From the IMG/VR virus record IMGVR_UViG_3300042691_036566, positions 1 through 64,000 of that record: a stretch of 64,000 bases of DNA, one strand, 5' to 3'. Shown piece after piece: positions 1-64,000 of the stretch. The translations under genes and the position numbers were made by a program. Each line of letters opens with the position of its first letter. Within the stretch, counting starts at the first letter, position 1. The notes under the pieces are model-generated. The model was not told the DNA's origin and did no database searches. It saw nothing but the letters and a program-made list of their open reading frames with translations. This DNA comes from a virus.

Positions 1-887
1 CCAATGGTCAACCTGTTGGGGGAATTACTGGTTTTGTAAAAATTTTACAAAAATTAATTAGGGAAACAAACCCAAACAGGGTTGTAATTTGTTGGGATGG
101 AAAAGGTGGGTCTTCTAAACGTAAATCCATGAATAAGGGATATAAAGAAGGCAGAAGTCCGATTCGACTAAATAGAAATATTAGAAATCTATCTGAAAAT
201 GAAGAAATAGATAATAAAATTTGGCAAATGACTAGATTGGTAGAATATATCAATGCTATGCCTATTGTACAACTTCTGCTTGACGGTGTTGAGGCAGATG
301 ATATTATATCAGCCGTAGTTAATCATAAAACATTGACTAACTACAATAAGGTAATTGTATCTAGTGACAAAGATTTTATTCAGTTATGTGATAATTCGAC
401 TGTTCTGTACCGTCCTGTCCAGCATGAAGTTCTTAACAAGAAAAAAATAATAGAAGAATATGGAATTCATCCAAATAACTTCTGTTTGGCTAGAGCTTTA
501 TCTGGGGATAAATCAGATAATATTGAAGGCATTGGTGGAGTTGGATTGCCAACTGTTGCCAAACGTTTTCCTATTCTTGCTGAAGAAAAAACATATACTG
601 TGGATGAATTAGTAGATTTTTGTGTAAACGCAGAATCTAAAGTAAAAGCATATAGTAGTGTTCTTGAGCAACAAAATAAAATTAGAGACAATTACAAAAT
701 TATGCAGTTAGCTATTCCCAATATTTCTATTCAGGATTCACAAAAAATAGATTATGCATTAGAGAATAGTGAATGTACATTTAATAAATTAGATATTGTC
801 CGTATGATGATACAAGATGGATTCCCATCTTTAAATTTGGACGACCTTTTTATTCACCTAAAAAAGATTGTACTTGAGAACTGCTAA
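1..887 (+). CDS. 5'-3' exonuclease / flap endonuclease (RNase H-like), 5'-truncated by window edge
   Basis: The reading frame is open from base 3, so the first ATG at 129 is internal. Upstream codons already encode a conserved N-terminal part (GGITGFVKIL, then VVICWDGKGG). The acidic motifs of the FEN/T4 RNase H family follow: VEADDIISAV, then IVSSDKDFIQL, then GDKSDNIEGIGGVGLPTAKRF-like helix-hairpin-helix residues. In this family such enzymes remove RNA primers and 5' flaps during lagging-strand synthesis. The next gene is the replicative helicase, which fits a replication block. The true N-terminus lies outside the window. Confidence 0.9.
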   Translation, partial: NGQPVGGITGFVKILQKLIRETNPNRVVICWDGKGGSSKRKSMNKGYKEGRSPIRLNRNIRNLSENEEIDNKIWQMTRLVEYINAMPIVQLLLDGVEADDIISAVVNHKTLTNYNKVIVSSDKDFIQLCDNSTVLYRPVQHEVLNKKKIIEEYGIHPNNFCLARALSGDKSDNIEGIGGVGLPTVAKRFPILAEEKTYTVDELVDFCVNAESKVKAYSSVLEQQNKIRDNYKIMQLAIPNISIQDSQKIDYALENSECTFNKLDIVRMMIQDGFPSLNLDDLFIHLKKIVLENC

Positions 888-925
888 TTTCCTGTGCTAT
901 AGTGTACATGATTTGGGAGAAATAT

Positions 926-2314
926 ATGTCATTTGTTAATGAAAAAGCTACATTTGAAAAATTTGGAACAAAGTTTCAAGAGAACCTAGTCCAACTTATG
1001 TTGGACGATAGACAGTTTTGTGATCAAATTAGTGAAGTTCTAGATATCAACTTTCTAGATGTAAAATATCTACGTCTTTTCGTAGAAAAAGTTTTTGCAT
1101 ATAGAAAAAAATATGGTACGCACCCATCACGCGATACTATGACAACCATACTTAGGTCAGATATTGAGAAAGAGAATGAACTATTACAGAAACAAGTTCG
1201 TGATTTCTATGCTCGTATTCAATCTAATGAATTTTCACTTGATGGTGAACAGCACATTAAAGACGTATCTTTGGATTTCTGCAAAAAGCAGAAACTAAAA
1301 GAAGCTATGATTAAAAGTGTTGGATTAATTCAAAACTCATCTTATGATGAGATTAGTAAAATTATCAACGATGCTCTAAAACTAGGCACAGACAATGATC
1401 ATGGTTACGATTTTATTGTTGACTTTGAAAAGCGTTTTGATATTGTAGCTCGTAATCCAATTACAACTGGCTGGGATCTAATTGATAATATTACAAAAGG
1501 TGGATTAGGCAGAGGCGAACTAGGTGTAGTTATTGCTCCAACCGGCGCAGGTAAATCTATGGCACTTGTACATTTAGGTGCGATGGCTTTACAGGCAGGT
1601 TTAAACGTGGTACATTACACTCTGGAGCTTCAAGATAAAGTTGTAGCTTTACGTTACGATTCATGTATTACTGGTATTCAATTATCTGATGTAAAAGAAC
1701 AAAAAGATCAGGTATGGGAAGGTGTAAAAGACGTACAGGGTAAGCTTATTATTAAAGAGTATCCTACAAAATCTGCATCGACAAATACAATTAAAAATCA
1801 CCTTGAGAAATTAAAACGTAAAGATTTTAAAATTGATATGGTCATTGTGGACTACGGCGATCTACTTAAACCTATCTCTGCACAAAAAGAGAAACGAAAT
1901 GAGTTGGAGAGCATCTATGAAGAACTTAGAGGGTTGGCACAAACATATGGTTGTACATTATGGACCGCCTCGCAAACCAATCGAAGCGGGCTTAACGCAG
2001 AAGTCATCACAATGGAGTCAATTAGCGAAGCCTTTAACAAGTGTTTCGTTGCAGACCTCATCTTTACCGTATCCAGAACAATAAAAGATAAGAACACAAA
2101 CGAGGGACGTATTTTCGTTGCTAAGAATCGAAATGGTCCCGATGGTTTAGTATTCCCTATTTTTATGGATACAAGCAATGTTAAGATTAAAGTCCTATCT
2201 CAGAGTACGGAAACAGCAAGTGAAATTATTGAAAGTGCTACAAAAAAGCAAGAAGAGAACTTAAAGCAAAAATACAAGAGCTTTCGTAAGGAACGAAAAG
2301 CCGTAGGAGAATAA
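926..2314 (+). CDS. Replicative DNA helicase, DnaB/T4 gp41-like
   Basis: RecA-fold helicase. Walker A is APTGAGKS (about residues 204-211) and Walker B-like is MVIVDYGDLL. An N-terminal helical domain precedes them, as in DnaB and T4 gp41. The length of 462 aa is normal. I chose ATG 926 because gggaga sits 5 nt upstream; a GTG at 902 is in frame but lacks a ribosome site. The protein would unwind DNA as a hexamer at the phage fork. It is followed after one base by a thioredoxin gene and then by ribonucleotide reductase, so replication and dNTP supply look co-transcribed. Confidence 0.9.
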   Translation: MSFVNEKATFEKFGTKFQENLVQLMLDDRQFCDQISEVLDINFLDVKYLRLFVEKVFAYRKKYGTHPSRDTMTTILRSDIEKENELLQKQVRDFYARIQSNEFSLDGEQHIKDVSLDFCKKQKLKEAMIKSVGLIQNSSYDEISKIINDALKLGTDNDHGYDFIVDFEKRFDIVARNPITTGWDLIDNITKGGLGRGELGVVIAPTGAGKSMALVHLGAMALQAGLNVVHYTLELQDKVVALRYDSCITGIQLSDVKEQKDQVWEGVKDVQGKLIIKEYPTKSASTNTIKNHLEKLKRKDFKIDMVIVDYGDLLKPISAQKEKRNELESIYEELRGLAQTYGCTLWTASQTNRSGLNAEVITMESISEAFNKCFVADLIFTVSRTIKDKNTNEGRIFVAKNRNGPDGLVFPIFMDTSNVKIKVLSQSTETASEIIESATKKQEENLKQKYKSFRKERKAVGE

Positions 2315-2315
2315 A

Positions 2316-2564
2316 ATGAAGAAAGTAATTATGTTTTCAGCTAGTTGGTGTGGTCCATGTCGTCAAGCAAAGCCCGTATTTAATCAATTAAAAGAGTCAG
2401 TACAGGGAGTTCAATTTGAAGTAGTTGACGTTGACGAAAACCCAGTAATGGCTACTAATTTTGGTGTAGCGGGGGTTCCAACATTTGTTGTATTAGAAAA
2501 TAACACAGAGGTACAAAGAGTGGTTGGTGGTGCAAATGTCACCAAGTTAAAAGAAATTCTATAA
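2316..2564 (+). CDS. Thioredoxin-like protein
   Basis: 82 aa thioredoxin fold with the active site SASWCGPCRQ at residues about 8-17 and the cis-Pro region GVAGVPTFVV. It is shorter than E. coli thioredoxin (about 108 aa), lacking the N-terminal strand. It sits directly before the class II ribonucleotide reductase, so it most likely reduces that enzyme's C-terminal cysteine pair. This partnership is inferred from position. Confidence 0.9.
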   Translation: MKKVIMFSASWCGPCRQAKPVFNQLKESVQGVQFEVVDVDENPVMATNFGVAGVPTFVVLENNTEVQRVVGGANVTKLKEIL

Positions 2565-2579
2565 TAGGAGAAATAAGTA

Positions 2580-4439
2580 ATGTCAAATTGGTCCAATCTA
2601 GCTAAAGTTGTATATAAAAGAACATACGCACGTAAAGATTATGGCGCGTTAGAAAATTGGGAAGACACCGTAGAACGTGTTATACATGGAAATGTAGTTG
2701 GTCATAATGTAAGCGAAGAAGAAATTAATCGTCTACGATACTATTTAATGCAACGTAAAGCTGGTCCCGCTGGTCGTGGTTGGTGGTATTCAGGTGCTCC
2801 ATCTCATAAGCGGCTCGGTGGTGTTGCATTAAATAACTGTTGGTTCGTTGCTGGTGATGATTGGACCAATTTTGTACTTGCTCAAGATCTACTTATGTTA
2901 GGTGGCGGTGTTGGTATGTCTGTTGAGCACAGATATGTCAGCAAGTTACCAAAAGTTAAGAAAGAAGTACAAATTGTCAATAAAGACACTCACGATGCTG
3001 ATTTTATTGTACCAGATAGTCGTGAAGGTTGGAACGAGCTAACTCGTCGTATTTTGGAGTCATACTTTGTTACTGGTAAGTCTTTTAGCTATAGTACTGT
3101 ATGCATTCGTCCTGCTGGTGAGCCTATACGCGGTTTCGGAGGTTCTTCGTCAGGGCCAAAGCCTCTTATCTCGTTTGTTGAAAAACTATGCGGAATTCTC
3201 AACGCCAGAGGCGGAAAACACGTCAAACCTCTTGACGCATCTGATATCTTGTGTTCAATTGCTGAGATGGTCGTTGCCGGTAATGTTCGTCGTTCAGCTA
3301 TTATTATTCTCGGTGATTGTTGGGATAAAGAGTACTTAAAGGCTAAACGCTGGGATCTTGGTAATATTCCAACCCAAAGAGCTATGGCTAACTTCTCAGT
3401 TGTTGTAGATGATGCACAAGATTTACATCCACTATTCTGGAAAACCTATGAAGAAGGTGAACCATTTGGTATTGTAAACCGTGAGAATATGCAAAAATTT
3501 GCTCGCATGGGTGAACTAAAGCCAGATACAGCTATTGGTGTTAATCCATGTGCAGAGGCAACTCTAGAAGATGGTGAGCCATGTAATCTTCAAGAAATTG
3601 CTCTTCCCAATCTAAAAAATGAAGAAGAGTTTATTGAAGCTGCGCGTCTTATGCACCGTTGGGGTAAGCGTGTAACAACAGAAAAATATCATCAGCCTAA
3701 ATGTGATGCGGTTGTAAAACGTAATCGTAGAATTGGAACTGGTATTACTGGTTGCCTACAAAGCCCATTATTTACGCCAGATGTTCTTGACCGTGCATAT
3801 GCTGCAATCCAAGACGAGAACGTAAAATATTCACGCGAACTAGGAATTCCAGAAAGTATTCGTACCACAGTTATTAAGCCTTCTGGAACTATTTCTAAGG
3901 TATTTGATTGCTATGAAGGAGTACATCCAGGATATTCACGCTATATTATTCAGCGTGTACGATTCTCAGCAAATGATTCATTAATTCCACTCCTAAAAGA
4001 AGCTGGACATTACATGGAGCCTGTGGTAAGATTCGACGGTAGCTTAGATCACAACACTCTTGTTGTTGATTTCTATGTTGCAGCACCAGACGATGCGCCT
4101 GTTGCAGATGAAGATTGGACAACTTGGAAACAATTAGATGTTGTAAAGATGGCCCAAAAACACTGGGCAGATCAATCCGTGTCAGTTACAGTATATTATA
4201 AGCGTGAAGATATTGAACAATTAAAGGTATGGCTAAATGATAATTTGAAATATCTAAAAACTATTTCATTCCTATGTCATAGCGAACACGGTTTCAAACA
4301 AGCTCCAAAAGAAACCATTACAAAAGATCAATACGAGAAACTATCAGCAAAAATTAAGCCTATTAACGACCAAAATATTGGTGATGGTGAACTAGAAGAT
4401 TCTATGGAATGTGCTGGTGGTGCTTGCCCAGTTAAATAA
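2580..4439 (+). CDS. nrdJ: Adenosylcobalamin-dependent (class II) ribonucleotide reductase
   Basis: The N-terminus (VYKRTYARKDYG) resembles monomeric class II ribonucleoside-triphosphate reductase. NPCAEATLEDGEPCNLQEI places two cysteines 11 residues apart, the spacing of the thiyl-radical Cys408 and redox Cys419 in the Lactobacillus leichmannii enzyme. LNNCWFVAG can supply the partner cysteine. The end (ECAGGACPVK) has the C-x4-C shuttle pair. At 619 aa it is shorter than the roughly 740 aa Lactobacillus enzyme. It needs cobalamin from the host but no oxygen, no small subunit and no activase. ggag lies upstream of the start; a strong terminator follows. Confidence 0.92.
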   Translation: MSNWSNLAKVVYKRTYARKDYGALENWEDTVERVIHGNVVGHNVSEEEINRLRYYLMQRKAGPAGRGWWYSGAPSHKRLGGVALNNCWFVAGDDWTNFVLAQDLLMLGGGVGMSVEHRYVSKLPKVKKEVQIVNKDTHDADFIVPDSREGWNELTRRILESYFVTGKSFSYSTVCIRPAGEPIRGFGGSSSGPKPLISFVEKLCGILNARGGKHVKPLDASDILCSIAEMVVAGNVRRSAIIILGDCWDKEYLKAKRWDLGNIPTQRAMANFSVVVDDAQDLHPLFWKTYEEGEPFGIVNRENMQKFARMGELKPDTAIGVNPCAEATLEDGEPCNLQEIALPNLKNEEEFIEAARLMHRWGKRVTTEKYHQPKCDAVVKRNRRIGTGITGCLQSPLFTPDVLDRAYAAIQDENVKYSRELGIPESIRTTVIKPSGTISKVFDCYEGVHPGYSRYIIQRVRFSANDSLIPLLKEAGHYMEPVVRFDGSLDHNTLVVDFYVAAPDDAPVADEDWTTWKQLDVVKMAQKHWADQSVSVTVYYKREDIEQLKVWLNDNLKYLKTISFLCHSEHGFKQAPKETITKDQYEKLSAKIKPINDQNIGDGELEDSMECAGGACPVK

Positions 4440-4453
4440 ATTTTACTAATACA

Positions 4454-4490
4454 CTCCGATAATACTATTTAAGTATTATCGGAGTTTTAT
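4454..4490 (+). terminator. Intrinsic terminator after nrdJ
   Basis: A perfect 13-bp stem (4454-4466 with 4472-4484) and a 5-nt loop are followed by TTTT. It closes the helicase-thioredoxin-reductase unit. Confidence 0.88.
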
Positions 4491-4503
4491 TAGGGGAATT
4501 AAT

Positions 4504-5532
4504 ATGAGAGATATGCAGCTTATCATGGAAAATTGGAGAAATTTTTCAAATGATGTAGAAAAAAAATCTACTGATTTATTGTTAGAAACAAAATTTGGCT
4601 CTTTCAAGTTAGATGTTCTAAATGAAGAATTATCATTAAACAGAATTTCAAGAGAAGAATATATTAAGATATTAGCAGAATCTATAGAAAATGATTTAAA
4701 ATTTATAAATGAAGGAATCCTAACAAAAGCTGTTGGAGCGTTAAAGGGAATAAAAGATGCAGTCGTTAATAAAATTAACGAAATGGGCATTAAAGTGCTA
4801 CAATTAGCTATTAAGGGTGCAGGTGCTGTCTTTGGCTTAATACAAAAAGTCTTTAGTTTAGTTGAAAAATTTAAACAAAATTATCCAACTCTTTATAGTA
4901 TAGTTGCACTGGTTGTTAAAGTGGCTTTTTGGGCAGCTATAGCATATTTAGTATATAATTCTATGGTTGGAACTGCAAAAGCTGATGTTGTTTATAGCGA
5001 TTATGGAGAAAAGGTTAGATTAACATCGGATTCTCAAGCGATGCTAAACTTACTACATAATAAAGCCGCTATGCATAAAATGGGAGTAGATCTTTCTCCT
5101 CAGATGGTAGAAAAACTAGATGCATTTATAAGATCAAAGAAAACATTTGATGTGTCAGATATGACAGAATTTAATAATATGTTTACTGCCATGCATGAAC
5201 ATTTAAAATCAGATGCGGTTCTAAAATCGCCAGAGGTTCTAGACAGAATGGGTAGTTTAATTGATGCCACACAAGCGACCGCAGAGCAAAGTGCTCAATA
5301 TTTGCAAGAAGCAGCAAAATTTGCTGGCAGAGAAACAGTAGCAGCTATTCATTCTAAAGCAGAATTATTAGCTGCGCTTAAAAAAGCTGGATACACTGGT
5401 GAGGTTGATGCTCAACATCTAAAAGATATTGTAACTGCATTACTAAAAAAGAAACATGTAACAGGCGACCCTTCCCAGTATAAAACAGCATTTTTTAGTT
5501 TGATGAATAATATAAGGGCTTTTGTTAAATAA
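4504..5532 (+). CDS. Leader-bearing protein with one membrane segment, unknown function
   Basis: 342 aa. Residues 8-14 are MENWRNF, the same leader found on the genes at 23043 and 28332. A lysine-rich amphipathic stretch follows (about residues 73-100). One strong hydrophobic segment (YSIVALVVKVAFWAAIAYLV, about residues 132-152) comes before an Ala/Lys-rich helical C-terminal half. No domain was recognised. The leader groups it with the proteins of 17-33 kb, which I suspect are packaged in the head. It stands alone between two terminators. Confidence 0.7.
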   Translation: MRDMQLIMENWRNFSNDVEKKSTDLLLETKFGSFKLDVLNEELSLNRISREEYIKILAESIENDLKFINEGILTKAVGALKGIKDAVVNKINEMGIKVLQLAIKGAGAVFGLIQKVFSLVEKFKQNYPTLYSIVALVVKVAFWAAIAYLVYNSMVGTAKADVVYSDYGEKVRLTSDSQAMLNLLHNKAAMHKMGVDLSPQMVEKLDAFIRSKKTFDVSDMTEFNNMFTAMHEHLKSDAVLKSPEVLDRMGSLIDATQATAEQSAQYLQEAAKFAGRETVAAIHSKAELLAALKKAGYTGEVDAQHLKDIVTALLKKKHVTGDPSQYKTAFFSLMNNIRAFVK

Positions 5533-5550
5533 ATAAAATTTATAATTTTT

Positions 5551-5584
5551 TATACGCCGCTTAAAAAACGGCGTATATTTTTTT
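5551..5584 (+). terminator. Intrinsic terminator
   Basis: Stem 5551-5559 pairs with 5569-5577 (TATACGCCG/CGGCGTATA), then seven T. Confidence 0.85.
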
Positions 5585-5586
5585 AT

Positions 5587-5615
5587 TTGCACACAATATT
5601 TTTGTGTGTTATAGT
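5587..5615 (+). promoter_or_regulatory. sigma70-type promoter for the 5651 operon
   Basis: TTGCAC (5587-5592), 17-bp spacer, TATAGT (5610-5615). It lies directly after a terminator and 36 bp before the start at 5651. Confidence 0.75.
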
Positions 5616-5650
5616 ATGTTCGTTGTACTTGGTACAAGAATGGAGATAAA

Positions 5651-5923
5651 ATGGGTTCAGTAATGTCATTAAACGGTACGAAAGATGAAAAAACTAAAGA
5701 GGATCGAGTAAGAGATTTTGTAAAGTCGCTTGTAGCAATTGAACAAGCTATTCAGCCATTCAAAGATCAAAAAACAGATCTTAAGAAAAGTTACGTTAGC
5801 AATAATTGGCTATCAAAAGATGATATTAAGATGGCACTAAAGGCATATCGTTTAATGAAAGATGAAACCGATATGACCGAATTAGATTCTATGTACAAAA
5901 AGGTTACAGGAAAGAAGGTATAG
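5651..5923 (+). CDS. Small helical protein, unknown (GapR-like arrangement possible)
   Basis: 90 aa, all-helical and charged. A central stretch (IEQAIQPFKDQKTDLKKSY, then LSKDDIKMALKAYRLM) recalls the helix order of GapR/DUF2312 DNA-binding proteins, but the resemblance is weak. It is the first gene after a good promoter, is preceded by ggag at 5643, and is followed 1 bp later by groES. Confidence 0.6.
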   Translation: MGSVMSLNGTKDEKTKEDRVRDFVKSLVAIEQAIQPFKDQKTDLKKSYVSNNWLSKDDIKMALKAYRLMKDETDMTELDSMYKKVTGKKV

Positions 5924-5924
5924 C

Positions 5925-6227
5925 ATGAATTTCTATTCTAGAAATAGAAATCTAGTAATTGAAGTAGAAGATGAAAAACAACAGCAACAAAACGGTGTTT
6001 TTCTACCAGATGATTATGTAAAAGCAGCTTCTAGACTAAAAGTTGCAAAAGTTATAGATGCACAATCTGGTCAATTTCAACATGATGTTGGAAGCTATGT
6101 GTTATTTGAAGCACATATGATGCAAACTTTTGACCATGAAGGGAAAAAGTATTCAATCATTCCAGAATCAGCAGTATATGGAGTTTTTAAAAATGGACCA
6201 GACTACAAAGAATCAATTGAGTATTAA
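5925..6227 (+). CDS. groES: GroES-like co-chaperonin (Cpn10)
   Basis: 100 aa. RNLVIEVEDE, then a mobile-loop-like QQQQNGVFLPDD, KVAKVIDAQSG, VGSYVLFEAHMM and YSIIPESAVYGV follow the Cpn10 strand order. It would cap a GroEL ring during folding of phage proteins, as T4 gp31 does. The phage's own GroEL is about 17 kb downstream rather than adjacent, which is unusual. Its 3' end overlaps thyX. Confidence 0.85.
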   Translation: MNFYSRNRNLVIEVEDEKQQQQNGVFLPDDYVKAASRLKVAKVIDAQSGQFQHDVGSYVLFEAHMMQTFDHEGKKYSIIPESAVYGVFKNGPDYKESIEY

Positions 6228-6933
6228 TTTATATCATGACGGAATTGGAAAAGTGGAACTTGTTGATCATGTCGGAAGTGATCTTACAATTGTTAACTCT
6301 GCTAGGGTTAGTTTTGGAGTTCACAAAGCCGAACTGGAAGATAAAGACCGTAAGCTCATTAGATATCTTATTAAGCATAGGCATACTTCAACTCTTGAGC
6401 ACTGTTTTGTTACTTTCCGTGTAAAAGTACCATTATTTATTAGATCACAACATCACAGACACCGAACATGGAGTTACAATGAAATCAGTAGGCGTTATAC
6501 GCCGGAAAATCTTGAGTTTTACGCCCCTACAGAGTTTAGAACTCAGCATTCTAATAACAGACAAGCAAGTAATAACGACGAGCAAATTAATCCATGGATC
6601 GAAGAACCAGATCAATGGATTCAAGGAAGACGAGCATCAGATATTGTCAGAGACTTACACGACGATGCCGTTAGAACATATAACCAGTTAATGGAAGCTG
6701 GAGTTTGCCGTGAACAAGCCCGTGGTGTATTGCCACAAAATATGTATACAGAGTATTATGCAAGTGCAAACTTGAATAATATCCTAAAGTTTATTGATTT
6801 AAGGAGCCACGATGGCGCACAATGGGAAATTCAGAAAGTTGCCGATGCGATGCTCAAAATCCTTGAGCAGCTTTATCCAGAAACAATTAAAGCGTATTAT
6901 GAAGTAAGGAATCCATCTCATGAAGAAAAATAA
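6193..6933 (+). CDS. thyX: Flavin-dependent thymidylate synthase
   Basis: Carries the ThyX signature RHR-x7-S in HRHRTWSYNEISRRY. ARVSFG and the C-terminal DLRSHDGAQWEIQ match the family. It makes dTMP from dUMP using FAD and methylenetetrahydrofolate. The start is uncertain: ATG 6193 lies inside groES and has no clear ribosome site; TTG 6217 (LSINLYHDG) is an alternative. It works with the dUTPase at 14572 and the reductase upstream to supply dTTP. Confidence 0.9.
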   Translation: MDQTTKNQLSINLYHDGIGKVELVDHVGSDLTIVNSARVSFGVHKAELEDKDRKLIRYLIKHRHTSTLEHCFVTFRVKVPLFIRSQHHRHRTWSYNEISRRYTPENLEFYAPTEFRTQHSNNRQASNNDEQINPWIEEPDQWIQGRRASDIVRDLHDDAVRTYNQLMEAGVCREQARGVLPQNMYTEYYASANLNNILKFIDLRSHDGAQWEIQKVADAMLKILEQLYPETIKAYYEVRNPSHEEK

Positions 6934-7051
6934 ATCTAAAGAAACTAAGGTAAAAAATGCTATTGGGGATTGTAGTTATTGTGGTCACAGTATTGTTTAT
7001 CATGCACCGATGGTTGGGTGTCTCAAATGCAGTTGCGACGAATATGAATAA
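6920..7051 (+). CDS. Small zinc-ribbon protein (43 aa)
   Basis: Begins at an ATG overlapping the thyX stop. After a Lys-rich start it reads GDCSYCGHSIVYHAP, then GCLKCSCDEYE, giving C-x2-C and C-x2-C-x-C pairs typical of a zinc ribbon. Its stop overlaps the next start (ATGAATAA). A competing frame from 6957 would give a hydrophobic N-terminus; I prefer this one because of the cysteine spacing and stop/start coupling. Confidence 0.6.
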   Translation: MKKNKSKETKVKNAIGDCSYCGHSIVYHAPMVGCLKCSCDEYE

Positions 7052-7199
7052 ACGCATGACAAAAGATCCAATGCTTCTAACTCATCATTATAATTGTTTA
7101 TCATGGGAAAAAAACATATACCGTTGTAATTGTTATATGCAGTGGGTTCAAGAAGATATGAAAGAATTAGATCGTTTTAGGGAGACTACTTCGGAGTAA
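7044..7199 (+). CDS. Small unknown protein (51 aa)
   Basis: MNKRMTKDPMLLTHHYN, then WEKNIYRCNCYMQWV and a charged C-terminus. The ATG at 7044 overlaps the previous stop. An in-frame ATG at 6957 would add a membrane-like segment (LLGIVVIVVTVLFIM) but would read across the zinc-ribbon gene. Confidence 0.55.
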   Translation: MNKRMTKDPMLLTHHYNCLSWEKNIYRCNCYMQWVQEDMKELDRFRETTSE

Positions 7200-7201
7200 A
7201 T

Positions 7202-7429
7202 ATGAAAATAACAAGAAAATCATCAATACATAAATTAAACTTTAAAGAAGTCACATTAGGACAAGTTTTTGAATGGAATATGAATTGTTATATTAAAATT
7301 GAAGAAGTTCTACATCCAGAAGAGGATTTAAAATTTAATTCTGTTTGTATTAGTGACGGATGTGTTTGTCATTTTTCAGATACTAGTTTAGTAATACTTC
7401 TTGATGCAGAATTAATTTTGAGGGGATAA
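7202..7429 (+). CDS. Small unknown protein (75 aa)
   Basis: Starts MKITRKSSIHKL, with TLGQVFEWNMNCYIKIEEV and VCISDGCVCHF inside. The G-x-V-F start followed by strands is reminiscent of the small SH3-like proteins after 52 kb, but too weakly to assign. It ends at the next start (1-base overlap). Confidence 0.6.
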   Translation: MKITRKSSIHKLNFKEVTLGQVFEWNMNCYIKIEEVLHPEEDLKFNSVCISDGCVCHFSDTSLVILLDAELILRG

Positions 7430-7614
7430 TGAAATTTATAGGTAGTTGGGAATCTAAATATTTTGGATTTGTATATAAGGATATGGCATATTATGTAGGT
7501 TGGAATCATCCAACTTGCCGTGATTGGGGATATACTGAAGACTGGTATGACGGACCCATACATAGATTTTCATTATACTTTATTGCATTCCTTAAACACT
7601 ACGATAGAGGATAA
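7429..7614 (+). CDS. Small aromatic-rich unknown protein (61 aa)
   Basis: Rich in Trp, Tyr and Phe (YYVGWNHPTCRDWGYTEDWY). The YVGWNHP part suggests a compact beta protein. No family recognised. It sits in a run of tightly spaced small genes. Confidence 0.6.
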   Translation: MKFIGSWESKYFGFVYKDMAYYVGWNHPTCRDWGYTEDWYDGPIHRFSLYFIAFLKHYDRG

Positions 7615-7616
7615 AA

Positions 7617-8384
7617 ATGGAGCGCACTCTAGATTTACACTATGACACAATTGTTATAGGCGCAGATCTGAGTGCGCTTTCTTTTTCTTATGCCCAAAAA
7701 GTTCCGTTTATATATATTCGTAGATTAAAACCATATAAATATGGATTTGATTTTGATTATGAAGAAAAATTAAAAATATACGAACATATGTTTTATATGC
7801 TATCAATAAATAGATATTGTCCTTTATCAGACAAAGTTCAATCTATAAGATTAGACGAAGAAAATATGCTAAGAGTAACAACAAATACTAATTGTCTAAT
7901 TAAGATTAAATATAATAAATTAATAATAAGTGATGATTATAAAGTGGAAGGACTTCCACCGGTAAAAGATAAAACATCTTATAGTAATTGTGTAATTGAT
8001 TATTTTGGAATAGCAGATACATACGTATTAAAATTTATGGGAGACACAAGCAATGACTGTCCAAGAACAATATATTACCCAGGTACTTATGTTTCTGGAA
8101 CTAAACAGTTTAAGAATTTAATAATAAATTCGCTATTGTCGGATGAAGAATTAGAAAAAATAGACTTCTCAGAGTCTTACATGCGACTAAGGTTATATCG
8201 GATATATCAGAATATGCAAACCTTACAACACATTAGGAGAGAAATATATCCTTTAGGCAAGAATATTTATGAATTTCCAGACAATATTTCTATTTTAACG
8301 GATTCCCATGAAAAAATCTTAGGTGGTCCAAAAGTAGAAGATAGATATCTAAACTTTATAGAAAGCAGATTATGGAAAGCCTAA
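7617..8384 (+). CDS. Possible FAD/NAD-binding (Rossmann) protein
   Basis: 255 aa. The N-terminus DTIVIGADLSALSFSYAQK resembles the first strand and glycine turn of flavin-dependent amine oxidases and UDP-galactopyranose mutases, with only a partial G-x-G-x-x-G. The rest is divergent and rich in Tyr and Ile. It overlaps the next gene by 13 bases, so the two are probably translated together. The assignment is a fold guess only. Confidence 0.5.
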   Translation: MERTLDLHYDTIVIGADLSALSFSYAQKVPFIYIRRLKPYKYGFDFDYEEKLKIYEHMFYMLSINRYCPLSDKVQSIRLDEENMLRVTTNTNCLIKIKYNKLIISDDYKVEGLPPVKDKTSYSNCVIDYFGIADTYVLKFMGDTSNDCPRTIYYPGTYVSGTKQFKNLIINSLLSDEELEKIDFSESYMRLRLYRIYQNMQTLQHIRREIYPLGKNIYEFPDNISILTDSHEKILGGPKVEDRYLNFIESRLWKA

Positions 8385-9229
8385 TAAAATCAGACAATAC
8401 AGTATATCATTTAGCGGGTATAGTACCAGTTGCTGGACAACCTCTGGATTTTAATATGCCATGGCCTGATGCAATGATGCCAATAGCACAAGATTATTTA
8501 GCTGTTGAAAAATCTATTTGGGAATGTGTATTAGCGGGGTGTTCTACAGTTTGGATTGTGTGCCACATGGGTACTATCCCTCTTCTTAGAAAAAGAATAG
8601 GAGATACGGTCGTAAGACCGATAAGTGTAAATATATCTGAGAGAGATGATGCAAAACTGTCGAGCAGAGTTAACATATACTACATACCAGTTCATCCAAA
8701 AGATAGAGATAGAAGAGACTCAATAGGTTGGAGTGTACTATACGGCGCTAATAGAGCTTACTGCTTATGTAAAATGATAAGTAAGTGGGTCACTCCAGAA
8801 AAATTTTTTTGCTCATTTCCTTATGGAGTAATCGATGACGACACAATAAAAAATAATAGAAAATTGTTATTAAGCCCAAAACAGGTTATATTTTCAAATC
8901 TAGGTAAAACAGTAAAAGACGGTATTTATATAAATTTTACATTTGATGCTAATGATTTTAAAAAAGCTAGAGATCTAGTAAAAAGATATGCAATAGATAC
9001 ATGGTCAGGAGATTCTGAGCATATACCTCTTTCTCATAGGAAGAAAACTTTAGCTCTTGGTGTAGAATATATATTTAAAAATCTTGACTTAGAAAATTCT
9101 TCTGTGGTAGAATCACCATGGTTTTATGATATTTCTTCTTGGGAAAGATATTCTAATTTTATAGGTAAAAATTTACAATTAGTCAGAAATAAAGATCTTT
9201 TTATCGGAGAAAAAAGAGATAAGATATGA
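8372..9229 (+). CDS. Possible nucleotidyltransferase (GT-A-like)
   Basis: 285 aa. AGIVPVAGQPLDF, then MPWPDAMMPIAQDY and a helix before STVWIVCHMG follow the pattern of sugar-phosphate nucleotidylyltransferases (substrate loop, PK-like site, strand before the active site). The canonical G-x-G-T-R is not intact, so activity is unproven. Paired with the Rossmann-like gene upstream it could act in modification of a sugar or base. Confidence 0.5.
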   Translation: MESLIKSDNTVYHLAGIVPVAGQPLDFNMPWPDAMMPIAQDYLAVEKSIWECVLAGCSTVWIVCHMGTIPLLRKRIGDTVVRPISVNISERDDAKLSSRVNIYYIPVHPKDRDRRDSIGWSVLYGANRAYCLCKMISKWVTPEKFFCSFPYGVIDDDTIKNNRKLLLSPKQVIFSNLGKTVKDGIYINFTFDANDFKKARDLVKRYAIDTWSGDSEHIPLSHRKKTLALGVEYIFKNLDLENSSVVESPWFYDISSWERYSNFIGKNLQLVRNKDLFIGEKRDKI

Positions 9230-9417
9230 CAAAAGAGGAAGAAGAGATTTTTCAAAAAGTTGTAAAAATGCATAGAGAGAATGAATTACTTATGGTTCTT
9301 TTTGAAGAGCTTGATGATCTTAAAAAAGATGGCTATGGGTGCTATATTTGTGATGAAAAACTATCAGGTTTATTTTTTGCTTATGAAGAATACAAAAAAT
9401 GGAAACAAAATGGATAA
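9226..9417 (+). CDS. Small acidic helical protein (63 aa)
   Basis: MTKEEEEIFQKVVKMHREN begins a charged helix; a short CYICDEKLSG turn holds two cysteines. Overlaps both neighbours by a few bases. Function unknown. Confidence 0.6.
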   Translation: MTKEEEEIFQKVVKMHRENELLMVLFEELDDLKKDGYGCYICDEKLSGLFFAYEEYKKWKQNG

Positions 9418-9730
9418 AAAAAAACTAATACTGGATTTTATAAATGGACCCCTTAAAGAGTATTTAGATGGGGGAGAAATTTCTTTTGGAAAATTTAAAG
9501 AAAGAATAAACGAAACATGCGGAACAGATTTCAGTTATAGTGATCTTTACCCAAGTTATCTTTTTAATGCTAAACTTACATATGAATATTTAGAGTTGTT
9601 TGAAGTAGATTCACAATACCAATGTAAAGAAATAATTCCTGGTACATTTATTGCCTGTGGTGAAGGTGTAGGAGAACAAAAGCAATATTGCTCAAACTCA
9701 TGCTATCAAAAATCAAAGGAAAATAGATGA
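9410..9730 (+). CDS. Small unknown protein with C-terminal cysteine cluster (106 aa)
   Basis: The start at 9410 overlaps the previous stop; the longer frame from 9281 would overlap the upstream gene and is rejected. Reads MDKKKLILDFINGPLKEY; the C-terminus has CKEIIPGTFIACGEG and YCSNSCYQ, a possible zinc site with four cysteines. Confidence 0.6.
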   Translation: MDKKKLILDFINGPLKEYLDGGEISFGKFKERINETCGTDFSYSDLYPSYLFNAKLTYEYLELFEVDSQYQCKEIIPGTFIACGEGVGEQKQYCSNSCYQKSKENR

Positions 9731-9915
9731 AATACGTTATTATCAGATATTGTGATGCCGGTAGCTGGATAGAAACAGACGGCAGTTTAAAACCTATTTT
9801 ATTTGAAAACAGAGATGACGCGCAAAAAAATGCTGATATGAGAAATGATAATTGTTGGTGGTCTACTCTTAGATTTAAAGTAGGAGAGTATAAGGAGGAA
9901 GAAATAAATGATTAA
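9727..9915 (+). CDS. Small unknown protein (62 aa)
   Basis: MKYVIIRYCDAGSWIETDG, then LFENRDDAQKNADMRN: a strand followed by a helix with Asp/Ala/Gln residues. The next gene, and those at 34381 and 45436, share this strand-loop-helix pattern. 4-base overlap upstream, 8-base overlap downstream. Confidence 0.6.
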   Translation: MKYVIIRYCDAGSWIETDGSLKPILFENRDDAQKNADMRNDNCWWSTLRFKVGEYKEEEIND

Positions 9916-10132
9916 ATTTTTTAAAAAGTTATATTATGATTGGAAATTTAGAAATAGTACAGCGCCAGAGACAGTTTATATTGTTGCAAGACAACCAGAT
10001 GAGTTAACAGGTCTGATAAAAATTTTATCAATCCATAAAACACTAGAAGGTGCTTCAGAAGCTCGAAAAGAATATGTCCAGCAACATATGGATGGTCAAG
10101 TGGATGTTCGAAGATACGGTCTTTGGGAATAG
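9908..10132 (+). CDS. Small unknown protein of the YIV.R type (74 aa)
   Basis: After a basic start (MIKFFKKLYYDWKFRN) it reads TVYIVARQPDELTGLIK, then HKTLEGASEARKEY. The protein at 45436 has the same order (VYIVTRHNPD..., then NESEAQKRRQE), so these are probably distant paralogues. Role unknown. Confidence 0.6.
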   Translation: MIKFFKKLYYDWKFRNSTAPETVYIVARQPDELTGLIKILSIHKTLEGASEARKEYVQQHMDGQVDVRRYGLWE

Positions 10133-10141
10133 GAGAAAATT

Positions 10142-10405
10142 ATGAATTTTATCGGACCAACATTGAAAGATCTCTTCAATAAAGAAGAAGTTGTTGTAGT
10201 AAAAAGAGAATACAGAAGAATGTATAGGATAAATTGGGCAATCTTTTTTTCAAACCTTTATAAATTTATTGCGTTTTGGAAGCCAAAAAATAAAAGGTAT
10301 TTATATAATACGATAGTATCTAGTCAAACAGAAGATGAAGTAGCATTACTAAAAAACAGCAATATTGAGGCAGCAGTCGTGGGCAAAAATAATATGGAAG
10401 AGTAA
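10142..10405 (+). CDS. Small unknown protein (87 aa)
   Basis: MNFIGPTLKDLFNKEEVVVV, then a basic aromatic middle (INWAIFFSNLYKFIAFWKP) that could bind the membrane surface. Preceded by aggagaaa. Last gene before the polymerase promoter. Confidence 0.6.
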   Translation: MNFIGPTLKDLFNKEEVVVVKREYRRMYRINWAIFFSNLYKFIAFWKPKNKRYLYNTIVSSQTEDEVALLKNSNIEAAVVGKNNMEE

Positions 10406-10412
10406 AAACTTC

Positions 10413-10441
10413 TTGACTCTGAGAATTTACAGTGCTACAAT
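10413..10441 (+). promoter_or_regulatory. sigma70-type promoter for the DNA polymerase gene
   Basis: TTGACT (10413-10418), 17-bp spacer, TACAAT (10436-10441). The hairpin at 10443 starts one base after -10, so the start site falls inside the hairpin. Confidence 0.8.
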
Positions 10442-10442
10442 A

Positions 10443-10476
10443 GCCACTGATAGTTGAACCTATCGGTGGCTTTCTT
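10443..10476 (+). terminator. Hairpin abutting the -10 box (terminator or transcript 5' hairpin)
   Basis: Stem 10443-10453 pairs with 10460-10470 (11 bp, one G-U), then TTTCTT. As the end of the upstream unit it is a weak terminator; as part of the new transcript only its 3' half would be present. Confidence 0.6.
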
Positions 10477-10488
10477 ATTGGAGAATAA

Positions 10489-13400
10489 ATGTCTGATCGT
10501 AAAAATTCAAACCTAAAGTTCGCAAATCTACACAATCACGATACATTTAGTATTTTCGATGGTCTAGGCTTTCCCGACGAGCATATTGATTATGCTTACG
10601 GTAATGGTTTGGATGGTATTGCATTTACTAATCATGGTAATATGAACTCTTTTTCTTATGCCTTTATGAAGTCAAAGAAAATGAAGGACGAAGGTAAAAC
10701 TGATTTTAAGGTTATGTATGGAATTGAAGCCTATGTCCATCCTTCAATTCCAGACTGGAAAAAAGAAAAGGAAAGATATGAAGATGATGCAAAACTTGCA
10801 AAACAGGTTGATGATGAAATTGGTTTGGTTGTCGAAGATGAATCTGAAACAAAAAAAGGAATTAAAAGCGCCCTCAATCAAAGAAGCCACCTTGTTCTTG
10901 TTGCCCAAAACCAAACAGGTCTTAACAATCTTTTTAAGCTGGTTTCTACCAGTTATAGTGGTGACAACTTTTACCGTTTCCCCCGTATTGACTACGATAT
11001 GCTTCGTCAACATGGCGAAGGAATCATCGCTTCCTCTGCCTGTTTGGGTGGGGTTCTTGCTAATGATTATTGGCGTAACCGAGATGCTGGTGAGACCGCT
11101 GTTTATAGTGCTATGGAAAAAACTGTTCAACAGATGATGAACATCTTTGGAGATCGTTTTTATGGCGAACTTCAATGGGCTATGGCACCAGAACAGCATA
11201 TCCTAAATCAATATATTATCAAGCTTTCCCAACAATATGGGTTTAAGCTTGTAACAACTTGTGATGCCCACTATCCTTCACCAGACCTTTGGAAGGATCG
11301 TGAAATTTACAAAATGCTTGGATGGCTTGGAAAAAACAAAGAAGAGCTATCTATGGGCAACCTCCCTGTTTCTCTAGAAGAAATGGCTTATCAACTATAT
11401 CCAAAAAACGGTGATCAACTATTTCAATTTTATAAAGAGACTTCTAAGAAACTAGGATTTAAATACGATGATGATCTTATCGCTGAAAGTATCGAGAGAA
11501 CTAGCGATATTGTAAAAAATCGTATCGAGAATTATGTACCAGATACAGAAGTAAAATTGCCATCATTCGTAATTCCAGAAGGCGAAAGTGCCGACTCTGC
11601 TCTAGCTAAAATTGCAATTGAAAAGCTAAAAGCAGCTGGACTACACAAAGATAATGTATATGTTGATCGTCTAAAGGAAGAACTTCACACGATCAAGGAT
11701 CGTGGTTTTTCTCGTTACTTCCTAACAATGAAAAATATTGCTAATGACGCTAAAGATGTACAACTTTGTGGTGGTGGTCGTGGATCTGGTGCTGGCTCTC
11801 TAGTATCGTACCTTCTTGATATTACAGAAGTCGATCCAATCAAGTATAAACTTCAGTTCTCACGTTTTATTCGTAAGAACGCAAAGGATTATCCTGATAT
11901 TGACTTCGACGTAAGTGATCCAATGGCAATCAAAGAATTGATGATTGCAAAGTATGGTGAAAATACTGTAGTTCCAATCTCCAACTACAACACCCTACAA
12001 ATTCGTTCACTGATTAAGGATATCTCTAAGCTTTACGATATTCCATTTCAAGAGGTAAATGAAGTAACCAGCAAGATGCAAGCAGAGGCAATTCCTGTAT
12101 GTAAACGTATTCACGGAATTACCGCTGGTGTTTATATTCCGACTTGGGAAGAACTGAAAGAGCACTCTCCGTCGCTCCGTGGATATTTGGAGAGATATCC
12201 AGATGTAGCTACGCATGTAGAGAACCTACAGGGTCAGATTCGCAGTATTTCCCGTCATGCTGGTGGTGTACTATTTGCAGAAAATATCAACGAAAAAATG
12301 CCGTTGATTAATAGTGGTGGAGTAACACAAACTCCTTGGACTGAGGGCCAAACTGTACGTCATTTGGAACCTCTTGGATTCATTAAATTTGATATTCTTG
12401 GTCTAGCATCGCTAAGGATGATCGAAACTTGTATTGAGCACATCTTAAAGCGTAAACATGGGATTAAAAATCCAACGTTTGAAGATGTGAAGAAGTATTA
12501 TCGTGATAATCTACATCCAGACAAGATTGATCTAAATGATCAAAAAGTCTATGATTATGTATTTGGAGAGGGAAACTTCTGTGGTACATTTCAGTTTACT
12601 AACATGGGTGCTCAAAAGTTTTGTATGCAGGCAAAACCAAAAAGCATTGTAGATATTGCCGCCATTACTTCTATCTATCGTCCCGGTCCACTTTCTGCAA
12701 ACGTACATACAAAATACATCGAAGCAAAAAATAATCCAAGCGATATTTTCTATATGCATGATGTAGTAAAAGAAGTAACAGAAGAGACATATGGATTTAT
12801 CGTGTTCCAAGAACAATTGAGCCTGCTTGCTCATAAACTTGGAAAAGATATTTCGCTTGATGAAGGTAATGAACTTCGTAAGGTATTAACTAAAAAAGGT
12901 ACTGGTAAGGAAGCCCAAGTAAAGGAGAAACTATATGGAAAATTTGTGGACGGCTGCATGGAAAAAAACATTAGAAAAGTCGATGCAGAAAATCTATGGA
13001 AAACTATGGAATTTTTCTCTGGTTACGGGTTCAATTTGTCTCACGCTGTTTGTTATTCCATTCTATCTTACCAGTGTGCCTATCTTTTTCATTATCACCC
13101 AGCGGAATGGCTCGCTGCATTCCTAGATAAAGAACCGGAAGATAGAAAAGAGCAGGCTATTGCTACAGCTAAAGGCTATGGATATAATATTCGTCGATTA
13201 GATATTAACTCGTCTGGAGTTAAATGGGAAGTTGGCGATGATGGCAAAACTCTTATCCAGCCCTTGACTTCGGTTAAAGGTCTCGGTGAAGTAGCCATTG
13301 ATCAGATTATGAAATATCGTCCATTTAAGACAGTTGAAGAAATATTATTTCACGATGAAATTATCTATAGTAAGGTAAATAAAAAAGCTCTTGATGCTCT

Positions 13401-13926
13401 AGTTAGAACCGAAGCAATGAATTCATTAGTGGATAATCGTTTTAGTGGATTAAAACATTTCTGGTCAGCAGTTGTAGTGGACAGACCAAAAACTAAGAAA
13501 AAATTGGATGAAAATATCCAAAAATATAAACCAGAAGGAGATTTTTCTGTTGAAGAAAAAATTGAAAACTTGGTATCATTATCCGGTATTTATCCGATAA
13601 GTCTTGTTATGGATGCACCCACTTTAAAACGACTGGAGGAGAAGTATATTCCACCCATCAGCATGTTTGAGGAAAATGAAGACTTAAACCAGGTTGTATG
13701 GTTTATTCCACGTAAATATACCGAAAAGAAAACCAAAAACGGTAAAATCTATTGGATACTTGAAGTTACGGATAATACAAATCAGCTGACCAGTATTAAA
13801 TGCTGGGGTGTTGATCCTAAAAAAGATAAGGTCTGGTTAAATAGACCATACCTCGGAAAACTTCAACATGATGATTGGGGATTTAGCACTAGAAGCATTA
13901 AGCATAATTTTAAACTATTAGGATAA
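10489..13926 (+). CDS. dnaE: DNA polymerase III alpha subunit-like (C-family) replicative polymerase
   Basis: 1145 aa. An N-terminal PHP domain (NLHNHDTFSIFDG, FTNHGNM, ACDAHYPSPD-like TTCDAHYPSP) is followed by the C-family palm. GGGRGSGAGSLVSYLL and YPDIDFDVSD hold the catalytic aspartates. PGPLSANVHTKYIEAK, FQEQLSLLAHKLG and GYGFNLSHAVCYS continue the DnaE pattern, and an OB-like C-terminus ends with KCWGVDP. It is the likely phage replicase and is close to the usual DnaE length. Phages with a C-family polymerase are less common than those with A- or B-family enzymes. Confidence 0.93.
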   Translation: MSDRKNSNLKFANLHNHDTFSIFDGLGFPDEHIDYAYGNGLDGIAFTNHGNMNSFSYAFMKSKKMKDEGKTDFKVMYGIEAYVHPSIPDWKKEKERYEDDAKLAKQVDDEIGLVVEDESETKKGIKSALNQRSHLVLVAQNQTGLNNLFKLVSTSYSGDNFYRFPRIDYDMLRQHGEGIIASSACLGGVLANDYWRNRDAGETAVYSAMEKTVQQMMNIFGDRFYGELQWAMAPEQHILNQYIIKLSQQYGFKLVTTCDAHYPSPDLWKDREIYKMLGWLGKNKEELSMGNLPVSLEEMAYQLYPKNGDQLFQFYKETSKKLGFKYDDDLIAESIERTSDIVKNRIENYVPDTEVKLPSFVIPEGESADSALAKIAIEKLKAAGLHKDNVYVDRLKEELHTIKDRGFSRYFLTMKNIANDAKDVQLCGGGRGSGAGSLVSYLLDITEVDPIKYKLQFSRFIRKNAKDYPDIDFDVSDPMAIKELMIAKYGENTVVPISNYNTLQIRSLIKDISKLYDIPFQEVNEVTSKMQAEAIPVCKRIHGITAGVYIPTWEELKEHSPSLRGYLERYPDVATHVENLQGQIRSISRHAGGVLFAENINEKMPLINSGGVTQTPWTEGQTVRHLEPLGFIKFDILGLASLRMIETCIEHILKRKHGIKNPTFEDVKKYYRDNLHPDKIDLNDQKVYDYVFGEGNFCGTFQFTNMGAQKFCMQAKPKSIVDIAAITSIYRPGPLSANVHTKYIEAKNNPSDIFYMHDVVKEVTEETYGFIVFQEQLSLLAHKLGKDISLDEGNELRKVLTKKGTGKEAQVKEKLYGKFVDGCMEKNIRKVDAENLWKTMEFFSGYGFNLSHAVCYSILSYQCAYLFHYHPAEWLAAFLDKEPEDRKEQAIATAKGYGYNIRRLDINSSGVKWEVGDDGKTLIQPLTSVKGLGEVAIDQIMKYRPFKTVEEILFHDEIIYSKVNKKALDALVRTEAMNSLVDNRFSGLKHFWSAVVVDRPKTKKKLDENIQKYKPEGDFSVEEKIENLVSLSGIYPISLVMDAPTLKRLEEKYIPPISMFEENEDLNQVVWFIPRKYTEKKTKNGKIYWILEVTDNTNQLTSIKCWGVDPKKDKVWLNRPYLGKLQHDDWGFSTRSIKHNFKLLG

Positions 13927-13941
13927 TTGGAGGCAAAATGA

Positions 13942-14172
13942 ATGTCGTTAGAAAACGAAGAAATATGGGAATTTTTACAGATTGAATCTAATGTATATGT
14001 GGTCGGAGAACCATATCCAGAAGAAAAATTTGATTTTTATATTGAAGGAGTCTCAGAAAAAAATCTGTACTGCTCCAATGAGGGTATAAAAACTCAAATA
14101 CAAGAATCTTTAAAACTAAATTCAAATAGGGAGAAAGTAGTATACTTTTTCTATAAAAGGATAGAAACATGA
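13942..14172 (+). CDS. Small acidic unknown protein (76 aa)
   Basis: MSLENEEIWEFLQIESN, then VYVVGEPYPEEKFDFYIEG. The start follows ggagg at 13929 with a 9-base gap; an ATG at 13938 opens only a short frame. 4-base overlap with the next gene. Confidence 0.6.
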   Translation: MSLENEEIWEFLQIESNVYVVGEPYPEEKFDFYIEGVSEKNLYCSNEGIKTQIQESLKLNSNREKVVYFFYKRIET

Positions 14173-14570
14173 AAATCGTAGCAGCAAGTGGTTACTTCAA
14201 TCCTCTACATAAAGGACATGTAGAGTATCTTGAGAGAGCTAAAACTCTCGGTGATAAGCTTATTGTTATCGTCAATAATGACTTTCAAGTAAAACTTAAA
14301 GGCTCTAAAGAGTTTATGGATGAGCAAGAGAGATTACAAATTGTTAGATCTTTAAGTTGTGTTGACATGGCAATTCTATCAGCAGATGTAGATCCTACGG
14401 TGTGTAAAACGCTATGGCTTGTTAGACCTGATATTTTTGCCAAAGGCGGAGATAGATACACCTATGAAATACCCGAATCAAAAATTTGTAGAGAATTAGG
14501 TATTGCAATTATTGATGGTTTAGGTGCAAAAATTCAAAGTTCATCTTGGCTATTGAGCCGAAAGGATTAA
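14169..14570 (+). CDS. Cytidylyltransferase-like nucleotidyltransferase
   Basis: 133 aa. GYFNPLHKGHVEYLERAK has the HxGH nucleotide site, and FAKGGDRYTYEIPES the second motif, as in RfaE2/HldE and glycerol-3-phosphate cytidylyltransferase. The C-terminus GAKIQSSSWLL resembles the KxxSTS-like motif. Such enzymes join CTP or ATP to a sugar or polyol phosphate; the substrate here is unknown. Confidence 0.82.
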   Translation: MKIVAASGYFNPLHKGHVEYLERAKTLGDKLIVIVNNDFQVKLKGSKEFMDEQERLQIVRSLSCVDMAILSADVDPTVCKTLWLVRPDIFAKGGDRYTYEIPESKICRELGIAIIDGLGAKIQSSSWLLSRKD

Positions 14571-14571
14571 A

Positions 14572-15054
14572 ATGGGAAGCATTAAAATTGATGGAGTAGA
14601 TGTTCTAATGGATCAATCAGTTCGTCTACAGTGGAAGAAATTAACACAAACAGCTAAAGGCCCGCAAAAAGCACATCACGAAGATGCAGCATGGGATTTA
14701 TATGCCGATTGCCCAGGAGGCATGTTAATCATCTCAGGAGCAACGACTATTGTTCCAACTAATATTGCTATTATGCCACCTGAAGGCTGGGCTTGTGATA
14801 TCCGTGGTCGTAGCGGTATGAACAGTAAAGGCAAGTTCGTTATTCTTGGACTAGTTGATTCATATTATACTGGCCCTTGGGGTATTGTTGTCCATAATGG
14901 AACAAAAGATGAAATTAGGATTGGGCATCATGATAAGATTGCTCAATTTACAGTTCAACGAGTTTACAACTCACAATTGGTGGAAGTCGAGGAATTTGAT
15001 GTAAGTGGTGATAAGCGTGGCTCGGGAGGTTTTGGTAGCACAGGAACCCGATAA
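14572..15054 (+). CDS. dut: dUTPase (deoxyuridine triphosphatase)
   Basis: 160 aa with the trimeric dUTPase motifs in order: DAAWDLYAD (1), DIRGRSGMNSKG (2), GLVDSYYTGPWG (3), HHDKIAQF (4) and the C-terminal arm KRGSGGFGSTG (5). It removes dUTP and yields dUMP for ThyX. A strong terminator follows 4 bases after the stop. Confidence 0.9.
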   Translation: MGSIKIDGVDVLMDQSVRLQWKKLTQTAKGPQKAHHEDAAWDLYADCPGGMLIISGATTIVPTNIAIMPPEGWACDIRGRSGMNSKGKFVILGLVDSYYTGPWGIVVHNGTKDEIRIGHHDKIAQFTVQRVYNSQLVEVEEFDVSGDKRGSGGFGSTGTR

Positions 15055-15058
15055 AATT

Positions 15059-15090
15059 AACCCGTGGTGCCAAAACACCACGGGTTTTTT
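15059..15090 (+). terminator. Intrinsic terminator after dut
   Basis: 11-bp stem 15059-15069 with 15076-15086, loop of six, T-run to 15090. Confidence 0.9.
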
Positions 15091-15111
15091 ATGTGCTTTT
15101 TTGAGGAACAT

Positions 15112-15366
15112 ATGAATAGAAAACAAAAAAGAAGTCTAGAAAAGCAAATGGGCAAAGAAAATGTAGAAAAAATAAATTTAATGTTAAATATACCCACAGA
15201 GTGCTTGACTTGTAAAAAAAGTTATGATAAACTTAACAAAGAAATGGTGATGACATGGTTCGTAGAGGTATATAACGAACAAAAACGAGTGGACTTATAT
15301 TGTCCCGAGTGTTATGAAAAGAGGAAACATGAGTTGCAGCAAAAACAATCTAGCACTAACATATGA
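15112..15366 (+). CDS. Zinc-ribbon protein (84 aa)
   Basis: MNRKQKRSLEKQMGKEN, then ECLTCKKSYDK and LYCPECYEKRK: two C-x2-C knuckles about 40 residues apart. I chose ATG 15112, which follows tgaggaac; an in-frame start at 15064 lies in the terminator. Overlaps the IMPDH/GMPR gene by 38 bases. Confidence 0.68.
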   Translation: MNRKQKRSLEKQMGKENVEKINLMLNIPTECLTCKKSYDKLNKEMVMTWFVEVYNEQKRVDLYCPECYEKRKHELQQKQSSTNI

Positions 15367-16384
15367 TGATATTTTATTAATTCCGAATTATTCTGATATT
15401 CAATCAAGGTCAGAAGTATCAATAGCCAATAAACTTTCTGATGAAATTGAGTTGGAAGTTCCCATTTTTTCTGCTCCGATGGATACTGTATCTGGTTTAG
15501 ATATGGCAGAGTCAATTAGTAGACTTGGTGGTTGTGCTATTATACACAGGTATAACACAATACCAGAACAAGTTACACTGGTTAGAGAAGCAAAACGTAA
15601 TGGAACAAAATTTGTTGGTGCCGCAGTAGGTGCAACTGGGGATTTTGATGAAAGAGCATTTGCGCTAACCGCCGCTGGTGCTGATTTTATTTGTATTGAT
15701 ATTGCTCATGGTCATCATATGCATATGAAAAATGCAATTGATAAATTGAAACAAAATTCAAATATTAAACACGTTATGGCTGGTAATGTTGCAACATCAG
15801 ATGCATATGAAGATTTGGCTGGTTGGGGAGCTGATTCAGTTAAAGTTGGTATTGGAAACGGATCTATTTGTAGCACTAGGTTAAACACTGGTCATGGGGT
15901 TCCAAGTGTTACAGCTTTGCAGGATTGCGCTAGGAGTAAGAAAAGTTACTTTTATGCATGTGGACAAAAAGCTCCTGCGATTATTGCTGACGGGGGAATT
16001 AAAAATAGCGGAGACATTGTAAAAGCTTTAGCCGTTGGTGCTGATTTTGTAATGCTTGGATCGATGCTAGCCGGAACTAAAGAAGCGCCAGGAGAATTGC
16101 TTTCAACCGCAAACGGTATGCGTAAAGTTTATCGTGGTATGGCTAGTCGTGAAGCTCAGAATGATTGGAGAGGTAAATCATCCGCACCAGAAGGAATTTC
16201 TACAACTATTCCATACAAAGGAGAACTTGAGCCACTATTTATGGATATCGTAGGAGGAATTAAAAGTGGGTTCTCATATACTGGAGCAAGAAGCATTGAT
16301 GAATTTAAAAGACTCGCAAAATACGTCCAGCAAACAACGGCAGGACAACATGAAAGCTGGACACACATTCTCTCGAAAGCATAA
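15329..16384 (+). CDS. IMP dehydrogenase / GMP reductase family enzyme, without CBS domains
   Basis: 351 aa TIM barrel. [23 protein letters not shown] and the catalytic-Cys loop [13 protein letters not shown] are present, then [25 protein letters not shown] and [11 protein letters not shown]. The barrel resembles IMPDH, but the flap between the YRGMAS and EGIS parts is short and lacks the Arg-Tyr pair of IMPDH, as in GMP reductase. The reaction is therefore undecided: IMP to XMP, or GMP to IMP. gagga precedes ATG 15329. Confidence 0.85.
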
Positions 16385-16694
16385 ACCCGGAGAGAAAAAG
16401 GTAGTATTTTTTGCTGATGAAAATTTTCATGCTAGATTTAGAATACAGTTAAGATATGATGATTTAGCGCAAGCTAAATTTTTTAGAATGTGTATGGAAG
16501 CTTATGAAAATAAAGATGAAGAGTTTATGTCTTTCATATATAAAAAAATTGAAAAAGAAAAAAGTGCTAGAAGTAAAAAAAATATAAAAAAAGATCTTAA
16601 GCAATTAAGACAAAATGAAGAAAATTTTGGATTAAATGAAGAGGAGATTAAAGATATTTTTGATATTATAGCGATGGAGAATCCAGACCTATGA
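16350..16694 (+). CDS. Small basic helical protein (114 aa)
   Basis: [20 protein letters not shown], then FHARFRIQLRYDDLAQAKFF and a long Lys/Glu helix. Start 16350 lies inside the end of the previous gene; the longer frame from 16266 would read across it. The ribbon-helix look of RIQLRYDDLAQAKFFRMC suggests nucleic-acid binding, unproven. It overlaps the sigma-like gene by 4 bases. Confidence 0.6.
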   Translation: MKAGHTFSRKHKPGEKKVVFFADENFHARFRIQLRYDDLAQAKFFRMCMEAYENKDEEFMSFIYKKIEKEKSARSKKNIKKDLKQLRQNEENFGLNEEEIKDIFDIIAMENPDL

Positions 16695-16948
16695 GTGAAT
16701 ATAAATTTAAAACATGTACAGAAGCCTGCATTAAATTAGATGAATCATGCCCGAATAAAGATTGCAGAAATTGGATGAATTATGAAGATGATCTAAATTG
16801 CGCTGTTATTGCGGCGGATAAATATGGTGAGTTGACACTGAGAGAGGTATCGGAGCGTATAGGCTTATCTTTTGTTAGGGTAAAACAAATAGAAGACACA
16901 GCTAAAGAAAAAATAAAAGCCTCTTTGAAGGATTCTTACTATTTATAG
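16691..16948 (+). CDS. Sigma70 region 4-like helix-turn-helix protein
   Basis: 85 aa. The C-terminal half (GELTLREVSERIGLSFVRVK, then QIEDTAKEKIK) matches the region 4.2 helix-turn-helix of sigma70 factors, which reads the -35 box. The N-terminal half has four cysteines (CTEACIKLDESCPNKDC) in place of the core-binding regions 1-3. It cannot be a full sigma factor; it could be a transcription co-factor that redirects host polymerase. Confidence 0.7.
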   Translation: MSEYKFKTCTEACIKLDESCPNKDCRNWMNYEDDLNCAVIAADKYGELTLREVSERIGLSFVRVKQIEDTAKEKIKASLKDSYYL

Positions 16949-17024
16949 TATAAATAAAATCCTTTCTAGGATTTACACACTATTTATTTGTTAAGAACAT
17001 CAATCTTTTTAGGAGATACCTTAT

Positions 17025-17984
17025 ATGAGTAAAAAACAATTGCTAGAAGAATCAACAATTCGCAAGTTTATGAGACTTGCAAATCTTGAGCCACTAACCG
17101 ACAGATTCTTAAGTGAATCAGGACCGGGATATAACGAAGAAGAAGAAATGAAAGAAAGCGAAGTGGCTAAAAAATATGGCCGTCCAGATATGGATACACA
17201 AGAAGAAGCCGAAGAATTAGATTTAGGCGGAGATGAAGAAGATTCTGAAGACGGTGAGGATATGGATTTTGGAGATGATGAAGGAGCAGATTTTTCTGAT
17301 GAAGAATCTGGTGCCGTATCTCCAGAGGTCGCAAAAAGAGTTGTTCAAGCTGTTCTAGACGCTTTAGGCGTTGAAGGAACAGTCGAAGACGACGAAGAAG
17401 GTGGAGAGTTTGACGTAGACATGGATGACGACGACATGGGCGATGTAGACATGGGCGACGACGAAATGGATATGGGCGATGAGGAAGATGGCGAAGGCGA
17501 CGAAGAAGATGAAATGAATGAAGAAGATATGTATCAAGAAGAAGATGAAATGAATGAAGAAGAAGAGATGGATGAAGAAGAACTAAAAGAATCTCGATTC
17601 ATGAATAAATCTGAGTTAGTAGAAAATGTATTACGCAGAGTAACTGCTAGATTATTAGCAGAAGCCAAGAAAAAACCAGAAGATAAAAAAGCTAAAGACG
17701 TTAAGAAGAAAATGCAGGCAAAGAAAAAAGAAGCCGAAGCTAAGAAAAAGAAACTAGAAGAAGAAAAAAGCCACAAAGTAACACATGGAAAATCTTCAGG
17801 TTCTGGTTTGGCTTCAAAGGGAAAGAATAAAGATAAACTATATTCTAAACACAAGAATATGAAGTGGTCTAAAAAAGGTGAAGGTGGTCATGAAATGACA
17901 CCTCTAAAATCTTCTGGTGGGCATACAACAACTCACAAGAAAACCAGCGGTTTGACTGGAAAAGGTAGCAACAAACACAAATAA
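17025..17984 (+). CDS. Bipolar acidic/basic protein, candidate head core or internal protein
   Basis: 319 aa with extreme charge zoning. Residues about 45-195 are Asp/Glu/Met repeats (MDDDDMGDVDMGDDEMDMG and similar), and about 215-319 are Lys/Ser/Gly rich (AKKKEAEAKKKKLEEE, then HTTTHKKTSG). The start MSKKQLLEESTIRKFMRLA and an internal KSELVENVLRRVTARLLAEA look like the amphipathic leader helices of neighbouring genes. Such composition is common in prohead core or scaffold-like and DNA-compacting internal proteins. aggaga precedes the start. Confidence 0.65.
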   Translation: MSKKQLLEESTIRKFMRLANLEPLTDRFLSESGPGYNEEEEMKESEVAKKYGRPDMDTQEEAEELDLGGDEEDSEDGEDMDFGDDEGADFSDEESGAVSPEVAKRVVQAVLDALGVEGTVEDDEEGGEFDVDMDDDDMGDVDMGDDEMDMGDEEDGEGDEEDEMNEEDMYQEEDEMNEEEEMDEEELKESRFMNKSELVENVLRRVTARLLAEAKKKPEDKKAKDVKKKMQAKKKEAEAKKKKLEEEKSHKVTHGKSSGSGLASKGKNKDKLYSKHKNMKWSKKGEGGHEMTPLKSSGGHTTTHKKTSGLTGKGSNKHK

Positions 17985-17993
17985 GGAATCACT

Positions 17994-18266
17994 ATGCAAA
18001 TTACAAGAGGCGAATTAAAGCAAATTATTGCAGAAGAAGTCCAACGTGTTGAAAAAGAAAAAGATCACACAGAGACTTTGGTAGAAAGCTATGCCTATGG
18101 ATATGCAGAAGATGCTGATGCAGAGTTCGTTTCTAAAGATGCGATTATAGATTTTCTAGAAGTTTTAGAGGAATCTCAAATTCCAAGAGAAGCATTAGAA
18201 GCGTTTATGGAAAATCTGCCAGAAGGTATGGTACAGAATGTTCTAAAAGATGTTTTAGAAGATTAA
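17994..18266 (+). CDS. Leader-bearing small acidic protein (90 aa)
   Basis: MQITRGELKQIIAEEVQRVE is a clear copy of the MKIT..L..II.EE leader also seen at 27897, 29726 and 32380. The rest is acidic helix (FLEVLEESQIPREALEAFM). It could be a minor prohead component. A strong terminator follows. Confidence 0.68.
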   Translation: MQITRGELKQIIAEEVQRVEKEKDHTETLVESYAYGYAEDADAEFVSKDAIIDFLEVLEESQIPREALEAFMENLPEGMVQNVLKDVLED

Positions 18267-18294
18267 AAAAGGTTCTAAGTAAAGATTGATAAAA

Positions 18295-18322
18295 AAACCC
18301 ACCTATTTTAGGTGGGTTTTTT
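18295..18322 (+). terminator. Intrinsic terminator
   Basis: 10-bp stem 18295-18304 with 18310-18319 and a T-run. Confidence 0.88.
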
Positions 18323-18337
18323 CTTTATTAAGTGTGG

Positions 18338-18343
18338 TATAAT
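18338..18343 (+). promoter_or_regulatory. Possible -10 element (GTGTGGTATAAT)
   Basis: TATAAT preceded by TGTGG, the context seen at the stronger promoters after 33 kb, but no good -35 at 17 bp because the terminator occupies that place. The next start is 18 bp downstream. Confidence 0.4.
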
Positions 18344-18360
18344 TATGTCAGGAGTTAGGA

Positions 18361-18744
18361 ATGACTAATCAATTTATTATCTGGTGTTTAGGATTTTTTA
18401 TAGGTTTTTTTATTAGATCTCTATTTTCATATCTATTTATGATAGGTACATATGTAAAATATATGCAAGAGTTAGAAATGAGATTTTTACTATTAAGCTC
18501 TCTTTTTATTCAATGGAGATCTCAAGCTATAAAAATTCTAGAACTATCTTATGAAGATGCGGCATATAGAGATCTGAAGTATCAAGAAGAATTTAAACTT
18601 GTAAAAATAAAAATTGAACAGAAATATCAAGAGTTGGGGGAACAATACGTTAAAAGAATTACTGACATGCTACCGTATAAACCAGCATATAAAAATTGGG
18701 ATGAAGCAGTAAAATTCCTAGAAAGGAATTATAAGAAATTATGA
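18361..18744 (+). CDS. Membrane-anchored helical protein (127 aa)
   Basis: The N-terminal hydrophobic hairpin (FIIWCLGFFIGFFIRSLF, then SYLFMIGTYV) is followed by a charged coiled region. ggag lies 8 bases upstream. An inner-membrane role is likely (for example infection-time or lysis-related), with no family recognised. 4-base overlap downstream. Confidence 0.62.
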   Translation: MTNQFIIWCLGFFIGFFIRSLFSYLFMIGTYVKYMQELEMRFLLLSSLFIQWRSQAIKILELSYEDAAYRDLKYQEEFKLVKIKIEQKYQELGEQYVKRITDMLPYKPAYKNWDEAVKFLERNYKKL

Positions 18745-19013
18745 CGGAAAATATCGACATGAAAATAAAACCTCCAGAAGATATAATAAAAGGATTAAAA
18801 ATCAAATACTGCTCTTCTGAGGATAATGTTTATTATCTAGAAAAATTATTTGTTGCTGCGTCTGTTGTAAAATGGATCTTTAGTAATACAAAAGATACAA
18901 ATGAAATCTTACAATATCTCAGTCAAGTTGAAAGACATATGACTGGGCAAATTAATTTATATTGGGATAATGGGATAATCAAAGTTGGTTCCATAAAAAG
19001 AGGTAAAGAATGA
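18741..19013 (+). CDS. Small unknown protein (90 aa)
   Basis: MTENIDMKIKPPEDIIKGLK, then a helix pair (LEKLFVAASVVKWIFS, EILQYLSQVERHM) and a C-terminal strand. Translationally coupled on both sides by 4-base overlaps. Confidence 0.6.
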   Translation: MTENIDMKIKPPEDIIKGLKIKYCSSEDNVYYLEKLFVAASVVKWIFSNTKDTNEILQYLSQVERHMTGQINLYWDNGIIKVGSIKRGKE

Positions 19014-19315
19014 AAATGTATGCATGTGCTTGGAAAAGTTATGCCAATGTTTATAGCTTGCAAGTTAATGAAGTTAAGCAGTCCGATAAGAGTGAATTAA
19101 AGAAATTATTTAAGGAATGGAAACAGTCTGCTACCGGATGGAATATGAAAAACGGTGATCAATTCCTCGTATATAACAAGGAGTTTGAAGATCAAAAAGA
19201 ATGGTTAAAGTGGGCCAAAACTTGTCCAATAAAACTTTTTGAAATAAAAGTTAAACGGGATAAAGAAGAAAAGGTACAATTAACCTGTAAGAATAAAAAG
19301 AAAAGAGGAAAATAA
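19010..19315 (+). CDS. Small basic unknown protein (101 aa)
   Basis: MKMYACAWKSYANVYSLQ begins an alpha/beta protein with Trp-rich helix EEFEDQKEWLKWAK-like (EFEDQKEWLKWAKTC) and a very basic end (CKNKKKRGK). One base overlap with the ClpP-like gene. Confidence 0.6.
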   Translation: MKMYACAWKSYANVYSLQVNEVKQSDKSELKKLFKEWKQSATGWNMKNGDQFLVYNKEFEDQKEWLKWAKTCPIKLFEIKVKRDKEEKVQLTCKNKKKRGK

Positions 19316-20001
19316 TGAGTCTTACAAGCCGCAGAAATAACAAGAAGAAGGAAGTAGAATCCGAAGAGACATCAGAAGATGTCTCAACAGAAAAGACTGT
19401 ACAGAATTTAATAATGTTACCAGGACTAGATGATGCTCAGGGAGGTATCAAGAGTATTGGATTATTTGGTGATATAAACGAAGAAAAGGGTAGTGAAATC
19501 GTATACGCTCTTTTAACAATTTGGAATGAAAATAGAAATAAAGCAAAAATCGAAGAACAGGATAAAAAATCTAAAAAAGAGAAACCAGATCCAATTGAAT
19601 TATACATTAGCACACACGGTGGATCAGCTAGTGATATGTTTGCAATTTATGATATCATGCGTCAAGTCAAAAAGGATATTGATATTTCTACAATCGGAGT
19701 AGGAAAGGTGATGAGTGCTGGTGTTCTTTTATTAGCAGCAGGCAGCAAAGGTAAGAGAAAAATCGGTAAAAATTGTAGAGTGATGCTACATTCTGTTTTG
19801 GGAGGGAGTGAAGGACCAATTCATAGTCTGGAAAATGAGATGAATGAAATTAGATGGACACAGGATCGCTATATCAATGCCCTAATTGCAGAAACTAAAT
19901 TAACACAAACTACAATGAAAAAATTGCTTGAAAAGCATGTTAACATCTATTTATCAGCAGAAGAGGCGGTGAAATACGGAATAGCTGATGAGGTAATCTA
20001 A
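19315..20001 (+). CDS. clpP: ClpP-like serine protease
   Basis: 228 aa. ELYISTHGGSASDMFAIYD, GKVMSAGVLLLAAGS (catalytic Ser) and VMLHSVLGGSEG (catalytic His) follow the ClpP order, and the end LSAEEAVKYGIADEV is typical. The first 35 residues are a charged extension. In many phages ClpP-type enzymes act as head-maturation proteases; here it lies at the beginning of genes whose leaders could be cleaved, which suggests but does not prove that role. Degradation with a host Clp ATPase is the alternative. Confidence 0.85.
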   Translation: MSLTSRRNNKKKEVESEETSEDVSTEKTVQNLIMLPGLDDAQGGIKSIGLFGDINEEKGSEIVYALLTIWNENRNKAKIEEQDKKSKKEKPDPIELYISTHGGSASDMFAIYDIMRQVKKDIDISTIGVGKVMSAGVLLLAAGSKGKRKIGKNCRVMLHSVLGGSEGPIHSLENEMNEIRWTQDRYINALIAETKLTQTTMKKLLEKHVNIYLSAEEAVKYGIADEVI

Positions 20002-20003
20002 AA

Positions 20004-21785
20004 ATGAAAAAAGATATGAATCAAATTGTTGAATCCTTTTTTGCTAAAAAGGAAAATGTCATTACTACAGGACTTCTTGAATATTTAGTTAGAGAAGAGT
20101 TTAATAAACTATTAAACGAAGAAGCAGTTGCGCCTATTCCAAAAAATTTTGGAATTAAATTTAGTTCGATCCCGGAAATCTCAGTTTCTGAACTTGGTTG
20201 GTCATCGCTTGTTGAATCAGAGGCTGGTTCAACCATTAAAGTTTCTTCTGAGCAGAGAAAACAGCTAGAACAGTACTTAAACAATATCAAAGGCGCAGAT
20301 CTTGCAGAAAAGTTTAAAAATATAAGTGAGTTTTATAATGCTGATCTAGATGCCCTGATGGAAAAAGGAATCCTAGATAAATCTTCCAGAACTACTAGAA
20401 TTCAACAAATTATGTCTTATCTAGTGTTTATTAAAACATTAACCACTATTATAACAAACTTTAATGCTGCTGCAGCCGGTTTCGCTTTTGAATCATTTTT
20501 AGGTGTTTTATTGGGCGGTGAGCAGGTTCCTACAAACAGTGGTACGATTGCAGACTTAAAAACAAGCGATGGAATAGGAATAAGCTTAAAACTATATTCG
20601 GATAAAAAAGTACACGTAGGCGGAAGTTTTTCGGATTTAGTTAATGATATGATTAGTCCAAAAAATCCATCTAAGCCTTTTATTAGATATGTTGTAGCTG
20701 TGAAGAGTCTAAGCGGTGAAGCATTAAAAATGACAGGTACTATAGATGTACACCAATTTGATATAGATTTAAAAAACATAGAAAATGTTATGTCTCTAGG
20801 AGGTAAAAGCTCCAGATTGTGTATAAGACTACCAGTGTCATTTATAAAAAATGGAACTGACTATTCACACCTTAAGAAGACTTATAAATCTCAAGAAGAA
20901 ATAGAAGATTGGTTCGATGCACAAGTTCGAAAATCAGAGTATGCAAAAGATGAAAATTTTGAACAGTGGTATAAAATCCTAAAACAAAGCGAGATGTCAG
21001 AACCTAAATTTTTTGAAGGCGGCAAAGAAGATAAGCTAGGTGTCCTTGGAAAGAGTAGCCCAGGAAAGACATTTGTAAATAATTTATTTACTGGTTTTGC
21101 CGAACAAGGTCTATTAGATAATCCAGACATGGCATCGTCCGCTAGAAAAGTGTTTAAAAGTGATATAACTGGTGAAAAAAGAGCATGGCCTTCTTATGCA
21201 AATTTCTTTATTGACTTGTATGAAAAAGCAAAAGATTTTGCTATAGTAAAAGGCGAAGCTACTCCTCAAGCTTTAGAAGAAGCTAGAAAGAGAAATTTAT
21301 TTACAGCATCCAATCTTCTAACTGAAAAAAAGACAACAAAATCAAAAGCACCAGCTAGTGAAGAGCTAATGCCTGGTATTCTTTTTGCTTCAACAGAAGA
21401 ATCTGTAGCATATTTAAATTCTGTAGACGCAAATCAAGAATTAAAAAAGAAAGCTTTAAAGAATACTTATGGATATTTAGATATCATGCAGTTTGGTTTT
21501 ACTAAACTAGAAGTGTTTGATCTTATTGCTGCAGCAGGACAAGAGCAAAAAGTTGCTACCCTTACTGTCGGTAGAACGTCAATAGAAGGCTTATTGAATA
21601 AGCTAAAAGATGCTATTAATACAGAAGTATATGAAATTTTTGAAAGTTTAAATGTGCTAACTACTAATATTAATGCATATTTTGCAAATGGTATGGTTGA
21701 AGATGCTAACGCAACAGCAGCCCAACAAGCTGCAAAAAATATTGATGTTAAAACTGCGCTTGTTCAACAGCAAGTAAAAAAATAA
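20004..21785 (+). CDS. Leader-bearing protein with PD-(D/E)XK-like nuclease motif
   Basis: 593 aa. It starts MKKDMNQIVESFFAKK and has an amphipathic EYLVREEFNKLLNEE at about 29-43, resembling the leader family. In the middle, AGFAFESFLGVLLGG, then GTIADLKTSDGIGISLKLY reproduces the E, D, x-n-x-K spacing of restriction-endonuclease-like folds (Glu about 163, Asp about 181, Lys about 193). The following HVGGSFSDLVND and an alpha-helical C-terminal half are not recognised. Coupled after clpP. A packaged nuclease is an inference. Confidence 0.62.
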   Translation: MKKDMNQIVESFFAKKENVITTGLLEYLVREEFNKLLNEEAVAPIPKNFGIKFSSIPEISVSELGWSSLVESEAGSTIKVSSEQRKQLEQYLNNIKGADLAEKFKNISEFYNADLDALMEKGILDKSSRTTRIQQIMSYLVFIKTLTTIITNFNAAAAGFAFESFLGVLLGGEQVPTNSGTIADLKTSDGIGISLKLYSDKKVHVGGSFSDLVNDMISPKNPSKPFIRYVVAVKSLSGEALKMTGTIDVHQFDIDLKNIENVMSLGGKSSRLCIRLPVSFIKNGTDYSHLKKTYKSQEEIEDWFDAQVRKSEYAKDENFEQWYKILKQSEMSEPKFFEGGKEDKLGVLGKSSPGKTFVNNLFTGFAEQGLLDNPDMASSARKVFKSDITGEKRAWPSYANFFIDLYEKAKDFAIVKGEATPQALEEARKRNLFTASNLLTEKKTTKSKAPASEELMPGILFASTEESVAYLNSVDANQELKKKALKNTYGYLDIMQFGFTKLEVFDLIAAAGQEQKVATLTVGRTSIEGLLNKLKDAINTEVYEIFESLNVLTTNINAYFANGMVEDANATAAQQAAKNIDVKTALVQQQVKK

Positions 21786-21789
21786 AATA

Positions 21790-23037
21790 ATGAATAAGAT
21801 CAGTAGATATCTATTAAGTGAAATAAGGGCTTCTCTTGATGAAGAATTATATAATCAAGAGAAGCTTATAAACTATCTTTATCAAAAGATAGGTTCCGTA
21901 AAAGATGCCGGAATAGTCTCCGTTACAGCATCAAATAAAACGGATTTGGGAGTGGTCGTTAGGTTTGAAGATAAGGACAGTCTTACCAAAGGGGTGAAAA
22001 AAATCAAGACTGCCATCAAAAACTCTGATTTGAGTTTGTCTGACGACCATATCCCAAAGTTTTATTCTTCTGCCGATGTTACTACTGTTGAATATAAAGA
22101 TGGTAGTGGAAAGGCGTATATTGTCTATAAAACAGAATTAGGTATAAGGGATGGTCTTGCTCTTGAGCAGATCATCCGTTTTTTATTATCTGGTCAAATA
22201 GACGACCAGTTAAAAAATCGCATTGATTTATCTCCTAATTCATCAAAAGATGATGTTATAAGTAAATTAAAAAATGAATTCTTAGAAGTTTTTAAAGTTG
22301 CTCTAGTAGGTAAAAAAAAGATAATAAAATCAGTTGGAAAAATAAAAAAGGTAGAATCCGTAGGAAGTCAAAATTCAAAAGCGGATCTAGTTCTTTATTC
22401 GGAAGACGGAAAAAAAATAGGCTTGTCTATTAAGTTAGTAACAGAGGAAGGTCGTGGTGTAAGATTTACATATAATAAAAATCTTGGATATGGTGATGAA
22501 AAAGATGACAATCTAGTTCGTAATCCATCTGGGGAACCGTGGTGGGTTGTAGGAAGACAAATCTTCGCTAAAAAAGTTGGTAAGCGTAAATATGTGCCAA
22601 AAGGAGAAGGCGTTGAATGTCCAGCTTGGATGACAAAAGCGAAGGAGGATCATCCAGACTTATACAAGGAGGCGATGGAGGAAGTCTACGCCAAGATAAG
22701 AGAAGTGTTAATACATAATTTAAAACGCCTACGTTTAAAAGATCTAGTTGACATGGTTAACGAAGCCCATCTAGGAGTTGCTGACGAGCGTAAAGAATAT
22801 GATAAATTTTTGAAGTTAACATCGACATCAGAAGGTGTTAAATTGATCTCTCAAGAGGAAGCGAAGCCTAATATTAATAAATTAAAAATGATGAATAAAA
22901 ATGATATTATTAGAAGTGAAGGAGCTAATATTATTATAGATATTCCTGGATTAGAACCATTAACAATACATTCTGTTAAGTTTCATTCTAACATGTTAAG
23001 TGATAAAAGAGATGATCTAAAGATAAAGACGAGGTAA
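21790..23037 (+). CDS. Second PD-(D/E)XK-like nuclease candidate with leader
   Basis: 415 aa. MNKISRYLLSEIRASLDEEL is a leader-like amphipathic helix. GLALEQIIRFLLSG supplies a Glu; NSKADLVLYSEDG, then KKIGLSIKLVTEEG supply Asp and Lys in the same order as the preceding gene. The shared IGLSIKL / IGISLKL strand suggests the two are distant relatives. Trp-rich WWVVGRQIF and an Asp/Lys helical tail follow. It could cut host or competitor DNA. The ribosome site is weak. Confidence 0.6.
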   Translation: MNKISRYLLSEIRASLDEELYNQEKLINYLYQKIGSVKDAGIVSVTASNKTDLGVVVRFEDKDSLTKGVKKIKTAIKNSDLSLSDDHIPKFYSSADVTTVEYKDGSGKAYIVYKTELGIRDGLALEQIIRFLLSGQIDDQLKNRIDLSPNSSKDDVISKLKNEFLEVFKVALVGKKKIIKSVGKIKKVESVGSQNSKADLVLYSEDGKKIGLSIKLVTEEGRGVRFTYNKNLGYGDEKDDNLVRNPSGEPWWVVGRQIFAKKVGKRKYVPKGEGVECPAWMTKAKEDHPDLYKEAMEEVYAKIREVLIHNLKRLRLKDLVDMVNEAHLGVADERKEYDKFLKLTSTSEGVKLISQEEAKPNINKLKMMNKNDIIRSEGANIIIDIPGLEPLTIHSVKFHSNMLSDKRDDLKIKTR

Positions 23038-23042
23038 AGTGA

Positions 23043-23513
23043 ATGAGTTTAGATAAATTAATGGAAGGTTGGAGAAATTTCTTAAAAGAAGATGCTAAAG
23101 TAGCGTTATATACAGGTGCTGTTGTACAAGATGTAGAAAATTTAAATTCTAAGCTAGATGAATTAGGACTTAGGGTAGAAGGATGGAAAGACTCCTCTGT
23201 AGGTTCTCATGGGAATGAACAATTAAATCATCACATGACTATAGTACCTTCCCCAGCAAATAAATCTAAAACTCCTATAGAGTTAAATGTACCAACTAAA
23301 CTAAAGATAGTTGCCTTTGGAGTAGATGAAAAGCTTGGAATAGCCGCTTGGAAAGTTGATACGGATATGTACGTACAAAGTGGAGTGCCTCATATAACAG
23401 CCATGTTAAGAGATGAAACAGTAAAGCCGTTTTTAGCGGCAAAAATTAAAGATTGGAAATCAATTGAACCTTTTACTGTAGATGCTACAGTAGAAGAAGT
23501 TTTTTCAAAATAG
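23043..23513 (+). CDS. 2H phosphoesterase-like protein with MEGWRNF leader
   Basis: 156 aa. The leader MSLDKLMEGWRNFLKED matches those at 4504 and 28332. Two HxT motifs follow: NHHMTIVPSP (about 60-69) and VPHITAMLRD (about 119-128), the catalytic pair of the 2H family (2',3'-cyclic phosphodiesterase/RNA ligase-like). The family opens cyclic phosphates or 2'-5' linkages in RNA. It lies with PNK-like kinases and a HAD phosphatase, all RNA-end enzymes in other systems. Confidence 0.7.
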   Translation: MSLDKLMEGWRNFLKEDAKVALYTGAVVQDVENLNSKLDELGLRVEGWKDSSVGSHGNEQLNHHMTIVPSPANKSKTPIELNVPTKLKIVAFGVDEKLGIAAWKVDTDMYVQSGVPHITAMLRDETVKPFLAAKIKDWKSIEPFTVDATVEEVFSK

Positions 23514-23532
23514 AAAGGTAAAGGGTAATACT

Positions 23533-25110
23533 TTGAAAGTATATGATAATGGAACTTCTTTAAATAAAGCAATATTAGATGGAGTCAACAAACTGGCAGA
23601 TGCTGTCAGTTCAACTCTCGGCCCTAAAGGAAGAAACGTAGTAATACATCTTAAGGGTAGAAACCCTATAATTACAAAAGATGGAGTTACCGTAGCTAAA
23701 AATATTGAATATGAAAATCCTTTTGAGAATGTTGGAGCGCAAGTGCTAAAACAAGCTTCTGAGGTTACTGCTATAGAAGCTGGAGATGGAACTACAACTG
23801 CTACTGTCCTAGCTAGAGCAGTTATGCAAAACGCTCAAAAATACATTACAGCCGGAGCAAGCCCAGTAGAACTTAAACGTGGGATGGATAAAGCAGTAAC
23901 TGCGATTGTATCTAGATTGCATCGCATGTCAAAAGAAGTATCTAGTATAGAAGACATAGAACATATCGCAACAATATCTGCCAATGGTGATAAACAGATT
24001 GGTAAACTTATTGCTATGGCTGTTGATAAAGTAGGAAAAGATGGCGCTATTTCAATTGAGGAAGGCAAATCTGTAGATACAACTTTAGATGTTGTTGAGG
24101 GGTTTCAAATTCCATCCGGCTTTGTATCAGCAGAGTTTGTAACTGATCCACGTCGAGGGGCAATGAGATATGAAAATGCTATACTATTAGTAACTGATTA
24201 CTCAATTGACAACCTTGACGATATAATGCCAGCACTGGAAATTGCTGCAAGAGAGAATAAACCTTTTATTATTTTTGCAGAAAATGTAGAGGGACAATCT
24301 TTAGCTGCTATGGTTCTAAACCTTAAAAGAGGCAGCATGAAAGTCGCTGCCATCAAAGCGCCTAAATACGGTGAAGAAAGAAGAAACCTGCTAAAAGATT
24401 TAGCGTTGGCAACAGGTGCGACATTTATTTCTAGAGAAAGTGGTATGTCATTAAAAGAAGTAAAAAGAAGTCATATGGGAAGCTGTAAGACTATTGAATC
24501 TTTGAAAAACTGGACAACGGTAGTCGGCGGCGGCGGAAACTATGAGGAAGTACAAAAAAAGATAGACTCTCTTAAAGCAGAAATTGAACAAAGTAGTGAT
24601 GTAAAAGAGTGTGAATCTATTCAAGATAGAATTACGCGTTTAGTTGCGGGTATTGCAATTATAAGAGTTGGTGGTTCTACGGAAGTAGATATGACTGAAA
24701 GAAAGCATCGCATAGAAGATGCTTTAGAAGCTGTACGCAGCGCACAACAAGAGGGTATTTTACCTGGAGGTGGATTGGCACTATTGAGATGTTCATTTGA
24801 ACTAGAAAAAGAAGTAGAACTGGATAATGAAGATCAAAAATTTGGTGTAGAAATAATTAAAAAAGCCTGTTACGAGCCAATAAAAACACTTTCTAAGAAC
24901 TGCGATGAAAGCCCAGACGTTATAGTTCATCAGGTATTATATATTTCCGATCTCCCTTTGGTTGGTTATGATTTTGTTAGTAGGTCTTATGTTGATTTAA
25001 TTGAAGAAGGTATTGTAGATCCAACAAAAGTTACAAGATGTGCATTACAAAATGCTGTATCTGCTGCCTCAACTTTATTAACAACTTCTCATGCTATTAT
25101 TGAAGTATAA
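23533..25110 (+). CDS. groEL: GroEL-like chaperonin (Cpn60)
   Basis: 525 aa, TTG start. STLGPKGRNVVIHL, TKDGVTVAKNIE, AGDGTTTATVLARAV (ATP site) and the late EGILPGGGLALLR are characteristic. It ends at AASTLLTTSHAIIEV, without the GGM repeat tail that lines the bacterial chamber. Apical-domain residues are divergent, so client choice may differ from the host's. It probably works with the phage GroES at 5925. The start follows aaagggtaat. Confidence 0.92.
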   Translation: MKVYDNGTSLNKAILDGVNKLADAVSSTLGPKGRNVVIHLKGRNPIITKDGVTVAKNIEYENPFENVGAQVLKQASEVTAIEAGDGTTTATVLARAVMQNAQKYITAGASPVELKRGMDKAVTAIVSRLHRMSKEVSSIEDIEHIATISANGDKQIGKLIAMAVDKVGKDGAISIEEGKSVDTTLDVVEGFQIPSGFVSAEFVTDPRRGAMRYENAILLVTDYSIDNLDDIMPALEIAARENKPFIIFAENVEGQSLAAMVLNLKRGSMKVAAIKAPKYGEERRNLLKDLALATGATFISRESGMSLKEVKRSHMGSCKTIESLKNWTTVVGGGGNYEEVQKKIDSLKAEIEQSSDVKECESIQDRITRLVAGIAIIRVGGSTEVDMTERKHRIEDALEAVRSAQQEGILPGGGLALLRCSFELEKEVELDNEDQKFGVEIIKKACYEPIKTLSKNCDESPDVIVHQVLYISDLPLVGYDFVSRSYVDLIEEGIVDPTKVTRCALQNAVSAASTLLTTSHAIIEV

Positions 25111-25142
25111 AACTATTTACTATCATCTAACGAGGAAATAAG

Positions 25143-25463
25143 ATGTCTGAACAAGATAATAAAAAAGACTTAGAGATGATGGTTATAGAAATAAAATTAG
25201 GAACGGAAAGACTAATATCAAAATTAGATCAATTAAATAGCGGAGTCTCCAGACTCGAAACCTCATTATGCAAAATGGATAAAACGGTAGAAGAATTAGA
25301 GAAAAAAGTTCTTGTATTAGAGCAGACAACCCCGCCAGAATTACATAAAGAATTAGCTCTTATCAAAAATTCACAAGAAACTCATGCTAAATTTATGTGG
25401 TTACTAGGAGGCGGAATTATTTCAGTTATGGTTAAAATTTTTACAGATTTAATATCTAAATAA
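25143..25463 (+). CDS. Coiled-coil protein with C-terminal membrane segment
   Basis: 106 aa. A long heptad region (IKLGTERLISKLDQLNSG, ..., VEELEKKVLVLEQ) precedes a C-terminal hydrophobic segment (FMWLLGGGIISVMVKIF). The layout resembles XhlA-type accessory holins. No catalytic motif. aggaa-type site upstream (gaggaaata). Confidence 0.65.
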   Translation: MSEQDNKKDLEMMVIEIKLGTERLISKLDQLNSGVSRLETSLCKMDKTVEELEKKVLVLEQTTPPELHKELALIKNSQETHAKFMWLLGGGIISVMVKIFTDLISK

Positions 25464-25467
25464 TGGC

Positions 25468-25496
25468 TTGACTGAGTAAAATAAATGAGTTATAAT
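25468..25496 (+). promoter_or_regulatory. sigma70-type promoter
   Basis: TTGACT (25468-25473), 17 bp, TATAAT (25491-25496). The hairpin at 25498 begins one base after -10. Confidence 0.85.
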
Positions 25497-25497
25497 G

Positions 25498-25531
25498 ATC
25501 GGACAGTTGAAAAACAACTGTCCGATTTTTT
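25498..25531 (+). terminator. Hairpin abutting the -10 box (terminator-like)
   Basis: Perfect 12-bp stem 25498-25509 with 25515-25526, A5 loop, then TTTTT. A transcript started at about 25503 would begin inside it. Confidence 0.7.
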
Positions 25532-25542
25532 ATGGAGAAAAT

Positions 25543-25872
25543 ATGAAAAATGCAAAAATACAAATAACTGTAAAAGTAGATGATCTTCCAAAAGAAGTTA
25601 CTGCAAAATTACAATCAGTAAATATGATGCAAAAATCAGCCTGTAAAATACTTGAAGATGTTTTGAGCCTTATCCAGACTCAAAACATTATAAAAGCAGC
25701 AGAAACCCTAAATAATTTTAGGGATGAAATAGCATATATAGATATGGTTTGCTCTGATTGTTTTAGTATTTTAACTGCTTATGCTAAACATAAAGCTAGC
25801 GAGCTAGAGCCTGAAAGATTAGTGCTTCCTAACGTAAATAAAGATGAAAATAAAGAAAATGGAGAGGGATAA
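25543..25872 (+). CDS. Small helical unknown protein (109 aa)
   Basis: MKNAKIQITVKVDDLPKEV, then a four-helix-like region. I chose ATG 25543 after tggagaaa; the in-frame start at 25495 overlaps the -10 box and hairpin. Acidic C-terminus. No family recognised. Confidence 0.65.
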   Translation: MKNAKIQITVKVDDLPKEVTAKLQSVNMMQKSACKILEDVLSLIQTQNIIKAAETLNNFRDEIAYIDMVCSDCFSILTAYAKHKASELEPERLVLPNVNKDENKENGEG

Positions 25873-25875
25873 TAC

Positions 25876-26394
25876 ATGACTGTTAAACTTAGTAAAAACG
25901 GTAAAAGACTAGGGCGACCTCCAAAAGATAAAAATAAAACACCAGAGGTTTTTGTAGTTGAATCTAAACCATATGTAGCTCCTACATTTGATCTCTCTAC
26001 TGAAGAAATGTTAGAATGTTCTCTTGTACCCATTAATGAATATTCACATATCAATAACGAAATTAAAAAAGCTGGTAGATATGCACAATCTACATATACA
26101 TTAAATAGATTTGGTAAGAACTCTTTTGTTGTTTTGGCCTATTTGGATACAGACCTAGAAAAACATAGAAATAATGGTCTTACAGATGAACAAATCGTTG
26201 TAAGATGTGTAAACTATTTAAATCAGACCGAAACTAAAAAGAAAGGTCAGAAAAAAGATCCCAAAAAACCATATGGTAATTTGCAGTTATATGGTTTTAG
26301 AACCATAAACAAGTTTAATAAAGAAATAATTGCTATTGAACTCGTTACAGATTCTAAATCAAACGAAAATTTTTGGGGTATAGGAAACAGATAA
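25876..26394 (+). CDS. Protein with N-terminal AT-hook (172 aa)
   Basis: KNGKRLGRPPKDKNKTP holds the GRP core of an AT-hook, which binds the minor groove of AT-rich DNA. The rest (YTLNRFGKNSFVVLAYLD, then basic KKKGQKKDPKKPYGN) is unrecognised. Ends in TAATG coupling with the next gene. Confidence 0.62.
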   Translation: MTVKLSKNGKRLGRPPKDKNKTPEVFVVESKPYVAPTFDLSTEEMLECSLVPINEYSHINNEIKKAGRYAQSTYTLNRFGKNSFVVLAYLDTDLEKHRNNGLTDEQIVVRCVNYLNQTETKKKGQKKDPKKPYGNLQLYGFRTINKFNKEIIAIELVTDSKSNENFWGIGNR

Positions 26395-26774
26395 TGGCAA
26401 AAGAGCAACCACAATATTATACTATTCTATTTGATAAGTATATAGAACTGATGACTGACACTGATAGATATTATTATATGGTTGCCGATAAATTAAAAGA
26501 GTTGATACTAGAACATAATATAGATAATTGGGAAAATACACCAATTCCTGATTTTATGGAAACTGTTGTTATATTATCCTCTTTGAGGGAACTATTAGAT
26601 AAAAAGATAAACGACCCACCAGAAGAAGAAATAAAATTCTGTAATGAAAATAACATAAAAGATGTTCTAGTTACAAAATTTGAGTTGACCCTTCTACAGA
26701 AATTTTCTTTATCCATAGAGGAACAAAAACAATTACTGCTTCAAGAATATGGATTTAAGTATGAATTAAATTGA
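26394..26774 (+). CDS. Unknown helical protein (126 aa)
   Basis: MAKEQPQYYTILFDKYIELM begins an all-helical acidic protein. The ATG overlaps the previous TAA (TAATG), which decides the start over the in-frame ATG at 26373. Confidence 0.6.
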   Translation: MAKEQPQYYTILFDKYIELMTDTDRYYYMVADKLKELILEHNIDNWENTPIPDFMETVVILSSLRELLDKKINDPPEEEIKFCNENNIKDVLVTKFELTLLQKFSLSIEEQKQLLLQEYGFKYELN

Positions 26775-26776
26775 TC

Positions 26777-26804
26777 TTGACACACAAAAATTGTGTTTTA
26801 GATT
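26777..26804 (+). promoter_or_regulatory. Probable promoter for the Hsp20 gene
   Basis: TTGACA (26777-26782), 16 bp, TAGATT (26799-26804). A GC hairpin (about 26808-26832) follows before the aaaggag ribosome site. Confidence 0.55.
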
Positions 26805-26846
26805 ATTTGTTGAGCGGGATTCCGCAACAACAAAGGAGAAATATAT

Positions 26847-27230
26847 ATGGCAATTGGTAATTTAGACGTACTTTTTGATGATGTAACAAAAGCATTTACA
26901 ACACCTCACACATATTATCGAAAACCTCAACACAGAACGCCGGAATATGTACAACATAAAAATGATAATGGATATAGACTTGAAATACCAGCAATTGGTG
27001 CGTCAAAAGACGATGTATCTGTTAAAGTTGTAGATAAAATGCTAAAAATTGTGGTAAAACCTTCTACTGATTCAGCTTATGCAAGACAGTTTGAAGAAAA
27101 CTGGTTAGTTCCTGATAATATTGATAGCGAATCTGTTTCTGCTAAACTTGTAAATGGATTACTGACTGTAATTTTGAATCATAAAGAGCCAGTGACAAAA
27201 AAAATAAATGTTGATGTAGTTGTAAATTAA
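26847..27230 (+). CDS. Small heat shock protein (Hsp20/alpha-crystallin)
   Basis: 127 aa. An alpha-crystallin domain fills residues 45-125: GYRLEIPAIGASKDDVSV, then VVDKMLKIVV, ENWLVPDNIDSESVSAKLVN and GLLTVIL. These ATP-independent holdases are also found in T4-like cyanophages. It has its own promoter and terminator, which suggests stand-alone expression. Confidence 0.88.
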   Translation: MAIGNLDVLFDDVTKAFTTPHTYYRKPQHRTPEYVQHKNDNGYRLEIPAIGASKDDVSVKVVDKMLKIVVKPSTDSAYARQFEENWLVPDNIDSESVSAKLVNGLLTVILNHKEPVTKKINVDVVVN

Positions 27231-27249
27231 AAGATATATTTTTTAATCG

Positions 27250-27281
27250 ACGGGAGGCAGAAATGCCTCCCGTTTTGTTTT
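27250..27281 (+). terminator. Intrinsic terminator after hsp20
   Basis: 10-bp stem 27250-27259 with 27264-27273, GAAA tetraloop, T-rich tail. Confidence 0.9.
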
Positions 27282-27300
27282 AATGTTACTATTTATTCGT

Positions 27301-27900
27301 ATGATAAAAGTAAAAATTTCACGTAAAAGAGTTTTAGAGTTAAATAAACAAAATGATGATTTACGACGAGGAGCGGGAGAGATAGACTCTGCTGGTGATA
27401 ATCGTTTAGAATACGTTGGAATGGAAGAAGACTCTAACTTAGATGAAAGTGTTATTTATGAAAAAAAAGATAGATGTTATCATTTAGCCAAACAAAAATA
27501 TGATGTATTCCCTTCAGCATATGCTTCAGGATTTATTGTTCGTTGCCGTAAAGGTAAAGTAGGACGTAAAAAAAAAGCAAATGAAGAGGTAGATGAAACT
27601 CTAGAGTTAGAACTGGATGAAGGCACTTTTGATAAAGAAAAATCTCAAGGTCTTCATGGATGGTTTGCTCGTAAGGGCGGCAAGGGTAAAAGTAAAGGAT
27701 GGGTAGATTGTAATACCTGTAGGACTAATCCTAAGACTGGTCGAAAAACTTGTAAAACCTGTGGCAGAAGTGACGGTGAAAAAAGAAGTAAATATCCGGC
27801 CTGTCGTCCTACTCCAAGTGCTTGTAACAGAAAAGGGGCTAGTCAGAAAAAAAGCTCAAAAAGAGTATCTTGGAAAACTAAAAAAGAGGAACAAGAATGA
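27301..27900 (+). CDS. Cys-rich basic protein of a phage/virus family, function unknown
   Basis: 199 aa. MIKVKISRKRVLELNKQN may be a weak leader. DRCYHLAKQKYDVFPSAYAS is followed by a low-complexity acidic linker, then LHGWFARKGGKGKSKGW, VDCNTCRTNPKTG, CKTCGRSDGEKRSKYPACR. I have seen this C-terminal module described in marine phages and large viruses without a function. Start 27301 is chosen; an in-frame ATG at 27283 lies just behind the terminator. Confidence 0.65.
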   Translation: MIKVKISRKRVLELNKQNDDLRRGAGEIDSAGDNRLEYVGMEEDSNLDESVIYEKKDRCYHLAKQKYDVFPSAYASGFIVRCRKGKVGRKKKANEEVDETLELELDEGTFDKEKSQGLHGWFARKGGKGKSKGWVDCNTCRTNPKTGRKTCKTCGRSDGEKRSKYPACRPTPSACNRKGASQKKSSKRVSWKTKKEEQE

Positions 27901-28307
27901 AAATTTCACAATCAGACTTAAGAAAAGTCGTAAAAGAAAGCATCCATGAAGCATTAATTGTTGAACAACTAGGCAATAATGATTCTACCTTAGAAGACGG
28001 CACTCTTGTTTGCGAAGCATGTCTATATGAAGAATTAACATGCGGATGCCCAGATAAACTTGAAGAAGCAAAGTATCAAGGACGTACTGTTCCTCTAGGA
28101 AAACCAATGAGGGGAGATGTAAAAAAGTTTAAAGTATTTGTACGCGACCCTTCAACCGGAAACGTTAAAAAAGTAAACTTTGGCGATAAGAATATGCGTA
28201 TTAAAAAAAGTAATCCAAAACGTCGTAAATCATTTCGTGCTCGTCATAACTGCGCTAATCCAGGTCCAAGAACAAAAGCTAGATATTGGTCATGTAGGAA
28301 GTGGTAA
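27897..28307 (+). CDS. Leader-bearing conserved phage protein (136 aa)
   Basis: The leader MKISQSDLRKVVKESIHEAL is followed by CEACLYEELTCGCPD and a conserved basic block: RTVPLGKPMRGDVKKFKVFV, then NFGDKNMRIKKSNPKRRKSF, ARHNCANPGPRTKARYWSCR. The basic block recurs in many uncultivated marine myoviruses as I recall, with no known function; strong basicity suggests nucleic-acid contact in the head. 4-base overlap with the gene before. Confidence 0.68.
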   Translation: MKISQSDLRKVVKESIHEALIVEQLGNNDSTLEDGTLVCEACLYEELTCGCPDKLEEAKYQGRTVPLGKPMRGDVKKFKVFVRDPSTGNVKKVNFGDKNMRIKKSNPKRRKSFRARHNCANPGPRTKARYWSCRKW

Positions 28308-28331
28308 TAAGATATAATATAGGATAATAAT

Positions 28332-29351
28332 ATGAAAAATATGAAAATTATTATGGAAAACTGGAGGAAGTTTTCTACGCTAAATGAAGAATTGGATAAA
28401 AAGAAAATTTACGTTTTAGTTGGTCCACCATCTGTTGGAAAATCTACTTGGATTCAAAAAACTTTTGGAAATCAAGATCCATATATTATTAATAGAGATG
28501 ATATTGTAGAGGCAATTGCAGCTGACTATGGATGGACATATGATGATATGTTTATGCTTCCTCCACCAGATGCTAAAGAGGGAGATGTTAGTGAAAAATA
28601 TGGTACAGTGATTAAATCTCCTCCACATGCAGCCTTTAATCCAACCGCCTATGACAAAGTTATTGAGGCAAACGGAAGAGTCTTTGGAAGGTTCAATGGC
28701 AGAGTTCAGGAAGCAAAAGGACAACCAGTTATTGTTGTCGATATGACTAATATGACTCCAGGAGCTAGAAAAGGAGCTTTAAAAGCAATTGAAGGGTCTG
28801 AAAGTGATTATCACAAAGTCGCTGTGGTGTTTAACTTTGAAGGCGCAGAAGATATAATTAAGAGTGTGGCAGCAAAACGCGCAGCCGAAGCAAAAGCAGC
28901 AGGTAAATCAAAAACAATCCCAGAAGCTGCATTTGATAGAATGTTTAAAAGTTTTCAAAAAGTTGATCAAGCCGCAGAAGGTTTTGATGAAGTGGTTTCT
29001 GTTGATAATGTCCCAAGCTTAAAAAAGGTAGCTGATTCCATGAAAGAGAATAAACAAAAAATTACTAAAAAGTATATAAGAACTCTTATAGAGCAAAAAA
29101 TATCCGAAATTACAGATTTTCAAAAAAAACAGCGAGAGAAAGAAAATATTTATGATGATGTTGAAAGTAGATTTGCAGATGAATACCCTCAAATTTATGG
29201 ATTTTTACCTTCCGAGGCAGAATTTGAAAATATGTCAGTAGAAGAATACAAGCAAGCACTAGCAAAAGAAATTCCTGAATATGCAGAAGAGCTAGAATTG
29301 CAAGATATGGCAGATAAAGATAAATATGGTTCTGAAACAGGGGATTTTTAA
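28332..29351 (+). CDS. Polynucleotide kinase-like P-loop kinase with MENWRKF leader
   Basis: 339 aa. Leader MKNMKIIMENWRKFSTLNEE, then YVLVGPPSVGKSTWIQ (Walker A), YIINRDDIVEA, VIVVDMTNMTPGARKGA and IPEAAFDRMFKSFQKV, which follow T4 PNK's 5'-kinase motifs (P-loop, NINRDD, DTNLNPER, IPIDVLRSMYKSM). A charged C-terminus starts with another leader-like KYIRTLIEQKISEITDF. Predicted role: phosphorylating 5' ends of RNA or DNA. No phosphatase domain is attached; a HAD phosphatase is at 32714. Confidence 0.75.
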   Translation: MKNMKIIMENWRKFSTLNEELDKKKIYVLVGPPSVGKSTWIQKTFGNQDPYIINRDDIVEAIAADYGWTYDDMFMLPPPDAKEGDVSEKYGTVIKSPPHAAFNPTAYDKVIEANGRVFGRFNGRVQEAKGQPVIVVDMTNMTPGARKGALKAIEGSESDYHKVAVVFNFEGAEDIIKSVAAKRAAEAKAAGKSKTIPEAAFDRMFKSFQKVDQAAEGFDEVVSVDNVPSLKKVADSMKENKQKITKKYIRTLIEQKISEITDFQKKQREKENIYDDVESRFADEYPQIYGFLPSEAEFENMSVEEYKQALAKEIPEYAEELELQDMADKDKYGSETGDF

Positions 29352-29716
29352 TGGATAAGATAATTATTTCACTTATACAAATGGAACAGCAGTTAAGAAT
29401 ATTTCATTGGCAAACAAAATCTTATGCTCGTCACCAAGCTTTTGGTGCTACTTATGATACATTAAGTGGCCTTATAGACAAATATGTTGAAATATGCATG
29501 GGAAAACATGATAGATTTATTTTAGATGAATCTTGTAGTTTGGAGTTAAAAAATTTACAAGAATTAAAACCAATAGAATTTTGTAACGCATGTTGTGAAA
29601 TGTTAATTGGAATCAGTGCTATACTAGATCCTAGTTGCGATAGTGATCTTATGAATATAAGAGATGAAATGTTAGCAGAAGTTAACAAACTAAAGTACTT
29701 ATTAACCTTACAGTAG
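29351..29716 (+). CDS. Ferritin/Dps-like protein (DUF5856-type)
   Basis: 121 aa. LRIFHWQTKSYARHQAFG, then LSGLIDKYVEICMGKHDRF places the H-W, H and D..E residues of a Dps-like di-iron helix bundle. It matches the DUF5856 pattern as I remember it. A DNA-protection or iron-storage role is inferred from the fold. One-base overlap upstream. Confidence 0.65.
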   Translation: MDKIIISLIQMEQQLRIFHWQTKSYARHQAFGATYDTLSGLIDKYVEICMGKHDRFILDESCSLELKNLQELKPIEFCNACCEMLIGISAILDPSCDSDLMNIRDEMLAEVNKLKYLLTLQ

Positions 29717-29725
29717 GAGAAAAAA

Positions 29726-30346
29726 ATGAAAATTACAGTATCAAAACTCAATCAAATTGTATCAGAAGAAATTAAAAAAGAGTTGGAGCAAGAAGAACTA
29801 TTCGAAGGTTTAAAACAAAACATCGCAGCATTGTTTGCTGGCGCTCTTATGAGCATGGGTTACGGTGCTGCCAATACAGCAGAAGCAGAACCAGTAAAAG
29901 TAACCGTCAAGAATGTTAAAGATGGATCTACTCGTTCAATTGTTGTTGATGATTTAGGTGCAAACGCTTCCGAAGTTAGAGATGTTATGAACGATCTACT
30001 AGATAGTAGATACGGCCCAGGAAAATTTGTAACAGTTGGTGTAAAACCAACATCAGGAGCAGATTTAGGATCTGATGCTGGCTCTGTCAAACCATCAGCC
30101 CCTGCCAAAAAAGCTGGAAGAGGTGAAGTCCTTAAGGTAGATGGAAATGTAGTAACCGTAAAAGTTCCTGTAAGAGGTGGCAGCATGGGATTAGAGTCTG
30201 CTCAAATGGACGCAAGAGCTATGGCTGTTGATGCGGTAAGAGGTAGAGATGTTGGTGGATCCAGAGTATCAAGCGGAAAAGCAAGTACTGTTAGTTCAGA
30301 GGTTAAAGACGGCTTCTTGATTATGAAAGTTAAAGTTGGAGGTTAG
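29726..30346 (+). CDS. Leader-bearing Gly/Val-rich protein (206 aa)
   Basis: The leader MKITVSKLNQIVSEEIKKEL ends in EQEELFEGL, where a prohead-type protease could cut. A hydrophobic stretch (IAALFAGALMSMGYGAA) precedes strand-rich repeats (PVKVTVKNVKDGSTRSIVV; VDGNVVTVKVPVRGG). Alternatively this is an export signal. The layout suggests a processed, secreted or head-resident protein. Confidence 0.62.
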   Translation: MKITVSKLNQIVSEEIKKELEQEELFEGLKQNIAALFAGALMSMGYGAANTAEAEPVKVTVKNVKDGSTRSIVVDDLGANASEVRDVMNDLLDSRYGPGKFVTVGVKPTSGADLGSDAGSVKPSAPAKKAGRGEVLKVDGNVVTVKVPVRGGSMGLESAQMDARAMAVDAVRGRDVGGSRVSSGKASTVSSEVKDGFLIMKVKVGG

Positions 30347-30348
30347 TA

Positions 30349-32370
30349 GTGAATATATTTAAATTCAAGAAATGGCTATTAGAAGAAAAAGAAGAATCTA
30401 ATTCTTCTAAAAGAAATTTCTTTGTCTTAATAGGACCGCCAGCTGTAGGAAAATCTAGCTGGATAGAGAACAATGTTAAGGACAATAGAATTATTATATC
30501 TAAAGATGAAATAATAGAGGATGTTATATTTCCAAAATATAATCTAGCAAACAAGGATATTTTTAAGGTTCCAACACAAGATCTTGAAGTTGGTGAAGAG
30601 CATCCAGAAAAAAAGAAACTTGGAAGATTAACAAAATATACAAGATTCAGTAAGAGTAAGGGAAAGGAAGTAGAAGAATTAGCGTTTGAAAACGCTCATG
30701 CTGCTGGTGAAGAATTAAATGCCATATATGATTCAGAATTAAAAAATGCTATTTCTTCTGATGTAAAAAATATTGTAGTAGATGCAATACATATGACTAG
30801 AAGCAATAGAAAAACTACAATTGATTATATATCTGGCAGGGACGATTTTAATATAATTGGTGTTGTATTTCCTTTTAAGGGATATGAAAAACAAATTTTA
30901 AGATCAGCGGAATTAAGAGCAAAAGACTTCCTAGAAAGATACGGTCCAGAATTTGATAGGGGAGTATCTAAATCAGATTACGAAGAAATATATAAAAACT
31001 TTGAAGAACCTTCTAAATCAGAAGGTTTTGATCGATTAATAACATCTAACAGGTTTAAAAAAACAGATAGGGAGATAGGAATTTCTGATGAAACATTCAA
31101 TGAGATGTTAGTCAGAAATACTAAAAATTTATTAGGGGAAGCCACTTTAAGTAATTATTGGAAAATAAGAGCAGATTCAAGATCTAAACACGCGAAAAGA
31201 AAACCAGGAAACAAGCTAGATCTTGAATGGGCACAACTACAACAGGAAAAGTCCAGAAGTATGAATGCAAAGATACATAAAATCTTTGAAAAAGAACTAC
31301 AAGGCACAGAGGAGTTATCAGAGGAGATTTCTGAATTTTTAGAGAAAGTCAAGAAAAAGAGATTAGCTCTAAAGAAAAAAATGCAAGAAAAAAAATTAGC
31401 AAAATTAAAATCTCCAAAAAATTTAAGTAAAAAAAAGTCCTTGCCAAATCCATATAAAGATGCTAAAATAACCTCTAAATATCCGTACAGTAAAGATAGA
31501 ACTGGTGGCGTAGCTAAAGTTTATAGAAAAAGAAGTAAACAAGCTGGCGGCGCGACAATTGCACCGGGCGAATCATTTGGTCCAATTGGAGAAAACCAAT
31601 CTAATCCACTATTTGATTCATTATCGGATATACAAAAAGAAAATTTTTTTAAACTAATTGGCGATGTAGAAGAATATGATATTTTAAAGCTTGGGCAAAG
31701 AAAAAGAACTAAAAATATTCTTAAATATTTTAATTTAAGTTTACAAGATGCCGTTGAGTTAGTAAAAAAATGCCCTGTGTTAAGTAAGCCAATTCAAGAG
31801 TTGTTAACAGCTGGAACAAAAGGTTTTATCTACCTACTAGATAATGGGCATATATTAAAACTATATCAGGATGACTATTCTGGCGGTGGTGATATGTATT
31901 GGTATAAGGGAACAAAAGCAAGAATGTTCTCAAGTGCTGGTAATATTACAGATCTTCCAATATATGACGAGGGTGAAATAAAACTTGATGCTGGAGAGCA
32001 AGTAAATTATGTAGAAATGGCTAGAGTAATTCCATTATCAGATTTTATGGAAGAAACTAGAAGATCTGCAGATGATGCTGAATCTGACTATGAATTGTGT
32101 AAGGATATGATGATAGAAATAGAGCAGAAATATAGTAAAAAGTTTTTTCTTTTTAGCCAAGAAAAGATCGCTTCTATATTTAAAGATTTTATGCAAAAAA
32201 AGAAAATGTATCCAAGTGCTTTAACAAAAAATGAATTTGTGAGTTTAGCAAAGACAATTTATTTGTTTATAAAAACTGGAAATTATTTACATGATTCTCA
32301 TGTAGGAAATATTGGTATACTTCCACAAAGTAATCCATCAAATCCTGTATTTGTAATATTTGATAATTGA
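30349..32370 (+). CDS. Fusion: PNK-like kinase plus protein-kinase-like domain
   Basis: 673 aa, GTG start. A short leader (MNIFKFKKWLLEEKEES) precedes a PNK-like domain: FVLIGPPAVGKSSWIE, IIISKDEIIEDVI, NIVVDAIHMTRSNRKT. A Lys-rich linker (about 270-410) follows. The C-terminal 200 residues look like a eukaryotic/APH-type kinase fold: GTKGFIYLLDNGHILKLY (glycine loop and Lys), NYVEMARVIPLSDF (hinge), YLHDSHVGNIGI (HxD-type catalytic loop) and the final VFVIFDN (metal Asp at the last-but-one residue). Substrates are unknown. Confidence 0.68.
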   Translation: MNIFKFKKWLLEEKEESNSSKRNFFVLIGPPAVGKSSWIENNVKDNRIIISKDEIIEDVIFPKYNLANKDIFKVPTQDLEVGEEHPEKKKLGRLTKYTRFSKSKGKEVEELAFENAHAAGEELNAIYDSELKNAISSDVKNIVVDAIHMTRSNRKTTIDYISGRDDFNIIGVVFPFKGYEKQILRSAELRAKDFLERYGPEFDRGVSKSDYEEIYKNFEEPSKSEGFDRLITSNRFKKTDREIGISDETFNEMLVRNTKNLLGEATLSNYWKIRADSRSKHAKRKPGNKLDLEWAQLQQEKSRSMNAKIHKIFEKELQGTEELSEEISEFLEKVKKKRLALKKKMQEKKLAKLKSPKNLSKKKSLPNPYKDAKITSKYPYSKDRTGGVAKVYRKRSKQAGGATIAPGESFGPIGENQSNPLFDSLSDIQKENFFKLIGDVEEYDILKLGQRKRTKNILKYFNLSLQDAVELVKKCPVLSKPIQELLTAGTKGFIYLLDNGHILKLYQDDYSGGGDMYWYKGTKARMFSSAGNITDLPIYDEGEIKLDAGEQVNYVEMARVIPLSDFMEETRRSADDAESDYELCKDMMIEIEQKYSKKFFLFSQEKIASIFKDFMQKKKMYPSALTKNEFVSLAKTIYLFIKTGNYLHDSHVGNIGILPQSNPSNPVFVIFDN

Positions 32371-32379
32371 GGAAAAAAT

Positions 32380-32712
32380 ATGAAAATAACCAAAGAATCT
32401 TTAAAAAAGATTATATCTGAAGAAATACAAGAATGTATGGCAGATATGGGAATGTTAAGTGGAGATATGCCATTCACTGGAGGTGGTGTAGTAAAACTAA
32501 AATTAGGAGACTCCGATAAAGAAAGCTACGACTCAGATGGTCGTATGGCTAGAAGTAATGTTTATAACTTAATGAAACACGCCTCAATGCTATCTAAGTT
32601 AGTAAATGATGAAGATGATTTAGAACCTTGGGTTCAAGAGAAAATTGCAGTTGCTACAGAAGCTATAGAGACAGTGGCAGAATATTTAGAATACGAAAAA
32701 ACAAGAGGATAG
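32380..32712 (+). CDS. Leader-bearing small acidic protein (110 aa)
   Basis: The leader MKITKESLKKIISEEIQECM is close to consensus. The remainder (ARSNVYNLMKHASMLSKLV, then acidic helix AVATEAIETVAEYLEYE) is helical and unrecognised. aggaaaaa precedes the start. Confidence 0.66.
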   Translation: MKITKESLKKIISEEIQECMADMGMLSGDMPFTGGGVVKLKLGDSDKESYDSDGRMARSNVYNLMKHASMLSKLVNDEDDLEPWVQEKIAVATEAIETVAEYLEYEKTRG

Positions 32713-32713
32713 A

Positions 32714-33223
32714 ATGATTAAAATTACCCTAACGGAAAGACGAGAATATTATAATAAATTATCGGTATTTGATTTCGATGGAACTTTATTTAGAAGTCCA
32801 AATAAACCGCAGGGTTATAAAAGAAATTGGTGGGGAGAACTAATATCATTATCTCCTCCTTCTGTACCATTAAAAGGTAATGGATTTTGGATAGATTCCA
32901 CTGTTGATGCCGCAAAAAAAGAATTATCTGACAGAAAAACATTTTGTATCATGCTTACTGGAAGAGTAGATTCTGTTTTTGATGAAAGAATTAGGGATCT
33001 GATAAAATTTAAAGGTCTTAATTTTGATTTTGTTAAATTGAATCCTATGGGTATGGATACAGGAGATTTTAAGACAGAAGAAATAAGAAAAATTTTAAGA
33101 AAACATCCAACAATTAAAAAAATTGAGATGTGGGATGACGAACAGAAAAAGATCGATCTATATACTGATAAATTTTCCTCTCATTATGAATTTATTGCGA
33201 ATAAACTTCCAGATAGAGAGTGA
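32714..33223 (+). CDS. HAD phosphatase resembling the Swiss Army Knife RNA-repair family
   Basis: 169 aa. MIKITLTERREYYNK may be a leader remnant. LSVFDFDGTLFRSPNKPQ is HAD motif I, FCIMLTGRVDSVFDERI motif II, NFDFVKLNPMGMDTGDFK and EMWDDEQKKIDLY follow. This order, including the WWGELISLSPPSVP insert, matches HAD_SAK_1 (RNA-repair-like) as I recall it. With the PNK-like kinases it could complete 3'-phosphate removal and 5'-phosphorylation of broken RNA or DNA. Confidence 0.72.
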   Translation: MIKITLTERREYYNKLSVFDFDGTLFRSPNKPQGYKRNWWGELISLSPPSVPLKGNGFWIDSTVDAAKKELSDRKTFCIMLTGRVDSVFDERIRDLIKFKGLNFDFVKLNPMGMDTGDFKTEEIRKILRKHPTIKKIEMWDDEQKKIDLYTDKFSSHYEFIANKLPDRE

Positions 33224-33232
33224 AAAAAGTGC

Positions 33233-33261
33233 TTTACCCCGCGATTTTTCCGTGGTATAAA
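33233..33261 (+). promoter_or_regulatory. Promoter, GTGC-TTTACC class
   Basis: TTTACC (33233-33238), 17 bp, TATAAA (33256-33261), with AAAAAAGTGC before -35 as at 46516 and 46737. Confidence 0.7.
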
Positions 33262-33288
33262 TACACAGTCAGCAGGAGCCGATAATAT

Positions 33289-33561
33289 ATGTCATTATTT
33301 AAAATTTTAAAAAAAGGTTTAGAGTCAGGAAAATATGATGTAGAACAGGCAAGAGATAAATATGAAGATATGATGGATCTCTTGGATGAAGATGAGCAAG
33401 AAAAAATAGAAGATCTACTAGCCGAGTTCGAAGAAGATAAATTTTATTGGAATGAAGCACAGAAAGATTATTATCGCAAAGATGATGATATAGTAGACGA
33501 TGAAGACTTACTTGAAGAAGCTCTTATAGATGATGAGTTTGAAGATGACCTAGACGATTAG
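33289..33561 (+). CDS. Small very acidic protein (90 aa)
   Basis: MSLFKILKKGLESGKYDVEQ then Asp/Glu-rich helix to the end (EFEDDLDD). Such proteins can mimic DNA, but nothing specific is seen. aggag-type site upstream (gcaggagcc) and its own promoter. Confidence 0.62.
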   Translation: MSLFKILKKGLESGKYDVEQARDKYEDMMDLLDEDEQEKIEDLLAEFEEDKFYWNEAQKDYYRKDDDIVDDEDLLEEALIDDEFEDDLDD

Positions 33562-33607
33562 TGTCCTTCCACTCTCAGTAAAAAAACATCGACAGTATTT
33601 TTTGCCC

Positions 33608-33636
33608 TTGACGGCGCTATTTTAGCGTGGTATTAT
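33608..33636 (+). promoter_or_regulatory. sigma70-type promoter
   Basis: TTGACG (33608-33613), 17 bp, TATTAT (33631-33636) in the GCGTGG context. Confidence 0.72.
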
Positions 33637-33642
33637 GTCTCT

Positions 33643-33978
33643 ATGATTGAGAGCTACCCCGCCAAAATGAATCAGCCTCCTGCTATTTTAGTGTCTGGAG
33701 GTAAAACTTACGCCGTTGGAGGAAATTGGGTCGAGATTCCAAACGGTACAACCCGTGAAAATTTGCATCTTTATGCAATTTATGAAAGACCCGAATTACC
33801 GAAACCAATGCAAAAATATTCCGTTAAATCTTCTAATGGAAAATCAAAATATATTGTCGAGGTATGGAATGATAAAAAAATTACTTGTGATTGTAGCGGA
33901 TATCGTTTCCGCAATAAATGCAAACATGCTTCTGCTGTGCAGAAAGCTGTTTTTAACCGCCCCAAAGGCAAAGGATGA
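33643..33978 (+). CDS. SWIM zinc-finger protein (111 aa)
   Basis: The C-terminus KITCDCSGYRFRNKCKHASA has the C-x-C-x(n)-C-x-H pattern of SWIM domains, which bind DNA or proteins. The N-terminal half is strand-rich (AVGGNWVEIPNGTTRENLHL). The ATG at 33643 coincides with the expected transcription start, so translation may instead begin at ATG 33667 (MNQPPAILV). Confidence 0.7.
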   Translation: MIESYPAKMNQPPAILVSGGKTYAVGGNWVEIPNGTTRENLHLYAIYERPELPKPMQKYSVKSSNGKSKYIVEVWNDKKITCDCSGYRFRNKCKHASAVQKAVFNRPKGKG

Positions 33979-33982
33979 TAAT

Positions 33983-34318
33983 ATGTCAGTACGCAACACT
34001 AACACCAACACCCGTTCTAACAACCGTTCTTCAGATCGCTCTTCAAGCCGCCCAACTTCAACACGTACTCAAAAGCGTCAGGTTGAAGTTTTTGATCCAT
34101 CTGAATATGATGGTGGTGTTTACAAGAGCGAGCGCAAACTAAAGCGCATTGGTATGGGTATTCGTCGTGGCGACACCCGACACGGTGACTACAGCAATGT
34201 AGTTCTTTGGAAGCCAACAGATGCGGACGGCCCTTCTCGTCGTTTTGTAATGACACTATCAGAAGCCCGTGCATTCAAGGCGTTCCTTGACCGCGAACTA
34301 GAAGTCCGCGCTCGTTAA
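33983..34318 (+). CDS. Ser/Asn/Arg-rich protein (111 aa)
   Basis: A low-complexity start (NTNTNTRSNNRSSDRSSSRP) leads to a compact domain: RIGMGIRRGDTRHGDYSNVV, then FVMTLSEARAFKAFLDRELE. Codons are more GC-rich than in adjacent genes. Start at 33983, after ggatgata; the longer frame from 33716 overlaps the SWIM gene and is rejected. Confidence 0.65.
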   Translation: MSVRNTNTNTRSNNRSSDRSSSRPTSTRTQKRQVEVFDPSEYDGGVYKSERKLKRIGMGIRRGDTRHGDYSNVVLWKPTDADGPSRRFVMTLSEARAFKAFLDRELEVRAR

Positions 34319-34326
34319 AAATAGAA

Positions 34327-34332
34327 TATAAT
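34327..34332 (+). promoter_or_regulatory. Possible -10 element before a hairpin
   Basis: TATAAT with no -35 at 17 bp. It matters because the hairpin at 34336 follows within 3 bases, as at 10443 and 25498. Confidence 0.35.
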
Positions 34333-34335
34333 TAT

Positions 34336-34368
34336 GGGCAGCATATCAAAAGATATGCTGCCCTTTTT
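34336..34368 (+). terminator. Intrinsic terminator
   Basis: Perfect 12-bp stem 34336-34347 with 34352-34363, AAAA loop, T5 tail. Confidence 0.85.
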
Positions 34369-34380
34369 ATTGGAGGCGAT

Positions 34381-34596
34381 ATGAATAAAATCTGGCTAGT
34401 AACTTCCCGAAAAAGAGATGGCTATTTTGCTGAAAGAGTGAAAATATATGGTACTCTAGATCAAGCTAAATTTGTTGGTGAGCTTATGCTACATTCTAAC
34501 TCTATTAAATATGAGATCTATGAAGATGGGAAAGAATATATGGGAGATTTTAGAAATAAACCAATATATGTTTGCGAGGGAACAAATGAAATTTAG
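34381..34596 (+). CDS. Small unknown protein (71 aa)
   Basis: NKIWLVTSRKRDGYFAERVK, then IYGTLDQAKFVGELML: the same strand-loop-helix plan as 9908 and 45436. tggaggcga precedes the start. Confidence 0.62.
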   Translation: MNKIWLVTSRKRDGYFAERVKIYGTLDQAKFVGELMLHSNSIKYEIYEDGKEYMGDFRNKPIYVCEGTNEI

Positions 34597-34897
34597 AGGA
34601 GAGAGAATGTATAAACTCTCTGAAATGCAGAGAGGGAGAATGTATGTAGTTGTGCATGAAGAATTTGTAGACTATCATTCTCGTACTCCAAAAGAGCAAG
34701 CTTATGCTTTCGTATTTCTTGATAGCGTTATTCATGACAAAGAAGTATTAAACAATAAAAAGTTTCAAGAAATTACATATGTGTGTGATCTTATAAATGC
34801 ACCAGAGGGTGAGTCAGAGTTTAAATTATATGAAACAATTGATCAAGTTTCAATAGATGAAGAAAAAACTGGATTATATAGTCTTGTGCAAATCTAA
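34586..34897 (+). CDS. Unknown protein with SH3-like start (103 aa)
   Basis: LSEMQRGRMYVVVHEEFVDY carries the G-R-x-Y element of the array proteins after 56 kb. Two starts are possible: ATG 34586 (overlaps the previous gene, gaggg 5 bases upstream) or ATG 34607 (gaggagag upstream). Confidence 0.6.
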   Translation: MKFRGERMYKLSEMQRGRMYVVVHEEFVDYHSRTPKEQAYAFVFLDSVIHDKEVLNNKKFQEITYVCDLINAPEGESEFKLYETIDQVSIDEEKTGLYSLVQI

Positions 34898-34909
34898 CAA
34901 AGGAGTCCC

Positions 34910-35545
34910 ATGGGATTATCATCAAGAAAGCCTGAAGGTGGAATTAGATTTTGGTTAGATCCAAGAAAAAGAGATCCTAGTACCCCAGTACCAGTGTGGG
35001 AGGGGGTCTATAACGGAACTCCAAATTATATGGATATTGCTCTATATGGTATGATGTCCATGTCTAAACAAAATATAAAAAGTCAAATGCAACTTCAAAA
35101 GCATCTAACTTTTACAGAAGTATTACAAGTTAATAGGATAAATACAAACAGTTTTACTCCATGCCTTCCACACAACAAACTTAGGTCTGATAGAATTTAT
35201 TTTGTAAATTCTGGTGAAATTGGCTATGTTATAGGTTATACTAAATTTGATGAGTTAGATACATATCGACCAGCTGAAGAGCAGCAAAAATATAATGCAG
35301 CATTAATTCAGTTCGAAGATCTAAAGTGGGAACCAAATTATTATAATCCAAACTCAAATGTAAAAATTAAATATCACAGACCACAGTATAAAATTTTAAC
35401 AATGTATGATGAAAATTTTATTCTAGCGAAAGAATGTGAAATGTTAAGTATAGACGAATTGGAAGAATATATGAAAAATTGGGAATCAAATTATGATGGG
35501 GAATTACTCGACGCTCCAGAACAGAGCGGAGTTCTAAAACAGTAG
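34910..35545 (+). CDS. Unknown protein (211 aa)
   Basis: MGLSSRKPEGGIRFWLDPRK; mixed alpha/beta, with SDRIYFVNSGEIGYVIGYTK and a Tyr/Asn-rich middle. No family recognised. aaggag 4 bases before the start region. It precedes the 430-base intergenic segment. Confidence 0.62.
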   Translation: MGLSSRKPEGGIRFWLDPRKRDPSTPVPVWEGVYNGTPNYMDIALYGMMSMSKQNIKSQMQLQKHLTFTEVLQVNRINTNSFTPCLPHNKLRSDRIYFVNSGEIGYVIGYTKFDELDTYRPAEEQQKYNAALIQFEDLKWEPNYYNPNSNVKIKYHRPQYKILTMYDENFILAKECEMLSIDELEEYMKNWESNYDGELLDAPEQSGVLKQ

Positions 35546-35743
35546 TTATATCGAGATGATTAATTCATCTGCTAGATAACAAACTACAGCAGTAGAGTAA
35601 AGAAGTTCCAAGATCAAAACAAATAGATTCTAACTAAAATAGTTAAATGACTAATCTGAATTCAACCGAGATGTGTTATTATATCACAGAATAATGTTCC
35701 GCGTCAAGGGCCGTAAATTATTAAAAACATTAAAAATAAAATC

Positions 35744-35802
35744 TTTACTCTAGCCGTAGTGTTTTTGTGTGCTAGATTTCACACACCGATCTATGGTAAT
35801 AT
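35744..35802 (+). promoter_or_regulatory. Box-class promoter A
   Basis: Upstream box TTTACTCTAGCCGTAGTG plus T-run (35744-35770), -35 TAGATT (35773-35778), then TTCACAC as in the other copies, 18 bp, TAATAT (35797-35802). Weak -35, probably a weaker or regulated copy. Confidence 0.55.
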
Positions 35803-35867
35803 CGCGGACGGGGCGTGTAGTCGCAAACCAGCCGCCGTTTATTCTATTAGAATAAACCAGCCGCCGC

Positions 35868-35925
35868 TACTCTATTTGTAGTGTTTTTTTGTTGGTTGAC
35901 TTCACAACCCCTCCCGTGGTACTCT
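35868..35925 (+). promoter_or_regulatory. Box-class promoter B for the 35976 gene
   Basis: Box CTACTCTATTTGTAGTG plus T-run (35868-35890), TTGACT (35896-35901), TTCACAA, 18-bp spacer, TACTCT (35920-35925). Confidence 0.68.
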
Positions 35926-35975
35926 AGGGCATCTGTTTGGCGCTACAGTAGCACCATTTTTGATTTGAGGTAGAT

Positions 35976-36563
35976 ATGCATCGTCGTTGTGGATATTGTC
36001 GAGTAGCTGGACACAATAGGCAAACGTGTCCACATATTAGTAAAACTATTCCTACTGGAACGGAGAATAACTTTTCTCCATCAGGTAAGCGTTCTGCTTC
36101 ATGTAGTTATTGTCGTCGTTATGAGTTTAAGGTTGATCGCACTCACACCCGTTCAACCTGCCCTATTCGTAAAACGGCAAGAGAAAACTGGATCGAGGAT
36201 AACAGCAGCTGGGCATATAAATTTAAAGAAGATATGAAGCAAGCTGGTCTTGGTATTGGTGCGCTTGTGCAATATGGTGGTGAAGATAATGTCTATGAGA
36301 TTGTTGATATTAATTTCAACGATCTGTCAAAAGATAGTTTGTATGGATTTGGTGGTAAATCAATTACAGCAGCAGATGATCGCTGGGTGATGATTTCGTG
36401 GATTCCACCGCCTACTTCTGGGACTTGGGGATGCAAGGTTCTTTCTCCTATCGCCCCAGAAATAGTTGATCGTCAGTTTCCAAAAGATTGGGGTTACGGC
36501 ACATATGGTGTTCCCCGAGTCTTGGAAGATACGAAGCGCAATAAACGTAAGTCGCGCAGATAG
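35976..36563 (+). CDS. Zinc-knuckle protein (195 aa)
   Basis: RRCGYCRVAGHNRQTCPH is a C-x2-C-x4-H-x4-C knuckle as in retroviral nucleocapsid; a second, longer one follows (SCSYCRRYEF ... HTRSTCP). The C-terminal part (GIGALVQYGGEDNVYEIVDI, RWVMISWIPP) is beta-rich and SH3-like. It probably binds single-stranded nucleic acid. Confidence 0.75.
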   Translation: MHRRCGYCRVAGHNRQTCPHISKTIPTGTENNFSPSGKRSASCSYCRRYEFKVDRTHTRSTCPIRKTARENWIEDNSSWAYKFKEDMKQAGLGIGALVQYGGEDNVYEIVDINFNDLSKDSLYGFGGKSITAADDRWVMISWIPPPTSGTWGCKVLSPIAPEIVDRQFPKDWGYGTYGVPRVLEDTKRNKRKSRR

Positions 36564-36621
36564 TTTACTCTATCGGTGTTGTTTTTTTGTTGTGGACTTC
36601 ACAAGCGGGCCGTGGTAATAT
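36564..36621 (+). promoter_or_regulatory. Box-class promoter C
   Basis: Box TTTACTCTATCGGTGTTG plus T-run (36564-36590), TGGACT (36593-36598), 17 bp, TAATAT (36616-36621). Confidence 0.7.
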
Positions 36622-36657
36622 AGGCGCTGTTCGGTTGCGAGAAAAACAGGCGGATTT

Positions 36658-36715
36658 TTTACTCTATGGCTGCTGTTTTTTTGTGCTGGACACGCGCCAT
36701 GCCGCGTGCTATAAT
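36658..36715 (+). promoter_or_regulatory. Box-class promoter D for the MoxR/VWA pair
   Basis: Box TTTACTCTATGGCTGCTG plus T-run (36658-36684), TGGACA (36687-36692), 17 bp, TATAAT (36710-36715). The leader then holds GATTCTTTAACG (36751-36762), a degenerate boxA-like string. Confidence 0.75.
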
Positions 36716-36790
36716 GTCTGCTCTGTTTCGGTGGGAAATGGGTTCCCATTGATTCTTTAACGTAAGTAAAAAAGGAAAAGGTAATACAAG

Positions 36791-37867
36791 ATGGCTATTG
36801 ATTTTAAGTCCTTCCTCAAGGTTGTCCCTTTCGTAACGGATATTCGCAAGCCTGTTCTGCTCCGTGGTCGTCACGGTATTGGTAAGTCTGAACTGGTTTA
36901 TCAGTATGCTTTGATGCGTAATATGTCTGTTGTCGAGCGTCGTGCTTCTCAAATGACCGAAGGTGATCTTATGGGTCTGCCTTCTATTGAGGGTAATTCG
37001 ACGCGATGGAACGCGCCGGATTGGCTCAAGGAGGCTTGTGATAATGGCGTTGTCCTGTTTCTGGACGAGGTTGATCGTGCAACGCAGGAAGTCCGTCAGG
37101 GTATCTTCGAACTGACTGACTCCCGTAAGCTGAACGGTTGGCATCTGCACCGCAATACTTTGATCTTTGCTGCCGTTAACGGTGGTGAGCATGGTTCACA
37201 GTATCAGGTTGGCGAGATGGACCCTGCTGAGTTGGATCGTTGGACGGTGTTCGACGTTGAGCCTTCTATCGAGGATTGGCTTGATCATGCTAAGGGTAAG
37301 GTTCTCCCTATCGTTTGGGACTTTATCAACCAGGATCGCGCTCACCTTGAGTTCAAGGGTGAATATGAGCCTAACAAGGTTTTTCCTTCACGACGTTCGT
37401 GGTTCCGTCTAAACGATTGCCTTGCAACTGGTAAGCTGCTTGAGGGTTCTTCTAAGGACTTCAAGCACAATCTCGGTACGGTGTTTGAGTTGGCTACTGC
37501 GTTCGTTGGTTTCGAGGCAGCGGTTAAGTTCCGCGACTTTGCCGAGAAGTACGAATCGCAGGTCACTGTTGACGATATCATGAATGGTCGCCATGATGCT
37601 ATGGAGACTTGGGGTATCAATGATCACGTTTCAATGATCGACAAGGTTATTGCAAGCGAAGTTCTCAAGAAGCCGCTTGATGCAAAGACGATCAAGCATC
37701 TTGCTGATTGGGGTCGCCGTATGCCCGGTGAGGCTCTTATGAAGCTGTGGAAGTCAGTTGGTCCGCAGAACATTAAGAACGCCGTTAACCTGCATAACGC
37801 TCTTGGCAACCACATTGTTGAAATCATGACTGGTGGTAATGCAGAGAAGGCTCCTGAGAAGAAGTAA
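36791..37867 (+). CDS. MoxR-type AAA+ ATPase
   Basis: 358 aa. LLRGRHGIGKSELVYQ is Walker A (degenerate GRHGIGKS), VVLFLDEVDRATQEVRQG Walker B with the MoxR-style DEVDRA, and IFAAVNGGEHGSQYQV sensor 1. MoxR ATPases act with VWA proteins to assemble or remodel metal-centred complexes; the VWA partner is the next gene. Codons are clearly more GC-rich (AAG, GTT, CGT) than in the AT-rich neighbours. Confidence 0.87.
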   Translation: MAIDFKSFLKVVPFVTDIRKPVLLRGRHGIGKSELVYQYALMRNMSVVERRASQMTEGDLMGLPSIEGNSTRWNAPDWLKEACDNGVVLFLDEVDRATQEVRQGIFELTDSRKLNGWHLHRNTLIFAAVNGGEHGSQYQVGEMDPAELDRWTVFDVEPSIEDWLDHAKGKVLPIVWDFINQDRAHLEFKGEYEPNKVFPSRRSWFRLNDCLATGKLLEGSSKDFKHNLGTVFELATAFVGFEAAVKFRDFAEKYESQVTVDDIMNGRHDAMETWGINDHVSMIDKVIASEVLKKPLDAKTIKHLADWGRRMPGEALMKLWKSVGPQNIKNAVNLHNALGNHIVEIMTGGNAEKAPEKK

Positions 37868-37879
37868 TTAGGTTGGATT

Positions 37880-37908
37880 GGGCAACTGGTTTTCGCCAGT
37901 TGCCCTTT
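37880..37908 (+). terminator. Hairpin GGGCAACTGG/CCAGTTGCCC
   Basis: 10-bp stem 37880-37889 with 37896-37905, short T tail followed by TTTCCTATATATGG. Nearly the same element is at 40503. It may reduce read-through from the ATPase gene into the VWA gene. Confidence 0.6.
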
Positions 37909-37944
37909 CCTATATATGGACAAACAAAAAACCGTGAGGTAGAA

Positions 37945-39114
37945 ATGTCAGAAGAAAATACTGTTATTCAGAAGCCTGCATTTGATCTTAATATCATGCT
38001 CTATCATTTGCTCAAGGAGGAGCCTTTCTTTGCCGCTTTGTCTCGACACGTTGACAAGCGTGAAGATAAATCATGTCCTACTGCTGGTGTTCGCGTAACA
38101 GAAGAAGGTCGTTATGAGATGGTATATAATAACAACTTTTTTAGTGAGTTGACCGAGCAACAGCAAAAGGGTGTTCTGATGCATGAGTTCTATCATCTGC
38201 TTCTGGAACACGTTACAACTCGTAAGCCCGAAGACAAGGAGCTTTTTCGACGTTGGAATGTTGCTGCAGATCTTGCAATTAATTCTCACATTCCCCGCGA
38301 TATGTTGCCTGAAAAGGGTTGTATTCCTGGTGAGGGACCGTTTGAGAAGTATCCTAGCAAGCAAGTTGCCGAGTATTATTTTGCTCGCCTAAACGAGGAA
38401 GATAATGATGATGGCAACGAGATGGATGATCATTCTGGTTGGGATGGTGAAGGCAGTCCTTTGCCTGATGAAATTAAGGAGATTGCAAAGCAGCGTCTAA
38501 AGGAAATGATGAAGCAAGCTGCTGAAGATACTGCAAAGCGTGGAAGTAGTTGGGGTACGGTATCTGAAGATATGCGTAAGGATATTATGAAGCGGATCAA
38601 GGGCAAGGTTAATTGGCGTGCCGTTCTCCGTTACTTCATTAAGACCTCTCGCCGTTCCGACAAGAATTCAACGGTTAAGCGCCTCAACAAGCGTTATCCG
38701 ATGATTCATCCCGGCAAGAAGGTTCGTCGTCATGCAAACATCGCTATTTCAATCGACCAGTCTGGTTCGGTTAGTGATGAACTACTGACCAAGTTCTTTA
38801 CTGAACTTAACGAACTTTCTGATCTTGCGTCGTTCACGGTTATTCCGTTCGACTTTGATGTTGCACCAGATAAGATCTATGTCTGGAAGAAGGGTCAAAA
38901 TCGCAAGGTTGAGCGTGTGCTTTGCGGTGGTACTAACTTTGATGCACCTACAAAGTATGTTAACGAGCATAACTTTGATGGTCATATCATCCTAACTGAC
39001 ATGGAGGCACCGAAGCCCGGACCTTCCAAGTGTCAGCGAATGTGGATGACCGATGATGCTGGTGCTAATAATCCGTATTTCAGCACGACTGAACGGGTTA
39101 TCAGCGTTGACTAA
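37945..39114 (+). CDS. VWA-domain protein with N-terminal metallopeptidase-like domain (DUF2201-type)
   Basis: 389 aa. The N-terminal half has VLMHEFYHLLLEHVTTR, an HExxH-type zinc site, then an acidic linker. The C-terminal half is VWA-like with the MIDAS start AISIDQSGSVSDELL and TDMEAPKPGP. Start 37945 follows gaggtag; the frame is open from 37873 but crosses the hairpin. The predicted partner of the MoxR ATPase; such pairs occur in bacteria and several large phages. Target unknown. Confidence 0.82.
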   Translation: MSEENTVIQKPAFDLNIMLYHLLKEEPFFAALSRHVDKREDKSCPTAGVRVTEEGRYEMVYNNNFFSELTEQQQKGVLMHEFYHLLLEHVTTRKPEDKELFRRWNVAADLAINSHIPRDMLPEKGCIPGEGPFEKYPSKQVAEYYFARLNEEDNDDGNEMDDHSGWDGEGSPLPDEIKEIAKQRLKEMMKQAAEDTAKRGSSWGTVSEDMRKDIMKRIKGKVNWRAVLRYFIKTSRRSDKNSTVKRLNKRYPMIHPGKKVRRHANIAISIDQSGSVSDELLTKFFTELNELSDLASFTVIPFDFDVAPDKIYVWKKGQNRKVERVLCGGTNFDAPTKYVNEHNFDGHIILTDMEAPKPGPSKCQRMWMTDDAGANNPYFSTTERVISVD

Positions 39115-39117
39115 AAT

Positions 39118-39171
39118 ATTTGCGTGCGGTTGGTAGTCTTTTTGTGGCTACCAGCCGCCGCAAATGTTTTT
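39118..39171 (+). terminator. Long imperfect terminator hairpin containing CCAGCCGCCG
   Basis: Stem 39118-39136 with 39148-39165 (18 pairs, one bulge, one G-U), then TTTTT. Its 3' arm holds a copy of the recurrent 10-mer. Confidence 0.75.
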
Positions 39172-39179
39172 GGAGCAAT

Positions 39180-39401
39180 ATGAAGAAGTGGCGAATTGGT
39201 AGCCTGATAACTGGTGTTTGGCAAAACTCCGCTGTATTTGAGATTTGTTATCCTTTGACTCTTTCAAATGGTACAAAGATGGTACATCTTAGGTGTATCA
39301 AAACAGAAACAGATTTACCAATGAGTGAACTGAAGTTTTCAAGATTATCTCACCTCGATGGTGAAATTGAATCTGGTAAGATTGTTGTTTTGTCGTACTG
39401 A
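39180..39401 (+). CDS. Small unknown protein (73 aa)
   Basis: MKKWRIGSLITGVWQNSAVF, then strands ending GEIESGKIVVLSY. Start 39180 follows tggagcaat; the frame from 39120 overlaps the terminator. Confidence 0.6.
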   Translation: MKKWRIGSLITGVWQNSAVFEICYPLTLSNGTKMVHLRCIKTETDLPMSELKFSRLSHLDGEIESGKIVVLSY

Positions 39402-39404
39402 TGT

Positions 39405-39463
39405 TTTACTATCACGCTGTAGTATTTTTGTGGGTTGACTTCACAAGCTGTCCGTGGTATACT
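39405..39463 (+). promoter_or_regulatory. Box-class promoter E
   Basis: Box TTTACTATCACGCTGTAG plus T-run (39405-39431), TTGACT (39435-39440), TTCACAAG, 17 bp, TATACT (39458-39463). Confidence 0.82.
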
Positions 39464-39494
39464 GACGGGGTACTTTTGAGAAAAGGTGATCAAA

Positions 39495-39722
39495 ATGGAT
39501 AATAGCGTACTTGTTGCTGATTTTACAGATGAAACATATAAGATGGTAATTGATCATATTAACACTCTCAATGATAAAGATATGTACGAGTGCTGGAGAA
39601 AGGTTGGTATTGCAAATGTAAATAATGCAATTCGTGTTCATAAAGAAATTCGTCCAAGGATCGTTAGATACCTTATGAGCGTTTACCATTCAGACGGAAA
39701 GGAAAAGAACACAAATGTCTAA
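39495..39722 (+). CDS. Small unknown protein (75 aa)
   Basis: MDNSVLVADFTDETYKMVID, helical with WRKVGIANVNNAIRVHKEIR. aaaaggtg precedes ATG 39495. 8-base overlap with the next gene. Confidence 0.62.
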   Translation: MDNSVLVADFTDETYKMVIDHINTLNDKDMYECWRKVGIANVNNAIRVHKEIRPRIVRYLMSVYHSDGKEKNTNV

Positions 39723-39912
39723 TGAGCAGAAGATCAAGCGTAATAGTGCAAAGTGTATGCTTTGTGGAGAAGAGATTGAGAGCAAGCATCGTCACGATTT
39801 TGTGATGTGCAAGTGTGAAAATCTATTCGTTGACGGCGGAAAAGATTATCTGCGTCGTGGCGCAAGAGACATTGACAAGTGTGTTGATACAAGCATCTAC
39901 GAGGAGGTCTGA
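39715..39912 (+). CDS. Zinc-ribbon protein (65 aa)
   Basis: KCMLCGEEIESKHRHDFVMC, then KCENLFVDGGKDYLRRGA: two Cys pairs and a conserved FVDGG, a small phage/bacterial family of unknown function (DUF7695-like as I recall). Confidence 0.72.
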   Translation: MSNEQKIKRNSAKCMLCGEEIESKHRHDFVMCKCENLFVDGGKDYLRRGARDIDKCVDTSIYEEV

Positions 39913-39913
39913 A

Positions 39914-40081
39914 ATGGAGTGTAATTGCCGCGATAATATGTATCTCGTTAATCGTGAGGAAGTTCATGAGTGGAACGATGATCTCTATGATCTCACAATT
40001 TTTGAAAATTGGGAGTGTGGCAGTTGCGGTAAGACAGAGCAAGTAGATAATACTGAGATTCTTTGCGAGAACCCGTACTAA
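39914..40081 (+). CDS. Small Cys-rich protein (55 aa)
   Basis: MECNCRDNMYLVNREEVHEW, then WECGSCGKTEQVD: C-x-C and C-x2-C as a zinc site. gaggtctga precedes ATG 39914. Confidence 0.62.
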   Translation: MECNCRDNMYLVNREEVHEWNDDLYDLTIFENWECGSCGKTEQVDNTEILCENPY

Positions 40082-40137
40082 ATTTTAACCCCTAACCAGT
40101 AATACCCAAACCACTAAGAAAAAAGGAAACTACACAA

Positions 40138-40491
40138 ATGGCTACTACCGTTACCAAGTCTGACATTATCTCTGCTATCACCCTGTATATCGCGTCTAAT
40201 GACGAGGGTCGAACTAACTGTCCCGTTAATTATCTAATTGACGAGAAGTTTGGCAAGCAACATAAGAAGCTGATTCTAAAGCTAGTTGCAGATCTAAAGA
40301 AGGCAGGAGCTATTGTCGGAAAGCGCGGTCGAACGGGCGGACTTTGTTTTCCCGAGTCTGCAACTATTGAGGCAAAATCAGTAGAGACCGAAGATTCTGA
40401 GAATGATGAGTCAGACGATACTGACGTTCGGGCAAGTGATGAAGATACCATTGAGCAAGATGGTATGGAAATCGAGCCTATTCCATTTTAA
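40138..40491 (+). CDS. Winged-helix-like protein with acidic tail (117 aa)
   Basis: Residues 1-75 (TKSDIISAITLYIASNDEG, then KLILKLVADLKKAGAIVGKR) look like a small winged helix; the tail is almost all Asp/Glu/Ser. Could be a DNA-binding regulator. aaaggaaac upstream. Confidence 0.6.
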   Translation: MATTVTKSDIISAITLYIASNDEGRTNCPVNYLIDEKFGKQHKKLILKLVADLKKAGAIVGKRGRTGGLCFPESATIEAKSVETEDSENDESDDTDVRASDEDTIEQDGMEIEPIPF

Positions 40492-40502
40492 TTAGGAATC
40501 GG

Positions 40503-40531
40503 GGGCAACCAATTAATTTTGGTTGCCCTTT
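40503..40531 (+). terminator. Hairpin GGGCAACCAA/TTGGTTGCCC
   Basis: 10-bp stem 40503-40512 with 40519-40528, then TTTCCTATTTATGG; sister of the element at 37880. Confidence 0.65.
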
Positions 40532-40549
40532 CCTATTTATGGAGACCCA

Positions 40550-40822
40550 ATGCACAACAATGAGTATTATACCAAGTTTTATATGGAAAATAAAACTGAA
40601 ACTGGATTTATAGTAATCACTGTTGAACACAGGTCTGCTCATATGGAATATAATAGAATAAAATTTAATGAGAGAAAGTATGAAACAATGGTCTTTCCAT
40701 GCAAAAATGATGGATCGCCAGATATTGACAGATGTGTAAAAACAAAGTATACATACTCAGAAGATAAAGCGTATTTGTGTCACTTACAAACATGGGAAAG
40801 TTTCAGAGGAAACAATGATTAG
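40550..40822 (+). CDS. Small unknown protein, ETMVF family (90 aa)
   Basis: RKYETMVFPCKNDGSPDIDR and HLQTWESF align with the protein at 41474 (WETMVFNRNSETGDIDF ... RKWEA). Start 40550 follows tggagaccc. AAA/AGA-rich codons, unlike the genes before it. Confidence 0.6.
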   Translation: MHNNEYYTKFYMENKTETGFIVITVEHRSAHMEYNRIKFNERKYETMVFPCKNDGSPDIDRCVKTKYTYSEDKAYLCHLQTWESFRGNND

Positions 40823-41465
40823 TCTTTCGCAAGGAAACGCAAAGCTTAGTAAGCCAAACGGAACCGAATATAAAATTATCGGTTTCGGAATTCCAGCATA
40901 TATGGACTTTTCTGTAAACGGAGAGTCGTATAATACCTGTCGAGGCGCTAATGCTTGCATTAAACCTTGTTATGCGCGGCAGGGTCGTTATTTGATGCCT
41001 AATGTAAAAGCTGCAAGGGAAAAGAATCTTGATGCTACCATTTCAAATTATTTTGTAAATGATATGGTCGAGGCGCTAAGATCAAAGCGTAGTTATAACA
41101 CTGTTCGCGTACATGATTCTGGTGACTTCTATAATCAAGAGTATCTTGACAAGTGGTATGAAATTGCAACCAAGATGCCTGATAGGTTATTTTACGCCTA
41201 CACAAAAGCACTTGATCTTGATCTGTGGACAAATAAGCCATCTAATTTTCAGATTATTCAATCTTTAGGTGGAATCTATGATAGAATCCTTGATAGGTCT
41301 AAGAGTCATTCTCGTATCTTTTCAAGCCATGAGGCAAGAGAGAAAGCCGGTTACATTGATGGTAATGTAAACGATCTTCCAGCAATTACTGGCGAGATTA
41401 ATATTGGCCTTGTTTATCATGGTCAAAAGAAGCTGACACTTACACAGATTAATTACTTTTCCTAG
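40815..41465 (+). CDS. GP88-like protein (216 aa)
   Basis: SYNTCRGANACIKPCYARQG is the cysteine block of the mycobacteriophage gp88 family; VRVHDSGDFYNQEYLDKWYE follows as in that family. Function of the family is unknown to me. 8-base overlap upstream. Confidence 0.72.
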   Translation: MISLSQGNAKLSKPNGTEYKIIGFGIPAYMDFSVNGESYNTCRGANACIKPCYARQGRYLMPNVKAAREKNLDATISNYFVNDMVEALRSKRSYNTVRVHDSGDFYNQEYLDKWYEIATKMPDRLFYAYTKALDLDLWTNKPSNFQIIQSLGGIYDRILDRSKSHSRIFSSHEAREKAGYIDGNVNDLPAITGEINIGLVYHGQKKLTLTQINYFS

Positions 41466-41473
41466 GAGATAAA

Positions 41474-41725
41474 ATGTTTGATTTGGATTTGATGGGCAAG
41501 ATGCAATCATATGATAAGCAGAAGAAGCACTATACTAAGAATGGTAGGTACTTTATTTCAACAAATCTAACCTGGGATCAGGGTTGGGAGACTATGGTCT
41601 TTAATCGTAATTCTGAGACAGGTGACATTGATTTTGCAGAAGTGGACGTTGATCGTTATAACGATGAAACTGAAGCATATGAAGGTCATGAAGAAATGAT
41701 CCGCAAGTGGGAGGCGAAGGCTTAA
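41474..41725 (+). CDS. Small unknown protein, ETMVF family (83 aa)
   Basis: MFDLDLMGKMQSYDKQKKHY, then GWETMVFNRNSETGDIDFAE and YEGHEEMIRKWEAKA. Paralogue of 40550, with more GC-rich codons. taggagata precedes the start. Confidence 0.62.
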   Translation: MFDLDLMGKMQSYDKQKKHYTKNGRYFISTNLTWDQGWETMVFNRNSETGDIDFAEVDVDRYNDETEAYEGHEEMIRKWEAKA

Positions 41726-41726
41726 T

Positions 41727-41873
41727 ATGGGCGTCGTAAAATGTACTTCCTGCAAACGATATATTGATGAATCAGAAGTTGTGATGGTGCCAGTAGATGA
41801 TACGCATGATGCTCCATATTGCGTAAGTTGCGCTCCAGAAGATGATAGTGATTCCTATGACGAGGATTATTAA
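41727..41873 (+). CDS. Zinc-ribbon microprotein (48 aa)
   Basis: VKCTSCKRYIDESEVV, then PYCVSCAPEDDSDSYDED: C-x2-C twice. The stop shares bases with the next start (TAATG). Confidence 0.65.
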   Translation: MGVVKCTSCKRYIDESEVVMVPVDDTHDAPYCVSCAPEDDSDSYDEDY

Positions 41874-42190
41874 TGACTGAAATTAGCAGAACTGATATGG
41901 TATTTAAACATTACGGTACAAATCAAAAAATGTCTGGTGATCAAATGCTTTTCTCTGTAGAGTGGAATTCAGTATCGCCAGCCGCCGTTCATATTCCTCA
42001 AACCGAGGTAAATAAGTGGGTTGAGGAAATGGTACGCGAGATGATTGTAGAGGAAGGAAATTTACAATCTCGAGTTTGTGGTGATACAATTGTAACTGTA
42101 TTTAGGGAAGACGAAGACAAAAATTATTTTAGTGTTGAAGTTGCAAAACGCATTTCAGTAGCAAACGTGATTGAGCGAAAAGGGGTGTAA
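41873..42190 (+). CDS. Unknown protein (105 aa)
   Basis: MTEISRTDMVFKHYGTNQKM, strand-rich with AVHIPQTEVNKWVEEMVREM. No family recognised. Coupled to the zinc ribbon upstream. Confidence 0.6.
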   Translation: MTEISRTDMVFKHYGTNQKMSGDQMLFSVEWNSVSPAAVHIPQTEVNKWVEEMVREMIVEEGNLQSRVCGDTIVTVFREDEDKNYFSVEVAKRISVANVIERKGV

Positions 42191-42191
42191 C

Positions 42192-42368
42192 GTGAAACAG
42201 TATTGGAACATTAAGGCAATCTATCCACTTGGTGGGCATTTAATCAGAAACAACAAAGGCGAACTATTGCGCTATGAAAGTGAGCAACTGGCAGCATTTG
42301 AGTGTGAATGCATGAACAGCAAACGCCCTGATTCAACCACAAAGTTTATTACTGTTAAGGAACAGTAA
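42192..42368 (+). CDS. Small unknown protein (58 aa), GTG start
   Basis: MKQYWNIKAIYPLGGHLIRN, then FECECMNSKRPD. aggggtg precedes GTG 42192, which decides the start over TTG 42171. Confidence 0.55.
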   Translation: MKQYWNIKAIYPLGGHLIRNNKGELLRYESEQLAAFECECMNSKRPDSTTKFITVKEQ

Positions 42369-42383
42369 TTTAGGGCAGATGAT

Positions 42384-42441
42384 ATACTCTATCCCTAGTG
42401 TTTCTTTGTGGGTTGACTTTACACGCGGTCTTTGATACAAT
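42384..42441 (+). promoter_or_regulatory. Box-class promoter F
   Basis: Box ATACTCTATCCCTAGTG plus T-run (42384-42410), TTGACT (42413-42418), TTACACG, 17 bp, TACAAT (42436-42441). Confidence 0.78.
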
Positions 42442-42467
42442 GGGTGGGTAAGGTTGAGGGAGATGCT

Positions 42468-42656
42468 ATGAAAATTAATGTCGGCTCAATTGTTACCCAT
42501 CCATTGTTTCTTGGACCGGGTGTTGTAATGAATATTCACAACGAGAACGGAAAACAGATTGTGCAGGTAATGTGGCAATCTATGGGTAGATACGGATTTC
42601 ATAGTTTGGATCATCTGGAACTAATCACGGAAAACTTTTTCACGGAGAATGAATAA
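42468..42656 (+). CDS. SH3-like small protein (62 aa)
   Basis: MKINVGSIVTHPLFLGPGVV, then QIVQVMWQSMGRYGFHSLDH: start strand, glycine turn and V-x-W strand as in the array after 52 kb. gagggag 4-10 bases upstream. First gene behind promoter F. Confidence 0.65.
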   Translation: MKINVGSIVTHPLFLGPGVVMNIHNENGKQIVQVMWQSMGRYGFHSLDHLELITENFFTENE

Positions 42657-42657
42657 A

Positions 42658-43323
42658 ATGGGTTATCTTGCTGACCGCGCTCGCAATCGTAGTTTTAACT
42701 CTGCCCCTGCAACGGATCGCGTTACTGATCCTGTTGTTGGCGAACGTCTTACCAAGCTGCTTGCAAATGCGTCCCTGACGCAGAAGGATCGTGAATTTAT
42801 TACGAGCCTTGATAGCACTTGGAAGCGGTTTAACAACATGAGCGCCAATCAGTATAAGTATTTTGAGGTTGTCGAGAATCGGTATGATCCTGCTGTAGTT
42901 GCTCAAGCGCAGGCAGATCGTGCTGCATGGGCAAACACTTGGGATGCTTGGAAGGCGAAGCAGCTTGAGATTTGCGCTAAGTATTATTCCCAGACTCCTT
43001 ACTTCCAAGATTTGGCAGCTAAGGCTCTCAAGGATAAGTCGTTCATCCCGACTGAAAAGCAGTTCCGCGCTATGTGTGAGAACAAGTATGCAAAGCGTCT
43101 AATTCATAACATGACAAATAATGCTTTTGAGCCGGGTGATGTTGTTCAAATGCGTCGTCGTGGTGATGAACCCGAAGTTGGTACAGTCGTCAAGGTTCTT
43201 GACGAGGTTAATCGTCGCTCTGCAAACATTGGTGGTCGTCAGTACCGAGTCCTTTGGATGAATTCTGGCGAGGAAAACACCGTTGAAGAGAAGATGCTCA
43301 AGAAGTATCGGATGAAGGATTAA
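42658..43323 (+). CDS. Unknown protein with C-terminal SH3-like domain (221 aa)
   Basis: The N-terminal 150 residues are helical (TQKDREFITSLDSTWKRF). The C-terminus has FEPGDVVQMRRRGDEPEVG, then YRVLWMNSGEENTVEEKMLK, the same module as the free small proteins. GC-rich codons. ATG 42658 chosen over 42649 for ribosome-site spacing (cggag). Confidence 0.65.
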   Translation: MGYLADRARNRSFNSAPATDRVTDPVVGERLTKLLANASLTQKDREFITSLDSTWKRFNNMSANQYKYFEVVENRYDPAVVAQAQADRAAWANTWDAWKAKQLEICAKYYSQTPYFQDLAAKALKDKSFIPTEKQFRAMCENKYAKRLIHNMTNNAFEPGDVVQMRRRGDEPEVGTVVKVLDEVNRRSANIGGRQYRVLWMNSGEENTVEEKMLKKYRMKD

Positions 43324-43325
43324 TA

Positions 43326-43508
43326 ATGTCAACTAAAATTCCTTATGAGCAAATGGTTTTTTATTACGAAATTGCCGTAAATAAGGCACTTGAAAAACTA
43401 TTTAGCGAAGATGCAGAACATGGCTGGACTAAAGAAGAATTTGATAAAATGTTGTATGAGGAGGCGCTAAGAAATGCGTTGCAGGGAAGAGAACACGTTG
43501 TACATTGA
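43326..43508 (+). CDS. Small acidic helical protein (60 aa)
   Basis: MSTKIPYEQMVFYYEIAVNK, helix with EFDKMLYEEALRNALQG. 2 bases after the previous stop. Confidence 0.58.
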   Translation: MSTKIPYEQMVFYYEIAVNKALEKLFSEDAEHGWTKEEFDKMLYEEALRNALQGREHVVH

Positions 43509-43647
43509 TCCTAACGATATTAAAACTAGAGATTACAATATGCTGCTTATTATCGCTGGAGCGACTAAGGCAGCAATTCATGTTGATAAGAGGAAAGAAA
43601 ATAATCGCAAGGCTTGCCGTAATTGGAAAAACAATAGGGAGGAATAG
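43474..43647 (+). CDS. Small basic protein (57 aa)
   Basis: MRCREENTLYIDPNDIKTRD, then HVDKRKENNRKACRNWKNN. gaggaggcg 9 bases upstream is a strong site; the stop overlaps the GTG of the next gene (TAGTG). Confidence 0.58.
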   Translation: MRCREENTLYIDPNDIKTRDYNMLLIIAGATKAAIHVDKRKENNRKACRNWKNNREE

Positions 43648-44531
43648 TGGGTTACACAAGTTCACAGTATAAGTTGGATTTTAAGTATAAGCATGGTACT
43701 AAAAGGAAGTATAATGCTGATGAATGTATTTTTTATCACAACAGCTCTTATTATAGACATCAAGGCTTGCTGAGTCAAATTCACAGAGATTATATAGAGT
43801 CTGGAAAAGAGAAAGAATTCTGGTCAATGATGGTTGATTCAGATTATCCAGAAGAAGTAGGATTTCAACAAGAAATTGTTAAGACGCAATTTCAAGAAAT
43901 GTTGAAATTTGTAGCAGATGGAAAGCCATCTGAGCAATATAGGCCAGAAGATGGAACTAGGCTAACTTATGAATTTCAGACAGTTACAAACATGGTCGCT
44001 AAAAAAATTGCGATGCGTACTGCTACATTTCAAGATGCTGTAAATGCTTTTAATGAATGGATCAAAACTCGTCCCGGTGTTGCCGAAGTATATAATGCAT
44101 ATCGTGTTGAAGTCAATGCCAGGATTCGTAACCGCAAGAGTACATATGAATATGGCAGTCAAGGTGAAGAACTAGCAGAAGAACTTACTTTGTATTCTTT
44201 TGCACAAGCCTGTAATGGTAGAAAATTTAAGTCGATGGTAGAAAATTCAAGACCGTTGAAGTTTTCTGCTGGAGATGTTGTAAGGCTGAAGCGTGAATTT
44301 TATGATAAGCGTGGGAAAGATCCACTATATCATAATTACAATCCCGATCTAAAGAAGATGGATCGAATTGGCACTGTAATGAAAAAAATTGGTGCAAATC
44401 ACACTTATGGTGTGGGATCGCGTGAAATTAGGGTCATGTGGTTTATGCACGGTCAAGAATCTGCTGTAATGGAGCGATGCCTGAAACTTGTTGACGTTGA
44501 CGAGTTACCAGCCGCCGCAGATAGTAAATAA
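43647..44531 (+). CDS. Unknown protein with C-terminal SH3-like domain (294 aa), GTG start
   Basis: Helical N-terminal region (MVDSDYPEEVGFQQEIVKTQ). The C-terminal FSAGDVVRLKREFYDKRG, RIGTVMKKIGANHTYGVG and REIRVMWFMHGQESAVMERC match the tail of the 42658 protein, so the two share domain order. The 10-mer CCAGCCGCCG lies in its last codons (44508-44517). gggagga precedes the GTG. Confidence 0.65.
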   Translation: MGYTSSQYKLDFKYKHGTKRKYNADECIFYHNSSYYRHQGLLSQIHRDYIESGKEKEFWSMMVDSDYPEEVGFQQEIVKTQFQEMLKFVADGKPSEQYRPEDGTRLTYEFQTVTNMVAKKIAMRTATFQDAVNAFNEWIKTRPGVAEVYNAYRVEVNARIRNRKSTYEYGSQGEELAEELTLYSFAQACNGRKFKSMVENSRPLKFSAGDVVRLKREFYDKRGKDPLYHNYNPDLKKMDRIGTVMKKIGANHTYGVGSREIRVMWFMHGQESAVMERCLKLVDVDELPAAADSK

Positions 44532-44532
44532 T

Positions 44533-44658
44533 ATGATTTGGGCAGCAATTGCATTTGGTTTTATCTGCATTCTTTTTGTTTTTGCAGCCATATCAGTATT
44601 TGTGGAAATTGTCGTAGATATTATACAACGTATCTACGACTTTTTCCGCTACCTGTAA
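44533..44658 (+). CDS. Single-pass membrane microprotein (41 aa)
   Basis: MIWAAIAFGFICILFVFAAI, then SVFVEIVVDIIQRIYDFF: one long hydrophobic helix with a short basic end. 1 base after the previous stop. Confidence 0.6.
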   Translation: MIWAAIAFGFICILFVFAAISVFVEIVVDIIQRIYDFFRYL

Positions 44659-44667
44659 GGAGTCAAT

Positions 44668-44880
44668 ATGTCAACAACTGGAAAACCACAAAAACTGTAC
44701 AAAACAACAATTACAATCTGGACTGAGTATCCCACAAACGAGTGGAGTATTGAGGACTTAGCGCGAGAAGCAACAAGAGGCGATGCTTACTGTGAGAGTC
44801 AGAAATGTGTGGGCGTATCGGACCCAGCAAAATTTCCACAAACAGAATTTTTTGGCGATGATACGGTCGATGATGATTAG
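44668..44880 (+). CDS. Small unknown protein (70 aa)
   Basis: LYKTTITIWTEYPTNEWSIE, then LAREATRGDAYCESQKCVGV; acidic end. Strand-helix layout. aaggagtca upstream. Confidence 0.6.
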   Translation: MSTTGKPQKLYKTTITIWTEYPTNEWSIEDLAREATRGDAYCESQKCVGVSDPAKFPQTEFFGDDTVDDD

Positions 44881-44968
44881 CAGAGAAAAGTTAGATACAA
44901 CTTTAATAATTTTGTCTCTTATATATCTTGTGTCATTTATTGTGTATATGGTTTCTCTCAGAGGGTAA
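44870..44968 (+). CDS. Single-pass membrane microprotein (32 aa)
   Basis: MMISREKLDTTLIILSLIYL, then VSFIVYMVSLRG. A hydrophobic helix after a charged start; overlaps the gene before by 11 bases. Confidence 0.5.
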   Translation: MMISREKLDTTLIILSLIYLVSFIVYMVSLRG

Positions 44969-44969
44969 A

Positions 44970-45185
44970 ATGGAAAACGATAAGCTAGTGCAGGCGCAAA
45001 AGGAAGCTGCTGAATTTGGAATGGTTGCTCTTAGAATCTGGATGTATGCTTACGAAAATGCTAGGGCAAGTAATAGCATGGAGGATTCTATCAAGATTGC
45101 AAACGATTCACTACACGAAGAAGATTGGCGTTTTCACCAGCAAAACTGGATGAAGCGTGGTGCAACACTTGCTGATGTTGTTTAG
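44970..45185 (+). CDS. Small helical protein (71 aa)
   Basis: MENDKLVQAQKEAAEFGMVA, helical with WMYAYENARASNSMEDSIKI. gagggtaaa directly upstream. Confidence 0.6.
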   Translation: MENDKLVQAQKEAAEFGMVALRIWMYAYENARASNSMEDSIKIANDSLHEEDWRFHQQNWMKRGATLADVV

Positions 45186-45193
45186 AGGGTGAA

Positions 45194-45436
45194 ATGGACA
45201 TTGAATATGTAGATAGCAAAGTTCCTACAAAACAATTATATACCCTATCGCTTGGTGATGTATTTACCATTCCTGATGGGTTTAATGATGTTTGTATGTA
45301 TCTTGGATATGATCATCAGAACAATCTATATGAGTACGTGATTCTTGGGGAATATCCAGAAAAAACTTTTGTTGAGGAAAAAGAAAAAGACCTGTTGGTT
45401 AGGGAATTAAAAGCTAAGTTGGTTGTGGAGATTTAA
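45194..45436 (+). CDS. SH3-like small protein (80 aa)
   Basis: LYTLSLGDVFTIPDGFNDVC, then YEYVILGEYPEKTFVEEK: G-D-V-F start with following strands, like the array proteins. gagggtga upstream. Confidence 0.6.
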   Translation: MDIEYVDSKVPTKQLYTLSLGDVFTIPDGFNDVCMYLGYDHQNNLYEYVILGEYPEKTFVEEKEKDLLVRELKAKLVVEI

Positions 45437-45630
45437 TGCAGGAATCAGTGTATATCGTTACAAGACATAATCCAGATATGAGGGACCATATGGTTGAAAT
45501 TATGGGTGTCTTTAGGAATGAATCAGAAGCGCAAAAACGTAGACAAGAAATCTGGGATAGAAAAGAAATACTAACCCATGTTCAATCATATTTTGTTCTA
45601 GACACTCTTGACTGGGAAGAGAAGGTATAA
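45436..45630 (+). CDS. Small protein of the YIV.R type (64 aa)
   Basis: ESVYIVTRHNPDMRDHMVEI, then FRNESEAQKRRQEIWDRKE. Same plan as 9908 and 34381. One-base overlap upstream. Confidence 0.6.
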   Translation: MQESVYIVTRHNPDMRDHMVEIMGVFRNESEAQKRRQEIWDRKEILTHVQSYFVLDTLDWEEKV

Positions 45631-45631
45631 A

Positions 45632-45901
45632 ATGCAGAACCGTGTTATTCCGATGGGTGAACTAAAGGCTATGCTCGACAAGTATTTCACCACTAATCCA
45701 GATCTTCCTGAGATTATGGAAGATTTCAACGATGCACTAAATGGTGGTTGCAAGTTTGCACTTCTACAGTTTGATGAAGATGGTAGCGTTGCTTGGGATT
45801 TTCTAAGTGATGTTCGTGTTTGCGATGATCCTAACTGTACGGTCGATCACGATAACGTAACTGATATGAGCCAGCATACGTTTGATGAGTTGAAGTCGTG
45901 A
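45632..45901 (+). CDS. Small acidic unknown protein (89 aa)
   Basis: MQNRVIPMGELKAMLDKYFT, then FALLQFDEDGSVAWDFL and CDDPNCTVDHDNV. GC-richer codons. gaaggtat upstream. Confidence 0.6.
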   Translation: MQNRVIPMGELKAMLDKYFTTNPDLPEIMEDFNDALNGGCKFALLQFDEDGSVAWDFLSDVRVCDDPNCTVDHDNVTDMSQHTFDELKS

Positions 45902-46170
45902 TAACCTTAACATCTGGTGGAGTTGTTTATAAACATAAATTAGAGGCAGTTGCTGGTGATTTGTGGATTTCTACAAACCCACCTTATACAAGTTTAGTGG
46001 GAATTGTTAGAGTCTGTGGTAACTATATTGAGGTTGAACCCATGACACCAGATTCACCAATGTTGCAGCTTTATGCAACACAGTTTTATACACAGTTTAT
46101 GAAGGTTACAAAATATACCCGTAAATGCTATAATGATAAAAAGGTGACAGATGGAAAACGAGATTCCTAA
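45898..46170 (+). CDS. Small unknown protein (90 aa), GTG start
   Basis: MITLTSGGVVYKHKLEAVAG, then LVGIVRVCGNYIEVEPMTPD; beta-rich. The GTG overlaps the previous stop (GTGA). Confidence 0.58.
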   Translation: MITLTSGGVVYKHKLEAVAGDLWISTNPPYTSLVGIVRVCGNYIEVEPMTPDSPMLQLYATQFYTQFMKVTKYTRKCYNDKKVTDGKRDS

Positions 46171-46408
46171 GCATCGCTCAAAAAAAAATAGACGTAAATG
46201 GTGCAAAGGAAAAGAGGGTGTTGAACATAAACCTGTTTGGGTAATGCGTGGCGATAATAGCAATGCTTTAGATTTTCGCTGTGAGAACTGTAATAAAATT
46301 CTAGACACATATTGGGATTTTATGAGAGAATTTAGAATAAGGTATTACGGGGAAGATCCAGGTCCACCTCCAAATGTTGGCTCAAGAGAGCCATTAAAAA
46401 ATATTTAA
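46151..46408 (+). CDS. Small basic zinc-knuckle protein (85 aa)
   Basis: KHRSKKNRRKWCKGKEGVEH, then ALDFRCENCNKILDTYW. A Trp-Cys-Lys-Gly site and C-x2-C pair suggest a zinc ribbon; Pro-rich end. Overlaps the gene before by 20 bases. Confidence 0.62.
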   Translation: MENEIPKHRSKKNRRKWCKGKEGVEHKPVWVMRGDNSNALDFRCENCNKILDTYWDFMREFRIRYYGEDPGPPPNVGSREPLKNI

Positions 46409-46515
46409 CAAAAAAATAAACTGTGATATAGTCTTTTCTAGAACTAGCTACTATATAGTTTATACAATGCCATGCGTAACCGATTAAAAAACGACATGGT
46501 GCCTAAATAAAGTGC

Positions 46516-46544
46516 TTGACTCCCTCCGCTGCCCGTGGTACAAT
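46516..46544 (+). promoter_or_regulatory. Promoter G (GTGC class)
   Basis: TTGACT (46516-46521), 17 bp, TACAAT (46539-46544) after CCGTGG. AAAGTGC precedes -35. Confidence 0.8.
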
Positions 46545-46586
46545 GTGCGGGTAAGTTTGAGAGAGAAACAGTATCAGAGGTTTGTT

Positions 46587-46700
46587 ATGAAAACGCTTTT
46601 ATCAACATTAAGTTATAAGCGAAATCAATGCAGGGTTGTCGATCCGTCGTTTAAATACGAACCGACCCAAACAAACTTTCTCATACAGAGTTGGCGCTAA
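46587..46700 (+). CDS. Possible microprotein (37 aa)
   Basis: MKTLLSTLSYKRNQCRVVDP then FKYEPTQTNFLIQSWR. cagagg lies 7 bases upstream and promoter G about 40 bases upstream. No homology recognised. Confidence 0.4.
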   Translation: MKTLLSTLSYKRNQCRVVDPSFKYEPTQTNFLIQSWR

Positions 46701-46736
46701 TCCGAAAAAAAACGACATGGCACTGAAAAAAAGTGC

Positions 46737-46766
46737 TTGACTCCGCCCGCCGACTTGTGGTATAAT
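46737..46766 (+). promoter_or_regulatory. Promoter H (GTGC class)
   Basis: TTGACT (46737-46742), 18 bp, TATAAT (46761-46766), with TTGTGG before -10 and AAAAAAAGTGC before -35. Confidence 0.82.
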
Positions 46767-46801
46767 CTACCGGGCGGTTGTGCAGCGTTATGAATGAAAT
46801 T

Positions 46802-46859
46802 TTTACTCTATCGCTGCTGTTTTTTTCTTCTTGACCGGCACTTTTGCTTGTGCTATAAT
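46802..46859 (+). promoter_or_regulatory. Box-class promoter I driving the tRNA cluster
   Basis: Box TTTACTCTATCGCTGCTG plus T-run (46802-46827), TTGACC (46831-46836), 17 bp, TATAAT (46854-46859). Confidence 0.82.
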
Positions 46860-46892
46860 GGGCAGGTAATTAAGTGAGAAAGAAAAAAACTT

Positions 46893-46904
46893 TGCTCTTT
46901 AACA
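46893..46904 (+). promoter_or_regulatory. rrn-type boxA antitermination site
   Basis: TGCTCTTTAACA, identical to the boxA of E. coli rRNA leaders, 34 bases after the -10 of promoter I and 38 bases before the first tRNA. NusB/S10 binding there would let polymerase pass terminator-like structures in an untranslated RNA. Confidence 0.75.
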
Positions 46905-46942
46905 ACTGAATTAAGTATGATATAGTAATTAATGTAAGTTAT

Positions 46943-47033
46943 GCGCCGTCGCATTGGATGCAGGGGAGACTTATAAACTCCTTCCGACAGATTATCGGCC
47001 TTAGTGTGGGTTCGATTCCCTCACGGCGCACCA
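46943..47033 (+). tRNA. tRNA-like gene, long variable arm, apparent anticodon TAT
   Basis: Acceptor GCGCCGT/ACGGCGC, TTCGATT T-loop, encoded CCA. CCGA/TCGG makes a long variable arm, as in Leu/Ser/Tyr tRNAs, yet the anticodon loop reads CTTATAA (anticodon TAT, Ile codon AUA). One A-A mismatch closes the loop and the D-arm is short. Confidence 0.5.
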
Positions 47034-47117
47034 TAAGGCAAAGAGATGCCATTGTTGGTTTCCAACAGAAATACTCTGACGGGTTTGCAAGTTCCCTTGA
47101 CAAAAACTTGCCCATAT

Positions 47118-47203
47118 GGGTGTGTGGTGGAATGGTATACACGACAGACTTAAAATCTGTTGCCTTAACAGGCTTGACGGTTCGAGTCCGTCCACACCTA
47201 CCA
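47118..47203 (+). tRNA. tRNA-Leu (TAA)
   Basis: Acceptor GGGTGTG/CACACCT, stem ACAGA/TCTGT, loop CTTAAAA, variable arm, encoded CCA. Confidence 0.92.
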
Positions 47204-47210
47204 ATTTAAT

Positions 47211-47287
47211 GGTTCCGTAGCTCAATTGGATAGAGCAAGTGGCTTCTACCCACTAGGTTGCAGGTTCGACTCCTGCCGGGATCGCCA
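47211..47287 (+). tRNA. tRNA-Arg (TCT)
   Basis: Acceptor GGTTCCG/CGGGATC, stem AGTGG/CCACT, loop CTTCTAC, encoded CCA. Confidence 0.92.
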
Positions 47288-47302
47288 ATTTAGGAGAGTT
47301 CA

Positions 47303-47503
47303 ATGAATCGTTTTAAGCCGGGTGATCTTGTAACTTGTATCTTCTCAGAAGAGATTATTCAGCCAATGCGAATCGTTGGACCAAATTTGTGGTATGGTAG
47401 TAATAGCGGAGTTTATTATGTAGTCGGTAAGCATAGACGAAATGGTAACGAAGTTACTATAACCCTAACAGAATCTGTACTAAAAGAATATGTTGATCCG
47501 TAG
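47303..47503 (+). CDS. SH3-like small protein inside the tRNA cluster (66 aa)
   Basis: MNRFKPGDLVTCIFSEEIIQ, then GVYYVVGKHRRNGNEVTITL: a G-D-L-V start as in the 52-55 kb array. aggagag precedes it. Its stop TAG is bases 8-10 of the following tRNA-Asn. Confidence 0.72.
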   Translation: MNRFKPGDLVTCIFSEEIIQPMRIVGPNLWYGSNSGVYYVVGKHRRNGNEVTITLTESVLKEYVDP

Positions 47504-47569
47504 CCAAGCAGGTAAGGCAGCGAGCTGTTAACTCGCCTACCGTAGGTTCGAATCCTACCGGATCAGCCA
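47494..47569 (+). tRNA. tRNA-Asn (GTT)
   Basis: Acceptor TGATCCG/CGGATCA, stem GCGAG/CTCGC, loop CTGTTAA, encoded CCA. The first 10 bases belong also to the upstream CDS. Confidence 0.92.
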
Positions 47570-47575
47570 ATTCAT

Positions 47576-47652
47576 GGGAAATTAGCTCAGTCGGTTAGAG
47601 CACTCGCCTTTTAAGCGATTGGTCGTGAGTTCGAATCTCACATTTCCTACCA
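47576..47652 (+). tRNA. tRNA-Lys (TTT)
   Basis: Acceptor GGGAAAT/ATTTCCT, loop CTTTTAA, encoded CCA. Confidence 0.9.
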
Positions 47653-47656
47653 TAAC

Positions 47657-47708
47657 GGCCCTTGCCTCTGCCCGTTTAGTCTGTAGACTATTCGGGTACG
47701 CAGGGGTC
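47657..47708 (+). other. Long tiered hairpin between tRNAs
   Basis: GGCCCTTGC/GCAGGGGTC (47657-47665 with 47700-47708, two G-U), inner CCCG/CGGG and tip AGTC-TGTA-GACT. No gene; perhaps an RNA processing signal. Confidence 0.55.
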
Positions 47709-47717
47709 ATCTTTCAT

Positions 47718-47792
47718 GGCCCTATCGTCTAACGGTTAGGACACAGCCCTTTCAAGGCTGTTACAGCGGTTCAAATCCGCTTAGGGTCACCA
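47718..47792 (+). tRNA. tRNA-Glu (TTC)
   Basis: Acceptor GGCCCTA/TAGGGTC, stem CAGCC/GGCTG, loop CTTTCAA, encoded CCA. Confidence 0.93.
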
Positions 47793-47797
47793 ATTAT

Positions 47798-47873
47798 GCT
47801 GCTTTAGCTGATGTGGTCATAGCGGAGGTCTGAAGAGCCTTTGAACTTGGTTCGATTCCAAGGGGCAGCACCA
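47798..47873 (+). tRNA. tRNA-Phe (GAA)
   Basis: Acceptor GCTGCTT/GGGCAGC, loop CTGAAGA, encoded CCA. Confidence 0.88.
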
Positions 47874-47878
47874 AATAT

Positions 47879-47954
47879 GAATCGGTAACTCAATTGGTAG
47901 AGTAACTGGCTCTTAACCAGTTTGTTGAGGGTTCGATTCCCTCCCGATTCACCA
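47879..47954 (+). tRNA. tRNA-Lys (CTT)
   Basis: Acceptor GAATCGG/CCGATTC, stem ACTGG/CCAGT, loop CTCTTAA, encoded CCA. Confidence 0.92.
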
Positions 47955-47956
47955 TT

Positions 47957-48070
47957 AGACGAGCGCACATAAGATTCCCCAATATGAGCGGGAATCTTAT
48001 GTGCGGTTCTTGCAGAAGCGAAGGAAGCTTAACTGCAATTAAGCGGTACTGACTCGTCTTTCTTTTTCGG
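47957..48070 (+). ncRNA. Structured RNA with three-way junction
   Basis: Closing stem AGACGAG/CTCGTCT (47957-47963 with 48053-48059). Inside is a perfect 16-bp hairpin (47964-47979 with 47990-48005) and a third arm TTGCAG/CTGCAA (48010-48015 with 48033-48038). The third arm competes with GCTTAA/TTAAGC. A pyrimidine-rich tail (TTTCTTTTTC) follows. No known family recognised. Confidence 0.6.
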
Positions 48071-48270
48071 TCTAATCTACCATCTGTGTTTCCTTTCGGG
48101 CAATCAACTCACAGAAAAAAGATTTTGGCTTGGAACTGCCAATGCTTGCGATGGAGCAAAAAGGTTCCACTAACATTAAGAAAGCGAGTGGTTCTCGTAT
48201 AGCGAAAGCTATAAATCAGCCAGCATCGAACAAGTTTCCAGCTTCTTGGCGAAAAAGCTGGACTTTTTTT
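48071..48270 (+). ncRNA. Structured spacer RNA element A (core family, diverged)
   Basis: Holds CTGTG/CACAG, GGAAC/GTTCC, a GNRA hairpin TATAGC-GAAA-GCTATA (48198-48213) and CATCGAACAAG (48224-48234), the downstream motif shared with elements B and D. Ends in a terminator. Confidence 0.5.
48237..48270 (+). terminator. Intrinsic terminator inside the tRNA cluster
   Basis: 8-bp stem TCCAGCTT/AAGCTGGA (48237-48244 with 48255-48262), then T7 (48264-48270). Transcripts must pass it to reach later tRNAs unless antitermination or a second promoter acts. Confidence 0.75.
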
Positions 48271-48295
48271 GGAGACTGTTAAGATAATTAGAAAT

Positions 48296-48382
48296 GGGAG
48301 GTTATACCGTTAGAGGGACGGGGTAGACTGTAAATCTATCGTCCATGGGACTCCGTAGGCGCGACTCCTTCATCTCCCACCA
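48296..48382 (+). tRNA. tRNA-Tyr (GTA)
   Basis: Acceptor GGGAGGT/ATCTCCC, stem GTAGA/TCTAT, loop CTGTAAA, long variable arm, encoded CCA. Confidence 0.9.
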
Positions 48383-48386
48383 TAAC

Positions 48387-48463
48387 CGGGGTATAGCACA
48401 GCTTGGTAGTGCGCTTGATTTGGGATCAAGAGGTCGCAGGTTCGAATCCTGCTACCCCGACCA
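48387..48463 (+). tRNA. tRNA-Pro (TGG)
   Basis: Acceptor CGGGGTA/TACCCCG, stem CTTGA/TCAAG, loop TTTGGGA, encoded CCA. Confidence 0.94.
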
Positions 48464-48475
48464 ATTTTGTTTTAT

Positions 48476-48550
48476 CGGAACATAGCTCAATGGTAGAGCG
48501 TCTGCTTTACACGCAGAATGTTACAGGTTCAAATCCTGTTGTTCCGACCA
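48476..48550 (+). tRNA. tRNA-Val (TAC)
   Basis: Acceptor CGGAACA/TGTTCCG, stem TCTGC/GCAGA, loop TTTACAC, encoded CCA. Confidence 0.94.
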
Positions 48551-48557
48551 AGATCGT

Positions 48558-48634
48558 TGAAACGTAGCTTAACAGGTTAAAGCATCTGTCTCATACGCAG
48601 ATTATTGTGGGTTCGACTCCCACCGTTTCAACCA
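48558..48634 (+). tRNA. tRNA-Met or tRNA-Ile2 (CAT)
   Basis: Acceptor TGAAACG/CGTTTCA, loop CTCATAC, encoded CCA. A normal T-A first pair argues against an initiator. Whether C34 is lysidinylated (Ile AUA) cannot be told from sequence alone. Confidence 0.9.
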
Positions 48635-48639
48635 AAAGT

Positions 48640-48715
48640 GTGGACATATCTTAAATGGTTAAAGTACTGGACTGTGACTCCGGCTATACGGGTTCGATTC
48701 CCGTTGTCCACCCCA
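48640..48715 (+). tRNA. tRNA-His (GTG)
   Basis: Acceptor GTGGACA/TGTCCAC, loop CTGTGAC, discriminator C as expected for His; the base before the acceptor is T, not the usual G-1. Confidence 0.9.
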
Positions 48716-48719
48716 ATTT

Positions 48720-48794
48720 GGCCCTATCGTCTAAAGGTTAGGACAAGAGATTCTCAATCTCTAGATCAGGGTTCAATTCCCTGTAGGGTCACCA
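48720..48794 (+). tRNA. tRNA-Glu (CTC)
   Basis: Acceptor GGCCCTA/TAGGGTC as in the TTC gene at 47718, stem AGAGA/TCTCT, loop TTCTCAA. Likely arose from a tRNA-Glu duplication. Confidence 0.92.
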
Positions 48795-48821
48795 AATATG
48801 TTCTAACTACTTGAGGATAAT

Positions 48822-49202
48822 ATGAAGGAAAAGCAGGAAGAAAATAAAATCTATATGATTCGTCGTCGTAAAGATGGTCTTTTTTCATCTGGATCAAGTT
48901 GGCCGTGTTTTGGTCGTCATGGTAAAATGTGGGATTCGTTAAAGACTCTTAACCTACATCTAACCAATGTATACAAAGATAATTATTACGGAAGAAATGC
49001 TGTTCTAAAGCGTGGACAGGATGGAAGATTTAGCACGTTTGACTTTGGTGCATTTGCTGATATGAAGCACAATCCATATCTGAACTGCGATATTGTTGAG
49101 GTTGAACTTAGTTATAACGTCAAGGTAGATATCTTTAATCATCTTGCCCTGCGTTATGTTAAGGATGAAACCCCAGCAGAGGAAACAAAGTCAGAAACGT
49201 AA
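48822..49202 (+). CDS. Unknown protein inside the tRNA cluster (126 aa)
   Basis: ENKIYMIRRRKDGLFSSGSS, then GKMWDSLKTLNLHLTNVYKD, again a strand followed by a helix as in the YIV.R small proteins, with a longer C-terminus. gaggata upstream. Confidence 0.65.
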   Translation: MKEKQEENKIYMIRRRKDGLFSSGSSWPCFGRHGKMWDSLKTLNLHLTNVYKDNYYGRNAVLKRGQDGRFSTFDFGAFADMKHNPYLNCDIVEVELSYNVKVDIFNHLALRYVKDETPAEETKSET

Positions 49203-49209
49203 GGTTAGT

Positions 49210-49283
49210 GGGTCGTTAGTGTAATGGAAACATAACTGCCTCCAAATCAGTTGACGAGGGTTCGATTCCTTCACGACCTGCCA
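49210..49283 (+). tRNA. tRNA-Trp (CCA)
   Basis: Acceptor GGGTCGT/ACGACCT, loop CTCCAAA, encoded CCA. Confidence 0.88.
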
Positions 49284-49287
49284 ACAT

Positions 49288-49364
49288 GGGGATATAACTC
49301 AATTGGAGAGAGTACCAGATTACGAGTCTGGAAGTTGTAGGTTCAACTCCTACTATCCTCGCCA
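49288..49364 (+). tRNA. tRNA-Arg (ACG)
   Basis: Acceptor GGGGATA/TATCCTC, stem CCAGA/TCTGG, loop TTACGAG. A34 would need host TadA to become inosine. Confidence 0.92.
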
Positions 49365-49369
49365 TTTGT

Positions 49370-49444
49370 TGGGGAATCGTCTAACGGGCAGGACGGCAGA
49401 CTCTGAATCTGCCTATCTAGGTTCGAATCCTAGTTCTCCAACCA
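49370..49444 (+). tRNA. tRNA-Gln (CTG)
   Basis: Acceptor TGGGGAA/TTCTCCA, stem GCAGA/TCTGC, loop CTCTGAA, encoded CCA. Confidence 0.92.
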
Positions 49445-49447
49445 ATT

Positions 49448-49663
49448 TGAATCTGCAAAAGATAGATGAATAACTTTAGTGGATGTTTTGCTACTTACAC
49501 CATGCAAACTGACGACTAGGAGTTGCCAACTCTGTTAAGCGGCATCAGAGCAATTAACAAACAAAGCAGCTAGTGTGCAAACAGCGAAGATCGTTTGCCA
49601 TCGACAAGGGTTGAATAGGGCTTGCAAACCCCATTGAAATTCAATCTTTCAATTGCAGATTCA
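49448..49663 (+). ncRNA. Structured spacer RNA element B
   Basis: Closed by a perfect 11-bp stem (49448-49458 with 49653-49663). Core: CTAGTGT, stem GCAAAC/GTTTGC (49577-49582 with 49593-49598) around the loop AGCGAAGATC, then CATCGACAAGG. Further arms: GAGTT-GCC-AACTC and TTGAAA/TTTCAA near the 3' end. Confidence 0.7.
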
Positions 49664-49667
49664 TCAT

Positions 49668-49741
49668 GCTTCTATAGTTAAACGGTATAACTCTGCCTTT
49701 GTAACGCAGCGTTCTCAGTTCGATTCTGAGTGGAAGCACCA
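49668..49741 (+). tRNA. tRNA-Thr (TGT)
   Basis: Acceptor GCTTCTA/TGGAAGC, loop TTTGTAA, encoded CCA. Confidence 0.9.
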
Positions 49742-49791
49742 AATTTTGTCTAACGCGGCCTGCCAGCCGCCACAAATCGTATAGGTGTATT

Positions 49792-50190
49792 ATGGGTTAT
49801 AATGATTTTGAGCCGATGGTGGGCAAAACGATTACTGATGCGCTTATCAACCAGAACCGCGACGTTATGATGTGGAAGGTTGATGGTGTGTGGTATAGCC
49901 TTAACGCCTACGGTGATTGTTGTTCTAATTCATGGTTTGAACATTGTGATAACGCTCTGGTGTTTGACAATGCCAAGTTCCTTGAATACGAGAATGTTGG
50001 CGGGGATTCATGGGAGGACAACTATAACCTTATCCAGGTTAACATGATCAAGGTTAAGACCGATAAGGGTCACTGTACGATTGAATTCCGTAACTCATCA
50101 AACGGCTACTACAGCGGTTGGGTAGAGGTACGCGAGGAACCCTTGGTTATGGAACCGGGTACTGAATTCAAGAAGATTGTAGATTTCTAA
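49792..50190 (+). CDS. DUF7448-like protein inside the tRNA cluster (132 aa)
   Basis: MVGKTITDALINQNRDVMMW, then SLNAYGDCCSNSWFEHCDNA and HCTIEFRNSSNGYYSGWVEV. The YGDCCSxSWFEH block is, as I recall, the mark of a small phage/bacterial family of unknown function. Codons are GC-rich. Confidence 0.7.
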   Translation: MGYNDFEPMVGKTITDALINQNRDVMMWKVDGVWYSLNAYGDCCSNSWFEHCDNALVFDNAKFLEYENVGGDSWEDNYNLIQVNMIKVKTDKGHCTIEFRNSSNGYYSGWVEVREEPLVMEPGTEFKKIVDF

Positions 50191-50199
50191 TAGTAGTAT

Positions 50200-50284
50200 G
50201 GGCAGGTGGCGTAACTGGTAGCCGCGCTGGTCTTAGAAGCCAGTTCCGAAAGGAGTGTCGGTTCGATTCCGACCTTGCCCACCA
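50200..50284 (+). tRNA. tRNA-Leu (TAG)
   Basis: Acceptor GGGCAGG/CTTGCCC, loop CTTAGAA, long variable arm, encoded CCA. Confidence 0.93.
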
Positions 50285-50289
50285 TTTGA

Positions 50290-50364
50290 TCCGGTATCGT
50301 CTAACTGGCAGGACAGCAGACTTTGAATCTGTGAACGGTGGTTCGAATCCATCTACCGGAACCA
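50290..50364 (+). tRNA. tRNA-Gln (TTG)
   Basis: Acceptor TCCGGTA/TACCGGA, loop CTTTGAA, encoded CCA. Confidence 0.93.
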
Positions 50365-50374
50365 AATAGTTGTA

Positions 50375-50718
50375 AACAGCATACGGGAAGTTGGCTTAAG
50401 AGTAGCCATCTTATAATGAGTAGGACGAAATCCTAGGCAGGTGTTAGTTAAGCTGTTTTCCAGCGTGGACAGAGCGAAAGCGTACTGAAAATTGTCTATG
50501 GAAACCCCGATAAACTATAGATGGTTCAAAACCGTAATCAGCCGGGTTAAGTAGGTAAACCACGACTAACTTAATTGTAAATAAATCAGTCCTGCTGGGT
50601 TGGGGAATAGGAGAATGCCCGGCATACAAGCAGAACAGTGCCAAGCGGATGATAACGTGAGGTATGCAAAGTAGCAAGTATGGGTTCCTTTTGGTGTAGT
50701 AACACACCTTATGCTGTT
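50375..50718 (+). ncRNA. Structured spacer RNA element C
   Basis: Closed by AACAGCATA/TATGCTGTT (50375-50383 with 50710-50718), followed by CTTTTTG. Internal hairpins: TAGGA-CGAAA-TCCTA, TTAAGT/ACTTAA, GGTGT/ACACC. CAGCGTGGACAGAGCGAAAG and CCCCGATAAAC resemble the core of the other elements only loosely. The largest of the set. Confidence 0.55.
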
Positions 50719-50726
50719 CTTTTTGT

Positions 50727-50811
50727 GGGGTCATGGTGTAACAGGTAGCCACGCTAGACTCAAAATCTGGTTCCGCAAGGAGTGTCGGTTCGAATCCGAC
50801 TGACCCTACCA
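50727..50811 (+). tRNA. tRNA-Leu (CAA)
   Basis: Acceptor GGGGTCA/TGACCCT, loop CTCAAAA, long variable arm, encoded CCA. Confidence 0.93.
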
Positions 50812-50822
50812 AATCTTTTAAT

Positions 50823-50900
50823 GGGGAGTTAGCTTAGTTGGTTTAAAGCACTGGCCTGTCACGCCAGAGATCACGGGTTCAAGTCCCGTACTCCTCGCCA
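50823..50900 (+). tRNA. tRNA-Asp (GTC)
   Basis: Acceptor GGGGAGT/ACTCCTC, stem CTGGC/GCCAG, loop CTGTCAC, encoded CCA. Confidence 0.93.
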
Positions 50901-50903
50901 ATA

Positions 50904-51175
50904 ACAAAACCTGTCAAGGCTATGCTGAAACTTAGTATCCTCAAACTGATGGGTTACTTTTTGTAGTTAGCTAGATGAATCCCTGGCGTGGGATAATAGG
51001 TGGGTTGGTGATTAAGCCCCCTTGGTTCCCCTAGACTTAGAATCTGGAATGGGCCTAAAAGCTAAAAAATAACTCTAGTGTGGTAACAGCGAAGATAGTT
51101 ACCCATCGAAAAGGACATTTCTTCGATCCCATTGGGGACCATAGTCGAAGTGTCCCTGTTAACTACTTGCTTTGT
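50904..51175 (+). ncRNA. Structured spacer RNA element D
   Basis: Core: CTAGTGT, stem GGTAAC/GTTACC (51082-51087 with 51098-51103) around AGCGAAGATA, then CATCGAAAAGG. It continues in a long hairpin: GGACA/TGTCC, CTTCGA/TCGAAG and TCCC-ATTG-GGGA (51113-51155). The closing stem ACAAA/TTTGT is weak, so the ends are approximate. Confidence 0.68.
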
Positions 51176-51177
51176 GA

Positions 51178-51253
51178 GGGTTCATAGCTTAATTAGTAAA
51201 GCACTCGACTGATAATCGAGAGAGTACAGGTGCAATTCCTGTTGAACCTACCA
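51178..51253 (+). tRNA. tRNA-Ile (GAT)
   Basis: Acceptor GGGTTCA/TGAACCT, stem CTCGA/TCGAG, loop CTGATAA, encoded CCA. Confidence 0.92.
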
Positions 51254-51260
51254 ATTTTTT

Positions 51261-51349
51261 GGAAGAATGACCGAGCGGTTTATGGTACTTGTCTAGAAAA
51301 CAAGAGATCCCACAAGGGTCCGTGAGTTCGAATCTCACTTCTTCCTCCA
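51261..51349 (+). tRNA. tRNA-Ser (AGA)
   Basis: Acceptor GGAAGAA/TTCTTCC, loop CTAGAAA, long variable arm, encoded CCA. Confidence 0.92.
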
Positions 51350-51352
51350 TAT

Positions 51353-51428
51353 GAGGGTATAGCCAAGAGAGTAAGGCAGGAGCCTGCAAAACTCCCAATC
51401 GTAAGTGCGAATCTTACTACCCTCTCCA
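51353..51428 (+). tRNA. tRNA-Cys (GCA)
   Basis: Acceptor GAGGGTA/TACCCTC, loop CTGCAAA, encoded CCA. Confidence 0.9.
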
Positions 51429-51436
51429 GTTTTCAT

Positions 51437-51525
51437 GGAAAGTTGCGTGAGCGGCTTAAACGAGCAGTTTGCTAAACTGTCGATCCCTAAAGGGTCCGTT
51501 GGTTCAAATCCAACACTTTCCGCCA
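51437..51525 (+). tRNA. tRNA-Ser (GCT)
   Basis: Acceptor GGAAAGT/ACTTTCC, loop TTGCTAA, long variable arm, enco­ded CCA. Last tRNA of the cluster. Confidence 0.92.
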
Positions 51526-51763
51526 ATTTGTACTTAATTCAGAACTAAGTGGATAGGACATATTTTACAGTAAATGGTGTTTTACGATGCTGATGAACAC
51601 CAGTCTAGGTTTTGGGACTTTTTATTTTTACATACATTTATCCCTTCCATGTTCCCATGGAGAGCCTAGAAAGTTATTGAAGTGCATCTAGTGACTTGCC
51701 CGCGAAGAGATGGCAAAACCCGATAAGCTACACATTATTATATTCTAGTGTGGTTTCCACTTA
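51526..51763 (+). ncRNA. Structured spacer RNA element E
   Basis: Core: CTAGTG (51688-51693), stem TTGCC/GGCAA (51696-51700 with 51712-51716) around CGCGAAGAGAT, then CCGATAAG. CCATG-TTCC-CATGG forms an upstream hairpin. It ends at the cluster terminator. Confidence 0.6.
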
Positions 51764-51794
51764 CCCCGCCTATTAAGTTAGGCGGGGTTTTTTT
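51764..51794 (+). terminator. Strong intrinsic terminator of the tRNA cluster
   Basis: 9-bp stem CCCCGCCTA/TAGGCGGGG (51764-51772 with 51779-51787), then T7. Confidence 0.92.
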
Positions 51795-51850
51795 GTTCTA
51801 TCCGTGCAGTTTTTTTCCTGGTTGACTTCACAGCCAGTTTTTGCTATACT
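51795..51850 (+). promoter_or_regulatory. Box-class promoter J
   Basis: Partial box GTTCTATCCGTGCAG plus T-run (51795-51817), TTGACT (51822-51827), TTCACAG, 17 bp, TATACT (51845-51850). Confidence 0.8.
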
Positions 51851-51894
51851 ATCTGCTGGGTTTGGGCGCTTATACCACTTTTTCAGAGGTTTAT

Positions 51895-52236
51895 ATGATC
51901 CGCGAATGTGTTGAGTGTGGTGGTGAGTTTGATACGTTTAGTAAGGCAAAGCGTGCTGCTGGTGGTTTGTCTACTCACTGTGTTGATTGCAGCGACGAGA
52001 CTACTGTTCGTTATGCTGGTGTGCAGAATTCTGACGGTAAGCAGGCAGGCGTGTCCATTATGCGCTTCAATACGGAAGCTGATCGTGCTGCCTATATTGA
52101 TTTCTGGCAGGTAAACAGCGGTTTCCACAAGGGTAAGTCATGCCAGATTGGTCATGGACTTAAGTCGTCACCCGGTTTTGCTTATCAGACTGTTGCCGTG
52201 TTTGAGGGTAACACCAATCACAAGGGTAAGGCGTAA
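51895..52236 (+). CDS. Zinc-ribbon protein (113 aa)
   Basis: ECVECGGEFDTFSKAKRAAG, then THCVDCSDETTVR: two C-x2-C knuckles. The C-terminal half (GLKSSPGFAYQTVAVFEG) is unrecognised. GC-rich codons. agaggttt precedes ATG 51895; the frame is open from 51841 but that lies in the -10 region. Confidence 0.7.
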   Translation: MIRECVECGGEFDTFSKAKRAAGGLSTHCVDCSDETTVRYAGVQNSDGKQAGVSIMRFNTEADRAAYIDFWQVNSGFHKGKSCQIGHGLKSSPGFAYQTVAVFEGNTNHKGKA

Positions 52237-52481
52237 TGCGTGATGTACTGTATATGATTATTTTCATTAACTGTACTATCTTCTTCTTTAACATCTGGAA
52301 CCTCTTTATTCTTCCAAAGATTGAAAGCTGGGTTCTTGATCGTAGGTTTATAAAGGATATGGAGCGTGCAAAACAAGATAGGCATATCAGATTAATGCAA
52401 CAGCTAAAGACGGCTACGTTGTTAGCTAAAAGAAACTCAGAAAGGCTCCGTAAGCACAATGAGCGGAACAGGAAGGCATAA
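52236..52481 (+). CDS. Membrane-anchored basic protein (81 aa)
   Basis: MRDVLYMIIFINCTIFFFNI then WNLFILPKIESW: one hydrophobic segment, followed by a basic coiled tail (RLRKHNERNRKA). TAATG coupling on both sides. Confidence 0.62.
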   Translation: MRDVLYMIIFINCTIFFFNIWNLFILPKIESWVLDRRFIKDMERAKQDRHIRLMQQLKTATLLAKRNSERLRKHNERNRKA

Positions 52482-52654
52482 TGGCAAACGATACAGTAGA
52501 CGTAAAATGTTGTGATGAGTCTGAACGTTATGGAATCTATTTTAATTACGAAGTTGATAGATTCTATTTAATCATGGAACCACAACCAATTACGTATTGT
52601 CCTTGGTGTGGTATCTTGTTGGATATTAATATTGTGGAAAAATATAACCCATGA
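52481..52654 (+). CDS. Small Cys-rich protein (57 aa)
   Basis: DTVDVKCCDESERYGIYFNY, then YCPWCGILLDIN with a C-x2-C knuckle. TAATG coupling to the membrane protein. Confidence 0.62.
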   Translation: MANDTVDVKCCDESERYGIYFNYEVDRFYLIMEPQPITYCPWCGILLDINIVEKYNP

Positions 52655-52685
52655 AATTGACTTTTCTTGACCTAAAGGAAAAACA

Positions 52686-52949
52686 ATGATCCTTAAGATA
52701 GGAACTCCAGTTGTTTGTTATATAGATACTGGACCCAATTACGAAAAAATTATGACCCCACAGTTGGGCGCAATTGTGGACATAAAAGAAGAGGACAACG
52801 AATACGTATACAGAATCATCTGGGAAGATGATGAAGATTCATGGTATGAAGAACCTTGGGTTGAACTGTATTGGAAACAAGCTGTTAACGGCAAGATGAT
52901 GCCAGAAGAAGCTGAAAGGTTGAGTGAGGAATATGGATACGGATTATAA
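52686..52949 (+). CDS. SH3-like array protein 1 (87 aa)
   Basis: First member of the tandem array. ILKIGTPVVCYIDTGPNYEK, then QLGAIVDIKEE and YRIIWEDDEDSWYEE: start strand with G-x-P-V, a G-x-I/V turn and a V/I-x-W strand followed by acidic residues. This layout marks the early sub-family (52.6-55.2 kb). A helical tail follows. No enzymatic residues are evident; the fold is predicted only. Confidence 0.75.
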   Translation: MILKIGTPVVCYIDTGPNYEKIMTPQLGAIVDIKEEDNEYVYRIIWEDDEDSWYEEPWVELYWKQAVNGKMMPEEAERLSEEYGYGL

Positions 52950-53202
52950 AGTTGGTACACCTGTTTTGTTTCTACCAAAACCAGATAGAGAAGATCATAA
53001 ATTTCTTCAACCCTCTATTGGAGTGATTGTTGCGATAGATAAAAATCCTAATACTTCATTCCCATACAACATCATCTTTGACGATAACGATGATGATTGG
53101 TACAGCGACGAAGCAAACTTTATTGCTGAGATTATTCAAAACTATCAGGATGCGTTAAATGGATTGCCAATTCAAATTCAAGAACGGTCAATTGATATAT
53201 GA
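52933..53202 (+). CDS. SH3-like array protein 2 (89 aa)
   Basis: TDYKVGTPVLFLPKPDRED, then PYNIIFDDNDDDWYSDE, closely similar in layout to array protein 1 (GTPV and the acidic D-D-W-Y), so probably its direct duplicate. gagtgagg upstream decides ATG 52933. 17-base overlap. Confidence 0.72.
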   Translation: MDTDYKVGTPVLFLPKPDREDHKFLQPSIGVIVAIDKNPNTSFPYNIIFDDNDDDWYSDEANFIAEIIQNYQDALNGLPIQIQERSIDI

Positions 53203-53386
53203 TGAATATTATGGTCTTGGAGTGATAATCAAGAAAAAAAATCATCGTGGAAGATATAATGATTATCTTATTCACTTCTGCGAGCCTTCTGAAGATTTAG
53301 GTGAATTTGGTGTTGATTGTGGTTGGTTTGCAGAAGAATGGGTAGAAGATAAGGTAAATGAGCCATGCCTAGTGGTTACAAAGTAA
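53159..53386 (+). CDS. SH3-like array protein 3 (75 aa)
   Basis: QFKFKNGQLIYDEYYGLGVI, then YNDYLIHFCEPSEDLGEF, ending in the Trp-rich CGWFAEEWVED. Overlaps its predecessor by 44 bases, the longest early overlap. Confidence 0.66.
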   Translation: MDCQFKFKNGQLIYDEYYGLGVIIKKKNHRGRYNDYLIHFCEPSEDLGEFGVDCGWFAEEWVEDKVNEPCLVVTK

Positions 53387-53640
53387 ATTTTGAAAAGCAT
53401 AAAGTTGGCGATCTGGTTATGTGTGTAGAGCCAGATTATTTTGATTCAATGGATGTACCAATTATTGGTTATATTTCGGAAATTACTCCAGGTGTTATTA
53501 AGGGATATAAAGAATATCATGTTCTTTGGAACGACGAAGATGAACTCATGAGCTACGATAGCGGTTCAATAGCTAGATATAAACATTTACTTGTGGAAAC
53601 ACTTGAGGGATACGAAAATGAAGAAGAAGCCAGAGACTAA
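53365..53640 (+). CDS. SH3-like array protein 4 (91 aa)
   Basis: EKHKVGDLVMCVEPDYFDSM, then IIGYISEITPG and EYHVLWNDEDELMSYDSG, a near-consensus copy of the early sub-family (G-D-L-V; V-L-W-N-D-E-D-E). Confidence 0.72.
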   Translation: MPSGYKVNFEKHKVGDLVMCVEPDYFDSMDVPIIGYISEITPGVIKGYKEYHVLWNDEDELMSYDSGSIARYKHLLVETLEGYENEEEARD

Positions 53641-53896
53641 AGTAGAAATTAAGAATGGTGATATGATCTACGCAAAACCGTCACAAGAACATGAATCACC
53701 AATTGTAGGAACTGTTGTTGGTTATGATGAATCTACAAAATTATATGCAATTGAGTGGTCAGACGAATCAATGCCAGGATATGAAAAAGAGGCATTTGTT
53801 CGTTCTGGTAAGTTCATGATGAAGTGTATTAACGAAGCTATGGGGCTTCATTTTAAGCCGGAGGATCTCGATGGAAACGATATTCAGCCTGAGTGA
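53618..53896 (+). CDS. SH3-like array protein 5 (92 aa)
   Basis: KVEIKNGDMIYAKPSQEHES, then IVGTVVGYDES and YAIEWSDESMPGYEKEA. gaggg upstream favours ATG 53618 over the in-frame 53591. Confidence 0.7.
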   Translation: MKKKPETKVEIKNGDMIYAKPSQEHESPIVGTVVGYDESTKLYAIEWSDESMPGYEKEAFVRSGKFMMKCINEAMGLHFKPEDLDGNDIQPE

Positions 53897-54291
53897 TGCA
53901 TCTAAGAAGATTCGGAGGTTACTCCAAGTTGGCACAAAAACTCGCTGTTAGTAGCGAATACGGTAATTTTCGGCATGGTGCAGTTCTTGAAAAGGGTTCG
54001 GCAATCCTCGGCTTGGGTGTTAATAACGAGAAGTATTCTAGTGTTGGTGCTAAGTTTAGGCATAGTGATAAGGGACACAGCACTTATCACGCTGAGATTT
54101 CAGCCATACTTGGCCTTGATCGTAGCGTAACAAAGGGTGCAACGATGTATGTTGTTCGTGCGTCTAAGAAGGATGGTTCGATGCGTATGAGCAAACCCTG
54201 CAATATGTGCCATGCTTTGCTTGAGGAACGAGGAATTTCTAAGGTTGTTTATAGTGTTGATGAAACCATGATTGGGACTTACAAGTTTTAG
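53896..54291 (+). CDS. Zinc-dependent nucleoside/nucleotide deaminase-like protein
   Basis: 131 aa. YHAEISAILGLDRS supplies the His-Ala-Glu and SKPCNMCHALLEERG the P-C-x2-C of the cytidine/dCMP deaminase fold. Substrate unknown: dCMP deamination would feed ThyX. Start at ATG 53896, sharing TGATG with the previous stop; GTG 53893 is also in frame. GC-rich codons unlike the array genes around it. Confidence 0.8.
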   Translation: MHLRRFGGYSKLAQKLAVSSEYGNFRHGAVLEKGSAILGLGVNNEKYSSVGAKFRHSDKGHSTYHAEISAILGLDRSVTKGATMYVVRASKKDGSMRMSKPCNMCHALLEERGISKVVYSVDETMIGTYKF

Positions 54292-54299
54292 GATTTAAT

Positions 54300-54575
54300 A
54301 TGAGACCACAACCAAAATTCAAAGTTGGTGAAATTGTATTAGATGATTACTTTGATGATAAGCAAAATATAGTAGAAGGACAATATGCAATTGGTGAAAT
54401 TACTGAAGTTTTAATTCCTACCAACTTTGATACTAGTGGATATTATTATCGTCTTGTATGGTCAGATAATGAAGGTGATGATGAAGCCTTCGCTGAAAAA
54501 GATGTTCTTGAGTATCGAGAGAAGTATCTTGAATTTAGCGAGGTGTGTCAAAAAGAACTAGAAGCAAGCGGATAA
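54300..54575 (+). CDS. SH3-like array protein 6 (91 aa)
   Basis: QPKFKVGEIVLDDYFDDKQN, then YAIGEITEVL and YYRLVWSDNEGDDEAFAE. Helical tail with EKYLEFSEVCQKEL. Confidence 0.7.
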   Translation: MRPQPKFKVGEIVLDDYFDDKQNIVEGQYAIGEITEVLIPTNFDTSGYYYRLVWSDNEGDDEAFAEKDVLEYREKYLEFSEVCQKELEASG

Positions 54576-54588
54576 TGCGGCGGCTGGT

Positions 54589-54882
54589 ATGCGACATAAA
54601 CAGAAAACTCAGAGAAAAATAAAATACAAAGTAGGGGATCTGGTGCTGTACCGGGTTGCTGGTGTTACCAAACTATCTGAACAATTTTTTTCTGATGGTG
54701 GTGAATACATTATGGGATGTGTTCAAAATTTCCAATCAGATGGGATATATGCAGAAGTGTTATGGTGGGAGGGAGGGAAGGAATCTATTGTCCCACATGA
54801 TATTTATGATGTTAATAGATTCAGAGATAATTATTTACAGTTTCTAATAAATCCTGACGGTAAAAAAGTTCTTGACTTCTAA
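54589..54882 (+). CDS. SH3-like array protein 7 (97 aa)
   Basis: IKYKVGDLVLYRVAGVTKLS, then IMGCVQNFQSDG and YAEVLWWEGGKESIVPHD. Promoter K lies in its last codons. A CGGCGGCTGG (reverse complement of the recurrent 10-mer) is 2 bases before its start. Confidence 0.7.
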   Translation: MRHKQKTQRKIKYKVGDLVLYRVAGVTKLSEQFFSDGGEYIMGCVQNFQSDGIYAEVLWWEGGKESIVPHDIYDVNRFRDNYLQFLINPDGKKVLDF

Positions 54883-54900
54883 ACCGGCCCGTGATATACT
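54872..54900 (+). promoter_or_regulatory. Promoter K (GTTC class) inside the 54589 gene end
   Basis: TTGACT (54872-54877), 17 bp, TATACT (54895-54900) after CCGTGA; AAAAAAGTTC precedes -35. It is the last promoter seen and may serve the whole later array. Confidence 0.8.
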
Positions 54901-54930
54901 GGCGGTGTCTTTTCAGCGAGGAAATAACAT

Positions 54931-55197
54931 ATGTCGAGCATCTATAAGGTAGGAACCAGCGTCGTATGCCCCGAAGCCACTAAGTATGGTGATAAGGGAA
55001 ATGTTTCGGGTACTATTCAAAATTTTAGATTAGGCACTTCAATTCCTTATATTGAATGGAGTGACGGACTGACAGGTTATGTCAAACCGCAATTTTTGAT
55101 CACAGAAGAAAAGTATAACCAACTCACAAGTGCAGGTTTCAAAGATTCTGAAATCTCTGAATACGTGAGGTTGTTTAATGGCAATATTTACAATTAA
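54931..55197 (+). CDS. SH3-like array protein 8 (88 aa)
   Basis: SSIYKVGTSVVCPEATKYGD, then VSGTIQNFRLG and IPYIEWSDGLTGYVKPQF. First gene behind promoter K; gaggaaat upstream. Confidence 0.72.
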   Translation: MSSIYKVGTSVVCPEATKYGDKGNVSGTIQNFRLGTSIPYIEWSDGLTGYVKPQFLITEEKYNQLTSAGFKDSEISEYVRLFNGNIYN

Positions 55198-55214
55198 GAA
55201 GGGAGGCGATACAC

Positions 55215-55307
55215 ATGGCACATCCACACAAGAACCGTCCACGAAAAGGACGCAGGAAGTTAGGAAGCAAGAAACGTCGAGCACGTCGTCTAAACAGAAA
55301 GCGATAG
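55215..55307 (+). CDS. Highly basic microprotein (30 aa)
   Basis: MAHPHKNRPRKGRRKLGSKK then RRARRLNRKR: 17 Lys/Arg in 30 residues, with two His. GGGAGG (55201-55206) 8 bases upstream is the best ribosome site in the area. It could bind RNA or DNA, or be ribosome-associated. The +1 frame from 55178 is a shadow of it. Confidence 0.62.
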   Translation: MAHPHKNRPRKGRRKLGSKKRRARRLNRKR

Positions 55308-55312
55308 ATGCT

Positions 55313-55504
55313 ATGACAAATGAGTGGAAAGTCGGAGATTTGGCTAGAACAAATTACTATGTGTTTCAAGATTCTATAGTAGCAATCAATAGCATCTTCT
55401 ATCAACGTAACGGCTTTCCACTCATTTCATGTACGATCATGGATGATAAATATACTGGAGAGTTTGTTATCCCTCTTAAATATCTTCGGAGGGTAGATGA
55501 GTGA
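55313..55504 (+). CDS. SH3-like array protein 9 (63 aa)
   Basis: TNEWKVGDLARTNYYVFQDS, then ISCTIMDDKYTGEFVIPL. Short form without the V-x-W motif. Start at ATG 55313, after the basic microgene. Confidence 0.65.
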   Translation: MTNEWKVGDLARTNYYVFQDSIVAINSIFYQRNGFPLISCTIMDDKYTGEFVIPLKYLRRVDE

Positions 55505-55754
55505 CGGAAGCGGTTTTCCAGCAAGAAAGATAACAAAACTTTCTAAGTATGAATATGATGAAGCAATAATTGAAATTGGTAAGATATATAGCAATTCAGT
55601 TGCTGTGACAGATATTGAAAAAGTAGAATGGACAACAAGGATTAAGCCAGTTAAAAAATGTGTTCATACAGTCAAATACATTGACATAGCAACTGGAAAA
55701 GAGTGTGAACTATATGCTGAATCATTCTGGAAATACTTTGTTCGACAATCCTAA
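55497..55754 (+). CDS. SH3-like array protein 10 (85 aa)
   Basis: EAIIEIGKIYSNSVAVTDIE, then CVHTVKYIDIATGKECELY. First array member with the I-G-K-I-Y start that dominates after 57 kb. Confidence 0.66.
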   Translation: MSDGSGFPARKITKLSKYEYDEAIIEIGKIYSNSVAVTDIEKVEWTTRIKPVKKCVHTVKYIDIATGKECELYAESFWKYFVRQS

Positions 55755-55974
55755 ATTCAATGTTGGCGATATGGTTGAAGAGTTCTGTATCGAAGATCAA
55801 ACTTCTGTGATGATAACAGTACTTAAAGTTAAGCTAAACATAGAATCACAATATTTATATGATGTGTATTGCTTGAATACCGGAATTGAGTATAACGATA
55901 TGCTCCTAAAAGACACTCCAGAATCAGATTATCCTTTTACGTACAGAAAGGTTCCAAATGTATTTCAACCATGA
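55714..55974 (+). CDS. SH3-like array protein 11 (86 aa)
   Basis: NPKFNVGDMVEEFCIEDQTS, then YLYDVYCLNTGIEYNDML. Start is uncertain (ATG 55705 or 55714); it overlaps the preceding gene by about 41 bases. Confidence 0.64.
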   Translation: MLNHSGNTLFDNPKFNVGDMVEEFCIEDQTSVMITVLKVKLNIESQYLYDVYCLNTGIEYNDMLLKDTPESDYPFTYRKVPNVFQP

Positions 55975-56230
55975 ACAGCCAATATATGTAAAAGTAGGTT
56001 CTCCAATATTTACAATTTATTACAAAGGTAAAAATGAAAAAGAACTACACGCTATTGGTAAGGTGATGGAGAAAGAAAGTAAAGGATATGCAGTAAATGA
56101 AGTTTTTACTGAATCTACTGCATATGATCAAGAACATACTCATGTTAGATTAGATGGAAATTTTTGGATTGTAGCAAATGAAAATATTTCTCTAAGGGAA
56201 GAGGAAGAAGAGAAAACCGATGAAGTTTAA
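55958..56230 (+). CDS. SH3-like array protein 12 (90 aa)
   Basis: QPIYVKVGSPIFTIYYKGKN, then HAIGKVMEKESKGYAVNEVF, acidic C-terminus (REEEEEKTDEV). Confidence 0.64.
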   Translation: MYFNHEQPIYVKVGSPIFTIYYKGKNEKELHAIGKVMEKESKGYAVNEVFTESTAYDQEHTHVRLDGNFWIVANENISLREEEEEKTDEV

Positions 56231-56441
56231 AATTGGTGATGTAATAAAACAAACTCATATGATTGGAGATACAAATCATTTTGTTGTTACCGATTATAGA
56301 TCCGATATAAATAGATATAAAGTTTATTGGATTGAAAAAAATCTTGATATGTGTGATTGGTTCCCGCTAACAAACGAACCTGATGTAATGTTTGGATATA
56401 CTTTTCAAAAAATGGAGAAAGGATATGATGTCACTAACTAA
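56220..56441 (+). CDS. SH3-like array protein 13 (73 aa)
   Basis: MKFKIGDVIKQTHMIGDTNH, then YKVYWIEKNLDMCDWFPL. Transitional between the V-x-W and the later type. Confidence 0.66.
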   Translation: MKFKIGDVIKQTHMIGDTNHFVVTDYRSDINRYKVYWIEKNLDMCDWFPLTNEPDVMFGYTFQKMEKGYDVTN

Positions 56442-56637
56442 AGAAATGATTACAGCTATTGATAAAGAAGTAGAATTATTTTCTGATGAAGAATTATTAA
56501 TTTATCATAATACATATATTGGATTGCATCAAATGCGTCCAAACTCGTATGATAAATACAAAGTTACTAAGAGCTTTGAAGAAATTACCAAAAGAGGAAT
56601 AGAGGATAAGATTAATGAGTTTTCCATCTATAGGTGA
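56425..56637 (+). CDS. Small helical protein within the array (70 aa)
   Basis: MMSLTKEMITAIDKEVELFS, all helix, no SH3-like motif. ggagaaagg upstream. Not a paralogue of its neighbours. Confidence 0.58.
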   Translation: MMSLTKEMITAIDKEVELFSDEELLIYHNTYIGLHQMRPNSYDKYKVTKSFEEITKRGIEDKINEFSIYR

Positions 56638-56827
56638 ACTTTGGTTTAGATACGATCCAGACATTGGAGATGACAAATATGTTGTTATCCTCGATATAAA
56701 AGGATCTACCGTATTTGCAGAATATATTTCAAATCTTGCAGATGTTGGGACATTCTATCCAACATTTTGTAGAACTGTAAGTGATTTTAGAAATATATTT
56801 ACGAAAAAGGATGGATCATGGGTATAA
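56615..56827 (+). CDS. SH3-like array protein 14 (70 aa)
   Basis: SFPSIGELWFRYDPDIGDDK, then YVVILDIKGSTVFAEYISNL. The start motif is G-E-L-W, an unusual variant. Confidence 0.62.
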   Translation: MSFPSIGELWFRYDPDIGDDKYVVILDIKGSTVFAEYISNLADVGTFYPTFCRTVSDFRNIFTKKDGSWV

Positions 56828-56880
56828 TTCCAGTTGCTCCGGTCACACCAATTTCTCCAATTAAGCCGGTTAAAAGATAG
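56818..56880 (+). CDS. Possible Pro-rich microprotein (20 aa)
   Basis: MGIIPVAPVTPISPIKPVKR: alternating Pro with Val/Ile. It overlaps the previous stop by 10 bases. Weak case, listed because of the regular P-x-x pattern. Confidence 0.35.
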   Translation: MGIIPVAPVTPISPIKPVKR

Positions 56881-56883
56881 AAT

Positions 56884-57103
56884 ATGATGGAGTATTATAG
56901 TCTCAAAGACAAAAAAAAAAGAACCACTTATCGGTAGGATGTATCGAATAATTGTTGACGGGGATGAGGCAATTCCTGTGGTTGTGAGTGATATCTTTGA
57001 AGCATATAAAGGCATGATAATTGAATACTATGCTATAGATGATCCAGAACATATGATTACAGATTCTGTCTCAGTTTTTTGCGAGTGGTATGGAGAATGG
57101 TAA
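56884..57103 (+). pseudogene. SH3-like array protein 15, frame broken at an A10 run
   Basis: From ATG 56884 the frame reads MMEYYSLKDKKK and then leaves the family after the A-run at 56911-56920, stopping at 56937. In the +1 frame the rest follows: EPLIGRMYRIIVDGDEAIPV, then IEYYAIDDPEHM and the terminal Trp region, ending at 57103. One fewer A would restore a full member of about 72 residues. Either polymerase slippage, a sequencing error, or a true break; the part from ATG 56939 (54 aa) may be translated alone. Confidence 0.55.
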
Positions 57104-57318
57104 TGGCTAAAAGATCACTTAAGGTCGGACATTTTTATTATCAAAAGATGAGTATGCTGGATGTATATTGTGTTCTTAAAACATATATGGATGGCAACCT
57201 AAAGTGGGTTCAGCTACATAATCTTAAGTCAGATGAAATTAGGTATGATCTTTATGATAGTTTTCTAGGTAAAACAAGGGAAGTAAATGAGCGTTATTGG
57301 AAAAGTATTCAAGGATAA
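57103..57318 (+). CDS. SH3-like array protein 16 (71 aa)
   Basis: KRSLKVGHFYYQKMSMLDVY, then WVQLHNLKSDEIRYDLYDSF. TAATG coupling with the broken gene's stop fixes the start at 57103 and supports translation through that gene. Confidence 0.66.
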   Translation: MAKRSLKVGHFYYQKMSMLDVYCVLKTYMDGNLKWVQLHNLKSDEIRYDLYDSFLGKTREVNERYWKSIQG

Positions 57319-57478
57319 AAACGAAAATCATGTCGTAGTGATCTCGCAAGGTAAAAGATTACCGCAAGGATTCGCATATGAAGTTATGATGTATAAAATT
57401 AGATATATGACTTACGATAAAGAATCTTGGTTTTCTAAAATGTTATTTTTGAATTGCTTTACTGAAGTAAAGGATTGA
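57287..57478 (+). CDS. SH3-like array protein 17 (63 aa)
   Basis: MSVIGKVFKDKNENHVVVIS, then YMTYDKESWFSKMLFLNC. 32-base overlap upstream. Confidence 0.62.
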   Translation: MSVIGKVFKDKNENHVVVISQGKRLPQGFAYEVMMYKIRYMTYDKESWFSKMLFLNCFTEVKD

Positions 57479-57479
57479 A

Positions 57480-57683
57480 ATGATGAAAGTAAAAGCCAAT
57501 AAAGAGAAAGACCCAGAGAGATGGTATATTTATGTAAATAAGGAGACTAAAGGTGTACAATCATCCTTAGAACTACCTGAAGAAATGAATAAAGAAAATA
57601 AATATATTGTCCATGGACCATATAAAAATTCAAAGGTGATTGATGAATGGATCAGAGTCAAAAAAGAGAGCCAGCAGAAATAA
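57480..57683 (+). CDS. Small basic protein within the array (67 aa)
   Basis: MMKVKANKEKDPERWYIYVN, then YIVHGPYKNSKVIDEWIRVK. It lacks the G-K-x-Y start and looks unrelated to the array family. Confidence 0.58.
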   Translation: MMKVKANKEKDPERWYIYVNKETKGVQSSLELPEEMNKENKYIVHGPYKNSKVIDEWIRVKKESQQK

Positions 57684-57916
57684 AGCTGGGTAAAATATAT
57701 GCAACAAAATGGAAATCATATATTGATCCTGTCACTATGGAACCAGTTCCAGAATATGTTATTGTAACCGAAAAAAAGTCGGATATGGTAATATTTCACT
57801 ATGTTTCTGACTTAGAAAAACATCCGATGGGTAAAACAGTTAAATCTTTTTTACAAGATTTTAAAGAGACATGGAATGATAATACAGCCGGGAAAAATAT
57901 ACAGAGAAAAAGATAA
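57647..57916 (+). CDS. SH3-like array protein 18 (89 aa)
   Basis: PAEIKLGKIYATKWKSYIDP, then MVIFHYVSDLEKHPMGKTV. A longer loop (DPVTMEPVPEYVIV) follows the first strand. Confidence 0.64.
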   Translation: MDQSQKREPAEIKLGKIYATKWKSYIDPVTMEPVPEYVIVTEKKSDMVIFHYVSDLEKHPMGKTVKSFLQDFKETWNDNTAGKNIQRKR

Positions 57917-58079
57917 GTTATATGAAAAATCTTTTTTGGTAATAACGGATATTATAAATCCTAATACCGAAGACGCGATCTGTAGAGTATTTAGATTACA
58001 CGCTCCAAGTTTTCCATTTAAAGAATATTTAGACGTTTTGATAGATAAAATAGATGAACTAGAAAATTTTGATGATTAA
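57876..58079 (+). CDS. SH3-like array protein 19 (67 aa)
   Basis: MIIQPGKIYREKDKLYEKSF, then AICRVFRLHAPSFPFKEYL. 41-base overlap upstream. Confidence 0.63.
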   Translation: MIIQPGKIYREKDKLYEKSFLVITDIINPNTEDAICRVFRLHAPSFPFKEYLDVLIDKIDELENFDD

Positions 58080-58284
58080 AAGAAATCCAACAAATTACTA
58101 CAAAGTAGGTTGCCTATACAGAGGAAGTTATGGGTCTGAATCTGTTATATGCATTACCAAAGTAGATGATAAAGGATTTCAGTTTATTTATCTTGAAGAA
58201 CCAGACGAAGAGTTGTTTACTTTTTTCTTAAATGAGACAGGATTTTGGGTGAGAATAAATGAAGATGCAACCGGGAAGCCTTAA
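58069..58284 (+). CDS. SH3-like array protein 20 (71 aa)
   Basis: NYYKVGCLYRGSYGSESVIC, then FQFIYLEEPDEELFTFFL. The Y-L-x-E-P-D motif, diagnostic of the late sub-family, appears clearly here. Confidence 0.68.
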   Translation: MMIKRNPTNYYKVGCLYRGSYGSESVICITKVDDKGFQFIYLEEPDEELFTFFLNETGFWVRINEDATGKP

Positions 58285-58519
58285 GAGATTGATGGAATTG
58301 GTTAAAGAAAAAAATAATGGTGTTGAGCAACTAGAAAGGGAAATAATTCCCGGTAAGATGTATAAAGATAGAGAAACAGGAAGATATCTAGTTGTAGAAT
58401 CAATTTTAGATCAAATGCCAAATCAACTAAGACAGATTGTTTTTTGGTATATTGATGAACCAAATTTTAACCATGGTGCTTGGAATCAGGATGCCTACAG
58501 AAATTGGGAAGAAACCTAG
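58259..58519 (+). CDS. SH3-like array protein 21 (86 aa)
   Basis: A 27-residue helical extension precedes EREIIPGKMYKDRETGRYLV; IVFWYIDEPNFNHGAWN gives the late-type motif. The extension is absent from other members. Confidence 0.66.
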   Translation: MKMQPGSLKRLMELVKEKNNGVEQLEREIIPGKMYKDRETGRYLVVESILDQMPNQLRQIVFWYIDEPNFNHGAWNQDAYRNWEET

Positions 58520-58748
58520 TTGGGAAAAAGCTAGAGAAGTTAATATTGGTGATTTTGTAATGACACCATATCAAGACTGTCTTGGACAAATAATAGAAAA
58601 ACTGGAAAGAGGAGATGTTTATCGAATTGAGTGGTATACTCATGGAGGTAATAACTTTAGTAAGTTTAGCTGGAATACAGCAGTAAATTACAGACACTGT
58701 TATGAAGATTGGTTGAGAGTAAATGAATCAAGTATTCAAAATTGGTAA
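58491..58748 (+). CDS. SH3-like array protein 22 (85 aa)
   Basis: AREVNIGDFVMTPYQDCLGQ, then YRIEWYTHGGNNFSKFSWN: an early-type (G-D-F-V, I-x-W) member inside the late-type block. Confidence 0.66.
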   Translation: MPTEIGKKPSWEKAREVNIGDFVMTPYQDCLGQIIEKLERGDVYRIEWYTHGGNNFSKFSWNTAVNYRHCYEDWLRVNESSIQNW

Positions 58749-58908
58749 AGCATATCAAAACTACGTCTTTCCAGAAGAGTGTGTTGTAATCTTAAAAATC
58801 TTTAAGAGTGAAGGCGATGTATATGTAGAATATCAATGTATGCATGAACCTGATTTAATCGAACAAACGCCGATTGAAAATTTTGAGGATTGGTATGGCG
58901 AATGTTGA
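58723..58908 (+). CDS. SH3-like array protein 23 (61 aa)
   Basis: NQVFKIGKAYQNYVFPEECV, then VEYQCMHEPDLIEQTPIEN. Confidence 0.66.
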   Translation: MNQVFKIGKAYQNYVFPEECVVILKIFKSEGDVYVEYQCMHEPDLIEQTPIENFEDWYGEC

Positions 58909-59074
58909 TTTTTTCGAGGTTGGTAGATTGTATGTAAATAAACATACAGGGATGGTTGTTTGTATAGATTATGTAGATATGTGGGCAGGTGAGCGTTTTG
59001 CATCTGCCTACGATATACAAGATCCAGATGTAGAGCTTAATGTACACGTTATGAGTAATTGGGCCAAGCTATGA
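58895..59074 (+). CDS. SH3-like array protein 24 (59 aa)
   Basis: VDFFEVGRLYVNKHTGMVVC, then ASAYDIQDPDVELNVHVM. Among the shortest intact members. gagg precedes ATG 58895. Confidence 0.65.
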   Translation: MANVDFFEVGRLYVNKHTGMVVCIDYVDMWAGERFASAYDIQDPDVELNVHVMSNWAKL

Positions 59075-59298
59075 AAAAACACACTATCGAAGTCGGTAAA
59101 ATATACAGGTCCAAAACTCACAAAAACACTTATATACTTATTCAAGAGGTTATTAAACATATGATAGGATCCACATATCATCCTAATAACATCTATTATA
59201 CCGTAATATACAGCTATTTAGACAATCTTGAAACAAAGCACGTTGTATTCGACAAATTTATTCGTCGTGGTTGGGAAGTGTGTAATGAGACAATTTAA
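59071..59298 (+). CDS. SH3-like array protein 25 (75 aa)
   Basis: KHTIEVGKIYRSKTHKNTYI, then YTVIYSYLDNLETKHVVF. 4-base ATGA overlap fixes the start. Confidence 0.66.
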   Translation: MKKHTIEVGKIYRSKTHKNTYILIQEVIKHMIGSTYHPNNIYYTVIYSYLDNLETKHVVFDKFIRRGWEVCNETI

Positions 59299-59485
59299 AT
59301 TAGAAATTGGAAAAGTTTATAAAAGAACCTTTCGTCAAACGGGGGTAGATCATACATCTTATATTGTTATAGCTGGTCACTCAATTGATAACGAAATGTA
59401 TGAATACTATAATTACTATTTTCTAAATGATGCAGAATATATACACAGTTCTCTTCTAGATGAAAGCGATTGGGAATTAGCGTGA
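59285..59485 (+). CDS. SH3-like array protein 26 (66 aa)
   Basis: RQFKLEIGKVYKRTFRQTGV, then EYYNYYFLNDAEYIHSSLL and a C-terminal DWEL. Confidence 0.66.
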   Translation: MRQFKLEIGKVYKRTFRQTGVDHTSYIVIAGHSIDNEMYEYYNYYFLNDAEYIHSSLLDESDWELA

Positions 59486-59724
59486 CAACAATAAAAATAG
59501 GCAAATTATACTTGTGGCCCGATACAGCAGATTGGGATAAGAAGATTATCTGTGTTACAAAGTTCTCAACAGAAAAATTTGGTCCAAATGATATTGTGAA
59601 TGGATATATCTATCATTATCTAGATGAACCAAATAATGAGAGGTTCTTATGGAAAGATACCGCTGAACGTGAATGGGTATTGATAAAAGAAAACATGAGG
59701 ATGTTTAAATGGAATTCCAAGTAG
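59482..59724 (+). CDS. SH3-like array protein 27 (80 aa), GTG start
   Basis: TTIKIGKLYLWPDTADWDKK, then YIYHYLDEPNNERFLWKD: consensus Y-L-D-E-P. GTGA overlap with the previous stop. Confidence 0.68.
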   Translation: MTTIKIGKLYLWPDTADWDKKIICVTKFSTEKFGPNDIVNGYIYHYLDEPNNERFLWKDTAEREWVLIKENMRMFKWNSK

Positions 59725-59930
59725 GAAAACTTTACCGTAAAAGAACTAAATTCTCAAGATATATGGAAGAAGATCCAGACGAACAACCAATTATGGTTAT
59801 CACCGATGTAAAAAGAAGCCGTCTACAGGAAAATACTTTAATTGAATATCATATGCTTGATGAACCAGATAATATTCATGTAGCATATGAAAATGATCAG
59901 GTGGATAGATGGCAGATGATAAAAAAATAA
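59709..59930 (+). CDS. SH3-like array protein 28 (73 aa)
   Basis: MEFQVGKLYRKRTKFSRYME, then IEYHMLDEPDNIHVAYEN: one of the best matches to the late consensus. Confidence 0.7.
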   Translation: MEFQVGKLYRKRTKFSRYMEEDPDEQPIMVITDVKRSRLQENTLIEYHMLDEPDNIHVAYENDQVDRWQMIKK

Positions 59931-60106
59931 AGGTAGGAGGATTTTATTATCATATCTTCTTTGGAAGAGAAGAAACTGTTTGTGTGACAGATGAAAAAAA
60001 CGGCCATCTAGAATATGTTCTTTTAAAAGACCCAACAATTCATAGATGGGTTCCTTATTCGTTAATTAAAAACGTTTGGATTGAATATGACAATGATCAA
60101 ATTTAA
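59909..60106 (+). CDS. SH3-like array protein 29 (65 aa)
   Basis: DKKIKVGGFYYHIFFGREET, then LEYVLLKDPTIHRWVPYSL. Confidence 0.65.
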   Translation: MADDKKIKVGGFYYHIFFGREETVCVTDEKNGHLEYVLLKDPTIHRWVPYSLIKNVWIEYDNDQI

Positions 60107-60275
60107 AGCCGGTAAAGTTTATAAGTGTCTAAAAAACAATTCAATTGTGTTTATTTCTAGGGTTCATTTATATAAAGAAGGATGGACACAAGCTAGTTTT
60201 TTCCGAATGACTGATAACAATGATGAACTGGAAGGTGCGTTTATTAACAAAAATTGGGTTGAGCATGAAGGTTAA
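60087..60275 (+). CDS. SH3-like array protein 30 (62 aa)
   Basis: TMIKFKAGKVYKCLKNNSIV, then QASFFRMTDNNDELEGAFI. ATG 60087 or 60093 could be used. Confidence 0.63.
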   Translation: MTMIKFKAGKVYKCLKNNSIVFISRVHLYKEGWTQASFFRMTDNNDELEGAFINKNWVEHEG

Positions 60276-60444
60276 ACCAGGATCTGTCTGGTATATGAAT
60301 GGATTTGAGGAATACATAATTGTATTAGAATTTGTTGTAAAAACAAAAAGATATAAAGTTGCAAACGTAAGAAACCTCGATTTTCAACAAACAATGCCAG
60401 AAGAATTTTTTGATAATTGTAAAAAAGTAATGGGATTCATTTAA
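60265..60444 (+). CDS. SH3-like array protein 31 (59 aa)
   Basis: MKVKPGSVWYMNGFEEYIIV, then YKVANVRNLDFQQTMPEEF. Start motif is G-S-V-W; divergent member. Confidence 0.62.
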   Translation: MKVKPGSVWYMNGFEEYIIVLEFVVKTKRYKVANVRNLDFQQTMPEEFFDNCKKVMGFI

Positions 60445-60680
60445 TGGTTAAACTTGGCAGAGTCTATAAAAAAAGAAAAGATGTTCAAGATCTATTAGAT
60501 ATCCTGTATCCTCCATACATTATCCTTATGGAGGATGCAACAGCTGCCACCGCAATAAATGGACCAGATTATACTCAATATCGGTACATGGAATTAGATA
60601 AGCCAGATAAATTGTTTCCTATTTCCAGAAGAACATTACTTGATACATTTGAATTAATGGAGGTGGAAGATGGTAACTGA
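60444..60680 (+). CDS. SH3-like array protein 32 (78 aa)
   Basis: MVKLGRVYKKRKDVQDLLDI, then YRYMELDKPDKLFPISRRT. Single-base overlap upstream. Confidence 0.66.
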   Translation: MVKLGRVYKKRKDVQDLLDILYPPYIILMEDATAATAINGPDYTQYRYMELDKPDKLFPISRRTLLDTFELMEVEDGN

Positions 60681-60891
60681 TTCAGTAAAAGTTGGCAAGA
60701 TTTACAGAATGAAACCAAACGCACAAATTGATACAATGCCACAAGTTGTGATAGTAAAAAAAATCTATCCACGTGGGGAAGTTCAATTTGCAGTTCTAGA
60801 AGAACTTGAATCTAATTTTCATTGTAACATTTCAATCTTTAGAAGCAGATATTTTGAAATAACAGAAGATTGGCACATGCAAGGTCTATGA
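60670..60891 (+). CDS. SH3-like array protein 33 (73 aa)
   Basis: DSVKVGKIYRMKPNAQIDTM, then VQFAVLEELESNFHCNISI. ggaggtgg upstream. Confidence 0.66.
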   Translation: MVTDSVKVGKIYRMKPNAQIDTMPQVVIVKKIYPRGEVQFAVLEELESNFHCNISIFRSRYFEITEDWHMQGL

Positions 60892-61091
60892 TGGTTAAAT
60901 TAGGGCGGATATATAAAATATCTAATCAATATGTGTTGATATGTAATCATCATCCCGATGGAATTCCCAATAAAGAAGCAATTGGAGAGTTCTATTCCGG
61001 CTTCAATCTAAACTCCCCAGACCATATAATGTTTATAACACCAGAAATCATTCAAATGCAGAAATGGAAACTAGTGGAGGGACAAATATGA
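60888..61091 (+). CDS. SH3-like array protein 34 (67 aa)
   Basis: MMVKLGRIYKISNQYVLICN, then GFNLNSPDHIMFITPEI. ATGATG offers two starts. Confidence 0.65.
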   Translation: MMVKLGRIYKISNQYVLICNHHPDGIPNKEAIGEFYSGFNLNSPDHIMFITPEIIQMQKWKLVEGQI

Positions 61092-61309
61092 ATCTCTGTT
61101 TAGGAAGAATATACAAACTAAAGTTTAAAAAGCCAGAAAATACATTTGCCGGAGAAGAAGAAAGATATATTATGTTTGACGAGATAGGATCTATCGCAAA
61201 TGGTGGATGGATAAACTATCATTACATCAATAGGGAAAGTAATTGTATTGGAAACATGAGAACTTTTTTTGATACATTTATAGTTGAAGAGATAAGGGAA
61301 TTTATATGA
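61088..61309 (+). CDS. SH3-like array protein 35 (73 aa)
   Basis: MNLCLGRIYKLKFKKPENTF, then WINYHYINRESNCIGNMRT. ggaggg 7-12 bases upstream. Confidence 0.65.
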   Translation: MNLCLGRIYKLKFKKPENTFAGEEERYIMFDEIGSIANGGWINYHYINRESNCIGNMRTFFDTFIVEEIREFI

Positions 61310-61515
61310 TACAATTTGGAAAGGTATATGTAACAAAAAAAGTAGAAAAATGCACAAGAGTATATTTTATACCTTTAGAAATTGTCTCAACACAACCAAC
61401 AACGTACACAGCATATAAAGTATGGGGTCATATAGTCCATTTGGGTTACGAAGCATTTTTTAATCTATATGAGTTTACACAATATTACGAGATTTGTAAT
61501 GGTCAAGAAGATTGA
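61306..61515 (+). CDS. SH3-like array protein 36 (69 aa)
   Basis: MIQFGKVYVTKKVEKCTRVY, then TAYKVWGHIVHLGYEAFF. Late motif lost. Confidence 0.62.
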   Translation: MIQFGKVYVTKKVEKCTRVYFIPLEIVSTQPTTYTAYKVWGHIVHLGYEAFFNLYEFTQYYEICNGQED

Positions 61516-61699
61516 GCCGGGACGTTTGTATATTGAGCCAATTAAAAATGATGTTGTCGTTGTTGATAACATAGAAGAAATCTCCGATTCAGTTTGGTAT
61601 CATCATATTAACAGACCTGATTTTCCTGTAGTTGAAGGAGCATTAGGGTTAGCTAAGATGTATTGGAAAGATATTCAACATGAAAATACAAATAGGTAA
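61499..61699 (+). CDS. SH3-like array protein 37 (66 aa)
   Basis: VKKIEPGRLYIEPIKNDVVV, then WYHHINRPDFPVVEGALG. Ends with the W-x-D-I pattern. Confidence 0.66.
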   Translation: MVKKIEPGRLYIEPIKNDVVVVDNIEEISDSVWYHHINRPDFPVVEGALGLAKMYWKDIQHENTNR

Positions 61700-61886
61700 A
61701 CTGTATACTCGTTGTAAGCCATATTTACATGAAGATGATGTTGTTGTTGTAACTGGCAAAAGAAGAGTAAAGCATGAAGTCTTAATCGAATTTTTTTACC
61801 TAGATGAACCAGATGAACACTGCACTTGGAATACAGCAGCATTTAAAGATGGGATGAATGAATTAAATGCCGAAACAGGATTTTAA
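61680..61886 (+). CDS. SH3-like array protein 38 (68 aa)
   Basis: MKIQIGKLYTRCKPYLHEDD, then IEFFYLDEPDEHCTWNTAA: full late consensus, usable as a family reference. Confidence 0.7.
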   Translation: MKIQIGKLYTRCKPYLHEDDVVVVTGKRRVKHEVLIEFFYLDEPDEHCTWNTAAFKDGMNELNAETGF

Positions 61887-62085
61887 GGAAGGAAGGTTGT
61901 ACTGTAATCAAAACAAAAATGAAGTTATAGTAATAACTGGCGTAAATGAATCGTATATAACCTATATTGAATTAGATTGGACACATGAGGAATTTTGTTC
62001 TCCAAAGCATATCTTTAGTGATTGGGAATTAACAGATGAAGAACAAGGATCTGGTGAAACAGATAAAGTTCGGAAAGATATATAA
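61867..62085 (+). CDS. SH3-like array protein 39 (72 aa)
   Basis: KQDFKEGRLYCNQNKNEVIV, then ITYIELDWTHEEFCSPKHI. Confidence 0.64.
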   Translation: MPKQDFKEGRLYCNQNKNEVIVITGVNESYITYIELDWTHEEFCSPKHIFSDWELTDEEQGSGETDKVRKDI

Positions 62086-62251
62086 AAATAGAAGATGGCA
62101 AGGTGATGATTATGTCGTTCCAACTGAATACATGAGAGACTCTCATATGATTCATGTTGTCCGCTTAGACGATCCCAAGCATGATGGTTATATAACAGTA
62201 AAAGGTTTTATAGACGGATACGGGTTGGTGGAAAATGTTAATACCGGGTAG
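62054..62251 (+). CDS. SH3-like array protein 40 (65 aa), GTG start
   Basis: KQIKFGKIYKNRRWQGDDYV, then IHVVRLDDPKHDGYITVKG. GTG 62054 fits the family's short N-terminus and has aagga upstream; ATG 62036 is the alternative. Confidence 0.62.
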   Translation: MKQIKFGKIYKNRRWQGDDYVVPTEYMRDSHMIHVVRLDDPKHDGYITVKGFIDGYGLVENVNTG

Positions 62252-62456
62252 AATCTATCGAGCAAGCAATTGTGAATATGTACTAGTTGATGAGGTAATA
62301 GAGGATAGAAATGCTGCTGGTGGATATTATGTAGCATTTACAGTTGTTGGCGGAAAACCAGTTGAAGGAATAAATGGTAGAATGTTTGAACCATCACACG
62401 GATCAGATATAGATTATATAGGTCATTGGAAGTTAGTAACTAAATGGGTAAAATAA
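62235..62456 (+). CDS. SH3-like array protein 41 (73 aa)
   Basis: MLIPGRIYRASNCEYVLVDE, then YYVAFTVVGGKPVEGIN and a terminal GHWKLV. Confidence 0.66.
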   Translation: MLIPGRIYRASNCEYVLVDEVIEDRNAAGGYYVAFTVVGGKPVEGINGRMFEPSHGSDIDYIGHWKLVTKWVK

Positions 62457-62926
62457 TGGAAAACAAAACAACAAAATTTTGTAATGGATGCAAACAAGAA
62501 AAAGATCTTTCAGAGTTCACAGATAGAAAATATAAAAAAAGTGGAAACGTAGGGAAATACTTTGTTTGTAAATCATGTAAGCAGATAAATAACCGCAAGT
62601 GGGCCTTGTCAACAAAAGGTGGTTGGGTATCTACAATGCTAACAAAAGCAAAGACAAGATCAAAAGAGAAAAATATTGAATTCAATATCACAAAAGAAGA
62701 TATAAACATTCCAGAGTATTGCCCTGTATTAGGAATCAAGATCGAAAAGAACCCAGATGCAATAACAAAAAACTCACCCAATCTTCCAACCTTGGATCGC
62801 GTAGACAATAACAAAGGATACATTAAAGGAAATATTAAAGTTATAAGCTATAGGGCAAATGCATTAAAGAACAATGCAACCCTAGAGGAATTGGAGATGG
62901 TCATAAATTATATGAGAGAGACATGA
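62456..62926 (+). CDS. HNH-type endonuclease inserted in the array
   Basis: 156 aa. A zinc ribbon (KFCNGCKQEKDLSEF, then FVCKSCKQINNRKW) precedes CPVLGIKIE and PTLDRVDNNKGYIKGNIKVI, SYRANALKNNATLEELE, the layout of phage HNH/EndoVII-like homing nucleases. It shares TAATG with the preceding member and ATGA with a truncated one, so it has spliced into the array without disturbing coupling. Confidence 0.78.
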   Translation: MENKTTKFCNGCKQEKDLSEFTDRKYKKSGNVGKYFVCKSCKQINNRKWALSTKGGWVSTMLTKAKTRSKEKNIEFNITKEDINIPEYCPVLGIKIEKNPDAITKNSPNLPTLDRVDNNKGYIKGNIKVISYRANALKNNATLEELEMVINYMRET

Positions 62927-63024
62927 AAATAAAACTAGGAAAGATTTATAAGATAAGGGCAACAGAATCATGGATCTCTATGGAAGTATGGCATAAGGCA
63001 AAAGCTAAATGGGAAATAAAATAG
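62923..63024 (+). CDS. Truncated SH3-like array protein 42 (33 aa)
   Basis: MKIKLGKIYKIRATESWISM then EVWHKAKAKWEIK: the start motif and the terminal W-x-I are kept, the middle 35-40 residues are missing. It directly follows the HNH gene. Confidence 0.5.
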   Translation: MKIKLGKIYKIRATESWISMEVWHKAKAKWEIK

Positions 63025-63353
63025 AGATAGGAAAACTTTATATAAACATCCTTGATCAAAAAAGACCTCCAGACATATATTGTGTAACGGGGTTTAGACA
63101 AGAAGAACAAGGAAAGTTTGTAGAGTTTGTATGGATGAACAATAGAGCAGATGCAGAACAGAAACACGGTGATCCAAAATATGTGGAGGAAACTGCAATT
63201 GAATTGGGAGAGTGGATAAAATTAATTGAGGAAGAACTAGATGGACAAGAAAGAAAAAATCAAGATAGGCAGGATATACAAAAGAAACCCCAATCAACAA
63301 AGTATATATCCAGAATATGTCCTGATAACAGGCGACTACTCAGTAGGCGATAG
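63009..63353 (+). CDS. SH3-like array protein 43 with read-through tail (114 aa)
   Basis: NKIEIGKLYINILDQKRPPD, then FVEFVWMNNRADAEQ, and LGEWIKLIEEELDG, where a normal member would stop. The frame then runs 113 bases into the next gene in another frame (RKNQDRQDIQKKPQ...), so the tail is probably an overrun after loss of the stop. Confidence 0.6.
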   Translation: MGNKIEIGKLYINILDQKRPPDIYCVTGFRQEEQGKFVEFVWMNNRADAEQKHGDPKYVEETAIELGEWIKLIEEELDGQERKNQDRQDIQKKPQSTKYISRICPDNRRLLSRR

Positions 63354-63468
63354 AATGGGTAACAAAAGATATTCATATCACAGGATAGACAAGGACAAGG
63401 AATCAATTGCATATATATCCCATGTGGATCTGTATTTCCATTACCAGTTGGTTGAGGATGATGTTTAA
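63241..63468 (+). CDS. SH3-like array protein 44 (75 aa)
   Basis: KKEKIKIGRIYKRNPNQQSI, then YSYHRIDKDKESIAYISHV. Confidence 0.66.
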   Translation: MDKKEKIKIGRIYKRNPNQQSIYPEYVLITGDYSVGDRMGNKRYSYHRIDKDKESIAYISHVDLYFHYQLVEDDV

Positions 63469-63672
63469 ATGCTGGAGACAACAGTGGTAAAACTTGGTAG
63501 GATATACAAGAGCTTAAAAACAAATGAGTACATCGTCCCAACCGAGTTTATCAACATAATAGAGGCGCAGTTTGTTAAGTATAATGTGATTGAAACTGGT
63601 AACTATGCAATAATGAAGCTAGGCGAGTTTATAACAAGATGGAGACTCATGGAGGATAGTTTTTGGGAATGA
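63469..63672 (+). CDS. SH3-like array protein 45 (67 aa)
   Basis: TTVVKLGRIYKSLKTNEYIV, then FVKYNVIETGNYAIMKLGE and a terminal WRLMED. Confidence 0.65.
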   Translation: MLETTVVKLGRIYKSLKTNEYIVPTEFINIIEAQFVKYNVIETGNYAIMKLGEFITRWRLMEDSFWE

Positions 63673-63914
63673 CAAAAGAAAAAGTATATCTAGGGAAGGT
63701 ATATAAGTTAAAGTCATTAGAGAACTATTCAGCAATTGCAACATTTCCAAGATACATGATATTAACACATAAAGTATATCGACAAAAAGAATATTATATG
63801 ACAATGTATAGATACTACGATATAGGTTATGCATCTGTATCGGGGAGACCTATAAGCGAGTATGATATCACATCGTTCTATAAGGTTATAGAAGAAGGTG
63901 AGTGGCAAGAATGA
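63669..63914 (+). CDS. SH3-like array protein 46 (81 aa)
   Basis: EKVYLGKVYKLKSLENYSAI, then YYMTMYRYYDIGYASVSG. ATGA overlap decides ATG 63669. Confidence 0.65.
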   Translation: MTKEKVYLGKVYKLKSLENYSAIATFPRYMILTHKVYRQKEYYMTMYRYYDIGYASVSGRPISEYDITSFYKVIEEGEWQE

Positions 63915-64000
63915 TTAAGCTTGGGAGGATATACAAAAGAAAACCAAGTAATAAAGCATCACCATATCCAGCTTACCTGATACCAACAGGTGTTAACCAG
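63911..64000 (+). CDS. SH3-like array protein 47, cut by window end
   Basis: MIKLGRIYKRKPSNKASPYP then AYLIPTGVNQ. ATGA overlap with the previous gene; the array continues beyond the window. Confidence 0.65.
   Translation, partial: MIKLGRIYKRKPSNKASPYPAYLIPTGVNQ

Follow-up and report, generated by a model that had tools for sequence, protein, structure and literature searches.

A freshwater bacterial virus carries some 48 overlapping tiny genes in a single long run. The run begins within the window (the whole analysed stretch of 64,000 nucleotides, positions 1 to 64,000 of IMG/VR record IMGVR_UViG_3300042691_036566) and spans positions 52686–64183, where 50 plus-strand ORFs comprise 48 small ORFs (54–114 aa) together with a deaminase and an endonuclease gene. 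An initial annotation had counted about 47 mini-genes from 52.7 kb to the window end; this was confirmed, with 48 small ORFs counted and the last, g50 (63911–64183), ending 183 bases beyond the window. Over 13,000 bp the array is identical in another record of this phage, IMGVR_UViG_3300008267_000004 (G001). Features are given below, with assignment to the early or late family based on both leave-one-out and iterated profiles unless stated otherwise.

42649–43323 (+): 224-aa protein with C-terminal early-family module (iterated profile)
51763–51788 (+): strong terminator-like hairpin at the end of the tRNA cluster 5′ of the block (10-bp stem, 7 G-C pairs, T tail)
51822–51850 (+): extended −10 sigma70-type promoter-like site 5′ of the block (TTGACT-N17-TATACT with TG)
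51895–52236 (+): small zinc-ribbon-like gene, a conserved locus marker also adjoining the arrays of relatives G005, G007 and G035
52686–52949 (+): g01, early family
52933–53202 (+): g02, early family
53159–53386 (+): g03, early family (weak)
53365–53640 (+): g04, early family
53618–53896 (+): g05, early family; structure predicted
53896–54291 (+): cytidine/dCMP deaminase-like gene inside the array, non-member (PF00383, 1.2e-13)
54300–54575 (+): g07, early family
54589–54882 (+): g08, early family
54872–54900 (+): extended −10 sigma70-type promoter-like site directly 5′ of g09; next motif copy only at 64385 of the record
54931–55197 (+): g09, early family
55178–55504 (+): g10, array ORF unlinked by profile; K-V-G-D-L motif present
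55497–55754 (+): g11, array ORF unlinked by profile
55714–55974 (+): g12, early family (weak in leave-one-out)
55958–56230 (+): g13, array ORF unlinked by profile at 1e-3
56220–56441 (+): g14, early family (recovered on profile iteration)
56428–56637 (+): g15, array ORF unlinked by profile
56615–56827 (+): g16, late family (weak)
56939–57103 (+): g17, late family (leave-one-out)
57103–57318 (+): g18, late family
57287–57478 (+): g19, late family (weak)
57480–57683 (+): g20, array ORF unlinked by profile
57647–57916 (+): g21, late family
57876–58079 (+): g22, late family
58072–58284 (+): g23, late family
58265–58519 (+): g24, late family
58491–58748 (+): g25, early family, placed among late-family genes
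58723–58908 (+): g26, late family
58895–59074 (+): g27, late family
59071–59298 (+): g28, late family
59285–59485 (+): g29, late family
59482–59724 (+): g30, late family
59709–59930 (+): g31, late family (leave-one-out); structure predicted, pLDDT 92.2
59909–60106 (+): g32, late family
60093–60275 (+): g33, late family
60265–60444 (+): g34, late family
60444–60680 (+): g35, late family
60670–60891 (+): g36, late family
60888–61091 (+): g37, late family
61088–61309 (+): g38, late family
61306–61515 (+): g39, late family
61499–61699 (+): g40, late family
61680–61886 (+): g41, late family
61867–62085 (+): g42, late family
62036–62251 (+): g43, late family
62235–62456 (+): g44, late family
62456–62926 (+): HNH/endonuclease VII-like gene inside the array, non-member (phrog_3322, 1.1e-33)
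63009–63353 (+): g46, late family (leave-one-out), out-of-frame C-terminal extension over g47
63241–63468 (+): g47, late family
63469–63672 (+): g48, late family
63669–63914 (+): g49, late family
63911–64000 (+; to 64183 of the record): g50, late family (leave-one-out), cut at the window end

Given the start codons adopted in this analysis, neighbouring genes overlap at 42 of the 49 junctions (by exactly 4 nt in seven cases and by 1 nt in four), as had been described for most of the genes, and this arrangement suggests translational coupling. The 113-nt overlap between g46 (63009) and g47 (63241) is likewise real at the ORF level; the last ~35 residues of g46 come from reading through g47 in a different frame and resemble an acquired extension. 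In g17, the G-R-M-Y motif lies 5′ of the first canonical start codon, in a frame open from 56888, so this gene is possibly decayed or uses an unusual start. Net charge of the array ORF products ranges from −13 to +4 and pI from 4.1 to 9.3, most members being acidic or neutral (pI < 7 in 34/50 array ORFs).

The initial annotation placed a shared N-terminal motif in nearly every gene. Its strict form, G[KR][ILV]Y or GD[LMV]V beginning no later than residue 15, occurs in 24 of 48 array ORFs versus 2 of 395 other ORFs, and only GxxZ, the loosened pattern in which Z is any of V, I, Y, L, F, M or W (41/48 versus 65/395), fits this description; the enrichment is thus far above chance. A late-type Y-[LI]-[DE]-[DE]-P-[DEN] stretch and a supposedly usual terminal W-x-[LI] had been overstated, as each was found in five array ORFs (with one optional residue allowed in the former) and falls on variable profile positions. 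Searching all members with iterated profiles, the check originally suggested, tied 43 of the 48 small ORFs into two families, early (11) and late (32), and left g10, g11, g13, g15 and g20 (55178, 55497, 55958, 56428 and 57480) without a link. In a leave-one-out analysis of 43 sequences, 38 (30/32 late, 8/11 early) outscored all 300 of their own shuffles. Since the two profiles did not cross-match (hhalign probability 1.4%) and hence have no detectable sequence relationship, and with 5/48 ORFs unlinked, the array could not be shown to be one paralogous family, as had been proposed. Outside the array, the expected C-terminal module was recovered in the 42649 protein, and 71004, 73057 and 74779 are also profile-linked, whereas 43647 and the stand-alone 42468, 45194 and 47303 have no profile link at E ≤ 1e-3.

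For the late family, structure was predicted for one member, g31, with an alignment of 28 (pLDDT 92.2, pTM 0.77). The model is a five-stranded barrel with strands in SH3 order (residues 8–11, 28–36, 43–49, 52–60 and 68–70), and a short helix (61–64) as the 3-10-type turn ahead of the last strand; with high confidence, the late family is predicted to form a five-stranded SH3-like barrel. Scaffold residues are conserved (G6 in 31/31 and Y9 in 29/32, with position 68 aromatic, W, F or Y, in 30/30 aligned) at just 14–30% identity to g31, while surface and loop lengths vary (β1–β2 3–16, β2–β3 0–13, β3–β4 2–14 residues). Variable surfaces can also arise without new binding partners.

Foldseek matches of the late model all had E > 1e-3; the best viral ones, with probability 1.00 and E 2.1e-3 and 4.0e-3, were to Erwinia phage DUF1653 proteins, and PDB matches comprised TbTudor 6if4 (TM 0.62/0.72), DUF1653 3be3 and CdnL RID 2lqk. 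DUF1653 (PF07866; phages pEa_SNUABM_5, PhiEaH1 and Ea35-70) is thus the best late-family fold match (viral E 2.1e-3 to 1.7e-2; PDB TM about 0.5), but its profile matches 0/28 late members even at E 1, and no comparable array was seen for it. The early model (g05) reached pLDDT 70.8, with three confident strands, a C-terminal helix and weak Foldseek matches; as the early profile retrieves NSD3 PWWP (4.9e-4), we more tentatively describe this family as Tudor/KOW/PWWP-like. The anticipated SH3/KOW/Tudor-like fold is supported by a confident barrel in the late family and, more weakly, by sequence matches in the early one. Similarity to Tudor/chromo-like, PWWP and KOW SH3 folds (Royal family; Spt5/NusG KOW) comes from the early-profile PWWP and late-fold TbTudor matches, but nothing lies above cut-off and the array members are stand-alone phage proteins of 55–95 aa. 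Neither family matched Pfam, PHROG or NCBIfam above cut-off, and no member has a curated family match, in agreement with the earlier statement that no function is assigned. Curated KOW, Tudor, PWWP and CarD profiles gave sub-threshold matches only, and such matches concentrate in SH3/Tudor families (CarD_TRCF_RID 2.8e-4, Tudor_RapA, Tudor_5). Neither tblastn of single members against GenBank phages nor megablast of 25 kb gave a match, and we found no description of arrays like these in the literature.

Promoter-like sites 5′ of and within the block match strong sigma70 promoters of the extended −10 type. The exact motif TTGACN..TGnTATAnT occurs six times in the window versus 0.03 expected; a looser version occurs 29 times on the plus and once on the minus strand (3.0 expected) and is nearly absent beyond 82 kb, the region of tail genes. 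The sites at 51,822 and 54,872 suggest that the block is transcribed early by host RNA polymerase. Counts of the T4-type late promoter TATAAATA (15 on the plus, 8 on the minus strand) were uninformative.

A search for members in related phages, also suggested initially, showed the early family to be widespread, with 315 matches at 79 loci, 314 of them on the coding strand; most are scattered, and arrays of about 9–23 occur in five related phages. Retained array members in relatives are under purifying selection: dN/dS of orthologues, measured mainly on the early family and with only three late-type pairs, was 0.23 and 0.22, compared with 0.19 and 0.16 for neighbour genes. We therefore rejected a reading as non-coding or decayed repeats. 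Members are gained and lost between close relatives, as 8 of 21 members in G035 lack a reciprocal partner in G005. Neighbouring members are more similar than in random order in G007 and G053 (0/2000), but the same test was negative for this phage's late array, so the proposed growth by recent tandem duplication is demonstrated in relatives only. In G003 (72%-identical polymerase) no array was seen, but its 111-kb fragment would stop short of the locus. Enterococcus phage 9184, to which the fold search pointed, has no array of either family. A contig scan with one late member gave no match, and one with a neighbouring gene returned MAG contigs only, which carry a few early-type members and indicate no reliable host.

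At a probability of roughly 0.45, we favour the reading that the locus is an early host-takeover and counter-defence operon of diversified SH3-like binders in a large contractile-tailed phage. Two small SH3-like barrel scaffolds would have been repeatedly duplicated and then diversified within an accessory operon; host RNA polymerase would transcribe the block shortly after DNA entry, and the overlapping genes would be translated in succession. Each product would bind a different host component via variable loops and strands, with RNA polymerase, nucleoid or translation proteins and defence or toxin proteins as candidate targets, and the content of this toolkit would turn over with changing hosts. 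The binder 'library' first suggested, which would be directed at many host or defence targets, is plausible, and promoter, selection and scaffold evidence is in line with it. The stricter version, in which about 43 single-domain binders on two SH3-like scaffolds are co-expressed early, have one target each and are renewed by duplication and loss, is rather doubtful.

Anti-defence and host-takeover proteins are found where small early genes of phages are densely packed, and the genes of such blocks are usually mutually unrelated. Here, by contrast, nearly the entire block is made from two scaffolds, and related phages carry smaller kindred arrays. Products of the SPO1 host takeover module, for instance, belong to unrelated families, whereas nearly all of this array rests on two scaffolds. 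The SPO1 module comprises 26 genes and, through their products, turns off several processes of the host (PMC6873191); the array, for which a takeover role is proposed, would likewise be a phage gene block directed against host processes. As a natural experiment, it presents a single fold in dozens of variants, with clear contrasts between orthologues and paralogues; it would make testable whether one small barrel is a general binding scaffold of phages, and it supplies dozens of compact candidate defence inhibitors or RNA polymerase modulators. If true, the binder-repertoire reading would imply a logic comparable to a small binder library.

Alternatively, the products could be mainly directed at nucleic acids, the nucleoid or RNA polymerase, in the manner of T4 MotB or CarD/RapA-type Tudor proteins, and remodel host transcription or chromatin, with the many copies providing dose and redundancy instead of a range of targets. 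The weak matches concentrate in SH3/Tudor families (CarD_TRCF_RID, Tudor_RapA, Tudor_5, NSD3 PWWP and, by fold, CdnL RID), and some of these families bind RNA polymerase or chromatin. T4 MotB is itself an early KOW/SH3-like DNA-binding protein, encoded in a non-essential region and duplicated in relatives (MotB/MotB.1; PMC7827196), and P39415 from the motB-dexA interval appeared in the late-family fold search (E 1.8e-2). However, neither profile retrieved MotB, which has two domains (N-terminal KOW, C-terminal OB-fold) and one or two copies, unlike the single-domain array proteins. The mixed charge and predominantly low pI also argue against a single shared nucleic-acid ligand, and we consider this alternative unlikely.

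Less probable still is an anti-defence or antitoxin/immunity repertoire in which each member neutralises one defence or toxin. Polymorphic toxin immunity-gene arrays are tandem small divergent proteins, and the many tandem, divergent small proteins seen here, their turnover between close relatives, the early promoter-like sites and the mixed charge would suit such poly-immunity, but no inhibitor or immunity family was found above cut-off (Imm65 weakly, E 0.02), and the locus is a phage one with no toxin seen. A mostly non-adaptive history of tandem duplication, in which dispensable genes form a genomic accordion maintained by duplication bias and in ongoing decay, would account for the five unlinked ORFs, the missing normal start of g17, the read-through tail of g46 and the gain and loss between relatives; it is already disfavoured and improbable, given summed dN/dS near 0.22 in retained members, close to that of neighbour genes, and scaffold residues kept at low identity. 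Convergence of short motifs in unrelated small proteins, compatible with the absent early–late cross-match and the five unlinked ORFs, is very improbable and was rejected within each family by the leave-one-out results, the high-confidence late barrel and the 314/315 wider matches on the coding strand.

The virus record, 126,749 bp long and covered by the window over bases 1-64000, encodes baseplate wedge proteins, a DnaB-type helicase, ribonucleotide reductase, DNA polymerase, GroEL and 24 tRNA genes, which identify it as a large contractile-tailed phage. The phage GroEL gene lies at 23533-25110 (phrog_5725, 2.2e-141). The same phage is also represented by a longer record (IMGVR_UViG_3300008267_000004; 187,450 bp), identical across the 13,000 bp compared. 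The stretch from 52,686 to 64,183 contains, by our count, 48 small ORFs that share the + strand, confirming the coordinates and gene count of the initial annotation, with the array ending 183 bases beyond the window.

Features within and upstream of the array (+ strand coordinates)
51763-51788, strong terminator-like hairpin, upstream of the small-gene block, as is a tRNA cluster
51822-51850, extended -10 sigma70-type promoter-like site, ahead of the block
53896-54291, cytidine/dCMP deaminase-like gene (PF00383, 1.2e-13; also MafB19-deam, 9e-7), interrupting the array
54872-54900, extended -10 sigma70-type promoter-like site, directly ahead of array ORF g09, lying across the end of g08 and in the 48-nt gap
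62456-62926, HNH/endonuclease VII-like gene, interrupting the array

The deaminase-like gene is flanked by members of the early family, one of two sequence families (early and late) of small array proteins. The endonuclease gene is possibly a mobile endonuclease; its profile matches include the Srd anti-sigma (phrog_1400) and Lar-like restriction alleviation families. With start codons picked by eye, guided by overlaps and by hints of ribosome sites, neighboring genes overlap at 42 of 49 junctions. The C-terminal third of ORF 63009-63353 continues across the following gene in a second frame, overlapping it by 113 nt, as though a stop codon had been lost. At 56888-57103 the first canonical start codon comes only after the family motif G-R-M-Y, this being either a decayed gene or one with an unusual start.

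The strict opening motif occurred in 24 of the 48 array ORFs versus 2 of 395 other ORFs. While relatedness judged from motifs alone is suggestive, profiles provided a stronger test: scored against a profile made without the tested member, 30 of 32 late proteins and 8 of 11 early ones outscored every one of 300 shuffled versions of themselves. When searches of all ORFs, on both strands, of the record and related phages were iterated to convergence, membership settled at 135 early and 38 late proteins, with zero reverse-strand ORF matches. This way, 43 of the 48 array ORFs were linked in the window's phage (11 early, 32 late), including g25, an early member located among late ones. No protein from these ORFs was matched by both profiles, and profile-profile comparison gave a probability of 1.4 %, arguing for two interleaved families rather than one. 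The initially proposed paralogy held within each family, and no sequence link was detected between the two. No member scored above cut-off in Pfam, PHROG or NCBIfam.

Structure prediction from 28 window members yielded a five-stranded SH3-like barrel for the late family (mean pLDDT 92.2). Among viral structures the nearest to it are DUF1653-domain proteins (E 2.1e-3 and 4.0e-3), and its PDB neighbors include a Tudor domain (6if4), DUF1653 (3be3) and the CdnL RNA-polymerase-interacting domain (2lqk), with no viral or PDB match reaching E 1e-3. The early model was weaker (pLDDT 70.8, core 85-92), comprising three strands and a C-terminal helix, with weak structure matches to Tudor/KOW. Independently of this model, the early-type profile retrieved the NSD3 PWWP domain (E 4.9e-4), and SH3/Tudor families accounted for many of the Pfam matches that it gave below threshold. 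The SH3-like fold suggested at the outset is well supported for the late family and likely for the early one.

Early-family proteins also occur outside this phage. Around two conserved neighboring genes in related phages, the early profile matched 315 ORFs across 79 loci (314 on the coding strand), mostly as scattered singletons or pairs. Arrays of about 9 to 23 early members were present in the related records G004 (two arrays), G005, G007, G035 and G053, and several relatives' arrays adjoin the same marker, a small zinc-ribbon-like gene (51895-52236 in the window). The late family is nearly private, with 32 members here and three each in G005 and G035. In two pairs of close relatives, retained orthologs showed dN/dS values of 0.23 (G035/G005) and 0.22 (G053/G007), close to the medians of neighboring genes (0.19 and 0.16). 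In the former pair, 8 of 21 members lacked a reciprocal partner in the compared stretch, as did 10 of 30 in the latter, part of which may come from the limits of that stretch. The low dN/dS and the unmatched members together argue that retained genes are real and constrained and that array content turns over. In G007 and G053, neighboring members were more alike than under any of 2000 shuffled orders—a mark of tandem duplication—and the same test revealed no such likeness among the window's late members.

A strong extended -10 sigma70 promoter motif (TTGACN, TGnTATAnT) has six copies in the window versus 0.03 expected; with mismatches allowed, 29 copies fell on the + strand and one on the - strand (3.0 expected). 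Copies are concentrated in the accessory region, with almost none from 82 to 126 kb, the region of tail genes. The recurrent form is TTGACT-N14/15-TG-N-TATAAT, for example at 39435, 46737, 46831, 51822 and 54872, and at 64385 of the record. After 54872-54900, no copy follows until 64385; on the simplest reading of this sequence pattern, 54.9-64.2 kb (41 small ORFs and the endonuclease) would be transcribed early, as a single unit, by host RNA polymerase.

In an alignment fitted to the late family's own profile, the scaffold is conserved (G6 in 31/31, Y9 in 29/32, a late aromatic in 30/30, a hydrophobic second strand), and the loops matching the RT, n-Src and distal loops vary (3-16, 0-13 and 2-14 residues). 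SH3-like domains commonly bind ligands via these three loops. Net charge of the array proteins spans -13 to +4. Together, a common scaffold whose loops and charge vary, promoters of early type, purifying selection where members are retained, and membership turnover best fit (probability about 0.45) a set of small binders with different partners, in an operon that would serve host takeover and counter-defense. The "library of binding domains" of the initial annotation is less likely than not. The main rival, a MotB/CarD-like role in control of host transcription or the nucleoid, has a precedent in T4 MotB, an early KOW-type DNA-binding protein from a dispensable region whose family has duplicated (PMC7827196), and we consider it less likely. 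For the block as a whole, the closest functional analog is the 26-gene host takeover module of SPO1 (PMC6873191). Clusters of small early genes are a known feature of phages; what is new in this variant is that dozens of diversified copies share two scaffolds, and we found no account of such arrays in the open-access literature.

Elsewhere in the record, a run of nucleotide-sugar/glycan-type genes at 89.4-104 kb forms a large sugar module with, by eye, epimerase-like, glycosyltransferase-like and cytidylyltransferase-like genes. Two further small paralogs (66081-66467 and 68460-68837) share 'FNA.E.RGCP.GAIEYVGGFS', and a similar protein is encoded in G035 (locus L157, 15577-15930). Finally, adjacent paralogs of ~300 aa at 71209-72147 and 72154-73005, kinase-like by eye, have the motif 'A[VI]TGRS[FY]GK[VI]FK' in common.
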